A stretch of 64,000 nt of DNA from Ctena decussata (taxonomy: Eukaryota > Mollusca > Bivalvia > Lucinida > Lucinidae): the NCBI GenBank assembly GCA_963989385.1, contig OZ022515.1, positions 8,712,803-8,776,802 on the forward strand, read 5' to 3'. A model generated the notes under the pieces. It was not told the origin of the DNA. It did no database searches and saw only the letters and a list, made by a program, of their open reading frames with translations. Of this stretch, positions 1 through 64,000 are shown piece by piece; position 1 is the first letter of the stretch, and each line of letters starts with the position of its first letter. A program made the position numbers and the translations under genes.

Positions 1-396
1 GGAGAAGGTTTGCTCTTGTTCGTCTGTCCGACTGTCTGTCCTCGACTGGGACTGGTCGTCCGTCTGTCTGTCCTTATCCGAGTCTGTTCGTCTGTCTGTC
101 CGTAGGACAGTATTTTTTCGTTCATCCGTACAACACTAGTGTCCGTGTGTAGTGATTAACAGGGCTAATTGACCTGCCCGGGTGTGCTGATTGAGGCTGA
201 ACGGACAAATACTTATGCGAATAAACTTGTGTGCAAAGTATAAGAAAACCAACATGATAGAACAAGTAGTGTAATATACTATTTCAGGACAATTTAACAC
301 TTAAGTTGAGTAACAACAGTTAAAGTGTAAGAGCTCATTCCCTTCATATTATTAAGGGACTCATTCCCTTACAATTAGGGATCTAGTCCCGTTACA
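1..396 (+). repeat. 5' LTR (partial) of young Ty3/gypsy element
   Basis: Bases 1-396 repeat 9188-9583 almost exactly; I see one difference, an A/G inside the gctgattg(a/g)ggctg word. The full 3' copy starts at 8522, so about 666 bp of this 5' LTR lie before the window. The visible part has GTCTGTCC-type short repeats near 20-105, an AATAAA at 220-225 and the terminal GTTACA. It is followed directly by a primer-binding site. The near-identity means a very recent insertion. Confidence 0.95.
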
Positions 397-399
397 TTT

Positions 400-412
400 T
401 GGGGGCTCGTCC
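400..412 (+). promoter_or_regulatory. Primer-binding site, tRNA-Pro type
   Basis: TGGGGGCTCGTCC begins 3 nt after the LTR end and matches the first 13 nt of the 18-nt site TGGGGGCTCGTCCGGGAT, known from gammaretroviruses as complementary to the tRNA-Pro 3' end. The last five positions differ. It is the likely start of minus-strand DNA synthesis. The same site recurs, better preserved, in the second retroelement at 20864. Confidence 0.8.
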
Positions 413-430
413 ATTCTTTTGAGTTAAAAT

Positions 431-2647
431 ATGTCTGAGGATAAGAAAGTGAAAGATATATATCCTGACCTTGACCTTGAAGCACTACAAACCATGCATT
501 TCCCTAAGCAATCTCAGGTTCAGCGAGTAAATACTGCTAATACAAGGGAAAGTCATGAAATTAGCCAAATGCACCCAACAAACACGGGCGCTAGGCCAAA
601 ACAATATACATCTACTCCTGCAAGATTTTGTGCTGAAGATAGTGTTTTTTCTAAAACAAGTTTTGAGCAGAAAAGTAAGTCAGATTTAGACTCTTTAATT
701 AAGCGGCAATTAGAGAAAATAAATGCTGTGACAGAAAAATATGAGCAAATTGCCTCGTCAAAATTAGGTCACTTAACATCTGAGCAGTTACTTAGTTTGT
801 ATGGTGAATCAGAATTTCCATCGTCTCATACTTCCGTCTGTGAGGATGATATAGACAATTCGCTCATTGCGCCTCAGTTAAAACCTGTCTTAAGCACTTC
901 CTCTTCAAAACAACCCTTTTTGGCTTCAAATGTTAGGTTTCAGACAAGTAATGCAACATACAAAGAAACAAGACCAATACTTAAGAGTGATAGGTCACAG
1001 TCCACCAACTCTAATGAAGTTTTAACTTCAGAACAAGCTGCGTTGACTTCAAATGCAATGTTTCAGACTACAAATACAACACAAATAGAAGCAAAGCCAA
1101 CCTTCAATTACGACAGGTCACAGTCCACTAAACCGAATGTAAGTTTTACTTTTCAACATGGCCTAGGATATGATGCTCCAAGAAATAATATTAACTTGAA
1201 AAGCCATACCACAGAAGTTATCAATCCCCCTCTGCAAAGGGACAGAGTTCCCTTTTCCGTTTCAGATGAATTAGGGCCCACATATCCTTCTGCAAATAAG
1301 CAACATTTTTTAGGGTCTGATACCACCAAAGCAAATGAAAACTTGCCTATAACTATGCAATCAAGCATAAATATTCCAGCTGATAGTTCTACTACTGGAA
1401 GTCAATACACGTTTAGGTTGCCGTCAGCCAAGCAAAGTGATACACTACCTTTCACATTGTACACTAGTTCAAATGCACAAAAACTTACAACAAATGTAAC
1501 AAGTGAATTTGTGTCTGATGATAACATACACCAACCATCTACTTTGAAAAATAGGTCACAGACAAGTGAGGCTACATTTCCGTCAGCAAAAGTTACACAG
1601 TCACATGACTTGACTGGTCATCATACTCAAAACACAACAGTAACAAGGTGCACCACAGTTCCATTTACATGTTACACTTCCTGTCAATGCGCTTCAAGTT
1701 TAGAAAACGCAAATACGCCTTCACTAAGACCTTTCACAAGTAGAAATTTGCCTTCAACTTGTGCAAATAATCCTGTCTTGAATACAAACGTGCAACAAAC
1801 AGGGCACATCACAAAAAGGAAAGAGAAAGAGCCTGACAAATTTGATGGTAGAAATGTAGAATACAGAGATTTCATTGCCCATTTTGAAACAGTTGCATTA
1901 TGGAATAAGTGGGATCAAACAGAAAAGGCACAACAACTTGCCATGTGTTTGAGGGGGCAAGCCCAAAAACTTCTCGGTGAACTTAAACCAAATGAACTTA
2001 ATGATTATGACCACTTAAAGAAAATACTGTCTCAAAGATATGACCCTCAAGAACGCAGTGTTGCATACCGCTGTGAATTCCGTTCACGAAAGCGACAGAA
2101 AAATGAAAATCCATCTGACTTTGCATACGCACTAAAAAGACTGGCTTGTTTAGCCTACCCAGAAATGCCGTATGATTGCAGAGAAATTAATGTTCTTGAA
2201 CAGTATTTAAATAATGTAGGAAGTTCAGAATTGAAAGAGCATGTAATTTTTCGCCATCCTAAGTCAGTTGATGAAGCTATTGCATATACCGTAGAGTACG
2301 AAGCAGTAAAAGGCATTCAAATTTTTCCTTCAAAACCAAAAGCTGAACAGGAGCAAGGATTTGTTCAAGCACTAAAGTCAAATCAGAATTCAAAATCCGA
2401 GACAACACCAGACATTCAAGCATCATTAACCGACTTGTTACAAACACTTAATGTTTGCATGGAAAAATGGAACAAAACACTGCATGACTTACAGTGTGTC
2501 AACAAAAGCAAAGCACGCAAACGAAATTCAGATTATTCAAAGTACACATGCTTTTCTTGTCATGAAACTGGTCATATAGCTAGATCTTGCCCTAATAAGC
2601 AAACCAAGAAAGCTGAACAAAATTCTGTTCCTCTTTCGGAAAACTAG
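431..2647 (+). CDS. gag: Gag polyprotein of Ty3/gypsy element
   Basis: This 738-codon ORF would encode the structural polyprotein that forms the virus-like particle and packages element RNA. The first ~450 residues are Ser/Thr/Asn-rich with a degenerate internal duplication (two DRSQST blocks). A capsid-like region follows at about residues 460-640 (KFDGRNVEYRDFIAHFE..., then a Pro-poor helical stretch). A CCHC zinc knuckle, C-x2-C-x4-H-x4-C, lies at residues 707-720. The start is the first ATG after the primer site. The protease frame lies at -1; GGAAAAC at 2638-2644 directly before the TAG is a possible but non-canonical slip site. The ORF is uninterrupted, as expected for a young copy. An AGTAAGT near 673 resembles a splice donor. 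Confidence 0.9.
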   Translation: MSEDKKVKDIYPDLDLEALQTMHFPKQSQVQRVNTANTRESHEISQMHPTNTGARPKQYTSTPARFCAEDSVFSKTSFEQKSKSDLDSLIKRQLEKINAVTEKYEQIASSKLGHLTSEQLLSLYGESEFPSSHTSVCEDDIDNSLIAPQLKPVLSTSSSKQPFLASNVRFQTSNATYKETRPILKSDRSQSTNSNEVLTSEQAALTSNAMFQTTNTTQIEAKPTFNYDRSQSTKPNVSFTFQHGLGYDAPRNNINLKSHTTEVINPPLQRDRVPFSVSDELGPTYPSANKQHFLGSDTTKANENLPITMQSSINIPADSSTTGSQYTFRLPSAKQSDTLPFTLYTSSNAQKLTTNVTSEFVSDDNIHQPSTLKNRSQTSEATFPSAKVTQSHDLTGHHTQNTTVTRCTTVPFTCYTSCQCASSLENANTPSLRPFTSRNLPSTCANNPVLNTNVQQTGHITKRKEKEPDKFDGRNVEYRDFIAHFETVALWNKWDQTEKAQQLAMCLRGQAQKLLGELKPNELNDYDHLKKILSQRYDPQERSVAYRCEFRSRKRQKNENPSDFAYALKRLACLAYPEMPYDCREINVLEQYLNNVGSSELKEHVIFRHPKSVDEAIAYTVEYEAVKGIQIFPSKPKAEQEQGFVQALKSNQNSKSETTPDIQASLTDLLQTLNVCMEKWNKTLHDLQCVNKSKARKRNSDYSKYTCFSCHETGHIARSCPNKQTKKAEQNSVPLSEN

Positions 2648-2661
2648 GAAAGGCTGCCCTT

Positions 2662-3087
2662 GTGGCCGAAAGGCCAGCCTCTCCTAAAAGCACTGAACTG
2701 AAAAGGCCACAAATTAACAAGTTGTCAAACTCAAGTTTACTAGCAAAGGTTGTTATTGATGAACAAGTACATAAATTAATGGTAGATACAGGTTCCTCAT
2801 CAAGTTTGCTTTCTATTACAGTAGTAAATCAGCTCCTAGGTGATTTTAAAGAGGTACAACCGACTGATGCCTCCTGCAGGTTAACAACACCTGATGGTAC
2901 TCCTTTAGCTATTATAGGAAAAATAGTTTTGCAATTTTTCCTTGGTGATCAAATGTTTGAACATGAGTTTCTGGTTGCTAATATAGATTTGCCAGGCATC
3001 TTAGGTTTAGACTTTTTGGAACAATATGACATTGTTATCAAGGCGGCTAGTGCATCGTTACAGGTAGGAGACAAAATAATAGAGTAA
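2662..3087 (+). CDS. pro: Retropepsin-like aspartic protease of Ty3/gypsy pol
   Basis: This ORF would encode the aspartic protease that matures Gag and Pol. The catalytic loop is VDTGSSSSLL (active Asp in DTG), and the C-terminal motif is ILGLDFL. The frame is open from 2617, overlapping the gag end in the -1 frame, so it is probably made by -1 frameshifting and not from its own start; the listed start is only a GTG. The ORF ends at a TAA (3085-3087). The downstream RT ORF is in the SAME frame, so this single stop splits an otherwise continuous pol. It is either a recent inactivating point mutation or a readthrough stop; I favour mutation. Confidence 0.88.
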   Translation: MAERPASPKSTELKRPQINKLSNSSLLAKVVIDEQVHKLMVDTGSSSSLLSITVVNQLLGDFKEVQPTDASCRLTTPDGTPLAIIGKIVLQFFLGDQMFEHEFLVANIDLPGILGLDFLEQYDIVIKAASASLQVGDKIIE

Positions 3088-3117
3088 GAACGTGAAGATT
3101 CTGTCAAATGTGCAAGA

Positions 3118-6100
3118 GTGAAACTGTCTAAAAGGGCAATTGTTCCTCCTGAATCTGAAATGGTAGTTAAGGCTTATGTTAAAGGTCAGTTGATTTCAGA
3201 TGGTGAGGTTATGTTGGAACCCTATAAGACTTTAGGTATAAAGGGTCTTCTTGTCTCGAATTCACTAGTACAACCAGATAATGTATTAGTGTCTATTATC
3301 AATGTAACAAAGAAGCCGATTCACGTAAAACAACATAGTTTGGTAGGTAGTTTGACACCAGTCGTTAGTAGTGAAGCATTTCAGTCAGTGAGTGACGAAA
3401 AGACTAGCATGTTTACAGGTCTCACTGAAGTTCCTGAGCACCTACAAGATCTGATAAATGGTGCTAGTGATAACCTTACTAATGAGCAACAGGAATCATT
3501 AAAACATTTAATAGTAGATTATCAAGATATTTTCATGAGTCCTGATGGTAAATTAGGTAGGACAGATCTAGTTAAACACACCATAGATACTGGAACGTCA
3601 AAACCTATAAAAATACCGCCAAGAAGAGTACCTCAGAAACAAAAACAAATCATTGAGCAAGAACTTGACAAAATGTTACAAAATGATATCATAGAACCTA
3701 GTACAAGTCCTTGGTCATCTCCCATTTTATTAGTTACCAAAAAGGATGGTTCCATACGCTTCTGTATAGACTATAGACGTTTAAATGCAGTTACAATCAA
3801 AGACGCATACCCATTACCTAGAATGGATGATTCATTAGATGCTCTTTCTTGCTCCAAATGGTTTAGCACAATTGACCTAGTTTCTGGCTATTGGCAAGCA
3901 GAAATTACAGTATCTGATAGGCCAAAAACAGCATTTTTTTCTTGCCATAAAGGACTTTTTCAATTCAAAGTCCTACCTTTTGGACTTTCAAATGCCCCTG
4001 CCGTCTTTGAACGCCTTATGGAACTGGTCCTTAGAGGTCTGAATTGGGAAAAGTGTTTATGCTACTTGGACGATGTAATTGTCTTTGGGAAAACTTTTCA
4101 AGAAGCACTTGAAAATCTAAAGACCGTGTTTCAAAGATTTAGGGATGCCAATCTAAGATTGAAACCGTCTAAATGTGCACTGTTCAAAACTGAAGTCAGC
4201 TTTCTAGGACACATTGTATCAGAAGCAGGAATATCGTGTGATCCCAAGAAAACTGACGCAGTACAAACCTGGCCTGTTCCAATGAATGTATCAGAGGTCA
4301 AAAGCTTTTTAGGCTTAGTCGGATACTACAGACGATTTATTAAAGACTTTTCGACACTAGCTTTTCCTCTAACTGAATTGACTCATAAAGCAAAAAGGTT
4401 TATTTGGACAGAAGCATGCCAAGTAGCATTTGAAACGCTAAAATCCAGCTTAGTTTCTGCTCCCATACTAGCCTATACAACAGAAAATGGAAGCTTTATT
4501 TTAGACACAGATGCTAGTTTACATGGGATAGGTGCAGTCTTATCACAAGTACAAAATGGCGAAGAAAGAGTCATTGCCTATGCTAGTAGGACACTCAGTA
4601 AATCTCAGCAAAGGTACTGTACCACGTACCGTGAACTGCTTGCTGTAGTTACTTTCATTAAGTTGTTCAGGCATTACCTTTGGGGACGTAAATTCGTAGT
4701 TAGATCAGATCACTCTTCCCTCAAATGGTTAAGGAACTTCAAAAATCCAGAAGGTATGATAGCAAGGTGGCTAAGTGTACTCTCAACTTACGACTTTTCC
4801 ATTGAGTTTCGACGTGGCTCTTTCCATACAAATGCTGATGCAATGTCTAGGAAAACTCATAAAATCTGCAAAAAACCAACCTGTTCAGACTGTGTGAAAC
4901 TTGCAAAAATGAGTGAAAAGGTACCAAATGTAGTACCTACACAAACAGATCCTTTGATCATCAAAAAAGGTGTCATTATGCCTATTGTTGATCAAGTAGT
5001 TTCTAGTGCAGGTCACACGATTTCAGAAGACTCAGATTCTCAAAATTGTCATTCATTTGATTCTAGTCAGTTTTCATGGATTCAGACATGGTCCCACGAC
5101 CAAATAAAGCATTGGCAAGAATTAGATGCTGATATAAGTAGAATAGTTTCGTTAAAGAATAGTCATACTAGTCAGCCTCCCAGAGAAATAATTGCTGGAG
5201 ATAGTAGAAATGTCAAAGCCCTTTGGTCATTATGGGATTCTCTCATGGTAGAAAATGGTGCCTTACGATATATATGGCATAATGCAATAGATGGTAGCAC
5301 TAGTAGATTGCTGGTAACACCTCCAGAAATTAGAAAGGTAGTTTTTCAAAAGCTACACTCAGATAAAGTAGCTGGTCACTTCGGCAGAAGACGTACTGTT
5401 GATGCTATACGAAAACGATTTTTCTGGCCTGGCATGTCTTCTAATATCAGACTTTGGGTCAGGCAATGTGACTTGTGTGCCCGTAGAAAACCAGGTCCCG
5501 GTAAAGGAAAATCGCCCTTACAGCAATCTAAGTCATGCTATCCTTTATCCCGTATAGCTATAGATATCTTAGAATGTCCACAATCTACCAATGGTAATTT
5601 ATATATTATTGTAGTATGTGACTACTTTACAAAATGGACCGAAGCATATCCTGTTCAAGATCATACAGCTTTAACAGTAGCTGATAAACTTGTAACTGAA
5701 TTTATAACAAGATTTGGAGTACCTGCTGTTATTCATACAGATCAAGGGAGAGAATTTGAGTCCATCATTTTCTCTAGGCTCTGTCAAGTATTACAAGTCA
5801 TGAAAACAAGAACTACCCCATATAGAGCTCAATCTGATGGTCTCGTAGAACGTTTTAACAGAACGTTACTTCAAATGCTGTCTATGTATGTTAACAGCAA
5901 CCAGTCAGACTGGGATGATCAGTTACCATTCGTATTAATGGCGTACAGGTCTACTGTCCATGAGAGCACTGGATGCAGTCCAAATTTGCTAATGTTGAAT
6001 AGAGAATGTTCATTCCCAATTGACATTATAGCAGGAAATCCCCCAGCTCATCCCCAAACAAGTTGTCCGGTTCAGTATTTAAACTGGCTTACGTACACAG

Positions 6101-6588
6101 TAAATAAAACCCACGAATTTGCATTCAAGAACCTTAACCAAGCTGCGAATTCGCAAAAGAAATACTATGATGTTGGCTTGAAAGTCAGAAAATACAAACA
6201 GAACGAGTTTGTATGGAGGTGGTATCCACCTTTAGCAGGTTTAAAGCTTGGTTTGGGTTGGACAGGTCCCTACAAAGTTATAGATAAACTGTCTAGTGTC
6301 ACATACATAATTCAAAGAGATCCAGCATCAAAAACATTAGTTTCTCACGTAGACCATCTAAAACCTTACCAAGGAGATGGCACACCTAGAAACTGGCAAG
6401 TATCAGACACAAATACTGAACAAGACACAGAACGTACAGATACAAAAGTGTCTGACACTATAGCTGACGATACTGACAACACAGAAACAGTAGTGTCTAA
6501 CACAATAAACGACGACACACATGCAGAAGCATATCGCACTAGATACGGTCGAAAAGTAGTTCCACCATTAACATACTGCCCTCTATGA
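3118..6588 (+). CDS. pol: Pol: reverse transcriptase, RNase H and integrase of Ty3/gypsy element
   Basis: The 1156-codon ORF has domains in the usual Ty3/gypsy order. RT has SPWSSPILLVTKKDG, FCIDYRRLN and the catalytic YLDD at residues 316-319. RNase H has DTDASLHGIG near residue 462, then TYRELLAVV and RSDHSSLKWL. Integrase has an HHCC zinc region (about residues 747-790, ending CDLCARRK) and a DDE core with Asp in IAIDILE near 815, Asp875 and Glu911 (D-x35-E exact). A GPY/F-type C-terminal module lies near 1050 (GWTGPYKVID). I see no chromodomain. All catalytic residues are present, so the domain set looks intact apart from the upstream stop. The N-terminus given is the GTG after that stop; natural translation would continue from the protease. 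Confidence 0.95.
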   Translation: MKLSKRAIVPPESEMVVKAYVKGQLISDGEVMLEPYKTLGIKGLLVSNSLVQPDNVLVSIINVTKKPIHVKQHSLVGSLTPVVSSEAFQSVSDEKTSMFTGLTEVPEHLQDLINGASDNLTNEQQESLKHLIVDYQDIFMSPDGKLGRTDLVKHTIDTGTSKPIKIPPRRVPQKQKQIIEQELDKMLQNDIIEPSTSPWSSPILLVTKKDGSIRFCIDYRRLNAVTIKDAYPLPRMDDSLDALSCSKWFSTIDLVSGYWQAEITVSDRPKTAFFSCHKGLFQFKVLPFGLSNAPAVFERLMELVLRGLNWEKCLCYLDDVIVFGKTFQEALENLKTVFQRFRDANLRLKPSKCALFKTEVSFLGHIVSEAGISCDPKKTDAVQTWPVPMNVSEVKSFLGLVGYYRRFIKDFSTLAFPLTELTHKAKRFIWTEACQVAFETLKSSLVSAPILAYTTENGSFILDTDASLHGIGAVLSQVQNGEERVIAYASRTLSKSQQRYCTTYRELLAVVTFIKLFRHYLWGRKFVVRSDHSSLKWLRNFKNPEGMIARWLSVLSTYDFSIEFRRGSFHTNADAMSRKTHKICKKPTCSDCVKLAKMSEKVPNVVPTQTDPLIIKKGVIMPIVDQVVSSAGHTISEDSDSQNCHSFDSSQFSWIQTWSHDQIKHWQELDADISRIVSLKNSHTSQPPREIIAGDSRNVKALWSLWDSLMVENGALRYIWHNAIDGSTSRLLVTPPEIRKVVFQKLHSDKVAGHFGRRRTVDAIRKRFFWPGMSSNIRLWVRQCDLCARRKPGPGKGKSPLQQSKSCYPLSRIAIDILECPQSTNGNLYIIVVCDYFTKWTEAYPVQDHTALTVADKLVTEFITRFGVPAVIHTDQGREFESIIFSRLCQVLQVMKTRTTPYRAQSDGLVERFNRTLLQMLSMYVNSNQSDWDDQLPFVLMAYRSTVHESTGCSPNLLMLNRECSFPIDIIAGNPPAHPQTSCPVQYLNWLTYTVNKTHEFAFKNLNQAANSQKKYYDVGLKVRKYKQNEFVWRWYPPLAGLKLGLGWTGPYKVIDKLSSVTYIIQRDPASKTLVSHVDHLKPYQGDGTPRNWQVSDTNTEQDTERTDTKVSDTIADDTDNTETVVSNTINDDTHAEAYRTRYGRKVVPPLTYCPL

Positions 6589-7780
6589 AATGTTTTGGTA
6601 ATTACAGCGCGTAACATGAGACTACATGTTTATCAATCTTCAGTGACCTAGAAGATTAAACCATTTTATGTGGCTGTTTTTAAAATTTTACATATATATT
6701 AAACACGAAATGTTTAATATATTGCTCATAATTGCTTCATTTGCTCGGAGTAATATGAATAAAGAACAGTAGAAGACCAAGATTGTGTTTCCAATATAGC
6801 CTAACAACATTTTTGTTCTCACTGTTTATAGCCAATTGATTTTGTTTTTCGTTCATTTCAAGTCATTTCAATTCATTCTCTCAAATAAAGTCACCCTCCT
6901 ACATATGAAATATCTGTGCATATCATAGTGCACTCTTCTTTATTACTTTAACTTTACCTAGAAGTATCAGACTTCTCATGTCTGACATTTGTTTCATTCC
7001 TACTAAATGATTCTATTATACTTTTCAACAATATATATTCATACATTCTTATATGGTAATGTTTTGTTTTTGTGACTAAGCTTCACTTGACAGTCAGCTA
7101 TCATTTGTCCATTATCTAAATATGGTTTGATGTTGTTTACAGCTGATGGTTCACTTGAAAACTTTGTCACTTAAACATATACTTGCTGAGTCTGTTATGA
7201 GAATCAGTCTAATCTGTTTAAAGTGTAAAATACAGATAGTCGGCATTAGCCGTTCCATTACTTAAATATGGATAAAGGTTGTGCATATGTCAGATGTTTC
7301 TGTATTTGTACTTAACATACCTCTTTGGATCATATTTAATTTACAGGTTGCAGGCTCTGATTGGTAAAGACAACATATGTTGACATTAGTAAAGTTATTT
7401 TCTTGAAGTTGAGATACATTATGTATGTCGTTAGACCGGTCTGTATCTGCAATTTGGAAGTTACCGTTTCACTTCAGTATTTTTTTTTAGAGATTCACAT
7501 ATTTTGGGTACCCTGTTTGTGTTAATGGGTAGTTGCACTTTGTGTCTGAATATGTGCTAGTTAAAATGTGTGAATTTCAACTTGTTAAATTTGATCCAAT
7601 CCCCCTATCAGTCAAACTTTTGTCCTTGAAGTCTGTAAACAGCATTGTATGATTTCGTATAATGTGCCCGTCACATATCTGAGTCAAAACCATGCTGCAG
7701 AAAGAATTCATAATGCTTATTTCTATATATTATTATCAGAAGTTTCATAGATATTTTGTCCGCCTCGTTTCAGATTCAGA
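6589..7780 (+). other. Non-coding internal spacer between pol and accessory ORF
   Basis: About 1.2 kb with no ORF I can support. It has AATAAA words at 6758 and 6884, which could terminate gag-pol RNA. The stretch gtccgcctcgtttcag at 7758-7773 is a good pyrimidine-rich 3' splice acceptor 7 nt before the accessory ATG. This suggests the accessory ORF is expressed from a spliced or subgenomic RNA. The splicing is inference. Confidence 0.5.
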
Positions 7781-8371
7781 ATGTCTTCCAGATCAAAAGA
7801 TCCGTTGGGTCTTGAACTTCAATTAAGTGTTGACGAGGATGACCTGGATTCCTTGGACAATGACTTACGTCCAATGTTCGTATCGGGTATGGCGTGTCAG
7901 GTATCAGCATGTTCCAATCATCCGTACTACAGCATTAATACGTTATGGAAACATTGGAAGAAAGTTCACAGGCCTTACATTCCTCTGTTCAAGTGCATGC
8001 ATCAAAAGTCGGACGGATTGTGTGGATTCACAGCGACCACTGTTGGTGTTGTGAGAAAACACTGTATAAATGCTCATAAACTAGAACCTTCGAAGTTCAA
8101 AATTATTAAAGACATGGTTCTAAATAAAAACTATGTGAATCCAAAAGAAGTAAAATGTCCTAAGAGACCGTCTTCTATCAACGAGGAAGGCAGACAAGCT
8201 GCAGCTGCAGAGCGCCACTCGAGACCTATCTTGGGTCAAATTCAGACTGGAGAAAATGTGAACAGAGACGAAACAGTAACGATCATCAAACATACAGTGT
8301 CAGGAAAAACTCAATTCAAACCTCACATTTATCAGAAACCACATTGGAAACCTAATCCCCACCGGAAGTGA
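7781..8371 (+). CDS. Accessory C2H2 zinc-finger ORF of Ty3/gypsy element
   Basis: This 196-codon ORF lies between pol and the polypurine tract, in sense orientation. The N-terminus is acidic (residues 17-30). Two C2H2-like fingers are visible: C39-x4-C44-x13-H58-x4-H63 and C72-x8-C81-x12-H94-x4-H99. The C-terminus is basic and rich in Pro, His and Lys (KPHWKPNPHRK). Non-canonical Cys spacing and the lack of a TGEKP linker set it apart from ordinary tandem ZNF proteins. The position is where env or other extra ORFs sit in some Metaviridae, but there is no signal peptide or membrane segment, so it is not an envelope. It may bind nucleic acid and could be a captured host gene or an element regulator; I do not recognise the family. 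A likely splice acceptor lies just upstream. Its intactness in a young element supports a real coding function. Confidence 0.72.
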   Translation: MSSRSKDPLGLELQLSVDEDDLDSLDNDLRPMFVSGMACQVSACSNHPYYSINTLWKHWKKVHRPYIPLFKCMHQKSDGLCGFTATTVGVVRKHCINAHKLEPSKFKIIKDMVLNKNYVNPKEVKCPKRPSSINEEGRQAAAAERHSRPILGQIQTGENVNRDETVTIIKHTVSGKTQFKPHIYQKPHWKPNPHRK

Positions 8372-8509
8372 ACAGTCATGATTTACATTTTGTAAATCTT
8401 ATTTTTTGTCTTCTTTAGTGGTATTATTGTTTGTTTTCTGCTTGCCTTCTTAAAGTCTTTTACAACCTTTTTTTTAAACAAATGTTGTGTCTACTTGCAA
8501 TATTTGTTT

Positions 8510-8521
8510 GGAAGGGGGGAG
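8510..8521 (+). promoter_or_regulatory. Polypurine tract of Ty3/gypsy element
   Basis: GGAAGGGGGGAG abuts the TGTAAG start of the 3' LTR. In this element class the tract is the RNase H-resistant primer for plus-strand DNA synthesis. It fixes the LTR start at 8522. Confidence 0.9.
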
Positions 8522-9583
8522 TGTAAGGGATACATATACTAGGCAAGCAGAATTCTCGGTTGGAGGAGAATTGTCACATAAACGGTTTATTAGGTGTTGT
8601 AATAGTCTCCCTTGAGCTGAATTGAACAGAAAATTATGTCTGGAAAGTGCTATATATTGTGCAGTCTGCAGGTTCGAAAGCCGTTCTTTAATCAGCAATA
8701 TAATCTGTCTGAATTATGTATTTTCTCAGGTGCTTTCAGTTTGTGTTGTTAGTGTAATTTAGTTTCAACGGCTGAGAATTGGAAATATGCTAATGAAGAT
8801 GGCATTTGTCTATAATATCTGTTTGCTACTTAGTATAATTTATAAGCCACAGTCAAGTGTGACTGTATATTCTGATACAACTAATACGATTTTCAATAGG
8901 TACCAAGTTTTACCTAAGAAGTCGTTTTTGGGACACAAGTACCATGTTTTGCTTGATCTCAAATATCTAAAATCTAAACTTGGCTAAGTTTCCTGACCCC
9001 CTAACTCTGGTGTTGGGCTGTAAAATATGCACATTTAATCTAAGATAAATTTGCTAAATATTGTTAGGCTGTAGAGGAAACATAATCTGAAATCATGCCA
9101 TTTTTTTCATTAATGTAAATAAAATCATTCAATACAAATTACTTTTTCTTTCATATTCTCAAACAAGCTCAAAAGAAGAACCCGTAGGGAGAAGGTTTGC
9201 TCTTGTTCGTCTGTCCGACTGTCTGTCCTCGACTGGGACTGGTCGTCCGTCTGTCTGTCCTTATCCGAGTCTGTTCGTCTGTCTGTCCGTAGGACAGTAT
9301 TTTTTCGTTCATCCGTACAACACTAGTGTCCGTGTGTAGTGATTAACAGGGCTAATTGACCTGCCCGGGTGTGCTGATTGGGGCTGAACGGACAAATACT
9401 TATGCGAATAAACTTGTGTGCAAAGTATAAGAAAACCAACATGATAGAACAAGTAGTGTAATATACTATTTCAGGACAATTTAACACTTAAGTTGAGTAA
9501 CAACAGTTAAAGTGTAAGAGCTCATTCCCTTCATATTATTAAGGGACTCATTCCCTTACAATTAGGGATCTAGTCCCGTTACA
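8522..9583 (+). repeat. 3' LTR (complete, 1062 bp) of Ty3/gypsy element
   Basis: Starts TGTAAGGGA and ends CCCGTTACA, giving short inverted TGTAA/TTACA ends. It begins at the polypurine tract and ends where similarity to 1-396 stops. It contains GTCTGTCC-type short repeats at about 9208-9292 and AATAAA at 9407-9412. Small ORFs inside look accidental. With the 5' copy it defines an element of about 10.2 kb. Confidence 0.95.
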
Positions 9584-10079
9584 CAAACATATAGTGTTTT
9601 TTGTGACATAAAACTAATGATACGGAAAAAAGATGTTCCATAATGGTTTTCCCAGCGTTATTTTGTATAATATTTAGGGCAGGTCATCTTTTTATGCTGA
9701 CAAATTACTATTGAAAACGTTAAAGTGCACAGTACTGTTGACGTGACATACCATATACATGTATATGCAAATGATGTTTATAAGGACATCAAAATAAATT
9801 TGTTCGTATTGACAGTTATTCATTTTTATAAACTGCCATAAAACACGAATGGAATAGTGACTTTGCAGAAACATACCCATGTATAAAGGTGAAACACAAT
9901 CGGCAAAGCGGAACAATACATAATGTGTGAATAAGCTAAATAACAGATTGTTTCATTTACAAAGGGACACTGTAAGGCCTATAGGGTAGGGCAGAAATAT
10001 TCTAGGACGGCCATTCATTCTTCCCTTATTACTGTTGAACTATATTCACAGCATAACTAATCACTTTCCGTGTCATGAT
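9584..10079. other. Unannotated flank
   Basis: AT-rich sequence right of the gypsy element. Its first 4-5 bases should be the target-site duplication, but the partner lies outside the window. I see no gene or repeat here. Confidence 0.4.
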
Positions 10080-10975
10080 CATGCCTACCAATCGCTCGCA
10101 TGCGAAACTACGCTTCAGAACGTCAATCCATGAGAAGAGTTTCCAGTTTGGCAGAAGGTGAGCCAAAATCGTAAACAAATTTGACATCGGCACAAAATTT
10201 GAGGTATTAAGTTTCTCTGAAAAATGTTTATGCTGAATATAAGAATGCTATTTTGTCAAATATAGATTGTTTCTTCGGCACATGAAAGGGTTAGGCACAT
10301 GGTCCTGCATTTTCCAGATATGCATTTAGTACGGCGGAGCATGTGTTCAATGTCAATCCCGATAAAATATATATGTATGGAAAAGTCGCATTATCTTGCT
10401 TGATTTTGAGTCTCTGATCTTGTCAGTCGCAAAGAAGTGATCAGAACAGAACTACTGTATGCGTGAACCCAAACGTTTAAAGTAAGCTTTTTGCTTTGGA
10501 CAGTTTAGTTTGTAGAACATATACGCAAACACTTGGCATCGTCAGTCCGGTTCCGCATGAGATATTAGAAAAAAAATATAAGGACTTTTGGACTCACATT
10601 TAAGTAGTTCTGTTCACTTCTCTGCGACTGACAAAGTCAGAGACTCAAAATCAAGCTAGGGAATGCGACTTTTCCCTACATGTATATATCGCCGAGACTG
10701 ACCTTGAACACATGCTCCGCCGTACTAAATGCATATCTGGAAAAATGCAAGACCATGTGCCTTATCCTTTCATGTGCCAAAGAAACAATCTATATGTGAC
10801 AAATTAGCAATCTTATATTTTGCATACATAGTTTTCAGAGAAAATAAATAACTCAAACCTTGTGCCGATGACAAATTTGTTTACAATTTTGGCTCACCTT
10901 CTGCAAAACCAGAGATTCCTCTCATGGATTGGCGTTCTGAAGCGTGGTTTCGCATGCGAGCGATTGGTAGGCGTG
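10080..10975. mobile_element. Foldback-type element with ~375-bp inverted arms
   Basis: The left arm (10080-10456) is repeated in inverted form at 10604-10975. Outer ends read catgcctaccaatcgctcgc and, inverted, gcgagcgattggtaggcgtg; inner ends meet around cagaacagaactact / agtagttctg. About 147 bp of unique sequence lie between. Arms are diverged by scattered substitutions and small indels. No transposase ORF is visible. It is probably a non-autonomous foldback or long-TIR DNA transposon; superfamily and target duplication are not resolved. Confidence 0.8.
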
Positions 10976-11021
10976 TTAGCCGAATAGTTTGGCGAGATCC
11001 TGGAAGTAATTCAACCGCGGC

Positions 11022-11358
11022 ACTACAAAACCATCAAAGTAGCATGTGCGCCTAGCAAAGACTCCGATCAGCAAGATCAGATCACACCAGACTAATTTTT
11101 AATCTTTCCCACATGGTGTCTGGAGTTTGATTTGGTCTGGAAATAACTCTGCGGATTCCCCTACTTACATTTTTTTTAGATCAACCTGGGTATCCTCTCA
11201 GTCTTATCACAGGTTTTTGTCTTCCGGCATGGATATAGGGTAGACTCTAACTACCACTGAAGTGCAGAGCAAAGACTCTGATAAGAGTGGGTGGATGCCC
11301 AGGGTGATCGGAGTCTTTGCATGGCGCACATCCGCTGGTGTTTTCTTGTCGCGGCCCA
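11022..11358. mobile_element. Diverged copy of the GAGCCGCGACACGA-type MITE
   Basis: Both ends match the family at 27909, 45178 and 46741: catgtgcgcctagcaaagac near 11043 and, inverted, gtctttgcatggcgcaca near 11312, with cttgtcgcggccc at the right end. The middle is diverged or expanded. No coding content. Confidence 0.55.
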
Positions 11359-14117
11359 TTTTGCTACTCAGTCTGTCAATTGTTGCATATTTGGGATGCA
11401 AGCCTTATTTAGTTTGAAACAATACTTCCTTTTGTGCAATTAATGAGCGACACAGCGCTGCTTAACATCAGGCCTGTTCCCTTTCTTAAACCGTCAGTTG
11501 CAATAATAATTAGAACAACATTGTTTATCGAAAGCAAGGACCATAAGAAATGCTTTGACAAACCTTACGTATTCACAGTAGCCCGCGGTAAGTGCCGTAT
11601 CTATGTTAAGAAGGTTTTCACAATATTTATCGTGTCGAAATTTATACTGTCAGGTCATTTGGGATCATAAGGCATAGTCTCATTAACTATATAAAAACAA
11701 AAATGAAATAAAAACGTTCTCATTCAGCTGGCTTGAGGAGAAACCATGAATTGACTTACACTTTAAAAGAAAATAAGATAAAATTAAGAAAAAAAAATGT
11801 TTTAACCTCATGGTAATTCTCATCATTGTAGTATTTTTTTTGGAAGATTTGATTTACCTTTACTGAAACTGGTGTGAAGTGTCGCGTTGCGCTTCGCACA
11901 TCACGTTTCAGTTTAATAGATTTGGTCATTTGGAATCAGCAGACCAGTATGCAAACTTGCGCAAAAAGCTGGTGCTGGAAGGTGTTAGCAGCATTGCATA
12001 TGACATTCCTGTTCTTGTAGAGCAAAAATTAAGTCTGAAAGATCCCAGTAAATCCGAGCCTCCGTTTTTCTATTGAATTTGTGGCCCCTGCTTTCGATAT
12101 GCATTGTATAAGGAAACACACAATCAAGAAAACATAATAGATTACTATGTTTCGCTTCTAGCCTTTACTGACATTCATATGTCCGCTCTCAAGGAAGATC
12201 TATTGACAACAAGGATCAGAATCAGAGATGATAGCAGAACCCGTTTTATTGTTCTGATGCCGAAATGCCACGACGCAATACTGCCCGCACTTGCTGTCAC
12301 CGGCTTCAACGAAACTCCGTCAGTTAATTCGTACTTGGATAACACCAAAAGTTTGACAAAGCTTCTGTTTTCGACGTGTTCATTACTAAAAGATATCTAT
12401 TATGCATGCCAAGTACCTGTTCTTTTGCCACTGTGTTTTAAGTATGATAAGCCGTTTTATTTTGATGTTATTCAAATGCTGATGTTTTAAATATTTCGTC
12501 TGCTATGAACTCAGCATCAGTTTAAGAAGGCTTAACCTGTAATTTTGTATGTGTGCCATTTCGAAATTTTGAGAGAAAAAAATAATCGAGTTTTGTGTAA
12601 ACTTGAACCGAAGTTTATGCCTGTCTTAGTATAATATAAACGGTTTCTTGCAAAATCTTGGTGTGTCATCAAGTGTCCCCAGATGCCTAACAAAATGTTA
12701 ATTGTGAACTATTTTCAAAACCAATACTCAAATATTGGCATTAATGTAGAAGAATTGTATTTTAGCGCTGATTTGAATATCACGCAGGTGCTTCTAAAAT
12801 TGTATAACATACGAATAGCATTTATGTAAGCAAGACAAGTATAATATGTACATGTATCCTAAATTATACAAAACGTGGTCTATCTACACACACGGACGGG
12901 TAGTATGTAACGCTTTTTTACTTTCTTCCAGGCATTCATGACAGTAATTGACACACTCAAATAAAATATGTAAACCTGAAAATTGTACACAACATGATCA
13001 AGTGAGATATCAGAATATCGGTTAAGGTACACGAATATTGAATTATTCCATTATACCGTCTACATACGCCAAACAGCTACAAAAAATTGGGAAAAGAAAT
13101 AAAAAAACAATTTTCACCGTTTTGTTTTCCTAAAAACAATATTTTGTATTTCTTCATACTTTTTACATTATTTTCCATTAAAATTCATATCTCTAGCACA
13201 TGAACGCACTTTTATTTCAGCAAATCATATAAACTGTAATGAGGATATTTGAACAAACTGATAACAAACAATTGTAGTTTTCTTGTTAATAAAAATATTT
13301 TTACATTCTTTAATAAATGCAAGAAAATTGAATTTCATGAAAAACGTCATGAAAAATATATTCAATCGATGGAGCATGCTTATGTATATTATGTTAGTAA
13401 AACTTACATTGTATGTTAAAGAATAAAACAAAAAAAAAAAACATAACACTGTTTCGTTTTTTTCTTTTTTTTTGTTTTTTTTTTCGAAAAACAATGTTTT
13501 AGTACAAAATATCCCCAAAGCAGACTGCCCAAATTTGCACCTGCTGCAAGCACAGCCGGTCCTTGCCCTATTTATTTTCCTGTTATTCGGTTCTACCAAA
13601 GAGTAATGTCGACAAAAATGCGCAGATGGAATGGAAACTGTGAAGATCTTGATCATTCTGGTTCCTAAAGAACAGTCTCGGTTTCCACTGTTTGTACAGA
13701 CCTATGTGCCCGTAAACTTAGGATCTTTACGGTAGACATTGTTAGTGTGTTTTATAACTGTATATACTCCATAGTTTATCGGTCTGATGATGAACAATAA
13801 CTCTGTTTTGTCTTTTTAAACAAGTAAGATCAGAGTTGTCCCCAATACGTCCACCTTAAGTGAACATCAACTATCCGAAATTCTATGTTACAGTAATACA
13901 TTTTATGCATTATAATGCTGAAAAATCTGGAGACTTATGAGTATCCATCATGTTCATTTATGGTCTGTCATGTTGCTTACAAATTTCAGTTTACGTTAAA
14001 AAACCTAGTACCAAATACGACATCATTTTTGGGCCAGTATATCCTAAAACCGTTCGTTCCACTTACTTTGGCAAATCATTATGCAGTCACGTGTACCTGA
14101 TCTTTTGATTTCTTTAC
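11359..14117. other. Gene-free AT-rich stretch
   Basis: No supported gene. The short ORFs at 11879-12076 and 12104-12490 have no motif I recognise and sit in AT-rich sequence. Around 13525-13575 is a fragment (cacctgctgcaagcacagcc) shared with the SINE-like repeat at 30230-30465. A/T homopolymers occur near 13430-13490. Confidence 0.4.
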
Positions 14118-14345
14118 TTGAGTGGTCGGGTCTGGTCGCGCGATGGTGCTTGGTCACTTTAAATGTCGGAGCGTCCCACTTATTTGGATTATAATAGTGC
14201 AAGGGCTTACTGAACTTGCAATTGGTGCAGGGTCGGGATTGTTTGAATTTTTCTCTCATCTATCTTTTTTGGTTCTTTCTCGCTCTCTCTCAGCCCAATA
14301 TAGGCTGCAATACTGTCTCAAAGGTCCATTAAACATAAAAAAAAA
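14118..14345 (+). repeat. SINE-like interspersed repeat, copy 1
   Basis: Homologous on the opposite strand to 30230-30465. Shared landmarks in order are gtcg..gcgatggtgct, a cggagcgtcc / cggggcgtcc block, a gggcaag-like block, a CT-rich stretch and ctgtctcaaag..c.ttaaac at the 3' end. The tail resembles the (g)acgttaaaccaa tails of molluscan SINEs. An overlapping 110-codon ORF is a by-product. Confidence 0.6.
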
Positions 14346-15600
14346 TATTAACAACCTTCATCTGACTTTTATCTGGACAATGCATGGAAGTCTGAAAAAT
14401 TCGATGTCTACAGCCGAAGCTGGTATAGTTCTGGCCCAGGTAATTCATCAGTGAATGTAAGCCTATTCCCAGAATTATTTACTGTCTTTTAGAAAGAGGG
14501 GCATGGGAGTGGAATTAAAGCTATAATCATAGTGAATTTCTTCAAATAATGTTTCTATACTTCAATAAGTGTGTCTGATATATCAAAACGGTGTTCGATC
14601 TGCGATAATAGTGCAGAAATCAGGTTAAGAGGGAAAGTGTGTATTTTATTGACAAAAACGTATGTAGCTTGGTTGTTTTGAATTGAACAGCCTACTTGGA
14701 CAGTATTGCAGTTTATATTGAGTCATCAAATTCAACGAAATGGATGAAAAGTCAACCGTGAGCAACAAAAATCTAAACAATTCCCTATCCAAAACGACGC
14801 CTGCAAGTATGGATGTGTATTGCCCTAGTACTCTCTAGATGGATTAGGAAGGACTGGCATCGAAAGTTACCTAGCAGCATCGATCGATGAGCATCATCCA
14901 AATGCACTTTTGAAGAACAAAACACAAAAAAGATATATCAAATACTTTAGACACTTGATAAACTCTTTCAAATAAACAGACGTATAGGCATAGCAAAGGA
15001 ATAATGGTAATTGTTGCCCAAAATTAAGTTTGGAGACCAGTTATATCCTGTTATGTTTATTCAAGATAATTCTGAGTTGAAATACAACAAACTTATTGGT
15101 TTTATAATGATTTTTATAATGCACTGCAAAATCTGCATCTAAATTAGAAAGGGTATAGCAAATCAAAGATATGAGCCATGTGCGTAAACAAATGTATAAT
15201 AAAATGAATTCGCGTATGCGTAAACAGAAAATAGTATTTATCTTTTAGTTTATACACAACTTGTTTACGCAAACATGGAGTGTATTGGTCAGAGTAAGCA
15301 AATAAGTAGGCTTATCTAAGCCTTCTATTGTCTTAAAATAAGGCCATTATATTCTCATAGACCGTAAAGTACATTTTACGTGAAAGCACAAACTTGCTTT
15401 ACACTAAGTTCTGTCTTTCATTAGCGGTTTTAATATCTTGCTGGTTTCCCACTGTAACGACAACTTCAACCTAATTCATCTGCCATAATTAAAATAAGGA
15501 ACGGTGAGCAAGAAAGCAAATGTCTGTTAAAGGTCTTCCGTACTAAAAATACTCGCCCACTGGGCACATAATCTTGATTCACCATTGTGTGCCTGCTGGG
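14346..15600. other. Gene-free stretch
   Basis: AT-rich intergenic sequence; I see no gene, RNA or clear repeat. Confidence 0.35.
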
Positions 15601-15745
15601 ATTGGACCAATGTGAACTTTTACTTTCTTTATAATACTCCAAAAACGTCGACATTACGTCGCATAGACTAGACGTCGAACCGACGTCATCACGTCGATTC
15701 GACGTCACTACGACGTAACGTCGACGTCACGCGCCCGCTGGGTAC
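15601..15745. repeat. ACGTC-rich degenerate palindromic repeat
   Basis: About eight cgacgt/acgtcg words are packed in 15645-15735 (for example gacgtcgaaccgacgtcatc). The patch is bracketed by similar gcctgctggga and gcccgctgggta words at 15588 and 15732, with another cccactgggcac at 15556. It looks like a short non-autonomous repeat or tandem patch. A clustered CREB/ATF half-site array is an alternative reading, unsupported here. Confidence 0.5.
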
Positions 15746-16142
15746 ATACTAGACGAATTGATGAAGTATGAATTTTTGACGATAAGCATGTAAAACCAAT
15801 TAAGTTACAGAATAAAAAGGAATGCTAGGAAAAAGATGACCAAAGCACACAAAGCAAACAGATGGCTATTGCCTTTTTCAGTTAAAAACAAGGTTCTACA
15901 TTATTTAGTATCGTTTGATAAAGCAAAGCACCTCTGACTGTTTCAATGCAAATTTGACTATTTTTCGACAAATTACTACAGCTTCTGTGGAAAGATAATG
16001 CAACGTGACTTATTTCTCATACGTCCAAGCTCAGTCGCTTCTTAAAATTCCAGAAAATATTTACTTAAGGTACACTAAGTTAGACGGCAATGATTGAAAA
16101 AATATGACATCTCGTTTTTTAATCATTTAACATTTCTTTAGT

Positions 16143-16490
16143 AGCATTACCAGTGAGGAGGTTCGCAGGAAGATCCAAGCAGCCATTGGAGAATATGATG
16201 AACTCCTGACGCTGGTCAAGAAACGGAAACTAAGGTGGTTTGGCCACGTCTCAAGGTCTTCTGGTTTAGCAAAGACAATTCCACAGGACACAGTGAAAGG
16301 AAAAAGAAGAAGAGGTAGACAGAAGAAGGGGTGGGAAGACAATATCAAGGAGTGGACAGGAATGGATTTTGCCAGCTCAATTAAGGCAGCTGAAGACAGG
16401 ACAAGGTGGAAAGGAATTGTGTGGAAGTCATCTGTGGTGCCCAAGCGACCTAGTAAGGTTATGGGATAGAATAGAATAGAATAGAATAGT
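16143..16490 (+). pseudogene. 5'-truncated LINE, C-terminal end of ORF2 plus 3' tail
   Basis: An open frame from 16143 to the TAG at 16467-16469 encodes 108 residues typical of the extreme C-terminus of non-LTR retrotransposon polyproteins. Landmarks are LRWFGHVSR, KRRRGRQKKGWEDNIKEW and AAEDRTRWKGIV. The stop is followed by a short tandem tail of ATAGA units (16466-16490), as many LINEs end in microsatellite tails. Everything upstream (endonuclease, RT core) is missing, so this is a 5'-truncated insertion. There is no frame break in the retained part, suggesting moderate age. Clade not assigned. Confidence 0.85.
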
Positions 16491-16496
16491 AGCGTT

Positions 16497-18120
16497 AAAC
16501 ATATAATAAATATATATTCTTCCGCACGAAACATGCTTTCTAACAAACATACTCTGCTTATTTCGACACATTACCTTGATCCTTGTTTTGCTTTTTAGAG
16601 TTTAGTGCTGCAGATATTCAAAAAGAGTGGCAACAAACGTGTCGTTTCAGTGACTCCAAGAGAAAGAGTAAATCAACTAAGACGAAAAAGTAGATACGAA
16701 CACAGTTCTTCCTTTCCCGCTGAGATGATCACAATGTTATGACTTAATATTGTGATAACAAAACAACATGACAGGGCCCCTCGCAGGATATGTAGTGAAA
16801 CAATGTTGTAAGCAATACAAAAAGGAAGAACTGTCTCAAACTACGGCCTCAGAATGATCATTGCTCGAAAAACACTGTTGCTGCCTACAACTGATTTTCC
16901 AGATAACTCCTGTTAGTTTAAACAATATTTATTCCACTATACAATAACTTCTGTTCTTCGGATCCTGTTTTGTGCACTCCTTTAGATCCTGCATTTCAGA
17001 GTTGGCGTTGCTGTTGTTTTATCATCTTGTTTGATTTCAGTAGTCTTGCATGTATATCGGTGTCACACGCTTTTAATAGACATGTCTATAAGAACATGAA
17101 AAACATGTAATGACCAGGGTTTTCACGCGCCGATAATGACTATCTTAGCGGCTTTTCGTATGCAGGTTTCAGGGCAATACTCCGTCAATACAGAAAAAAG
17201 CGGCAAAACTGCAGTTGAAGATATTCATTCAAGACTTTAACGGAAGAGTTATACAATTTCAGATATTGTAAAAATGAAAGTGCAGACGACATAGAGGGAA
17301 AGTATTGACGAATATGATAATGACTTGTGAAATGCTCTAAGAGGTTGCACAGAAATTCACGGTAGCTGACAATGGCCTGAAACGAGGATTTTTATAGACA
17401 TGCATAGTGCGTGTAGAAACGAGCATGGTAATGACGATGAGGCCGAAAAATAGAGCGCAAATATTTTAGCGATCAAACATTTTTTTCCAATGCACAAACG
17501 GCTGCCAGTTCCCGAGGGAGATCTATTAAATCCGATTTCTAAGAATATTCCCGCTGATCACAAAACCCCTAAGGAAGACTGTAAAATGCACTATAGTTGA
17601 TGAACCGGGAGAGTACATACTGCACCACAGCAATGGCAGTGATTGCAAATAGAACATAAAAGCAGTCCTTTTAAAGCAAAGAGTATGATTAGAAGAATTG
17701 AAATAGGCCATGCCACGTAGTTTTCGCTACAAAAGCAATGTCAATGACACTGTAGTGGCCTAGCATGTACATGTACGTTAGAGGGTAGCATTCAGCAATG
17801 TTGTAAGTTTCAGAGACTTAGTCTACTCAAGGACTAGTATATATTAAAATGGCACGCAAATTGATAAACCATTTGTGTAGAATATGATTCTAATTCATTC
17901 ATTTACTCCAAATTCAAAGACGAAAAAATGAAATATTATGTGCACTTATGTTGATGTCGGGAAACATTTTACGGCCAACACACTCCCAAAAAGCGCAAAC
18001 CCGCGGCAGCGAATTTAATGAATTTCTTTAAGAGCAATGAAAACGTTTACAAGAAGGGCTAGACAACGTAATGCTGGCTACTTCTGAGTACCGTATTCTG
18101 AGTTTCGCTTATGTCGGTGC
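16497..18120. other. Gene-free stretch
   Basis: AT-rich intergenic DNA with only short chance ORFs; nothing further recognised. Confidence 0.35.
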
Positions 18121-18121
18121 T

Positions 18122-18153
18122 GCGGGGGGGGGGGGGGGGGAGGGGGGGGGGGG
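18122..18153. repeat. G homopolymer tract
   Basis: About 30 bases, almost all G with one A break, then cgggcg. It is a potential G-quadruplex and a likely sequencing or assembly weak point. Confidence 0.9.
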
Positions 18154-18154
18154 C

Positions 18155-18570
18155 GGGCGTGGCTGGTGTCGCACTTTTCTTTGCTGGTCATGAATAGACT
18201 CCATTGAACCGAGTCTGCTATTTTCTGTTCTTTGATGTATTCCTTGCTTCCAAAGGAAGTTACACTTTAGAACTTACATGTATTTATCTGCACTGCAGCG
18301 GTTTTTTGTTCCTTGTGGCGACCGTAAAACGTCTACCCATAGAGCAACATAGTGCAGATTGTATTTTCTGGTTCTTTGGAATCATTGAGTTCATTTGTAA
18401 TGAGTTATTTTAAAAATAGAGTTCCGCTTAATCCAGTTCTAGGGGGCGTGGCTGGTCTTGCACATTTCGTTACCGGTGATGAACAGACTTAATTAAACCG
18501 ACTCTGCCATTTTCTGTTCTTTGATTTATTCCTTACTTCCAAAGGATCTTACTATTCAGAACTTATTGTT
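18155..18570. repeat. Direct duplication of a ~130-bp unit
   Basis: gggcgtggctggt(g/c)t(c/t)gca...ttctgttctttgat.tattcctt.cttccaaagga...agaactta occurs at 18155-18280 and again at 18440-18565, with about 160 bp between. It is a local duplication or tandem-type repeat with substitutions. It is non-coding. Confidence 0.7.
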
Positions 18571-20157
18571 CTTCACCAGTGTACATGTAATGATCAGGCA
18601 ACGAAGACCAGAGTAAGCAATATGTTCAATTGTGTAAATTTCAAACATGAAGTCAACCCAATTATTGTTATATACTAAAATGTGATAAGACGATAAAGGT
18701 TTTTAAGTAGAAAGTGCCTGCTCAATTTCGTAAGCTGTATAGTTTCAAAAACATTTTCAAGATTTCCTTAAAATAATACATTGTTCTGATATGCAAATAG
18801 TCAGTACCTCTCAAACTTATGAAACTGTTAGGACTGATTGGATTATGCAACGCAACTTTGTACTCAACGCCAATTATAAAAAAAATACATATAATCGTAA
18901 TTAGCTAAGTTTGAAAGAGAACTTTGACTTCAAACATTCAATGATTGGTGAAAAGATAAAGATTCATCACGATTCTTCTTTTTAGTACAATATTACAAAT
19001 ACGGGACAATTGTGTTAAACTAAGACCTTCCGCCATTTGACCAAAGGACCAAAATAGAGGATCTTACATGAGTGCTCATGTATTATTGAAGCTATTAAAC
19101 GAGTTTAGGAAAAAAATCAAATGCGAGGCTATGTCGAGCATCCTACCGGTTTTCTACAACAAGTTTAATAACATCCATAATACAGTTGCCATAGCACGAA
19201 GGCAAAATTCTATTCATCATATCACACTAAAAAAGCATTTTCTTAGCAAATTCTTTACTTAAACGTCACTATTTCGCCATTTGAAAACGAAAACGCGACA
19301 TTTTTATGGACGTCAACACATAACGTTACGACGTACTTTGTTTATGTAAATCACTAGCTGATTATCGTTTTAATGTATGGCTTTATTACACTCTTAGATG
19401 CGACGTCATATGATAAATAACTATTCTTACCATCTGTATGTTTTTCGGAATGATGAAACATTCCAACGAAAGATTTGATCTTAAATGTAACGCCGTTTTT
19501 TTGCAATGGCGTTTCAGAATTTACTCCCATTAAAACGGGAGACAAAGTTTCGATGTAATTTTCACCATCGGAAAGGTAAAAAAATATTCAAAGTTGTGTT
19601 CTTGAATATTAAATTGCAACAGAAAACAGTACATTTTTACTAATTCAAATGTCATCGAGAATTACCCTAGACACTTTCTAATTAATCAGAAGCATGTCAT
19701 TTGAATTTAAATGGTAGTTTAGACTAAATCATTAATTCCATGCATCTCAGGGCTTCAGTTGTTATATTAAGGTTTTGTCTGCAAAATTATTCTAAATGAG
19801 GCAGTTTCAATAAAGCGGCACTACATGTAATTGCTAAGAGAAGACGTTCCTATTTAGCAGTAACTAATGAAAATACAAAAATAGAATAACACGGACTCAT
19901 TGCCTGTATTTTTACTCTTAGTCTACTTATTCACACGGATCAAATACATGAAGCTTATATGTTTATGAACCACAGCAGAATTCATGGTGAGGAATAAGCG
20001 TGTTCGTAAAGCTATCTAAGCTACCCACCCCCTTTCCCAATCCCATCCCGCGACCCACCTTAACCGCTCGATAGCAGTGTTTCTGTTGTGGTGGTATGAT
20101 AATTGTTATGAATATGGTGTAAATATTTTCTTTTACCATGATTTTGCAGATTTTAGA
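18571..20157. other. Gene-free stretch before the second retroelement
   Basis: AT-rich intergenic sequence. No supported genes; short ORFs look random. Confidence 0.35.
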
Positions 20158-20202
20158 TGTTTACTAGGTTTGAAATAAACAAGTAGTTTACACTGTACTT
20201 TA

Positions 20203-20274
20203 GAACATTCTGGAAAATTGGGGAATTTTTAGAATGTTCCCGAAACAGAAAGAATTGTCTGGAAAGTTCTGGAA
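20203..20274 (+). promoter_or_regulatory. Distal heat-shock-element clusters in LTR
   Basis: In-register alternating GAA/TTC units (5-bp spacing), the binding form of trimeric heat shock factor: 20203-20215 (GAA-TTC-GAA), 20232-20244 (GAA-TTC-GAA) and 20252-20274 (five units, one with a mismatch). They lie upstream of the TATA box of the same LTR. Confidence 0.75.
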
Positions 20275-20304
20275 TTCGCTCCCCATTGTCAAAAGAATGT
20301 TGTG

Positions 20305-20357
20305 GAAGCTTCAGGAAACTTTGAGAATTTTCAAGATGTTTCGAGAATTTTCTAGAA
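20305..20357 (+). promoter_or_regulatory. Continuous 11-unit heat-shock element
   Basis: Eleven consecutive alternating GAA/TTC units, each exactly 5 bp apart: GAA, TTC, GAA, TTT, GAA, TTC, GAT, TTC, GAA, TTC, GAA. Nine units are perfect and two have one mismatch. Three units suffice for a functional site, so this is unusually long. The inverted LTR at 39442-39489 keeps ten of the units. Confidence 0.8.
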
Positions 20358-20474
20358 TATCTAATTTTAGTGATGTAGAAAATAATAGAAATTTCTGTTG
20401 TAAACATTAAGAATCTTTTGGTATAAAATTATGTCGGAATTGAGAACTGTCTAGTAAAATCTATCACTGGTTAA

Positions 20475-20505
20475 TTCCTGAATGTTCCTAGATAATATAT
20501 AAAGG
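20475..20505 (+). promoter_or_regulatory. Proximal HSE and TATA box of LTR promoter
   Basis: TTC-ct-GAA-tg-TTC at 20475-20487 ends 8 bp before TATATAAAGG (20496-20505). An initiator-like TTAGTC lies about 25 bp downstream. The arrangement resembles animal hsp promoters. In the inverted copy the HSE is kept (39312-39324) but the TATA reads TATATTAAGG. Confidence 0.75.
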
Positions 20506-20863
20506 CCACCAATTTTCCTTTAGTCATCTTTGTAAACACTTTCGCCAGTCTATAGTTAAATAAGTTATACTGGAATTTAAATATATTGGATTACTTTGTG
20601 ACTTTCATTCTGGGATTATTTAAAAATATTCTGCTGACTTTAATATTTGGGATCAGAAACTGTGAAAGGACTTGTGTTTTTAACAGATATTTTGATTGAC
20701 ATTTAGGATAATTTATGGTATCGTAAATTACATATTTTCTTGATTGATTAATGACTGTTTTAATTTTGATATACATGTAAATAAATTTTGTTAAGTTTTA
20801 AGACAGGCTTGTTGCTTGTTTACTTCCATCTTTTTCTGTTACCTCCGCCAGGTCGTAACAAAT

Positions 20864-20881
20864 TGGGGGCTCGTCCGGGAT
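20864..20881 (+). promoter_or_regulatory. Primer-binding site, tRNA-Pro, 18/18 match
   Basis: TGGGGGCTCGTCCGGGAT, 3 nt after the LTR end, is identical to the classical tRNA-Pro primer site of gammaretroviruses. It marks the 5' boundary of an internal region only about 67 bp long before the next polypurine tract. Confidence 0.9.
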
Positions 20882-20936
20882 AGGACATTATAAGCCGAAA
20901 TGGCTTTCAGTCATCATAAAAAAAGATGACTTCCTT

Positions 20937-20948
20937 GAAGTGGGGGAG
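20937..20948 (+). promoter_or_regulatory. Polypurine tract of the miniature internal region
   Basis: GAAGTGGGGGAG abuts TGTTACGGG, the start of the next LTR. With the primer site at 20864 it encloses a very short internal region (leader plus PPT only), a TRIM-like or internally deleted layout. The mirrored copy is at 38853-38864. Confidence 0.8.
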
Positions 20949-21176
20949 TGTTACGGGCCAACTCTCCTACCTTCCATAATCTACTACAATAGTAGATTTG
21001 CGCATTGCTTCGTTATATTCAATCTCTGACAACTGCGTCAGGGAGTTAACTCTTTGGCTCAGTGGTTAGAGCATTGGGCTATCACCCGGGAGGTCCGGGT
21101 TCGAATCCCAGCAAACGACTGGAATTTTTTCAGCTATGCGCTTTGGTCCGTTTGTTGCGGCAGCAATGTCGTAAGA
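20949..21176 (+). repeat. Short LTR (228 bp) containing tRNA-like segment
   Basis: Runs from TGTTACGGG to GTCGTAAGA and is followed at once by a primer-site sequence (21177-21196) and the Gmr1-like gag, so it acts as the 5' LTR of that element. It shares its first ~170 bp with the 5' part of the inverted LTR at 39490-39661 but has a different 3' end. Inverted copy: 38626-38852. The terminal CGTAAGA departs from the expected ...CA end by one base. Confidence 0.75.
21048..21119 (+). ncRNA. tRNA-like segment with Pol III A and B boxes inside LTR
   Basis: A box TGGCTCAGTGG at 21055-21065 and B box GGTTCGAATCC at 21098-21108, at tRNA spacing. D stem (GCTC/GAGC), anticodon arm (loop CTATCAC, anticodon ATC) and T arm can be drawn. 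The acceptor ends do not pair, so it is a tRNA-derived relic and not a working tRNA gene. The inverted copies have a GTC anticodon position, pointing to tRNA-Asp ancestry. It could give Pol III transcription within the LTR. Confidence 0.7.
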
Positions 21177-21196
21177 TGGGGGCTCGAGTCCGGGAT
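21177..21196 (+). promoter_or_regulatory. Primer-binding site of Gmr1-like element (2-nt insertion)
   Basis: TGGGGGCTCGAGTCCGGGAT is the tRNA-Pro site with two extra bases (AG) in the middle. It lies directly after the short LTR and 100 bp before gag. The insertion would weaken primer pairing and fits a decayed copy. Confidence 0.75.
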
Positions 21197-21295
21197 TGAA
21201 ATTTCTTAAGCACCAAATAATTTTGAATAAAAAAAATAAGTTTTCACTGTTTGCTGATCAAATAAGCAAATAACTAAAGCCAGCAAAAAGCAATC

Positions 21296-22640
21296 ATGTC
21301 TTTTTATCTTGATAAATTCATTGCTGCGCCTTCTCAGGAGCTGCTGAACTTGGCGAAAAAGACAGATTTACTGGATATTGCAGCACATGATGAATTAACC
21401 TCAGTCAAAAGGTCCATGTTGAAACATGAAATTAAGAATATTTTGATTCAGTTCTTTGTTGATGAGGAAAATTTTTATTCCTCTGCAACCTCTCACATTC
21501 TCGTCACTCAAACCGATTTGCAGATGCGAGAATTAGATATTCAGAGACAAACTGAAATGGAAAAAATAAGATTGAAACATGAAGAAAGAATTAGGCTTGA
21601 AAATAATGAGCGTGAGGAAAGAATTAGGCTTGAACATGCTGAGCGTGAGGAAAGAATTAGGCTTGAATCATTAGAAAAAGAGAAATTGAGGTTAGAAATG
21701 GAAGAACGAGAAAAAGAAAAATGACAGAGAAATGCAAAAAGAGAAATTAGAGAAAGAAGAAAAAGAAAGAGAAAGACAATTTCAAATTAGAATGAAAGAA
21801 ATGGAAATGCAAGAAAAGACCGCATCAAAATCTTTGCCTTTGGATTTTAAAAAAATGTTTTTGACGTTACCAAACACATCAGACTCGTTCCTCCATTTCA
21901 AGAAAAAGAGGTTGACAAATATTTTCTTCACTTTGAAAAAGTTGCAGAAAATTCAAAATGGCCAAAAGAGCATTGGGCTTTGCTTCTACAGAGCGGTGTG
22001 ATCGGCTAGGCTCGCGAAATTTATACACAATTTTCTCTTGAGCAGGGCTCAGATTATGACAAAGTAAAAGAACTTATTTTTAAGGCTTTTGAGTTGGTCC
22101 CTGGGGCTTACAGGCAGAAATTTAGGAACTGTAGAAAAGAAAATGACCAAACTTATGTTGAATTTGCTAGGACAAATGAGCAATTATTTGATAGGTGGAG
22201 CTCATCAAAGAAAGTGGGCTCTGACCATAGTAAACTAAGACAGCTCATGCTTGTTGCAGAATTGAAAAGGTGCATTAATTCTGATATTAAATCATTTCTA
22301 GACGAAAAGCAGGTCTAAACTTTAGAGGCAGCAGCTCGTTTGGCTGATGATTATGCTTTAACTCATAAGACATCTTTTGTGCACAAGCCTTTTCCTAAAA
22401 AGACATTTTCCCCTCAGTCGGGTCCCAAATTCAGTCCCAGTAATCCATCTGGCAATTCCAGTCCCACATATACTCAAAAACCAACCCCCCCCCCCCCCCC
22501 CCCGCCCCCAGTGAAAACAAAGGTCAAAATCCCTTATCTCAGCCTATTTGTAATTATTGTAAGCAATCAGGACATATAATTTCTGAATGTTTACTTTTAA
22601 AGAGGAAGAGAGAAAAACAAGAGGGTCTAAAACCCACAGG
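21296..22640 (+). pseudogene. gag: Gag of Gmr1-like element, SCAN-like capsid region, broken
   Basis: The coding starts at the ATG at 21296 (MSFYLDKFI...). A long charged coiled coil with repeated EERIRLE units occupies 21530-21790. A SCAN-like capsid C-terminal region lies at about 22050-22320, including YRQKFRNCRKE and DRWSSSKK. A CCHC zinc knuckle (NYCKQSGH...C) lies at 22549-22590. It is broken by a stop at 21722-21724, frame changes around 21725-22000, stops near 22007 and 22316, and a frameshift at the C homopolymer (22487-22507). The SCAN domain of vertebrate zinc-finger proteins is known to derive from a Gmr1-like gag, so this match fits the pol domain order seen downstream. It is non-functional as it stands. 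Confidence 0.85.
22487..22507. repeat. C homopolymer tract in gag
   Basis: About 17-20 Cs broken by one G. The reading frame changes here: the zinc-knuckle frame downstream differs from the upstream gag frame. It may be a real frameshift or an assembly error. Confidence 0.85.
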
Positions 22641-22725
22641 TCTTACCTCTTTACGGTCAACACCACAGTCTTGTGTTCAGGATCAAATTCCTATTCGGAC
22701 CAAAATTTCTGAGACTGATTCTGTT

Positions 22726-23232
22726 ATGGAGATTTATGAACCATTCTTATCAAAAGGTTTTGTGTCACTAAATAGTGACTTTGCCCAGTCTACCCCTATT
22801 ATTATCTTACGAGATACTGGAGCTTCTCAATTCCTTATTTTGGCAGATACCCTGCCATTTTCCGAGAAGACTTCTTCTGGGACAAGTGTCCTTATTCAGG
22901 GAGTAGAATGTGGATTTGTTAATGTACCGCTTCATAACATTTATTTGTCCTCAGACTTAATTTCTGGTCCAGTGGCTGTTGGTATTAGACCTTCATTGCC
23001 TTTTAAAGGTGTTCACTTATTGTTAGGCAATGACCTAGCAGGAGATAAGGTTGTGGTTAATCCACTTTTGACCAACACACCTTGTGTTGATCAACCACCT
23101 GACCCCATTGAGCAGGAAATTCCTGACCTTTACCCTTCGTGTGCTGTCACTAGGGCTATGGCCAAGAAAGCCATGTTGAATGATGGGAATCAGGACATTG
23201 ATTTAACTGATACTTTTATAGGTAGTCTTTGA
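22726..23232 (+). pseudogene. pro: Retropepsin-like protease region of Gmr1-like element
   Basis: The open frame has the aspartic-protease motif LRDTGASQFLI (Asp in DTG) and the downstream LLLGNDLAG motif. It follows the gag zinc knuckle and precedes the integrase. It would cut the Gag-Pol polyprotein. The ORF ends with TGA overlapping the ATG of the next frame (ATGA at 23229-23232), i.e. a -1 shift, which could be programmed or a mutation. The region is otherwise intact over 168 codons, but the element as a whole is dead. Confidence 0.8.
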
Positions 23233-23755
23233 ATGACGAGATTTCAAAATCTCTTTCATCCAGCCTGTCTGACATGCAGACAGACTCTACTTCCAACTCA
23301 TCAGTGTCCAACACGGACCACTCTCCTTCATTTTCAAATGACCAAGGTCATGACCTACTGTCAAGGTCACAGCTTTGCAAAGAACAACACAGTGATCCTG
23401 AGATCTCACCTTTGTTTGAAAGGGTTTTAGATGAAAACGAAATGTCCCAGGTTCCTGTTTGCTATTATGTCAAAAATGACATTTTGATGAGAAAATGGCG
23501 TCCTCCTGATGTCTCAGCAGAAGACAAGTGGACTGTTAACCACCAAATTGTGGTTCCAAGGGTTTTTCGCCCTGAAATTTTGAACTTGGCCCATAAAACT
23601 CCCTTGTCAGGTCATTTATGGGGTAAACAAGACCTACCACAAGATTCTAACCATGTTTACTGGCCAGGGTTAAAGTCCGATGTTTCTTAACATTGCAAAT
23701 CTTGCCATACATGTCAAATGGTAGGAAAACGTGATCAAACTATCCCTAAGGCCCA
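23229..23755 (+). pseudogene. int: Integrase N-terminal part of Gmr1-like element (interrupted)
   Basis: A Ser-rich linker is followed by the HHCC zinc-binding region: AHKTPLSGH at about 23590-23620, VYWPGLKSD at 23655, and C..C (CKSCHTC) after a TAA at about 23688-23690 that breaks the frame. The frame then continues to codons for Lys-Ala-His at 23748-23755, where the CACAG... insertion begins. The integrase resumes in the same frame at 37149 (LQPIPAFEEP). Integrase BEFORE RT is the diagnostic Gmr1 order. Confidence 0.88.
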
Positions 23756-24378
23756 CACAGGGCAAACGTGCATCTATAAGCCCCTATAAGTCTGCGTAAA
23801 TGTGCATTAAATGTGGCGTAAAATTATAAATAAGCAGCGTGAAACTGCTGAAGAAGTAGTTTTAAGTCGCATTTAAGCAGGTGTGTAAACAACTTTGTGA
23901 CATACCTTTTTAGTGACTTTAAGCACCTGCTTAAAAGTCTTTAAATCGGAACAATAAGCGGTCAAAAACGCAGCTTATCACTGCTTAATATTTCCTCTTT
24001 TAAGCATTTTTAAGGACTTAAAAGCTTAAGAAGAACCATCTGTAAGCACCTTTAAGTTAGTAATAATTGAAGCGTATATGATAGTAATTGTATTGTTGCT
24101 TATATTTTTTATATATATATATTTTTTTTTTGGTAATTTTAAGTCATTGTTTATAATATCTTATAAACAACATACGACTTGAAATCGCTAGCTTTATAAC
24201 TTGAATTCCCCCTTCTTTCTTTTTTTTCTTTCCACTGTTTAGCAGATGTCAAATCAGGAGTAAGTTCCTAGAACTTGAAGACATTTCATGGGTGTACATA
24301 CTATTCATTTCTATCAACAACAAAAAACAGCAACAAGTAATTTTATTTTAATACTTCAGCTCCAGTTGTCAACATTAA

Positions 24379-24818
24379 AGTCTCCATAGTCCTATCAGCG
24401 GTAAAAACTCCTAAACGCATATCATTGTAAAAAGCGGTTCAACCTTCACGTTTGGTAATAAAATGTGGGTTGGTGTGATATATTGAGTCATGTAACTGGC
24501 TAAAAGTAGAGAAAACAAGTTTTTTGAAAAATAACAAATCGCTCTACAAAGTACAATTTCCCGTTCTGGTTTCCCGTCTAGCAATGCTTTATAAACATAG
24601 GCGGAATATTGACTGGTATGAAATCGAAAGTAGGTCATTTTAGTTGCCAACTAAAATGACCTAAATAAGTTTTCAATCCCTTTTTATGTGAAACTCAGGG
24701 ATGTTTAACTTTTTTAAAGCTGGCTAATCACGGTCATATACAGTTACGAAACTATTTTGAGAAGCTTGCCTCGATTCCTTATGATAAATTTTTTCATGCT
24801 GATAGAGCAATGGGGCCT
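24379..24818 (+). mobile_element. piggyBac-like TTAA MITE, copy 1 (440 bp)
   Basis: Flanked by TTAA on both sides (24375-24378 and 24819-24822). Termini are AGTCTCCATAGTCCTATCAG and, inverted, AGGCCCCATTGCTCTATCAG. It has an internal palindrome (ggtcattttagttgccaact / agttggcaactaaaatgacc) near 24632-24660. Two more copies are at 29413 (inverted) and 56899. There is no coding capacity. Confidence 0.82.
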
Positions 24819-25162
24819 TTAAATATGACAACTTTATGTAATGTCCGGTCACTGTCACTGTCAACGTCTGTCGTAAGAAACTTTTGAACACTCATTGTAT
24901 AACTTGTGTCCGCGCTCAGTACATCCTCTATCTCTCGTTGTAAGCGTAGAAATGATCGGACAGTCAGTTTTCCCGCCGTATTTGAGAGATAATGCAGTCT
25001 GCTATTTACCTCACTACACATGGATATTTGCATAATTTATACAACATCTGTAAGATATTTACTAAGGTGGCATATCGTAAATTGCAGATTAGCATATAAT
25101 CTCATTGATGTACATGTAAAATATTTATTATGAGGCCAAGGTAAGTTATAGAGGAAAATGGC

Positions 25163-25164
<2 letters not shown>

Positions 25165-25200
<36 letters not shown>
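25165..25200. repeat. (GA)n microsatellite
   Basis: About 18 GA units; a shorter GA run is at 25785-25800. Confidence 0.95.
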
Positions 25201-25205
<5 letters not shown>

Positions 25206-26051
25206 TGTGTATGACCACGCATATAACTATAATCCACTACTCCGTATTTAAAATTATCATATAACGAATTCATTCATCCATTTGAGGTTTTCAACTATTT
25301 CTGACAAAGCTATGGAATAAAAGCTAACACTCAAGTACACGTTTTTTTTTTCAAATATGAATGCTGAAAACCGTTTAAAGGGTCTTTTAAAATGTTGCGG
25401 CTTTCTTGCCCCTTCCTTCCTCCCCTCTCACAACCACCACACACACGTCTGAAATGAAGAATGAAAAGTCCTTTGTCCTCCTAAAAACAAATGTAAATTC
25501 ACCTTTTTCAGTAAAGCCCTGGAAGGATCTCTCATGTTAAGTTCATGGAAATAAGGGTCAAAACTTATGTAATTTGCAAATTTGAACTGTGCTTGGGTTT
25601 GACTTTGGTTTGATAGACCAGCATGGAAGGAATAACTTTAAACGTTTTTATTATTATTTTTGTTTCAAAATTATTTTTTTACATCAGCTGTAGGAGGCTT
25701 AGGCTGTGCCATGCAAAGATATGGGCAGTAACAAATTAATGTGTATACATCATTTACATACATTATTAAAATATTACAGCTAAAGAGAGAGAGAGAGAGA
25801 AGTTTGTGTTAAGATATATTCACGAATTTAAAATTGGCCATTTTCATAAAGATTATTTAAATCAGTCAAATGACATGTTAATTATATGTTCGTGAAAAAA
25901 AAGACGTTAGCGAAATTTCTTTTAGTAATTATACGACTGGTGGTGGTAGCTACATGTAGTTTATGTTGTTACAGTACAGTGGCCGAGTGCACAAAGCAGA
26001 CGTAAGATTACGCTGGACGTACGACCGTCGTAAAGTTGTCGCAGAAATTTA

Positions 26052-26474
26052 GGGCGCGTTTACACGAGCAAAGTTTCTATGTCACAGAAACTTTAACAAA
26101 GAAAGTATGACAAACATTTTGCGTTTACACGGAGCAAATTATTTGTTAAAGAAAATGTGCCATAGAATCTTTTTCACATAAACTTTGGCAATGAAATATT
26201 TGCTGCAGTGTTCACACGACCAAATATTATTCGTCAAAGTTACCTGCAGCGATGAAACAAAATCTTTGTCACATTTTCCACGCTTGTAGCAATGTTCTTT
26301 GTTACATAATCTTTAGCAAAGTTCTCCGTTTACACGAACAAATTTAAGGTATCGAAGTAACTTTACCATATATTTTTGTCAAAGAAACATTGTCATATTT
26401 TGGCATTCACACGAGCAAATTTTTCTGTGACAAACCTACTTTGTCATAGAAACTTTGGTCGTGTAAACGCGCCC
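26052..26474. mobile_element. TA-flanked MITE (423 bp)
   Basis: Ends are GGGCGCGTTTACACGAGCAA and, inverted, GGGCGCGTTTACACGACCAA; the matching region continues as AGTTTCTATG. TA flanks at 26050-26051 and 26475-26476. Several caaa(g/t)tt..ttaca-type internal repeats. Non-coding, inserted into the Harbinger left subterminal region, and one of the youngest layers here. Confidence 0.8.
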
Positions 26475-26603
26475 TAAATCCGTGTGCACAACCAAGGCGT
26501 GTCGCAAACTTAGTCGTAAAATCGCTCTAATACTCACGTCTGCTTTATAGTAGACTTAACACTGGCGTAAGGCACTCATATTTCGTTAGTGTTTCATTTA
26601 AAC

Positions 26604-26764
26604 ATGGCCGGAATGTTACATTGGATGCACGACTTAAATTATAGAAGGGTTTTAAAGAGAGACAGGATAATCAGAAACAGAACAAGTCCTTTGGATACAT
26701 ATAATGATGTAGATCTATATAAACGGTTTCGTTTGCCACACCATAGGCTGCTTGAACAATGGTG
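26604..26764 (+). pseudogene. PIF/Harbinger DDE transposase N-terminal fragment
   Basis: A short frame from an ATG at 26604 to a TGA at about 26762-26764 reads MAGMLHWMHDLNYRRVLKRD and on to the motif LDTYNDVDLYKRFRLP. It resembles the N-terminal helical region of HARBI1-type transposases (RDR..PL..Y.D..L..RFR). The catalytic DDE domain is absent. Assigned from motif recognition and context (Harbinger termini, Myb partner gene). Confidence 0.6.
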
Positions 26765-27154
26765 ATGACTGGCATAATATGTCAAGTACCAAAAAGTTCC
26801 TTTTGGTGGCTTTGGACCACCCCTTGTATGAGGATACTTTCTGTTGGAGTAGTCCATCTGTAGTCGGGAAAGCAGGTCTTTCCATTTATGCTTGATCTCT
26901 TCCAGAGTCCACTGTTGCTTCCCAGTTGCATTTACTGCGGACTATATTTCTTCCCATTTTTTTTTCATTCTTGACGTGAACACATTAGAAAATTTGGAAT
27001 TAAGGATCTCAGAATTGTCCTTATACATCGCCAACAATTTCAATATGTCATTATCTTCAGTATTTTTTTCTGATAGACAATTTACGTTTAGCTCAAAAGC
27101 ACATGCACGTTTGAAAGTGTTATAATGAACATTAGTTTTAAAGAAAATCACCAA
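26690..27154 (-). pseudogene. Myb/SANT-like protein of Harbinger element, broken
   Basis: On the minus strand from 27154 the frame runs through ...NSEILNSKFSNVF, KKKWEEI, a stop at about 26940, then residues typical of the trihelix (VNATGKQQWTLEEI, HKWKDL) and GGPKPPKG near 26800. This is the Myb/SANT-like DNA-binding partner that PIF/Harbinger elements encode beside their transposase; it helps nuclear import and end binding in studied members. In-frame stops show it is dead. It converges on the transposase fragment. Confidence 0.65.
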
Positions 27155-27908
27155 AAGATTAAAATATGTCGTGCAGATTTATGATAAATATATAACATGC
27201 AAAAAGGTACATATGCCATATGCGAACATCAGAGGCTCATACCAGCCTGCGCACCCACGCAGTCTGAAAATTATGCATGGAACCTGAGAATTTTACATGT
27301 ACAAAGAGAAGTATCTATCTAAAATCACGGACTCACAGGCTGGTTTCAGTCTTCTCTGTTCGAAGATGCCTTAAGCAACTTTTATGCCTAACGCGCCTCA
27401 TATCATATCAGAAAACCATTCAGCAAACACACTGCTACTTTTATTTGAGAGCACTACGCTAGTCGTACTCTAGTCGCAACTACGCCTGACTTACGCCTGC
27501 TTCGTGCATTTGGATGTTAACACAGTCGCAAGATTGACTTACTTGCGCCGACGTTCGTAGCCTACGCCGGCGTAGCTTACTCCTCCTTTGTGCACTCGGC
27601 CCCAGACTCGACAGTATCGGATCACCGACACTATCGGATTATCGACAGTATCGGATCACTCATAAGTTATCGCCTGTTTTTCTTACAAATGAAGCAAATA
27701 TTTTCACCATTATATCACAGTAATACAAAGCGCACGGTGAAAAATTCGATTAAAATGTGCGGCTGTGAAACAAATCAGAGTTGTTGAAAAGCTTGGTCCC
27801 TCTTCAGCGGCGCTTGCATTTTGGCTGTTGCTTTTTAGCCCCAAAAAGATTTCGGTTATTTGAACTATTTTATCATTAGGCAATTGAAACCAATTCTGCT
27901 TTGTTATA

Positions 27909-28146
27909 TGAGCCACGATACGACAAAACCAACAATGTGGTTGTGCGCCTAGTGCAGACTCAGATCAGCCTGGGCATTCGCCCAGTTTGACCAGACTCTT
28001 CATTAAGTGTTCAAAGAGTAGCTAAGGGTCTTAGCTACCTCCATGCAGACAGCGAAGACTCTGATCAGACTGGGCGGATGCCAAGGCTGATCTGAGTCTG
28101 CGCTGGGCGCACAACCACATTGTTGGTTTTGTCGTGTCGCGGCTCA
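27909..28146. mobile_element. GAGCCGCGACACGA-type foldback MITE, copy in 13.4-kb insert
   Basis: Ends TGAGCCACGATACGACAAAA and, inverted, TGAGCCGCGACACGACAAAA, extending to about 60-bp inverted repeats (…CCAACAATGTGGTTGTGCGC…). 238 bp, the same length as the copy at 46741. The middle holds agactctgatcagactgggcgg. Flanked by AT-rich sequence; the target duplication is ambiguous (TAT/AT). Non-coding. Confidence 0.8.
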
Positions 28147-29412
28147 TATGTCCTGGTATCCGTAAAATTGCAGACAGTCGTTATTTTAGTGAAATCCCAG
28201 TATTTGATGAGACTAAAGACTTGAAAATTGGGACACCGATGTGCGACAGTAACGGATCATTTTATAATTTGAACTGAAATACAGGCATAAGCTGGAAAAC
28301 TTTTTGTTGGATGCATGGTCAGATGCTGAAAGCAAATCATAAATCAGCTACACGAGTGGCTGGTGTGTCTACTTTCAGAGAAGATTAGTATAAGAATAAC
28401 ACGACATCCTTTTCGTAAGATGTTTCCCATTCCACGTCCCACACACTAACGTATGGTATGACAGGCTATGCGTAGCACAATGTAACTTCTGCTTAACATT
28501 CTGAAGAAATATTTGAGATCGTCTCACATGTGTATGTACCAATAATTACTAGCGATCATCAGATTGACATTTGTACATTGTGTAGACTCAGATTAATGTC
28601 GCAGAACTCATTGCATGACCATGCAGCGTTTATTCTCTGTTTACATTGAAATATCAAGGTTAAGGCGGAAAATCACCCTAAATTTGTTGATCCTGATCAG
28701 TCACTACGGTCTTATCAGGGTCTACACTTTGCATAGGCAGATTATGGTCTTGACTGTTTTAGTACTAGTTCCATGTTATAGGGGCGCAGAGGACTACTGC
28801 GTTAGGATTTATAGACGGGCTTGTACATTTGATTACATTCAACTGTAATTTGACAGCCATAACATTTGCTCGTGAAGGACCTTGTAAAATATCGTTGTAA
28901 GGCCGTATAAAGTTTCTCTGAGACTTTAGTAGGTCCAACGGTTAATGTAGCCAAATTAATGAAGCTAAGATGTTTGGCAGAACGCATCGCAGGAGCTCTC
29001 TTATAGAATAATATCATATAATCCGATACTGTCGCACCTGATTCGTTACTGTCGTAAGACCCTTTGTAACTCTAGATAGGTTATCTGCCCTTTAGTGGAC
29101 AAATTTCATAAATATTTTGACATGGACAGATAGAAGGGATATTTTGCAATTGCTATGTCTCATAGCATATATAATTTTAGCATTCACATACAACAAAACA
29201 GGATTTTTATTAATCTTGATCCGATACTGTCGAGTCCACTGTATAATGAATTCAAGTAATACCAACTTGGCACGGTCAGCCACAGAGCGACCGTATGCAT
29301 GTAGCGAAGGGAACCGCACCGTTAGAAGAAACTGCAAAGCTTTGCTAGTATTCTGCTGCATGTAAGCCGAAATAACATAGCTCCAACATTTTAATTTTCA
29401 GTTGTCTTTTTC

Positions 29413-29737
29413 AGACCCCATTGCTCTATCAGCATGAAAAACTTTATCATGAGGTATCGCTGCGAGCTACTAACTATAGTTTCGTCAGTGTACATGACCG
29501 TTACAAGCAAGCTTTAAACAAATAAAACATCCTTGGGTTTCACATAAAAAGGGTCTGATAACTTACAAATGACCTACTTTCGATTTCATTAAGTAGAATA
29601 AAATGGTAAAAATACAATGTACAGGCATGGAACCCCGATCACTATCCAGTTTATATTTATATAGCATTGCTATACGGGAAACCAGAACAGGAAATTGTAG
29701 TTAGTCGTTTTTTACCAACGATCGGACTATAGAGACT
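29413..29737 (-). mobile_element. piggyBac-like TTAA MITE, copy 2 (inverted, 325 bp)
   Basis: Inverted relative to copies at 24379 and 56899, with an internal deletion. TTAA is kept at 29738-29741; the other side is TTTC. Ends read agaccccattgctctatcag and, at right, ggactatagagact. Confidence 0.75.
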
Positions 29738-30229
29738 TTAATGATCAGGGTAGACATTGTTCTGCATTCCACAAATCGTGTGATTCTATAGCAGGGCAGT
29801 GAGAGGTGACTGCTATGTTGTACTGAATAGAGTTACCTTCGAATATAGCCACTCCGTTAGGAGGAAGCCTACATGTAGAGCTCGTACAAACAGAGCTATC
29901 ATGCTGATGAATAGCTGTATTCGGAACATGATCGGTTTTCTGTCGAAAAGACCTACCCAGGACTTGGTGATCCAAGATTACCGAGACAGCAAAGATTCAG
30001 TATTATATATTACATGTTGGATGGTATTTTCGGGTTGTACACTTCACTGAATCATTTCCGATGGACGGACGGACAGACACACGGACAGTCAACGGGAATA
30101 CATAATACTCCGCCGTTTACCCCGCCACTGACGTGTGGCAGGGTATAAAATGCATATCAGGGACTCATTCTAATATCATATATCAACGAACGAAGTTTCA
30201 TTGGTTTGATTGGCCGGTTGTTTTTGGTT
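29738..30229. other. Unannotated stretch inside the 13.4-kb insert
   Basis: No gene seen. Contains acggacggacagacacacggacagtca near 30065 and other short repeats. Confidence 0.35.
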
Positions 30230-30465
30230 TAACGGCTCTTTGAGACAGTACTGCAGGGTATTTCGAGCCGCCTCCCAGAGAGAGGGAGAAAGAAAAGAAA
30301 TACGATGGGGAAAGAGAAAAAATGTTCAAACAACCCCGCCCCGCACCCGGCCACCTTCACCTACTGCAAGCACAGTAGGCTCTTGCCCTTCTATCATCTA
30401 AATTAGTAGGACGCCCCGGCACTGAAAGTTATTCAGCACCATCGCCCGACCACGACAACCCCCAC
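30230..30465 (-). repeat. SINE-like interspersed repeat, copy 2 (inverted)
   Basis: Reverse-complement homologue of 14118-14345, including gtcgggcgatggtgct, cggggcgtcc, the gcaag..tact..cttgcagtag block, a CT-rich block and tgtctcaaagagccgttaaac. A third fragment is at about 13525-13575. Non-coding. Confidence 0.6.
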
Positions 30466-31764
30466 TAAGTTTCATACGCAAAGTTTTAAAAGTTGTCGTA
30501 GCGTATGTATGGGTTTTCACCTCTGTTGCTATAGTAAATAAGAATTTTGGCTGGCTGTAAAAATGTCAGAAAAATAAAAAGAGTGTGGACCCTAATCTAA
30601 GACAAATATTTGCAGCTTTGATCAGATTGATCAGAGTTAAAAACATTTATATTTTCCACCATAAGAACTGATGTTTGAATGCATCAAAGGTGGACACTGG
30701 TCATACAGCGCATTCTGTTGCGTCAAATGTGAGTTAACATCGTTTACCAAGGTAACACCGGGTTGGTAAACATTTCTATCACTGACTCAAAGATTGGAAG
30801 ACGCTAAAGACTGCGGATTCGCTGATTTTTTTTATCAGTTCAATTTGAAACTCTGTAAAAGCAACATTATAACATCATCTATGGACATCTGTACACTGAA
30901 GTAATTGAAGACTGAGCAAAGTGCCTAATCAGCATTCGCATGATAAGTAGGTTGATCTGGGTCTATGCTGCTTGCAAATGTTTTATAGTCTAACTCCTCA
31001 GTTGTTCGTAATCTGTCTTGAAACATGACTGGTAAGAAAAAGACAGTATCAAACTTTTAGTGTTGTGATGGCAGATACGGCGGATACAGGCCCTTTCACC
31101 TAAGAAACTTTATGAAAGATACATCTAATAAAACATAAAGTCGTTTAATCAGTTGTTTTTCTCTTCAAAACATGCAAACTATACATAACCGAGTGGCCCT
31201 GCTCTTAGTCATTCGACATACTAATTGAACACAAATGCAATCGGTATGGTTTCGAATCAGCCCCTGTACATGTATATTAATTAGACGAAGGGAATGATAG
31301 GACACCTACCGTGCTGATTTTATACAGCTCAGCGACGAAGGTGAGTGGGTAAATACGTACACGCATTTTCTTGCTGAGACTTATATATATACACAAAATG
31401 AAGCAAACTATAAGATGTATTGTGTACAATTTTACCATCAGTATCATGCTTCGAAAATGAAATGCTCAACAATCAGTGCATGTACCAAATTGAATGTGAT
31501 CTCTTTACAAACATCAAAGCAATAACAGCGCTTCTCATTCACGCACACACATTCGGTTGAATACCGCACACTACACCCTCGGGGATGGGGACTTTGGGTG
31601 TGTGTGTGGGGGGGGGGGGGGGGGGGGGGGGAGTGGGGAGTAACTTCCTATACATGTTACATGTATAATTCGGATATGCGGCCCGAATAGCCTTTCTCTT
31701 TTTTTGTATTTGATTTAGCCCTATCTTTTTAACAACAGGTCTATGTCCGACCCTCTTTTTGCCG
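30466..31764. other. Gene-free stretch; G tract at 31605-31631
   Basis: AT-rich sequence without genes. It contains a (TG)n/G homopolymer near 31596-31631 (27 Gs or so). Confidence 0.5.
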
Positions 31765-32034
31765 GGCCGGGTAGCGCAATCGGTAGGGCACCTGACTCGT
31801 AAGTCAGAGGTCCTGGGTTCGAATCCCGGTCTGGCCACATACTTTCGTTTCTCCTTCCGCTGATTCAAGAAGGGCAGTTGTCAGTTACTGGCGAAAGTAT
31901 GTGCGCTTAGTACTGGTTAACCGCTTAGGAGGTCTAAGCCTGCCCAGGAATAGTGTGGTTAGGTTAACTGACCGTCCCGACATGACCTTAGTTGTTTACC
32001 GTGGACGTTAAGCATCAAATCAACCAACCGACCC
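31765..32034 (+). mobile_element. tRNA-derived SINE, full-length copy
   Basis: The head at 31765-31837 folds as a tRNA: acceptor GGCCGGG/TCTGGCC, A box TAGCGCAATCGG, B box GGTTCGAATCC, CGT at the anticodon position. The anticodon loop is 1 nt short or strained, so it is a SINE head and not a clean tRNA-Thr gene. A tRNA-unrelated body follows: cagttactggcgaaagtatg, cttagtactggttaaccgct, gcctgcccaggaatagtgtg, and tgtttaccgtggacgttaagc, then a CAA-rich tail. A second copy is at 32590. Confidence 0.82.
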
Positions 32035-32589
32035 TCTTTTATTCTTTGCACGGTACCCATTGCGTCCATACTTACATAAACATCCGAAAAAATTACATTC
32101 ATTTCTTAAATCAATGACCTCTTCTTAACACAGCTTTCTAGTAGATTAAACTGTCGAAAAATGATTCTAAAATAAATTCACGTGTTCATTTTATTGGATC
32201 CATTTATTTTCCTTTGTACGTTTTCAAATTTTTTTGTCAGACTGAGTTTTAAGAAAATAAAATTATTCTCTATCAAGAAATGTCATAGTAAACTACTGAG
32301 AATCTCATTCAGAGTATATGAAGATACGAAAACTCGAAGGGCAGAATATGAATAGGTCGGTATTTTATGAAGTTGGGTCCTAGTTTTCAGCGCCAAAGTA
32401 TATGAAGGGGATGGTTTTGAAAATACCAGGCCACACATTCGTACCAGTATGACCTCGAAACCCCCCCCACCCCCCACCCCCGCTCCACCGCGAGACTACA
32501 AAAATAATGAACACTAGATATAATAAAGTGTTAACCTTTTACCAACAGAGACTCCGGTCAGTTTGCCCATCTAAAAACTAAAAAAACAG

Positions 32590-32820
32590 AGGTTCCGGGT
32601 TCGATATTCGGTCCGGCCACTCACTTTCGTGGAGACTGGTTCTTCTCCTTATGCTGCTTCAAGAAGGGTAGTTGTCAGTTACTGGCAAAAGTATGTGCAC
32701 TTAGTACTGGTTTACCGCTTCGGAGGTCGAAGCCTGCCCAGGAATAGTGTGGTTAGATTAACTGACCGTTCCATGACCAAAGCTGTTTACCGTGGACGTA
32801 AAGCAACAACAACAACAAAG
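32590..32820 (+). mobile_element. tRNA-derived SINE, 5'-truncated second copy
   Basis: Starts inside the B box (ggttccgggttcgatattcg) and follows the body of the 31765 copy closely, ending in (CAA)n. Same orientation, 0.8 kb apart. ORF 32629-32853 is an accident of the SINE body. Confidence 0.8.
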
Positions 32821-32986
32821 CCTTTCCAAAAGTCTGGTCAGCGGTTTCATTGATTTGCTTCGTCTGAAAACGAGCCATCTTGGCATGTGCTAACAGTATT
32901 AATCCGAATCAGCCTTGTCAGCCTGGTCAGACTCTTTCCTGACTTTCCTATTTGCATGAACACTGAACAGTCTAAGCGATGACGTA

Positions 32987-33306
32987 CACTGTAAAAAGAA
33001 TCCATAGAGTTTACGGTAGATAACTGGCAACCAACTGCCAGTCCGTTTCCCGTTATTTTCACAGGCGTTTGCCTGTAAGACATTGTTGGAAATCACGAAA
33101 TGGAAGCGTTATGTTAACTGGCCGCACTCGAAAATAGCTTTATATTGTTGGAGGGCTATCTGACCGAAACGACACATGTTCTATTCTGTCCTACTCTGCT
33201 TGATGATTCCTGCAATTTTTACGGGCGCCCGTAAAAATAACGGGAAAAGGACTGACAACTGGTTGCCAGTTATTCTACCGTAAAATCTACAGATTTTTTT
33301 ACAGTG
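32987..33306. mobile_element. Tc1/mariner-type MITE (320 bp)
   Basis: TA on both sides (32985-32986, 33307-33308). Inverted ends begin CACTGTAAAAA; arms of about 80 bp share acggtaga.taactggcaacca and cccgttatttt. Non-coding. Confidence 0.8.
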
Positions 33307-33474
33307 TAGACTGGATTGAACTCTGCATTTTTTTATGCAACAGCGATCAATAGTGCGAATTACGCCTACGTGTACGTGCCACTTTTTGACTCGCCTGTGA
33401 AAGATATGAAATACATAATTGCTTTACACATGCATAGAAATGGAAAAAATCAGTAACTTAAGGCTCGGTGGGAG

Positions 33475-33850
33475 TAATTCAGCGCCGCCGTGCAGCAGTT
33501 TCTGTCGCTACGTTACGTAACGATGTCAAACGTTCCGTTTGAGAAACACAAGATTGCATCAACGTTAGCCGCTTCTTTGAGTAGTCCACTGCATGGTTAG
33601 TTTACAAAATTGCGGCCGAGTTCCGGGTGACATTTTAAGAAAGTAGAAAGCTCCACTGAGAAGAAGCTGAAAATTTCATACGGCAAAAAAAGCGTTGTAA
33701 AATTTAATCCAGAACCGTACACTTCGTCCACATAATTTTGTCCGAAACTTTGAGTTAATACGGTAGCAGTCAAAGAAAGTGCCATTATACCACCCACACA
33801 GCAAAAGTAATGCCACATCTCAGTTATATTAAAAGTTCTTAGCGTTTTAA
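33475..33850. repeat. Interspersed repeat shared with 60.96-61.40 kb
   Basis: Shared blocks in order: gctacgttacgtaa.gatgtcaa.cgttccgtt, gcatcaacg..agccgcttt, cactgcatggtta, and gtccgaaactttgagttaa..tggtag.cag. Diverged; class unknown. The minus-strand ORF here is not supported. Confidence 0.6.
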
Positions 33851-34092
33851 CAACACCAGGCGGTCGAAGCCTCTTGCGGACAAAGCAATGTCGTCAGGAC
33901 GTTGCATCGACATTGATACGATAATACAACGATCTGTTCTGATTGTAAAATGTGCTTAACTAATGAGGCGTTTCTCTATTTCTGCCTTTTTACACGTTTC
34001 CTTCTTTCTTTATTATTTTTATATCAAAGAGTCGTTTCACTGAATTTCCTAGACACATAAGTGAATCTAAACTGTCTATGATTTCACAGAAT

Positions 34093-34119
34093 GAGAGAGA
34101 AAGAGAGAGAGAGAGAGAG
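34093..34119. repeat. (GA)n microsatellite
   Basis: GA/AG run, slightly imperfect. Confidence 0.9.
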
Positions 34120-34185
34120 TCGCCGAAGTTCAGTTGTTGGAACGCTAGGTTATAGTGCAGAATGATAGATTCTTTCTTGGGTCAG

Positions 34186-34351
34186 GAGAAGCGGCTGTAG
34201 TGTAGTGGATAACACTCCGGACTACCAATTCAGGGGTTGCAAGATCGACTCCTCGCTTCTCCGGTCTTTCGGATGAGACTTTAAACCGAGGTCCCGTCTC
34301 CATATGACCTCGTTGTTGGTGGGACGTTAAACCCGAGTTCACTCACTCTTG
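34186..34351 (+). mobile_element. Second SINE type with tRNA-like head
   Basis: tRNA-like head with a 7-bp acceptor match (AGAAGCG / CGCTTCT, 34187-34260), A box TGTAGTGTAGTGG and a degenerate B box GATCGACTCC. A body follows with tctttcggatgagact, ttaaaccgaggtcccgtct and gttggtgggacgttaaaccc, a core common in marine invertebrate SINEs. Different from the 31765 family. Confidence 0.7.
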
Positions 34352-36830
34352 GGTCGGGTCAGGAACTTGAAAACTTATCTCGCTTACACTCTTCAAATGA
34401 AATTGTACAGGGGAATTGTTCAAAAATCTTCTGAACATGTGGAAGCCCAACCTAAAGTTGTTTGCGTCAGAGACTTTGTTACCTCGGCTGCACTTAAACT
34501 ATATGCGAGGACATAATGGCAATGTTTTCAATTCTCGTTTTTTAACTAAAGGAAATAGCTAGTAAGGCTTGTGCCGATTGAGAGAAAATGTACTGCATCT
34601 GCATACACCCGACAATGATAATCGTGAGTGATGGAAATCCTAGACAAATTTTGCCATTGAGGCTCGCTCAAAACTTAAAGTTTAGACGACAAACACAAAC
34701 TCTTTTTGAAGAAAGATTCTGCGAAAGATAAAATTTGTGAGACCAGTTTGAAAGAGAGTGTTTAAGATTGTCTCCCTCGTTTATTTCATGTTTTCAGAGA
34801 TAAATATTTGAACAAAATTTCGTTAGACAATATGTTATAGTATCATAATTAACTGTACAAGTTTTGATAAAATTCATGTTGTTTTTTTTTTTTTCGAAAA
34901 ATATGGAATGAAAAATAATCTTCAGATTAAAATGCAAATTACCTATTTCCTTATGGCCTATTTATCATGTGACCATGTACAGATATTTTTTCTTATTCGT
35001 GCACGTGATTGTGACGTATGAATAAATCATATTTGTCCAATGAGGCGATTTCGAGCGCGGTCCGCGACTGTTTAAAATTGAGCATATTTTTTGTTTAAAG
35101 TCGCTTTTAACAAATATTAGTCTCTAAACTACATGCCAAGTGTATAGTTAGACCATTTGGACGTATTGCATGAAATTTTTTACCGAATCATTTTTGTTAT
35201 CAGTATCAAGGGAGTAAATCTTTAATAAATATGTGCATCATCTGAAAATTCGAATCCAAAATTCATTATAGTAATTCCAGGATAAGCAGAGAAATCGCCT
35301 TGTCAGTCACTGAATATTCATTACAAGGGTAACTTTTTAAAATAATACATCATACTACTTCGTGATAGCCTAATAGTAATGATGGATAAGGTAGCCTATG
35401 AAAAGCGATAGTTGATACCTGGCACAAAAGGTTAAGTAACGTTAACGTCACCATGCGCGGCGTTAATATTTCAATTTAAAGAGACAGCCAGCCGATCATT
35501 TTGTGCAGTTTTGCTCGACATTTAAGTCGGCGACATACTATTTTAACAGCTTTAATGCAAACGTCTGTCATTGGGCCATGCTGTGTTAGTTTTTGAAGAA
35601 ACAAAATCCGTTTCCTCAGAACGAAGGTTTTTATGAAATAGAGACATGCAAAGAAGTGAGTTTTCCATAGAATGCAGAACAACGTCGGGAGCAAAATGAA
35701 GAAAAATTGACATTTTCGAGGTCGGATATTTTGAACACGAGATAAGCATTTCAGTCATTCCGTCATGCAAGTGCCCAAATTTTTACCAGAATTAAAAGGA
35801 AAGAATTTTGATCAATTTCAAATCAATTGGTGTGAGTCTGAGATTTCCAAAATTGTAAGAGTTCGAAATACAAAGACAAACTTTCAACCGTGAAGTTTCT
35901 ATTTTCGTTGAGCAGATTTACTGTCTTGCATATGTTCCATGTTGACGAGGATCTCTTTTTTGAAAACTCTAGTCTTTTTCAAATTACCACTTAATATTCT
36001 ATACATTGAAAATAGAAATTTTATAATGTTTTAAAGAACTATTTATTGGTATTATGTATGGTGACTTAAGGAAAGTTTATCGGAAAAAAAAATGGCAGGT
36101 TGATCATGTTGATCTGAACAGACGTCAATCCGTTGATCTGAACAGACATTAATTACATACGCAGCTATGCATGATGATTTTAAAATATGCAGCTGGCTAA
36201 TTAGCACCGATTTTTATTTTCTGTGATCCTAATGACCCTCAGTGTCAGTCATCGCACAAAACGGATTTATTACACACACTATCTGATAGCAAATATGCAT
36301 GTGTAGAAAACGTTTAAACTAGTATTTTTAATTTTGAGAGTGATTAGCCCTTATAAGTACCAAAAACAAAAATAGATGAACTTATACAGCGTATACCCAG
36401 ATGAGATGGCTCGTAAGGAGCCACCTCAACTGGATCTACACTGTCTGTCCTCTAGATTTTCAATTCTAAATATGATATAGCTTGGCCTAAACTTTTTTTT
36501 TCTTTTTCTTTTTTTTGAAAATTTTCGGGAGTAAAATTTGCCGTCTGCTTTGTTAATTATTTATGTGTCGGTTTGCAATTAAGGCATCTTTGAAGAAATT
36601 GTAGTTTTTTACATATTACATGTAAATATACATAAATGTCTTTTAAAATATTATGCTGCAATTATTGGCTGTAACTATTTGTACTTAACGTTGCACCTTA
36701 GAACAAATTATTGGTTTGTATTTAAAAAAAAAACTTGACAAAAGCATGTTGTTGTTGTTTTGTTTTTTTAATCAAATATTCCAACTTATGTAAGAACTTT
36801 ATGATATACCGTAAAGAATATTATAAGTAG
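34352..36830. other. Gene-free stretch, right half of 13.4-kb insert
   Basis: AT-rich DNA without a supported gene. It holds no CACTA-type transposase that I can see. From about 36830 the right subterminal repeats begin. Confidence 0.4.
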
Positions 36831-37148
36831 GCACTTAAATATACTGAAAACGGCTGTAATGTTTTTTAAGTCGCATTTTTACGCACCAGCGTAACAACTT
36901 AGTGACATACCTTATAGACAATTATAAATATTCACTTAAAAATGCTTAAAACCATGGCACTTTAAATCACTTTTACGCACATGCGTAACAACTTAGTGAC
37001 ATACCTTATTTGTAATCATAAGTAGCTCCATAAATGTGCGTAAAAGTACAGCAGTTTTCAGCTGCTGCTTAAATGTCCAAATAAGCTATGTCACAAAGCA
37101 CTTTTAAGCAGGTGCTTAAATGGCTTATAGATGCGTGTTTTTGCTGTG
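36830..37148. repeat. Right subterminal repeat region of CACTA-like insert
   Basis: The block taacaacttagtgacatacct occurs at about 36891 and 36984, each preceded by ttttacgca(c)..gcg; ttaagtcgcattt recurs from the left end (23863). The palindrome-like cttttaagcaggtgcttaa (37101) matches tttaagcacctgcttaaaag near 23919. These are putative transposase-binding repeats. Confidence 0.75.
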
Positions 37149-38055
37149 CCATTTGCAGCCAATTCCTGCATTTGAGGAACCTTTTAGCAGACTAATCATT
37201 GATTGTGTAGGTCCTTTACCCAAAACAAAGTCAGGTTCTGAATATCTTTTGACCATAGTGTGTGCTTCCACGCGTTTCCCAGAAGCCATCCCACTTAGGA
37301 ATATCAGGACAAAGACCATAGTTAAGGCTCTTGTGAAGTTTTTCACATTTGTAGGTCTCCCTAAATCTGTCCATTCCGATCAAGGATCTAATTTTATGTC
37401 AGGAATATTTCAGCAAGTAATGCATGAGTCAGGCATTAAGCAATATTGGTCATCAGCATATCATCCTGAAAGTCAAGGTGCCTTAGAACGATTTCATCAA
37501 ACGTTGATAAACATGATCAGATCTTACTGCTTTGACACTTAAAAGGATTGGGATGAAGGCATTCATTTGCTGTTATTTGCTGCTAGGGAGTCTGTGCAAG
37601 AATCTCTTGGTTTCAGCCCATTTGAGCTTGTATTTGGTCACACAGTTCGTGGACAACTGAAACTTTTGAAAGAGAAATTTCTTTCCGATGATAACAATTC
37701 TTTGAATTTGCTTCAGTATGTCTCTGACTTCAATAACAGATTGTCAAAGGCCTGTGAAGCTGCTCGGTCCAATTTCAAATCAGCTCAAAACAAAATGAAA
37801 TTTCACTATAATGAAAATGCCAGGGAAAAAAATTTTAAACCTGGAGAGAAGGTACTTGCTCTTTTGCCAATTCCTGGCAGACCTCTGCAGGCCAGATATT
37901 ATGGCCCTTACACTGTTGACAAAAAGCTCAGTGATGTAAATTACATTATCAACACACCTGGGAGGCGCAAGCAAAAACAATTATGTCATATTAATATGCT
38001 GAAAAAGTACATTGATAGGGATAAAATAGTTGTTTCACCAATAAGTGTAGTAAAT
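37149..38055 (+). pseudogene. int: Integrase catalytic and C-terminal part of Gmr1-like element
   Basis: This continues the interrupted integrase from 23755. The DDE core has Asp at 37201 (LIIDCVG), Asp at 37378 (HSDQGSNF) and Glu at 37486 (GALERFHQ), with exact D-x35-E spacing. A TAA at about 37540 breaks the frame, then it continues in the same frame. The GPY/F-like module (YYGPYTVDKKLSDVNYI) lies near 37890-37940, ending HINMLKKY. It would join cDNA to host DNA, but the stop and the split inactivate it. No chromodomain seen. The RT region follows in the same frame. Confidence 0.9.
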
Positions 38056-38618
38056 TTTGTCCCTCAAGAGCAATCTGAAATGGACTCTGAGGAAGGGAAC
38101 TTTATAAAATCTGATCCCTCATCATCAAAATTCCAGAATTCTGACATCTTAAAGGATTTTGACCAGAAACTGTCACACCTGGATCCAGTCAAGCGACTTG
38201 AACTCAAGCAGTTAATTCTTGAATATTGGCACTTATTTCCGGACATTCCAATCAGGACTGACAAAATCTTTCATGATGTTGACATTGATGGTGCAAAGCC
38301 TGTAAAGCAACATCCATATAGAATGAACCCTGTGAAACAACAGTATCTTAGGGAAGAGATTCAATATTTGCTGGACAATACCTTTATTGAACCATGTCAA
38401 AGTGACTGGAGTTCTCCTTGTATTCTTTTGCCAAAACCTGATGGAACTTTTCGCATGTGTTCAGACTATCGAAAAGTAAACTCTGTGACAAAAACAGATA
38501 CATTTCCAATCCCACGTATTGATGACTGTATTGATCAAATTGGACAAGCAAAATATGTTACTAAATATGATCTTCTGAAAGGATTTTGGCAAATTCCTTT
38601 GACAGACAGAGCTAAGGA
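38056..38618 (+). pseudogene. pol: Truncated reverse transcriptase of Gmr1-like element
   Basis: After a linker, the RT N-terminal fingers and palm begin: WSSPCILLPKPDG, FRMCSDYRKVNSV, FPIPRIDDCIDQ and YDLLKGFWQIPLT. The frame then stops at 38618 (TDRAKE), where the sequence switches abruptly to the inverted primer site and LTR. The catalytic YxDD box, RNase H and the true 3' LTR are missing. RT downstream of integrase is opposite to standard Ty3/gypsy and is known for Gmr1-like elements. The tail residues of the 38670 ORF come from inverted LTR and are not protein. Confidence 0.88.
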
Positions 38619-38685
38619 GCCCCCATCAAACGACATTGCTGCCGCAACGAACGGACCAAAGCATAGCTGAAAAAATTCCAGACTT

Positions 38686-38757
38686 TTGATGGGATTCGAA
38701 CCCGGAACTCCCGGGTGACACTTCAATGCTCTAACCACTGAGCCAAAGAGTTAACTC
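38686..38757 (-). ncRNA. tRNA-like segment in inverted short LTR
   Basis: Reverse-strand A box at 38735-38745 and B box at 38692-38702. The anticodon position reads GTC (Asp). Acceptor pairing is poor. Confidence 0.65.
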
Positions 38758-39441
38758 CCTGACGCAGTTGTCAGAGATTAAATATATGCGAAGCTATGCG
38801 CAAATCTACTATTGTAGTAGATTATGGAAGGTAGGAGAGTTGGCCCGTAACACTCCCCCACTTCAAGGAAGTCATCTTTTTTATGATGACTGAAAGCCAT
38901 TTCGGCTTATAATGTCCTATCCCGGACGAGCCCCCAATTTGTTACGACCTGGCGGAGGTAACAGAAAAAGATGGAAGTAAACAAGCAACAAGCCTGTTTT
39001 AAAACTTAACAAAATTTATTTACATGTATATTAAAATTAAAACAGTCATTAATCAATCAAGAACATATGTAATTTACGATACCATAAATTATCCTAAATG
39101 TCAATCAAAATGTCTGTTAAAAACACAAGTCCTTTCACAGTTTCTGATCCAAAATATTAAAGTCAGCAGAAGTTTTCCAATAATCCCAGAATGAAAGTCA
39201 CAAAGTAATCCAATATAGTTAAATTCCAGTATAACTTATTTAACTATAGACTGGCGAAAGTGTTTACAAAGATGACTAAAGGAAAATTTGTGGCCTTAAT
39301 ATATTATCTAGGAACATTCAGGAATTGACCAGTGATAGATTTTACCAGACAGTTCTCAATTCCGACATAATTTTATACCAAAAGATTCTTAATGTTTACA
39401 ACAGAAATTTCTATTATTTTCTACATTACTAAGATTAGATA

Positions 39442-39489
39442 TTCTAGAAAATTCTCGAAACATCTTGAAAATTCTCAAAGTTTCCTGAA
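39442..39489 (-). promoter_or_regulatory. Heat-shock-element array, inverted LTR copy
   Basis: Ten in-register TTC/GAA units (eight perfect), matching units 2-11 of 20305-20357. A separate proximal three-unit HSE is at 39312-39324. The array ends at the junction with the tRNA-like segment. Confidence 0.75.
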
Positions 39490-39562
39490 GACTTTTGATG
39501 GGATTCGAACCCGGAACTCCCGGGTGACAGTTCAATGCTCTAACCACTGAGCCAAAGAGTTA
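39490..39562 (-). ncRNA. tRNA-like segment in inverted long LTR
   Basis: Near-identical to 38686-38757; reverse-strand A box at 39544-39554, B box at 39501-39511. It sits immediately upstream (in LTR sense) of the HSE array. Confidence 0.65.
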
Positions 39563-39867
39563 ACTCCCTGACGCAGTTGTCAGAGATTGAATATATACGA
39601 AGCTATGCGCAAATCTACTATTGTAGTAGATTATGGAAGGTAGGAGAGCTGGCCCGTAACAAAATTAACCGACATTCAATTCATTTACAGCTTATTTCAT
39701 AGTTTTATATGTGGTTTAGTGGTAACGTAGGAATCCTTCAACTGTTACAAGCGCAAGGAACAAGGTTCAAACTCTGCCATCGATTTTATTTTCTTTCGAT
39801 GTAAAGCAAGTTATTCTCCACAGAAATAGTCCTAAAGTTAAAAAATGTTTATTTTTATATGTAGGGC

Positions 39868-40038
39868 CCTCATCTATACCCGGTCCCCCATCCGTACCTG
39901 ATTCCTCATCTATACCTGATTTTCTTCCCATCTATACCCTATTTACTTATCGTCCCATCCGTACCCGATTTTTTCTCTCATCTACATGACTTTTTTTGTA
40001 TACCCGATTTTCGTAGTGTCTCATCTGTACCCGACTCA
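39868..40038. repeat. Degenerate minisatellite, ~20-bp unit
   Basis: Seven or so copies of (c)tcatc(t/c)(a/g)tacccgatttt-like units with variable spacers. No coding relation. Confidence 0.8.
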
Positions 40039-43000
40039 TGACGGTCCGTCCCTTCTGACGTTAACGTGAAAACGCTTGCGGGTTGACGTCATTATCACTT
40101 ATTTCGAATCACCGAAATGTTACACGTTTTGTCGTTTGTATATCTTAACTTTACCAATCAGTGTACAAAACTATTTTCATCTTGCATACTGATTTATTGT
40201 AATTGTTCCTGCGTATATAAGGCCGGATAAGTACAATCTGTCGCAATACAAGTTTCGTGCAAGGTTTGGTAGTCAACCCTATGTCTGACTCATATTGTGT
40301 GCAGATCACCTGAATTACATCCTATCGTTTTACAGAGATATAAAGAACTATTTGTCGTTTTTACACTAATCGTTTCAGACAGAGATCATATTTTTCTGAA
40401 TGGTTCAGTTTTAATTCCTATATACCGCCTACTGTCAGTAAACGTATATTACGAGACAGATGAGTCTATCCGTGTAACGTGTTTCTTTTATTTCTTTTTG
40501 CTCCTTTTTTGCAGCTTGAAAACGTAACCTTAAGTAACCGTCACTCTATTTATTTATTAATTGGATAAGCGGTTTCTGAGCACACGTTTACAATAATTTT
40601 ATGATCATTTCACAAGATCTTTTGCCAAAAGTGTGTTCTACCAATCTGTAAATGCACCTGGATATAGTTTTACAAGTGACCTGTAAAACCCATTAAGGTG
40701 CGGCCAGTACGAATGCATGCTAGTGCTGAGAACAGATATGGTACATTCACATCATGTAGGACGTAGCCCGAATTATCTATGTAAAATGGAATAACACATG
40801 ATATTAAGTAACGGATGCACTTTGTTTGGAAAATTGGTTCACGTTGTCAAATATTTTCCTTGCAATAAAACACCTTTTCGGCACAAAATACATGTTGCAG
40901 AAATCGTAGTGAAACGTATTCAAGGTCAAGAATACGTAAATGGCACATTCGTAGAATTTTTTTTAAATTTTGCACAGGAGTGCATTTTCATATGTTACAT
41001 CGAATTATGCAATAAAAAAGATAGGTCACCGAGTTCTATTAGTCGCTAAATTAGATCGAAAATCGTGTAATTTGGAAGCCGTTTCCATTGACGGCAATGG
41101 GAATGCGATGAAAGAACTCGGATTTTAAAACTGTAACGTACACAACTTGTGTACCACTTCATAGATTTTTTTTCAAAAACTGATCTTTTATGTCACAGGA
41201 TTTGTCGATTAAAATGAGGTAAAAAGAGTCCTTGACTACCGGGTTCGTTTTTCAAGTAAAGCTTGATAAGTAAGCATAGATATGTATAAAGGACTACGTG
41301 CGTTAAGGCCATTTTTTGGCCCCCATCTGAGGTCAAAATATGAAAGTCCAGATAAAAGTATTTCATTGCATGATTTCATTAGGCCAATACCTCTAGTGTT
41401 TCATTTCAGTTTCAATTTGAATCTTGCTGTGCATTAAGTATGAAAAAATGGCTGTTGAAACAGGCTAAAATCATGGAATTTGACATTTTTGGTCAATTTT
41501 AGACATTCAGTTGAAAAATTAGAATAGAGCACAAGCGTTAACCAAAAAATCCTTTTAACATATGATGTATACTGCTACAATTCACATCATGTTGAAACAT
41601 TTTGTTGGTTAATAATTGTGCTCATACTTAATTCTTAAAAAAAACGGACTTCTGGAGACAGGTTTTTACCTGTAATTTGCCTGTAATCAGCACTAGTGAA
41701 CTGAACAACTTGCTGTAAGTGACTATTCGAAGGCATTGGAACTAAGATTTAAATGCTATTTCCAGTAAACTTTCCCGAATGAAATAACCCTAATAATGTG
41801 ACTACTTTTTGACGAGTTACAGTAGTTATCCTAAAATGTGTTGCATCAGTTGAATTACCCTAAAAATGGGAACTTTTAACCAGTTACAGTAGCTATCCTA
41901 TACTTGAAGACAGTGTGTTTGTAAAACAACAATAACGCAGCCTCTGAGCGAGCTGTTCCTAGTAAAATGCTGTCTTATCAGGATTTATACTTACTGCTCA
42001 GGAATTTCTGTCTCAATATTAAGAAAAGCTTACGATAACTTGCTTCAGTTAGGCTTGTTTTACTGATCATGGCACCACTGTTCCAGACCTTGTTTTTGGA
42101 ACATTTAACATATTGTTGGGTATACAAGATACAAGATACAAGATGTATCCACATGTTTATTACAATAAGGTAAATAACCATCAGATTATGCATATAAAAA
42201 TCAATAAAATGATTTGTTTTTGTTACATACTGACAGGTGTCAAGCAGAAATTGACTGATTTTGAAGTCAGCTAGCAAGCAGTTTGAAATGTTGCTATTTA
42301 GGCTTCCAAAAATGAGTGATATATTTCAGCACAGCTATAGGCTGAAATGGACAGCAAAACATTTTCTATTTTTATATGACACTGATGACAATCAATTATA
42401 TTTATGATTTTAAATCTAATCTTTAATAAAAATCATAAGTTCTTTCAAGAGCAATGGAAACGTGTAAAGACTGAAGGTGGAGCAGAGAACAAGTGAGCAG
42501 GGGGTTACATATACCCCGGCCAGTGCCTCTGCCTAATCAAAACTTACTCAACACAGAACTTTAATGCAAAGCCAATATAAGTTTCGATGTCTGTGACCCT
42601 GACCTTAGGGCAGCAGAACGATGGTGTCAACTAATTTTTAATTTTCGGAAGTAAACTTTTCTCTACATGCATATTAAAAGGCGTCATACTAGTGTAATGA
42701 CATTATAAGCAAACATTTATTACGGATGCCTAAGCCCTAATTATTGATCACTGGCTTTATCCAGGGGCCAAACCCTGGGGCTTATATATTTCTTGTCAAA
42801 GCAGCTCCTACAGAGATACTATGAACCATGTATAAAAAGAAGCTGACATGCAGTTAATGAGATATGAGCAACCAAAAACGTTCAATGCAAAACTTTCACA
42901 ATAATGAAAATGTCTAAGTCCTAATTATTGACCCGGGCTTTGTCCCAGGGGATCTTACTGTGGATCTTAGATAGTCTATATCAAAGCTTATGCTATAAAG

Positions 43001-45177
43001 ATATCATGATTCAAATATGAAAAATAACTGTTATATGGTAACAGAGATATAAACAATCAAAATTGTTGAATACAAAACTTTGAAGTAAAAGTTGATAAGC
43101 GGACAGACAGATGGATGAACAAATAGGCTAAAAATGACCACATGGACAAAAGGACAAAACTTACATATTCCTGAAATACTTCATATGCCAGGTGTATAAT
43201 TAAGACTCATTCAAAAAGAAAAATATAATTACATGATTCAAAGATACACACAACAATGTCATTTTTTCTGGTATAGAGAATGGCTTAAGGTTATAACATT
43301 TGACCCCGTTTTGTCCCCATATAGAATGCCTGTCACGAAAATCCTTATCAGTATTATTTAGGGGAATAACACAGCTATTATTCATACCAATATGAGTCGC
43401 TTCAGTTGGGGGGCATTTTTGGGTCTTAATACACGTAGGCCTTTACGCCATTCGTTGACGTTATTTATAAGCGACGTTGCAGTCGTTTACAGGCGACGTT
43501 ATATGTACATGTAAGACTGTTATGAGAATACGGAAAGATTACGACTAATAGGTTCTTGTGATGAATGTTTTAGTGAAAGAATCTATTTAACAAAAAAAAA
43601 AGAAAAAGAAACAAACTTGTAACAGTATATGGTTATTGCAGCCGACACCAAATGAGCCGCACAACCCAATTTCCTCCTAAAAATCCAGCGTTACCCCAAC
43701 ATGGTAATACCGAATCACAAAATGCCCCGTGCCTTGATAAAATGGGTCTCTGGGGCACGTACGGTCAGCAGAAGCTTAGATCAGTCTGCGCACCGGCCCA
43801 AACTGTCCAAAGCCTTTGTTGTTCCATTATACAATGATTCCGTTAGGAACAGCGAAGAGATTTATCAGACTGCGCGTATGCGCAGGCTAATCTGTGTGCA
43901 TGTATATTTACTGACGACTTGTGATATTTTGGTGTGGCTTATGGTAGTCAGTCAAATTGACTTTCACACCCTTTGGACAGTATTTCAGTCATATCGAGAT
44001 GATGGTAGGATGATGTTGAAAAATGTCAAGGTCAAATTCCACCGTCGGCGGGATAACTAAAGGCTTCTTATAGTCTAGTGACCGTAGGGGCAGTGTGGGT
44101 AAAAGACCTGCTGTATCTTTGGCAGAGCCATAAACAAGTAGAAGAAATATTATAGTATTCGTATTTGTGATCTAAATGATTTTTTTCTATGTCCAGAAAA
44201 AATATGATAGTTGAACCGCAAATAAATATTACAATCGGATTCCATGAAGCTCTAAAAGTCAGCTGGCACACATATACTTGGTTATTTATCATTTCGGATG
44301 CGCAATCCCACCGGCGCCGCGGAAGAGTGATTAGAGACCTTCGGTTATGACGCAGACGGTTGCGGGTTAGAATCCAGGTTCGGTCAGCCAGCGACTGGAA
44401 AAGTCTCTTTGTCAAGTCAGCAATAAATTGATAACTTTTTCGAATCAGGGAAGGATCATTTAGCGAAAGGAAAGGGATGGGTTCCGCCTTTCATATATGT
44501 GACTGAAAAGTTCTGTGAGCCCTGAAAGTAGGGAGGGAAAATGTATTGCGGCAGCCTTAGATTGTTACACACACGAAACTCTCTCTCTCTCTCATTTTTA
44601 TGAACACATTTGAGTTCAGCTTGATGAAATGACTTTATAAATACAAGAAAAAGAAAGAATATTGCAATATCAGCAAAGGGCTTGAAGAAACAATGACAAC
44701 AACTTCGTTTTTCCCATGTTGGACGTTATTATTGAATGTCCGATGGGGGCCGCCATATTGAAAATAACATCGACTACGAAGTATTTCGTGACGTAACGTC
44801 CTTCGCGACGCACGTAATTAATTTCGCCAGTCATTTACGTATTCTTGATTTTAAGCAGCTTGGAAAGAGAACTGTATCACAGTTTTAAGGAACATGAGCT
44901 TGTTGTTTGAATAGTGCATAGCACGTACATAGGAAAAAATAAAAAAAACACAGAGACATTAATTCTGAAAATGTGAATGAAGAACACAAAACGTCTAGCT
45001 ATCCAAAACACTCATTATTCTAAAATCAAAATCTAATAAAGTTTTCTCATCCTCGTGACATGCCACATAATGAAAAACGTCATGGTATTTGAATAAGTCA
45101 CTCTTAAATGGTGTCACATCTTATCTAGTTATTGCCATTTCAATAGTTATGATTGTGTCTGTATTAATAATTGCACC
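40039..45177. other. Gene-free stretch with small duplications
   Basis: No supported gene. A two-copy tandem unit (aat.accctaa.aatg..act.ttt..c.agttacagtag.tatcct) is at 41779-41900. Two related blocks (taag.cctaattattga...ggcttt.tcc.aggg) lie at 42729-42775 and 42913-42955. A short CT run is at 44580-44595. tRNA-like or coding content was not found. Confidence 0.4.
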
Positions 45178-45412
45178 TCAACACGACATCTCCAACAAAC
45201 TGGCATGTGCGCCCAGCAAAGACTCAGATCAGCCTGGGCATTCGCCCAGTCTGAACAGAGTCTTTGCTGTCCGCATGGATGTAGCTTAGAGATTTATCAA
45301 CTTTTTAAGTGCATAGTGAAGAGACTCTGATTGGACTAGACAGATGTCCGGGCGGATCCGAGTTTTTGCATGGCGCACATGGCCCTTTGTTGGTTTTGTC
45401 GTGTCGTGAACT
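45178..45412. mobile_element. GAGCCGCGACACGA-type MITE, diverged copy
   Basis: Same family as 27909 and 46741: acacgacatctccaacaaac at left, ggttttgtcgtgtcg at right, with agactcagatcagcctgggc and catggcgcacat inside. No coding content. Confidence 0.7.
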
Positions 45413-45775
45413 ATATATTTCTTCATTTTAGTGTCTAGACATAACAGGAGAGCCATTGTGTTATCACGTGTATCTCGTTTTCCATCAACTGGGCCCATAT
45501 AATGGACAATTATAATTCCAGACATAGCACTGGAGGTGAAGCTGAGTCAGTAGTTTTCATTGCTTACGCTGGACTATTTCAAAAAGTTAGGGCGAGGGTT
45601 GGAATCCAGTAAACCTATCGTAATCACTCGCTGACCCACCGATCCATCCACCAACATACACTCTGTCCCCTCAGACACACGCACATACACACAAACGTTA
45701 TCTATATTACTCGCCGTGCGAAAAAAAAATACTTGTGTTGTGGTTCATCAATGTCACTTACTTTTAGGTCCGCTT

Positions 45776-46140
45776 GCCTGTGAGCTTCAAGCAATATAAA
45801 GGTCACCTGTAAAGTTATTCACTATTTGTCTATTTTATTTTTTGTTGATGTTGTTATTTTGGTGTCGAAATTTTAAAAAGAAAATAGGTAAAAAAAATGT
45901 TTTTGCTACTTACTGAGTTTGTTTGCTCTTTCACTGTTGTGCGAGAGGTGTTTTCTATCTGGGTTGCTAAATGACAATCTGTCTGGCAAAGACCTTTTCA
46001 TTCGTTTAACCGTGCTTATCTTTCATGAACTGCTGTCTATAATGTTAATACTTCTTTCCCTTTTGGTTTTGAAGGCGGGCTGTTGGATCTAAAAGGTAGT
46101 TCATGATCTTCTTAACTTTCTTTATAATATGACATCGCAT
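45776..46140. repeat. Interspersed repeat, copy a
   Basis: Diverged homologue of 50399-50880 and 56339-56660: ...gggttgctaaatgacaatct...aac.tgct...tt..ttggttttgaagg.cggg. Class unknown. Confidence 0.5.
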
Positions 46141-46740
46141 CTGAGAGTATCTGAGAGTATAATAAAGTCATGCATTAAAAACAAGAATTAACTCGTGGTC
46201 GAATATGCAAACTACGTCGAAACATAACATTATGAGCTGACGTCCATAAACACTTTTGCGTTTTCTAATGACGAAATCGTTACGTGTTAGTGCAAAAATA
46301 AAATGAAAGTGTCATATGGTCAATAGAATCTTGCATTCGTGCTCCTGTACGTATTATTGAATTTATTAAACTCGTTGGGGGAAACCGATAGGATGCGTGG
46401 CATCGCCTCTGTTCTTTTCCTTTCCCCAACTCATTCAATAAGTTTAATAATATATCATCACATGGTCACTCAAGTAAGATCGTCTTTTCCTATCGTATGA
46501 TGGGTACACAGAAATAGCAATTACACTTAACTGGGTTCGTGTTTGAAATGTACCCATTTAGTAATCGAATCCGCTAGCAAATCATATCAGATCCACACAA
46601 TCCATAGATGTTACGTCATATATTATCCATGACTTTTTTTGTCTCATAAATTGTAATTGAAAAATTTTGAAATGGGCGAATGAAAATAATACTTACAGCG
46701 CACAGAGCAGGATAAGACCATAGAAAAACAATAAGTCATC

Positions 46741-46979
46741 TGAGCCGCGACACGATAAAACCAAAAAAAGTGGTTGTTTACCCAGAGCAGACTCATATCA
46801 GCTTGAACAACCGCCCAGTCTGATCAGACTCTTTGCTAAGCGCTTGCAAGGTAGCTAAGGGTCTAAGATACCTCCATGCGGACAGCGAAGACTCTGATCA
46901 GACTGGGCGGATGCCAAGGCTGATCTTAGTCTGCACTGGACGCACAATTTCTTTGTTGGTTTTCTCGTGTCGCGACTCA
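46741..46979. mobile_element. GAGCCGCGACACGA-type MITE, full copy (239 bp)
   Basis: Ends TGAGCCGCGACACGATAAAA and, inverted, TGAGTCGCGACACGAGAAAA. The internal gcgaagactctgatcagactgggcggatgccaaggctga stretch is shared with the 27909 copy, showing one family. Confidence 0.8.
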
Positions 46980-49633
46980 TTTAATACGAATTCTCATAGA
47001 ACAATCGAAAGCTGGCAAAAAAACAATGATAGTAACCCACAATAGTAGCACCGCTCGGTACAGCAAGGAATATAGAAAATATCATGTCAGACTCGACCAG
47101 AAACACGTCGGACTGGATCGGCAAGCCTCACCATTCCAAAGCTGTTTCTGGTCTCGCCTGATAAGCTTGATATCTAAAGACACTATCATGGTTTTCTATT
47201 TATCAGGTATCACTAGAAGAGTTTGAGGCATAAGAAGCGTCAAAGAAGTGAATAGCAAACGCTGTTTTGTTCGAACTTGCTGACGTCGCGCTATGCGTTA
47301 TGACGTGATTTATGGTTTGCACAGAACGTTTTAAGTTAATTGTTTGTGCATAGTATTTATTCGGTGACGTCAGTTGATCAATCAAAAGCTGTTATCACAT
47401 CCAATGTAATAGAGAGAACAATCGCTTTCAGGGATCACTTCTTACAGTATGACCGGATAACATTCGCGCAAGCACAGTTCTACATTGGCATGATATTACA
47501 TTGTGTTATCATACCCCTGTTAGCAGGTGGGATTTTGCAGCAGATGCATGATAAAAGCTACTGCCGGGCTAATACCCAAACAGTTCAATGTGTAATTTTC
47601 AAAGGTGTCCCTCGGAAATAACGATGAAAGTACAGCATAATTTACACAAAAGAAATTATTTATTATGTCCATTAAAAAGTGTTAATGTTGTGTTTGTGTC
47701 TGGATGTACGTATTCTTTGCTTAATAATACATTGCGCGTGTTTGTGGTTTCCCAGGGGTCTCCTGGTGTAGCAATACGTTATTTCCATCGACACTTCATC
47801 TCTGATTCATCATAGTGATTTGTTTCTTTCCGATGATGTTTTATTGATGGGTTAGGAAACCTTCGTGCGGACCAAACAGCTAACTATATGTTTTGAACCT
47901 CTGCAGAAGCAGAGGGCGACGTTTGGTACCAGTAAAACATGTTTAAAGGGGGTGTTTCAAAATGGCCCACGCTTAGATTTCCTTCATACTTAATATTTTG
48001 ATTACCTGGGGTAAACCAATTAATAAAATGTGTTAATCAATTTAATTCAAGAACTGCAGGGCTTAGGGTCGCACCTTACAGAACCCCTTATCTGATATGG
48101 TGGGTAGGGCTAAGTTAGAACCTGTCAAATCAACAGTATAAGTTGAATGCATGTGTTGCCTACTGAAATGAAGTGCAGGTACCCTGAGAATTATTCTGAT
48201 ACCATAAACTTATATGTTGACTTATACAAATATTTTTATGGTCAACAGAATTTGAAAAATCTGTCAAAAAAACGACTATACATAATCAAACATAAAAAGT
48301 AATTTTAATATTTAGATCTGTTACTGTATTTGTCAAGCTATAATATTTGTTTAGAATTAGGGTAAATATATCCCCTCTTTTTGTAAAAAGTTTTAAAAGA
48401 TTTTGAAACCGGTAAAATAGTTTTTGAAACTGAAATTTGGGGATAGGTCAGGTTTTTGTAGAATGTCAGTTTCAAAGTATAGTTAGGATCTTTCACTGCA
48501 GCACTTGTTTATCTGTGACATGAATTATAAATGAGGTCCTACATTAATACCCATTCTGTATGCTATTGTTTTCTTCACTGGCTAAGATTTGGAAGCCAAG
48601 GATAATCTCCAAATGTGCCCCGCCCCCTCTCCCCTCCTCACACTTCTGCAAACAAGTGTAGTCATCCAAAACAGTCAACATAGTTTCTATCATCTGTACA
48701 GAACGATAAAGAAAAGGTGACCACGTAAAATTAATTTCAATGTTTACCCTATTTTTTCATGCATCAGTGCCCTGGGTTGTTTGTTTTGAAGATAAATTTA
48801 GGTTAGTATCTGCAGCTGTCTCTAGATGTAAGGCAGGACGTTTCACTTTTTGTTTCTAACAGCTACCTGCATCAAGTGCTAGTGTGTTGGCTTGTATCTT
48901 AACATTGCCTACATCACAGGAAGGATGTTCCATTATTTCTATGTCAACTATTGACTGCATCAAGTGTTACTGTCCTGAATTTAATTTGTTTACATTTTTG
49001 GCTTGTACCTGTACATTGAACGGGCGTAAGGCAAGACTCCAACACCTGACTACATCAAGTGTCCGTGCACTAAAGAATCAAACAAAAAAACAAGGAAAGA
49101 GGCAAATCATCTGGGCACATCAGTTTATAGTGGAAGATAAGCTGACACTTAGTAAGCTTGGGAAGACTACTGTACCCATCATCAACATATTTACTGTAAA
49201 CAGATCACTTATGTTGAGAAACAGCAACGTAAAATAAGTTTTCAGTTGTGAAAAGATGCAACTTATTTGCGACTGATAATTTACTCACTTCTTGACTATC
49301 ATCAGTGTTATTGGAAGTTTCTATTTCGGTACTGTTAATCATGGGCCTGCAACCCGATCGTAAGTATTCAGAAAACGGGAAGTTGACCTCTTGGCATCGG
49401 GGTTATGTTAATCCATATGTATCCGTACGTTGTACAGGTGTAAAATAATGGGTGATGAAAATAATGTGAATTTGATCAAATAAAACTAAAGCTGAGCCTA
49501 TAGCAACAGTCCATAAGGAAACTAGTGCCTCAAAAGTGTCAGTTTAAACTGCCAGGGCTCTAAAATAGTTTTCCTGGGCTTCAAATAAAATATGTTGTCA
49601 GTCTAGGTAAATAAATACCGTGTTATTATTTTG
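46980..49633. other. Gene-free stretch
   Basis: No supported gene. The ORF at 48884-49237 overlaps repeated ctgcatcaagtg words (48867, 48955, 49051) and shows no protein motif. Confidence 0.4.
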
Positions 49634-49660
49634 AAAAAAAAAAAAAAAAAAAAAAAAAAA
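49634..49660. repeat. Poly-A tract
   Basis: About 27 consecutive As on +. I do not see LINE or SINE sequence upstream to call it a retrotransposon tail. Confidence 0.9.
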
Positions 49661-50398
49661 GAAAAAGCCCACCAAAAGATTTGATCTAAAAAGTTTCTTG
49701 TGTTAATGGGTTTCGACAAGGCGACATGTTCACCGATATGCTTTTTAATCTGAATTGGGATAATAAAGAGATGGGATAGTTCACTTTTACATAACATGGG
49801 GAATCAAGGAAAAATACATTTCAACAAGATAATGCTTTTCTAATGTATTGGGGTGCCTGACAGCCCACGTTCTGCAGCCCTGAAGTATAGTTTACCGGGC
49901 TCAGAATTTCTTTAATTTTCTTATACACATATAAGAGGTATACAGCATGATTTATGGTTAGTATAAAATCTTGACAACAACTGGACCATACTCTAACTGA
50001 TAATTAATTTTTGATATAGATGTGGTTTTAAGCTGATTTTGAGGGGTTATACCAAACAAGATACATTTTATATTTAACTCGTTTCTTGAAACATGAATAT
50101 ACATATTTCTAAAATGTTTCACATTAATTCACTGATTTAAGTTTATAAATGAAATTGCAAAATCCGAAAATTTGATAGTTCAAGGAACGGTATTTTTAGG
50201 GGACCCTCATTTACAGGGTAGAAGTTACTTAAGTCAATCCTGTGCTATGCTGAGTGTGTGAACTGAGGTAAATAATCCATAAGCAACACTGTTAGTCCTT
50301 AGGCAACACGTATACATAGAATCACAAAATTCTAAGCGTGGGCAGATTCCTATGTAAAATCAACATAGGCTGAAACTCCGCCTTTAAAGAGAAACTAC

Positions 50399-50880
50399 AC
50401 CTCAGTAAGCCCCCCTCAGTAGTCTTTTGCTGACCGTTCCAAGGCGGTACTTCTGTTGTGGTTCCTTGATGTTGCATTGTGCTACATACACTTGTCTATG
50501 GTCTTTAGCGGTTTGGTCACCTGTTTTGCTACCCAATATGTTTTGTTTAGTAAGTTAAAAATAAAATAATTAAAAGTAGATGTTGATGTTGTTTTTGATA
50601 AGGGTAGCTGAATGACCACCTGTTTGGGAACGAACTGCTCATTGGTTTACCGTGCGTGTCTTTCGTGGACTTTGGTCAATTTTTCAGGGTGTGTGTGTGC
50701 TCCCTTCTTTATTGGTTTTGAGAGCGGGATGAGGGCTTTGATTATATTTATTCCTGATCATTGCCTCTCTTTTTACGTTTCAAGTACATTGGCTGGGATA
50801 ATGACATCGGCTCATGAAACTGGGTTAAGGATATTAAATGACTACTGTTTGAGATCTTGCTTTTTAATAGGATGATCTTA
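50399..50880. repeat. Interspersed repeat, copy b
   Basis: Includes tgaccgttccaaggcggtac, ttctgttgtggttcc and a downstream gctgaatgaccacctgtttg...gaacgaactgctcattgg block, matched at 56339-56660 and, more weakly, 45776-46140. Non-coding; the 87-codon ORF here is repeat-derived. Confidence 0.65.
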
Positions 50881-52191
50881 GTTGCGACAGTATTACTTAA
50901 CTTAGAAATGACGGCCTATTTGATGTTGAAAACAGCCTGGGGTGTCCTCCTTTAAAGAGCAATAACCTAAATCATCGTTAACCTTAATTCAAGGACAGAT
51001 TGTACGATAGAGAAAAAAATCGTCCTGACAGAATAGACATGATAGCAATATCAGTAGGTGTATAATCAGATGCTTGCAAGTTTGAAAAATGAAACTCTAG
51101 ACTGCCTTTGGAATTACTAACAAGCAAATAAGCCTTCTTTCCAAAGATTGTCGGATTTTCTGATTTTATAAACAGTATGTACAAGCGATTAACTTTAAAT
51201 CTGTCTGGACAAACCAGAAATAGAACGGTTGCAATGAAATAATTGTAATATCATATTAAGAGAAAAACACCGCCTTAACTAAGATTAATATTTAGACTAA
51301 TACCTCATTCAATCCTGTTGTACATGTAGAACGACACACCAACTCCTTAAATTGCTTAAATCAAAACCACTTCTATTACCAAGACGTATCCTTCTAAAGG
51401 CAGATGAGAGTGGGTTAGCAAAATGATTGGGCAACCCATATTTTTCTTCTTATAATGAAGGTGGTGGCTTGAATGAAAATGTTTTGGCGGCAGGTGCTTT
51501 CCTAGCCAATCATATACAAGAAGAAGACTATTTTTTTCAAACTGACTTAGGATAAACTGAGTGATTTCAGAGGACAAGAAAATATATAATCGGCACTATG
51601 ATTATGTGCAGAAAAACGCGGAGTAATGAATTACGACTGCGACACGCACAAACGCCAAAAGGTGCAAAGAGGAGAATAACACGGTGCAGGGATACTGGAA
51701 AAAGGTAACACATCCAAGAGACGAAAATAGCAAACTCCGTTTAATTGAGGCGGCTGTTCATGTACAGAAATGTTCTGTAGCAACACTGCCGCAGCCCATC
51801 CCTATCCCTAAAGCTAGCATCGGAGGAAATCTACAGATTTGCAGGGTTTTTTGTTGTAGTTTTTTTTTGTCTTTTTTTTGTTTGATTTTGTTTTACCTCA
51901 GTTATACAGAACGCTATTTCAGCAAATAAACACGTTCTTAGATGGAGGCACGGATGTGATATCATTGTTTATCGAGTATGGAACGGGAGACGCCAAAGGA
52001 AATTGACCTTAAATGAGCGGCCACAACATAATACGACAACGCAGTAGAACAAAGCCTCAGCTGTGAATGTTGAATCCTTTGCCCTGGTCATTCTGCCAGT
52101 TACTACCTGTACCGCAAAAAATTAACAGCATGCTAAATGTGCATGCGTCCATGCATTGCAAACCCAATTCATGCGCTATAAAATTACATTC

Positions 52192-52192
<1 letters not shown>
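50881..52192. other. Gene-free stretch
   Basis: AT-rich, nothing recognised. Confidence 0.35.

Positions 52193-52250
<58 letters not shown>
52193..52250. repeat. (CT)n microsatellite
   Basis: About 28 CT units. The overlapping ORFs with RE or LS repeats are artefacts. Confidence 0.97.
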
Positions 52251-52256
<6 letters not shown>

Positions 52257-52923
52257 CATGCATCGTGATTGCACTTCCAACCTGCCAAAAATTAATGCAT
52301 GAAAATTTTTTGGTTCCTTATGCAATTGTTTGCATCCTTTCCGGAAACAGTAACATTAGCCAGGACATGAACTCATATAAAGGTGATTTTCAATATTTAT
52401 TAGTAACACCGCTTTACTGAAGCCTCAAAACAGGCAACACCTTATGACAGGGTAGATCAGAAAACTTCTTAGTGTTTTCCCGAGTGGAGAGGCGTGCACC
52501 TCGTAGTAGCTAGGCGCATACACCACATAGCATGATATTAAATACAGTGAAGGCGCAGTTGTAAATTTCGATGGGTAAGTATGAATTGCAACTGATTTTG
52601 ATGTCGTTTGATGCTTTGCTACATCTAATGCCTGTAATCATGAGTTTCGAACAAAAATTATGATAATGCGTTCCATGCAACCTGTTCGTCATCAAGGCTA
52701 AAGTCTTGAGCCGAAGATACGCTTTCAAATCCATTCTCAGATAAATAAACATGTGACAACAAATGTAGGGATTATGTCAGGTGCTCACTATTATTCATCT
52801 TTACTAACAGTAAAATGACCGCAATGACTACGTAGCTGAGAAAATAGAGTGACGATAAAATACAACAAAATAAATTCTTAATTTGAAACAATCGTGTTTG
52901 GTCTGTTCCTTTATTACAAAGCA

Positions 52924-53146
52924 GGGGCCGTATTTATAAAACGACTTAAGTGGTTGCTATGCTGTTGCTAAGGCTAAATTTCTTTGAAGGAGATTCCCTA
53001 CAACTATGAAATTTGCTCTGGAGGAACAGTCTTACAAAGGCTGTTCCTCCAGACCAAATTTCATAGTTGTAGGGTATCTCCAACATAGAAATTTACCCTT
53101 AGCAACAGCATAGCAACGACTTAAGTTGCTTTATGAATACGACCCC
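52924..53146. mobile_element. Foldback MITE (223 bp)
   Basis: Nearly the whole element is an inverted repeat: GGGGCCGTATTTATAAAACG at left versus, inverted, GGGGTCGTATTCATAAAGCA at right. The apex is aggaacagtcttacaaaggctgttcct. No coding content. Confidence 0.85.
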
Positions 53147-54795
53147 AGCTTTTTTTCTGTTCTAATCTCGAGACTGTTAAAGTAGGTCAAGCACTTCTTT
53201 AGCTATACAAAGGTTTATGGGTTAACCGCAACATAATTCTATGAACTTAAATTCATATCACTGTCTGTGGGGGGTTAAAATAGGTTTAGATAGTGGAAAG
53301 TATTAACATTATAGTAGAAAGTATAATGTCGATATCCGACTTTAGACTTATAAAGTCATTTAAGAAACTCTATAACTGAAGTGGTTATGACATCGAAATT
53401 TTATCGCCGCTGTAGGGATGTTGAATTTCATTAACCTTTCATAAGACATTTAAAAATGCTTAATATGTTATTTGCGAAATGCTTAGTGCTGGAGCTATTC
53501 AATTATTAGTTGGTTGCGATGTAGGCGGTCCCTACTTTATATTAGACGGACTGTAAGAGGAATCTTGCTTTTACAATTGCATTGGAAGGGTAAACTCCCG
53601 TATAATCACCGAAAGGATATGGTATGCAGCGAAAAGCGATGATACTGGACACTCTGTATAGCTACTTCAGTCCGTTCTTCTCGCACATGCTTAACAAAAC
53701 ACCCTTATCCTATTATTTTACTTGTATTTAAACACAATGTACCAGTCATCACGAGCACATCAAGCCTAAATCCATCAAGGTTTTAATGCTCCGTGTCCTA
53801 CAGCGCAACAACAGTATGACATATTTAGGAGACTAATATTTAGGTCGTACTTCAATACAGACTATGCTCAACTGACCGATTTGTTGACTGCAAAAATTTT
53901 ATTAAATACATTTATGTAATTGCCAAGTATGTTAGACGGGAGACGTTCTTTAATAAAATAGAATGTTTAATGGATTGTTATATATTCAGACACCAAGTAA
54001 ACATTTTTCTGGATCCAGGCCGTGTTCTTTTATGTTTTTTTTAAGGGGTTAAAATCTTGCACAGCTTATCAAACATCGTTCACTTCAGAACCTTGTGACA
54101 GCAACGGGTCACTTAAATTTGGATTAAATGGCACATGAGGAAATAAAAACATATATGCAACGAAACCGATGAAGGCCAGCCAACCAGTCTTGAATAAAAA
54201 TAAAAATACTCGTTTACTCCTCTGTTCACTCCAAAACCTTGTAACAGCAACAGGTAACAGAAATATGGATTAAATGACCTATGAGGGAATAAAACGGTGC
54301 AACATTTAACATATATGCAATATGAAAATAAATATACTATGTTTCTTATTTGATGGACATGATATGGATTGGTGGAGATGTCTATGGTCTGTTTGCAGGC
54401 CTTATGTAGTCTCCCTAGATGTGTGCTGCTGCTCTTATTCGTGCATTACATCGGTTTGAGTGCGCTCGATTAAAAGTGTACACCATTTATTTTATCCAAA
54501 CGTTTTCTCACCTCTAAACCTCCATTTAGTTATTAAATGTGAAAGTAGCTGTGTCTGATTTTAAAACAACGCCCAGCAGTACAAACAATCAACAATAAAT
54601 TTGCATCGAAACTCCAAACTAATGCCACACTTGGTAGAAACACATTTGATATTAAGTTTGCGTAAAGTGCAAGACATACATCGGTGCGTAAATACCACGC
54701 TTTTTTCGTTCTGTACGGTCGATATTCGACTCTCTAATATTCATAGTTTATTCCATTTCGTGGATTATTTACAGGCTCAAAACAGTGGTATAACT
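53147..54795. other. Gene-free stretch
   Basis: AT-rich; a diverged duplicated block (cactcc/cagaaccttgtgacagcaac..gt.ac...at.tggattaaatg) occurs at 54078-54130 and 54226-54275. No gene. Confidence 0.4.
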
Positions 54796-55070
54796 CGTCC
54801 GCTGAGCGCAAAACTATGGTAACTACATTTTTATCAAAAATACTTTTTTTTCGTAAAAGTGTTCCTTTTTACCATTTACATCTGTGTAAAAAAAATCAGC
54901 GTTAAAGACTATATAGTTATCAAGTTATTTGAAGACAAAAAATATTCACCATTTTAGGCCTGAGCGCAAAACTATTGTAACTGCAGTTTTTCTGCAGTTA
55001 CAATAGTTTTGCGCTCACAAAATTTGTACATAGCTTAAAATCACTTAGCGCAAAACTATGGTTAGTGATT
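54796..55070. repeat. Repeats of GAGCGCAAAACTATGGTAACT with a perfect hairpin
   Basis: The word gcgcaaaactat(g/t)gt occurs at 54805, 54965, inverted at 55003, and 55049. The central pair forms a perfect 26-bp stem with a TTTTT loop at 54961-55017. Confidence 0.85.
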
Positions 55071-56338
55071 TTTACCTTGAGGAAAAAATGTTAATTTTGC
55101 AAGTTTTAAAATGTTCTTATATTAGAATATTACTTTAACAACTCTTTCAAACTGCAGTAGACTATAATTTTGTGCTGGAATGAGATTTCTACCTGGGTAC
55201 CACTTGTTTACCCATGACCAAATTATCAAAACGTGTATGGATAGGCCCAATGGCCTGCTTGTAAATCCCCCTTTGCTTTAATCTTACACTGTTCCTAAAA
55301 TTAATCTTAAATCTGACATTGAAACATACTATCCCTGCTAAAATGAAGACTGAAATATCATAGACAGCATATTATCATATTCTTCAACTATTTTCCGAAA
55401 ATGCCCATTTCTAGAAGTGTGGTATCCAACGCGTATCTGTATATCTATTCTGATCTCATTGTTTGTTACCAAACCATTTTCACAGAAATGTGTCTGTAGC
55501 TAGGAAATGATGCTAAACATGTCCCTGGAATGTGCATCTGAACTCTGCCCATGTTTACCAACTTTACAGCTCCTCGTTTTGCCTAAAAGTATGTTATAAA
55601 TTAAAGAGAGAAAAGTTGGTGTATTGAAGACAGAGTTATGCCCCTTTATAAACTTAAGTATTTCAACTTCATAGTGGGCCCATTTTTAGTGTTAGGTTTA
55701 TGGTTATGCTTTATCCATTATTTTTTTCTTCTAGCTAGGTGCTGCAATACATGTATTTTCTGTTTTTGCCATACAGGTATATGAAACTGAACTAAAGGCT
55801 GCAGTTTGTGTTGCATTTCAAACCTCCAGGAATGCATGGTCCATGGTCCTCTTTAATTTTTGGGTTGAGATTTTAAACCCACTGGAGCATTTTGTTGTAG
55901 GATCTCTTCATTAGAGAGATTCCATTGGGGTCCGATGACATGTCTTTTCGAGGTGGGAAATACTATGATTGTCCATGGCTTTGATAAATTATTCATAGCG
56001 GCCTGCAGTTCATGCAAGATATTTCATTTTTTTGTGTTAAAAGATTCCTCTATGCACAATAGGAATAAGAACAGAAAGTTGGTTATACATTGTTTTATCA
56101 CTGACATGCTGCTCCTAGTACCATCAGGAAATTAAAACTGAATTCATAAAATGACATACATGTATTAAATGCTGATTATGCTATGGTCTTAAAGTCTCAA
56201 ATTGTCTGTATCTGTCCTACAGCTGGCATTTTAAAAACAGTGCATAAAACATTATAAAATAATTAATTAGGGGTGATTGAAAGTATGTTTTGTACCACTT
56301 CAGAAACTGAGGGTGAGGTTGGGCCTGTAAAATCGATT
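55071..56338. other. Gene-free stretch
   Basis: No gene or clear repeat. Confidence 0.35.
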
Positions 56339-56660
56339 TAAGCCCCCCAGTAATTCATTACTGACCGTTCCAAGGCGGTAGTTCTGTTGTGGTTCTTTGT
56401 TGCCTGTTTTTGGTGTCAGAGTTTCTGTGATGTTTTACCTTATGTATGTTATTATTATTTTTGGTTCGGTTTGGGTTGCTGAGTGGCCACCTTTTGGGAA
56501 CAAGCTGCTCACTCGGTTGGCCATATGTTCTCTGTATCTTGATTATTTGTAATCTTAGTTGTTTCCAACTATGGTTTGAGGGCTGGATTTGGATTTTGAT
56601 TGTTTCAGTTCCTGGTCTTTACATACTTTTTACTTTTACCTATTTGAGTGTTATATAATT
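56339..56660. repeat. Interspersed repeat, copy c
   Basis: Best matched to 50399-50880: tgaccgttccaaggcggtag, ttctgttgtggttctt, gctgagtggccacc..ttgggaac.a.ctgctcac. The 70-codon ORF here is repeat-derived. Confidence 0.65.
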
Positions 56661-56689
56661 TTTTTATAAATCCGTCAAAGGCTATCTTT

Positions 56690-57495
56690 TATCAAGTATT
56701 TCAGAAAATTTCACTGGATTTTAACTATTAATTCTTGAGCAACTGAAAACAATTTGACGGTACCACCAGTATCCTATGTGAAATAGATCAGTTCATGCAC
56801 TGTTCAGTATTGGGTATGCCAGTGTAGGGATGTCTACTCCGCAGACCCTCTTTTGTTATCATGTATTTCAGAAAATTTCACTGAATTGTGACTGTTAAAG
56901 TCTCCATAGTCCTATCAGTGGTAAAAACGTCTAAACTCAAATCACTGTAAAAAGCAGTTCAGCCTTCATGTTTGGTAATAAAATGTGGGTTGTTGGGCAT
57001 ATATTGAGTCATTTAACTGGCAAAACGTAGAGAAAACAAGGTTTTGAAAAAATAACAAATCGCTCAACAAAATACAATCTCCTGTTCTAGTTTCCTGTCT
57101 AGCTATGCTATATAAACATAAGCGGGATAGTGATTGGGGCTCCAGCCTGTACATTGTATTTTTACCAGTTTATTTAACGTAATGAAATTGAAAGTAGGTC
57201 ATTTTAGTTGCCAACTAAAATGACCCAAATAAATTTTCAAAATGTTTTTATGTGAAACTCTAGGATGTTTTATTTGTTTTAAGCTGGCTAATTATGGTCA
57301 TTTACAATGACGAAACTATTATATAGAGAGAAGCTTGCACCGATACCTCACGATAAAATTTTTCATGCTGATAGAGCAATGGGGCCTTTACTTCTTGAGT
57401 AACTGAAAACAATTTGACTGTAACCCCAGTATCCTAAAGTGAAATGGTTCAGTTGTATCGGGTATGCCAATGTAGGGATGTCTACTTCGCAGACT
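56690..57495. repeat. Tandem duplication, second copy split by TTAA MITE
   Basis: Unit 1 is at about 56690-56848; unit 2 is 56862-56898 plus 57388-57495. Shared text: atttcagaaaatttcactg, cttgag.aactgaaaacaatttgac.gta, gggtatgcca.tgtagggatgtctact.cgcagac. Unit 1 shows an uninterrupted TTAATTCTTGAG at the insertion site. Confidence 0.8.
56899..57387 (+). mobile_element. piggyBac-like TTAA MITE, copy 3 (489 bp)
   Basis: Same orientation and ends as 24379-24818. TTAA on the left (56895-56898), TTAC on the right. It contains a ~45-bp segment (ctccagcctgtacattgtat...) that is missing at 24379 and present in diverged form in the inverted copy. Confidence 0.82.
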
Positions 57496-59850
57496 TACCT
57501 CACACAGTGGGTTCCTTAAAGTCTTGGGGTCAGTGCAATGATTATGAGTGCTTTCCAAATTGATAGCCATTTCAGTGGCAGTAAGGTGGTGATCTGCGAC
57601 CGATGGGTCCTTTACAACCAATTAATTCGGCTGTAACTCAGGTCAAGTCCTTTGCCTTATATTTCAGCTACACAAAGTTTGAGTCAAAGGGGGAATTAAC
57701 TCTGCTTGACCTGGGGACGTCGGTCACATTTAAGGGGTCCTGACTCAATAGCTCATTAACGTAGCTAAGGAGACGTAAGGTTCAACTTAATGAACAAGTC
57801 TGAAAGAGTTCTTGAAGTTTCCAAAATTTAATGTTTCTTCTTCAAATAGATATTCAAAGTTAAGTTAACAAATTAACACATAAAAGTTCTTAAATAATAA
57901 TGTATGGCGATAACAGGTAAATCTCGTATGACTCTCTAGCTGATTTGATGACAAGTCTGTTGTTCTTTAAACTAGAAATGCTTCTTACTAAATATTAAAG
58001 TTTCAGCATTTATTTGTAACATATGTAAAAGTTACTTCCCTTGTTAATCTTTAATTTCATCAATCCAAGTTATGATTTTTGTCCTTTATAGTTCCTGACA
58101 TATAGTTCTTATTATCCAAACATGAAAACACTGGTTCCAAAGTTCACATTAAACCATCCCGACATGCAAACCTATCGAAACGGATGGCTGAGTCTGAGAC
58201 CTGATGTTTGCAGTGGCTAGACTATGCTAGACTGAGACTCGACTTAAGATTTGAATTTTAACCTGCCTTATATATGGTTCTAGGTCTAAAAGTGTCATAA
58301 TTACTTGGGGAAGTCATAAACGCCAAACTCCTTTGAGAAGAGAAGGTTTTGATTGATAAGATCATTATCAAGAGATGAGAAATGCCAAGTTCCACTATCT
58401 GCCAAATTATCTCAAAATTATGTCAATTAAAATATTCAAGTTACTCATCTGTGGAGCACAATCTCCAAGTGTCATTTTTAAATTACTTCCTACAATCTAT
58501 TGATGCAAATCAGTTTCCCTTTGAGCAAAATTATTGATATTGAATGGATTTTCAAAAAGTGATTTTGTGAGCAATATTTTAACCTAAATTATGAAATTTT
58601 ATAAAATAAATTAGTTAAATGATTTTAATAATTGTAACAAAATATTGGAATAACATTTAAATTTCTGAAATAGAAAGCACATGCAAGTCCAACATAATCA
58701 GATTATTAATATTCATGTTGTATACCTATTTTCTTTCTATTTTTATTTTTTTTTGAATTTCTATTTATTTATTTTTTTATTACTATATTTATTTACAATA
58801 AATGGGACAGAATTGTCACTTGGTGACAGATTACACAGATGAGCAAAATGTATAGCCCTGTCCTGATGTTGTGTTGTTACGCACACATGTCCCAATTTCG
58901 GTCGGTCAGTAAGCATTCCAGTTTCTCTAGGATGATGGACAAGACAGACTATAATGGAAACTTTCACTCCAAAATGAAAATGGTCGGAGTACCAAAATCA
59001 TAAGTCCACACTCGTAAGTGCTATAAACATTGACACCTCTAGAACTGATGCAACCTGCTGTTGCCTTTGACCTTGCATTAACTAGCAAAGCAATACCCTG
59101 AACTTCACTCAACTGTACCATGAGTGCAGGAGATGCAAGCAGAAATTTGTGTGTAAACCTTCAGAGTCAGTATCAATGGTATGACAAGATGTCTTGACGA
59201 ACTTGTCAGTATCATTCTGTCAGGGTTTTTTTGCTTTTCACTGCTTGCCTTACCTGCCATGGTATGTTACATGCTTGAGTAACTTTTGGCACCAGGCTTA
59301 TTGCATAGTGATCCAGATAATTATCTTACTAATTTTCATGATGTTAAACAAAGTTAAAAAGTCCATATTTAGTTATCCCGGGTTTCTATATCCTTTCAGT
59401 ATTGAACTTCATTCTCAATTTATAACACTTTTTATGTGGTATTTGTTGCCCAAACCTGTCACACATATATTTTCTCTGTATGAAACTGAGGGTAATGATG
59501 TTAGACCCAAATAACTATTAGATTAACTAAAACCCTGCTGAGCAGATCAAGTTCTTGCAGTTTTGGTATTTTTAGTGCACACTGTATGGAAGACTTTAAT
59601 ATTGTTATTGTTTTGGCAAGAAATACAACATAAAAATGTATACATCATGACCCCCATTAGCTGTACAACTGACATGTTACTGGAGATATTTTCAGTGATT
59701 TTGGGGCATTAAAATAACACATAATTTGGTCAAAACTTATCTAATACACAGTTCCAAGCCACACAGTTTCCTGTGTTCCTATAATGCATACGTCACAACT
59801 CTGAATTCCGAATTTCGAAATGCGTAGAACATAGTGGACGCTTGATTACG
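57496..59850. other. Gene-free stretch
   Basis: No supported gene. Low-complexity T/A-rich sequence at 58735-58800. The ORF at 59194-59514 has no recognisable domain. Confidence 0.4.
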
Positions 59851-60777
59851 AGGGGTGATCATTAAATAATGGAAACTAGCATTTATTTCATTAACTATGT
59901 ATAAAAACAGTACTCTAGATATATAAAATCTAAGACGCAAGCATATTTATATAATTAAGTTCTAAAGTAGTTTTTAGGAATATCGTTGCCATGGCAACGA
60001 TGCCTTAAACATCTAAGGGTTTAGTATTTAAATTTTTGCATATTTCCATGTGTATTTCCTGCTGATAAATAACAAAGAATGGATAAAGGTTTGTGATGGT
60101 ATGATGGCTTGATACAAGTCCCAGATGCTAAAAGAAAAATATAATTATTCACGCCTTGCACTCAAACCTGGCAGAAATACAGACCGTAAAATACTTTGGT
60201 TTAAGCAAAATTTAACGTTTTTCGCCGATTTTAAGCCATAGGGACCAGTTTTGTGACGTTATTGCATTTTAACAAGCAGAGTCTTGGGAGAATTGTATAG
60301 CAGAAAGAACCAAAATTATCATGTTCTTCATAACCGATCAATCAACTTTAGCATACGTCTGGCAATTACGGAATAAAATGTCAAATTCCATTAAAATCAA
60401 TTATTTCAACCCTTGCTTTAGCTTTGATTCATGCTAGATTTCAGAACATGTCCATAAACAATCATTATATGTGTGTTTCTAAAGCCAAAACCTTACTATA
60501 ACGGCAGGTGTTCCTAAATTTTGAATATCTCTTTACATATCGTACATAATGAGCATAATAAAAACACCTCCTTATCAAAATGACATCGACAAAATTCACA
60601 CGTGGTACCCGGCATGAACGTGACGTCATATGTGGCTATAGTAACACGTTAAAATTTTGATCTCAAGCATGGATTCGAAAGATCAAAAGACACATTTTGG
60701 TGTAACATGAATGATACCTATTTCTGTATAAAATCAAGTAATCTACAAAGCTGTTTCCATTACTTAATGATCACCCT
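59851..60777. mobile_element. Non-autonomous DNA transposon (927 bp)
   Basis: Ends AGGGGTGATCATTAAATAAT and, inverted, AGGGTGATCATTAAGTAATG. ACG on both sides (59848-59850, 60778-60780) is a candidate duplication. There is no transposase ORF. It carries a 20-bp perfect palindrome at 59982. Confidence 0.7.
59982..60001. promoter_or_regulatory. Perfect palindrome matching an RFX X-box
   Basis: ATCGTTGCCATGGCAACGAT contains GTTGCCATGGCAAC, which fits the X-box consensus bound by RFX factors (cilia genes). It lies inside a non-autonomous transposon, so function is unproven. Confidence 0.45.
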
Positions 60778-60959
60778 ACGTATAACGACTCTTTTCATTT
60801 TGCGAAGCCTCTGCAGAATATGGATGGGCGCCTGTAATTCAAAGCTCCTAAGGAGCTTTGAAAGAGCGGAAACTATTTGGTAGAGGTTTGGTGAAACACG
60901 TGTTTGCCTTTAAATACATTACTTTCAATGGAATTTCTTTCCTAGTAACACCAAAACGG

Positions 60960-61400
60960 AAGCGACGTATTTATGTGGCTACGTTACGTAATGACGTCAA
61001 GCGTTCCGTTCCAAAAAATCAAGACAGCATCAACGATCGCCGCTTTTGTGTGTAGATCACTACATGGTTATTCACAAAATGCAAGAAGGCGGAGCGTTGG
61101 GTGAAGTTTGAAGGAAATAAAATGCTCCGCAGAGAAGAAACCGAACAAAAAAATATAGCCAGTTTTCCGAGGGGAGAGATTAGCTCGGTCAGTTTCTCAT
61201 TCGTTTGTCAGACGGAGTTGGCAGTCGTTGAGCTGCAATAATTTTATTACAAATTTCAAAAGAAAACTTGTAAGATTGAATCCAGAATTGTACAGTGAGT
61301 AGTCAGAATAGGGTCTACACTTCAACTATGCAATTTTGTCCGAAACTTTAGGGTTAACATGGTAACAGCCATGTTAAAAGCGATGTGCTCGCCTAAAGGC
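60960..61400. repeat. Interspersed repeat shared with 33.48-33.85 kb
   Basis: Same order of shared blocks as the 33475 copy, with an extra ~100 bp in the middle. Class unknown. Confidence 0.6.
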
Positions 61401-61493
61401 AGCGCCTATTTTCATATTATCTAATTTAATCTTTAAAAGTGACTTAGACTAAGTGATAAGTGAAGAAGATATATCGGATAAACGGCTACTAAC

Positions 61494-61494
<1 letters not shown>

Positions 61495-61538
<44 letters not shown>
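61495..61538. repeat. (AG)n microsatellite
   Basis: About 22 AG units. Confidence 0.97.
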
Positions 61539-61540
<2 letters not shown>

Positions 61541-62701
61541 TGTCCTATCACAATCCACAGAGTCCTGTCAATATGTGACCTTTCTTGAGTACATGGCCTG
61601 CGAATCTTCACAATCTAATCAGAGTCCTCCCTTTTCGCATATATGATCTAAGATTGATGAATAGCTGGAAAAATATGTGGTTAAAGTCCTTTTCAACAGT
61701 ATTTCAGTCATATCAAGAGATCAGAGGGAAGTTATGAAGGGCTCCAAGCACCGTTTACGCTTTGAAGTATCTCGCCTCCAGTGACACTCGAACGTGTTAT
61801 CTCGCAACCGTTGCGCTTACAATATTGTCATGCATATGCTTTACAATCTTATATTTGGAAATTAAAAACTAAACAGAAAATCTAATCGTTTTGCAAAAGT
61901 GGGCGTCTCCGCAAGTGATCATTGTCTTCTCTTTTTTGCATAAATGATCTATAAATCCCTGATCAGTTTCGATAAAGGCGCTTTTGCGCAACCGGTTCAG
62001 TTTGCCTATCGAAATAACTATGGGGACCTAACAACTACCAAATGAAGAATCAGATCGGCTAGAACACATATGCAGGCTGATTTCAATATTAATTATGCTC
62101 AAATGGCTTTCAGGCCTCTTTGCACGCGACACTAAAATTCATTGTCTTCCTTGTAAAATTAATTGGTTCAGATTGTTTCGTTTTATACTGTTTAATCTCT
62201 TTTTTTTATTTCTATTCTAACAAACGTAAATCATTTCACTTAAAGAGTTTGTACTACAAAATTGGGAATTAAGAATTCGGAATCGTGAAATAGTACGGGA
62301 ATTAAAAATGGGCCAGCTGAGCCATCGTATGAAACAAAGGATATAAACCGGAGCTTATAATTTCTCTCTCATTCGCTCATGGTAAAAATATAGTCATGAT
62401 AAATATCATAGATAAATGGGACAATACACTTAAGTGCACTAAGCAAAACTCCTACTGATAGTGACTAGACATAGACAGAGACTTATGCAGCATGTATTTA
62501 AGCAGGGGTGCGAATGCACAGGCTGATTGGTGATTTCATATACCTTAAGCACCCATTTAGCGTATCGCGGCTCAAAAGTATAACAGTAGCATATCATTGT
62601 TAAAAAGCTGAGTCTTTATAATGCATATAGTGTCATTAAAGCTATCTGTATCTGAAAGCAGTAACGTAAAATTTCTTAGTACAGAGACAGAGAGATCTGA
62701 T
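61539..62701. other. Gene-free stretch
   Basis: No gene recognised; AT-rich. Confidence 0.35.
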
Positions 62702-62764
62702 CAAATAGTGCAGACCCAGATCAGACTGCTCCAGGAGCAGTCTGATCAGGGTCTACACTATTTG
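62702..62764. repeat. Long near-perfect hairpin (31-bp arms)
   Basis: caaatagtgcagacccagat...ctgctcc-a-ggagcag...gggtctacactatttg; arms differ at two positions. The core shares ctgatcaga with the GAGCCGCGACACGA MITE family. Confidence 0.85.
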
Positions 62765-63039
62765 CTATTTCACCAGAATCTTTTGGACGCATTACTGCAT
62801 TGTAAATCCAAACTATTCCCTTTTTAAGACATTTACGGTAATATTGTAAGGTGTCCCAATTTTTAGAACTTTAACGGTATTTAATAATGCAATAATGGAA
62901 CAGATGTACATGTACAGATTGTATCTGATATCTTAAAGAAATTCTAGTCCCTGTTAAACTGCGCACGCAATGCTTCGCAATGTTTCACAAATTAAACTTT
63001 TCTATGTATGTCTATACGATCAGTATTCATTTCCTCTTA

Positions 63040-63100
63040 TGTTGTTGTGTCACAATCTGAGAGAAATAAAAGTTGCATTCTGTTCTGTTCTGTTCTGTCA
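63040..63100 (+). repeat. Probable 3' end of a 5'-truncated LINE with TTCTG tail
   Basis: aaataaaagttgcattctg followed by a short (TTCTG)n run at about 63075-63097. The look is that of LINE microsatellite tails, but no coding part is present. Confidence 0.35.
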
Positions 63101-63516
63101 AGGCCTTTGAAATTGATACATTCTTTTTAAAACAAATTATATTTTTTATTTCTTCCTCATCCTTGATGCTTTAAAAAAGACGCGAAGCTCACTGGAGCAT
63201 ATCTAGTTTATTTTTCAAATATACCTTAACATGTTTCATTCAAAATTCAGTATTTAAATCAGGAAGTATCCTTTATATTGTATGGACTCACGATTTTACG
63301 CTCTTGTTTAACTTCAAGAAAGTGTGCATTACCTTCAATTTTTGTCACGCAATATATTAGCAGACGTATGTGGATGAAGCATGAATAGGTATGAGCAATT
63401 TTACAATAATAATTGTTTTGTGCTAAATGTGTTATTAAGCTAGCGAGCAGTTTAAGCCTATAAAGAGTTTAGTTTCATTGACTGTTTCTGGCATTCATGT
63501 GGTTATTAATTTACCA

Positions 63517-63690
63517 AGCCGTGCAAGGTCGTTGGTTTTCTCCGGTGGTTTCCCCGTCCGGGGTCGGTGGTTTTGTCCGGGTACTCCGGTTTCCTCCACC
63601 AGTATAGGACCACAAACGCGCCAACATCCGTGCCATCGAGAGTATTTGAATAAGTTCACGTGAGCTGTCAATGCAATCGATCTAAAATAA
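63517..63690. repeat. Molluscan-type interspersed repeat fragment
   Basis: ggttttgtccgggtactccg, gtttcctccaccagtatagg and accacaaacgcgccaacatc resemble a repeat tail common in marine invertebrate genomes. The overlapping ORFs on both strands are by-products. Confidence 0.45.
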
Positions 63691-64000
63691 ATATAGTTTA
63701 CATTTTTTGATACCAAGCCGTGCCATGGGAACGTAAAAGGACAACTGTATTTATGCAGCTTTATTATTTTACAAAGCTCTAAAATGTGTAAATTTGTGAA
63801 ACGGAACACAGAAACTCTACTTGGTCTACGAGCTTTCGTTTAATATTCCAATTGATTCATTTGCACATGAAAAGATTAATATGTCCGATGATGCCAATGC
63901 TCAAAAGGAAATTTCCCCAGCTTCGATTATCTATTTCAAGCTGTCAGAACAGATTACGCACTGATAACCTGGAGAGTTTCTTACTGATATTTACATTTAA
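63691..64000. other. Window-end sequence
   Basis: AT-rich, no feature seen. Confidence 0.35.

Follow-up and report, generated by a model that had tools for sequence, protein, structure and literature searches.

HSF trimers bind at least three alternating nGAAn units, and the HSF arrangement is one of alternating inverted units with 2-bp spacers and many repeats. The terminal repeats of DIRS-1 of Dictyostelium, a tyrosine-recombinase element with inverted repeats, reportedly hold a heat-shock promoter. Among the closest described systems are plant LTRs. As given in the available portions of one study, predicted 3-unit sites in the LTRs of Brassicaceae Copia elements go with up to hundred-fold heat induction and 4-unit nGAAn sites with up to thousand-fold induction; the ONSEN LTR has four clustered nGAAn units and that of TERESTRA from A. 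lyrata has six (PMC5059998). Part of a second study describes binding of HSFA2 to the ONSEN LTR and names Drosophila copia as an example of a heat-driven LTR, one that would need at least three further nGAAn copies to be bound with high affinity (PMC3907296). Finally, Caenorhabditis Helitrons contain dense clusters of heat-shock sites (HSEs). According to the accessible part of the source, HSF-1 binds these clusters, and they are enriched in the vicinity of genes induced by heat (PMC6927752).

We analysed a window of 64,000 nucleotides from the bivalve Ctena decussata (contig OZ022515.1), in which an earlier note, made from the letters alone, had described positions 20203-20505 as a retroelement LTR built like a heat-shock promoter. 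We found that GAA and TTC alternate every 5 bp in 20203-20487, in four stretches that are each in register and in which 24 of the 30 slots are perfect (unit count). The features of this region are as follows.

20203 to 20225, strand not applicable: HSE stretch 1, five slots, four perfect
20232 to 20274, strand not applicable: HSE stretch 2, nine slots, seven perfect
20295 to 20357, strand not applicable: HSE stretch 3, the main array, 13 slots, ten perfect, including the 11-unit run of the earlier note
20475 to 20487, strand not applicable: TATA-proximal HSE, three of three slots perfect
20496 to 20505, plus strand: TATATAAAGG, a likely TATA box, 8 bp after the last HSE site

The count bears out the earlier figure of at least 22 perfect GAA/TTC trinucleotides. 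The claimed 11-unit run (20305-20357) is indeed in register, but only nine of its units are perfect, the other two having one mismatch each (TTT at 20320, GAT at 20335). Two further slots precede this run in the main array, from 20295, one of them imperfect, and the longest unbroken perfect run is four units (20340-20357). Similarly, the strict 5-bp register holds inside each of the four stretches, but no register is common to all four. The 3-unit site does lie 8 bp from TATATAAAGG, which starts at 20496, and AATAAA is present further down, at 20780; a second TATAWAW match within the HSE-bearing LTR lies at 20422. Runs of at least three perfect units occur six times within 285 bp of this LTR, and, as in ONSEN, the sequence upstream of the LTR TATA box includes an HSE in which three or more units are contiguous. 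With HSEs that precede a TATA box within an LTR, the layout agrees with the proposed build and is of the type expected for an HSF-driven promoter. The CpG content of 20203-20505 (4 in 303 bp; observed/expected 0.59 versus 0.74 across the window) was not telling.

The locus thus resembles ONSEN/ATCOPIA78 and TERESTRA in having nGAAn arrays in an LTR promoter. Those elements, however, are plant Copia elements with fewer units and demonstrated induction, whereas the present one is of Ty3/gypsy type, has 24 perfect units of 30 and is known here from its sequence. It likewise belongs to a different superfamily from Drosophila copia. The Caenorhabditis Helitrons are similarly mobile and rich in dense HSEs, but they are DNA transposons and their HSEs are not in LTR promoters. 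DIRS-1, likened here by description, is reported to share a heat-shock promoter in its terminal repeats but is of the tyrosine-recombinase type. A search limited to the open-access literature found no report of an HSE-bearing LTR retrotransposon in a mollusc.

The earlier note had proposed that the array be compared with shuffled sequence and with other LTR families, and on both counts the array stood out. When 20203-20505 was shuffled 1000 times with its dinucleotides preserved, no shuffle attained any of four measures; for example, 19 units were observed in perfect runs of at least three, against a shuffle mean of 0.067. The best segment score was 28.5, whereas shuffling the whole window 20 times gave no score above 9. 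A 3-Mb null sequence from a 4th-order Markov model contained 49 runs of at least three units, never two within 285 bp, whereas the LTR has six. Outside the HSE-bearing LTR and an inverted copy of it described below, the window contains one such run, at 57809. No run of at least three was present in the second LTR family of the window (1-396 and 9188-9583), and none was found in the short LTR at 20949-21176. The second family belongs to another Ty3/gypsy element (1-9583), apparently recent, with long gag and pol ORFs and terminal repeats that are 99.7% identical over 396 bp. The window also holds large foldback repeats at 10080-10975 (80.5% over 918 columns) and 52918-53152 (87.7% over 235 columns).

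We consider it reasonably probable that this region is the promoter part of the LTR of a Gmr1-like Ty3/gypsy element, or of a short relative that such an element moves, and that it is stress-inducible and HSF-bound in the manner of ONSEN. Because the promoter holds a dense array of heat-shock sites, heat, or another stress that damages proteins, probably activates the element. Under such stress, host HSF trimers would bind several LTR sites at once and, once bound, would bring RNA polymerase II to the TATA box at 20496, so that element RNA would start about 30 bp downstream of it. The element would then multiply while the host heat-shock response is on. With six HSF sites near the TATA box, a strong HSF response may be expected wherever host HSF is active.

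The alternative that we rate highest concerns the germ line. HSF is active in the oocytes and germ cells of animals, and the title of one study reportedly speaks of a maternal Hsf1 effect. The array could therefore serve chiefly to drive expression without heat in the gonad, the egg or the embryo, heat induction being secondary. This reading draws on the same array and the same null evidence, and it would suit an element whose insertions have to occur in germ-line cells. The present evidence does not distinguish it from induction by stress. We regard it as unlikely.

We next consider the LTR itself. The claim that the region is an LTR holds in that an LTR end, a primer-binding site and a polypurine tract can all be read downstream, but 20203-20505 is the upstream part of the LTR only. 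The downstream features are these.

20780 to 20785, plus strand: AATAAA, a possible polyadenylation signal
20854 to 20860, plus strand: CGTAACA, 3' end of the HSE-bearing LTR, an inverted match to the LTR start TGTTACG
20864 to 20881, plus strand: primer-binding site of 18 nt, read from the letters, which we take to be of the tRNA-Pro type
20940 to 20948, plus strand: polypurine tract GTGGGGGAG, directly before the LTR start TGTTACG
20949 to 21176, plus strand: short LTR 'A', 228 bp, which starts TGTTACG and contains a tRNA-like unit
21055 to 21111, plus strand: tRNA-like unit, Pol III promoter-type (Rfam tRNA, 30.2 bits, gathering cut-off 29)
21177 to 21196, plus strand: second, altered primer-binding-site-like sequence before gag

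The signals of an LTR are present as TG...CA ends (TGTTACG/CGTAACA), the 18-nt primer-binding site and the tract GTGGGGGAG; in the inverted copy, where the 5' LTR occupies 39661-38940, they form a single unit. Since the polypurine tract and a new LTR start follow so closely after the end of the HSE-bearing LTR, the internal part is just 88 bp. A TGTTATG at 20104, with one mismatch to the LTR start, was set aside as the true 5' end, there being no second copy by which to test it. The idea that the short LTR is a deletion derivative of the HSE LTR was also set aside: beyond their common head, the two share only chance-level matches.

A short internal part and a tRNA-like LTR recall two groups of elements that occur in bivalves. 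Helenus elements are tRNA-bearing TRIMs known from pteriomorph bivalves, some of them primed by tRNA-Pro (PMC10886601), and biv-TRIM has repeats of 202-218 bp and an internal part of 77-80 bp (PMC6934838); the available portions of these two reports make no mention of HSEs. Compared by description, the present locus shares with both a tRNA-like LTR start, a primer site matching a tRNA 3' end, a polypurine tract and a short internal part (here 87-88 bp), but differs in that its tRNA-type head also adjoins an HSE LTR body and gag-pol. The tRNA-like sequence in the LTR, a feature of Helenus, was recognized by Rfam (21055-21111) and through box B, GGTTCGANTCC, which occurs at 21098, 39511 and 38702. 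The strict 12-nt box A was not matched in the tRNA-like units, ARAGORN called no tRNA at any of them, and an Rfam tRNA search of the inverted copy gave none at E 1. The tRNA-type head simply fits a bivalve host.

The inverted copy has the following parts.

38940 to 39661, minus strand: LTR of 722 bp, tRNA-type head joined to HSE body
39489 to 39442 and 39324 to 39312, minus strand: array slots
38919 to 38936, minus strand: primer-binding site
38853 to 38861, minus strand: polypurine tract
38626 to 38852, minus strand: LTR of the short 'A' type, 227 bp

On the minus strand, 39490-38617 is 96.1% identical to 20309-21185 over 878 columns. The LTR of this copy starts with TGTTACG at 39661, and its head is 95.2% identical to that of the short LTR over 168 columns. 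The HSE body of the copy begins within the main array, at the base that corresponds to 20309, so that the upstream stretches (20203-20308) are missing, but it retains ten of the 13 main-array slots, unchanged, together with the proximal site. Across 20309-20948, 17 of 640 columns differ between the two copies. None of these differences falls in the proximal site, and none in the shared 49-bp array; as about 1.3 would be expected in the latter, their absence is not significant and gives no proof of constraint. The proximal TATA box of the inverted copy has one base change (at 20501) and no longer fits TATAWAW.

The two LTRs that flank the 87-88-bp internal part of the inverted copy, in which both the primer site and the polypurine tract are found, are alike for 173 bp (97.7%) and then diverge, which indicates a mosaic structure rather than a clean insertion. 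At neither copy did we find matching LTRs around one internal part with a target-site duplication: none was found by eye, and the element ends gave no clean pair on both sides for the 4-bp duplication of animal Helenus elements. The same tRNA-type head, of about 168 bp, is seen on two LTR bodies (20949-21176, and minus-strand 39661-39494 and 38852-38626). Its presence on both a short tail and the HSE body may possibly mean that Helenus-type elements and a Gmr1-like helper have exchanged sequence. At 38600-38640, pol runs directly into the inverted LTR copy, head-to-head, a junction that could have arisen by self-integration, template switching or misassembly.

This arrangement also allows a more elaborate version of our reading, in which one LTR (39661-38940) would have two switches, a Helenus-type Pol III head and an HSF-dependent Pol II promoter. 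A Pol III mini-retrotransposon and a Gmr1-like helper would swap LTR parts, and heat would start the helper's promoter. We put this forward as speculative and rather doubtful; if it is true, the array would exceed in length every HSE array so far described in an LTR.

We then return to the preferred reading, that of a stress-inducible promoter, and to the ways in which its array might mean less than it seems to. The array could be a by-product of 10-bp slippage or duplication, with no regulatory role. Its autocorrelation does peak at 10 bp (0.493) and 20 bp (0.478), and the G+C content of the stretch is low (0.31). Furthermore, three IMG/VR viral contigs (L001-L003) each contain eight perfect GAA/TTC units in register; in the two for which ORFs were listed, the arrays lie inside long ORFs (L002:4004-4041 and L003:1103-1140), and at the array the letters of L001 are identical to those of L003. 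The pattern can therefore arise without HSF. As candidate relatives of the LTR these viral arrays were judged unrelated, and a search with LTR patterns gave 0 matches in both viral contigs and genome contigs. Arrays of this kind make a useful negative control for HSE scans. Against slippage, we found that the unit columns of the main array, taken at the 10-bp period, are mostly fixed (2.0, 2.0 and 1.41 bits for GAA; 2.0, 2.0 and 0.75 bits for TTC) while the spacer columns mostly vary (0.62, 0.16, 0.42 and 1.08 bits). The exception is the last base of TTC (0.75 bits), which is less conserved than one spacer column (1.08 bits). Because spacer bases mostly vary and unit bases are mostly fixed, the array is not a clean tandem repeat, and a separate, perfect 3-unit site stands outside it, 8 bp from the TATA box. 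We judge an origin by slippage alone to be quite improbable.

The array might instead once have been functional in a family that is now extinct, leaving relics without present effect. The evidence on this point comes largely from the neighbouring gag-pol.

21296 to 23232, plus strand: broken gag, with a weak SCAN match at 22010-22315 and a zinc knuckle and protease DTGA motif found by eye
23487 to 23756, plus strand: integrase N-terminal zinc domain, first part of the split pol
37147 to 38619, plus strand: integrase core and C-terminal domain, then the start of the reverse transcriptase, ending at the inverted copy

The SCAN match (E 1e-4) was below the cut-off, and Pfam gave nothing for 22444-23229. 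The two pol pieces represent a single gene split by 13,390 bp, since a relative, P0016, aligns to 23487-23756 and 37147-38619 as one protein. The insertion (23757-37146), which splits the integrase gene, also carries further repeats. Its ends share 13 bp, GCATCTATAAGCC, in inverted orientation close to each border, an arrangement resembling that of a DNA transposon. Within 37120-38619 the domain order is rve, p58_C and then RVT_1. The relatives P0016 and P0006 are also integrase-first, with RNase H last in P0006. In the Gmr1 clade, the integrase lies upstream of the reverse transcriptase, as described in part of one report (PMC6238403). By this domain order, on which the likeness rests, the adjacent gag-pol is of the Gmr1-like, Ty3/gypsy type. 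The integrase/reverse transcriptase piece matched 1397 proteins at E 0.001, mostly unnamed and up to 84% identical among the 120 listed; in viral contigs, five stretches matched the search pattern for such relatives and none was confirmed.

The gag-pol has several ORF breaks and is cut within the reverse transcriptase where the inverted copy starts. Together with the 13,390-bp split and the 17 of 640 columns that differ between the two copies, this damage is what an extinct family would leave. Because the adjacent gag-pol is split and truncated, the 20203 locus itself is very unlikely to move, and both copies in the window are damaged and probably no longer mobile. The array itself, however, is little damaged, and appears intact enough for a putative heat-responsive promoter or enhancer action in place. 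The many related proteins also speak against extinction, as does evidence of a further LTR copy. In a database of 5.8 billion proteins, the minus-strand ORF of the LTR had a sole match, P0121 (E 3.4e-30), a predicted antisense ORF of 66 amino acids on one ENA contig of 3493 bp; the plus-strand ORF gave no candidate there. P0121 is identical at 58 of 65 amino acids and colinear with window positions 20213-20407, so other copies of the LTR exist. Its seven changes include none in the units of the main array, two in the main-array spacers and two in other in-register units (20233 and 20395), a comparison at the protein level, to which silent changes are invisible. As two of seven changes in units is about what chance predicts (54 of 195 nt), P0121 shows no general constraint, and because the match ends at 20213 it does not show the first HSE site. 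At the protein level, and through a predicted ORF only, the third copy nevertheless keeps the long array. We therefore assign extinction of the family a low probability, as we do slippage. The idea that the array is used by some other factor whose site contains GAA is almost certainly wrong: trinucleotide motifs are short, but alternating inverted units with 2-bp spacers are the HSF arrangement, and among triplet/reverse-complement pairs at spacings of 4-9 in 20203-20860 only GAA/TTC at 5 exceeded three units (19), with nothing similar at other triplets or spacings.

Stress-woken LTRs are well shown in plants, while HSF units are few in the animal case cited above, that of Drosophila copia. 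McClintock's proposal that transposons are released by stress would find a strong test in an animal LTR of the gypsy type that carries 24 perfect units. The HSE-bearing LTR would offer ready-made heat control to genes nearby and, in a marine bivalve host, would bear on animals that face heat waves with large, variable genomes.
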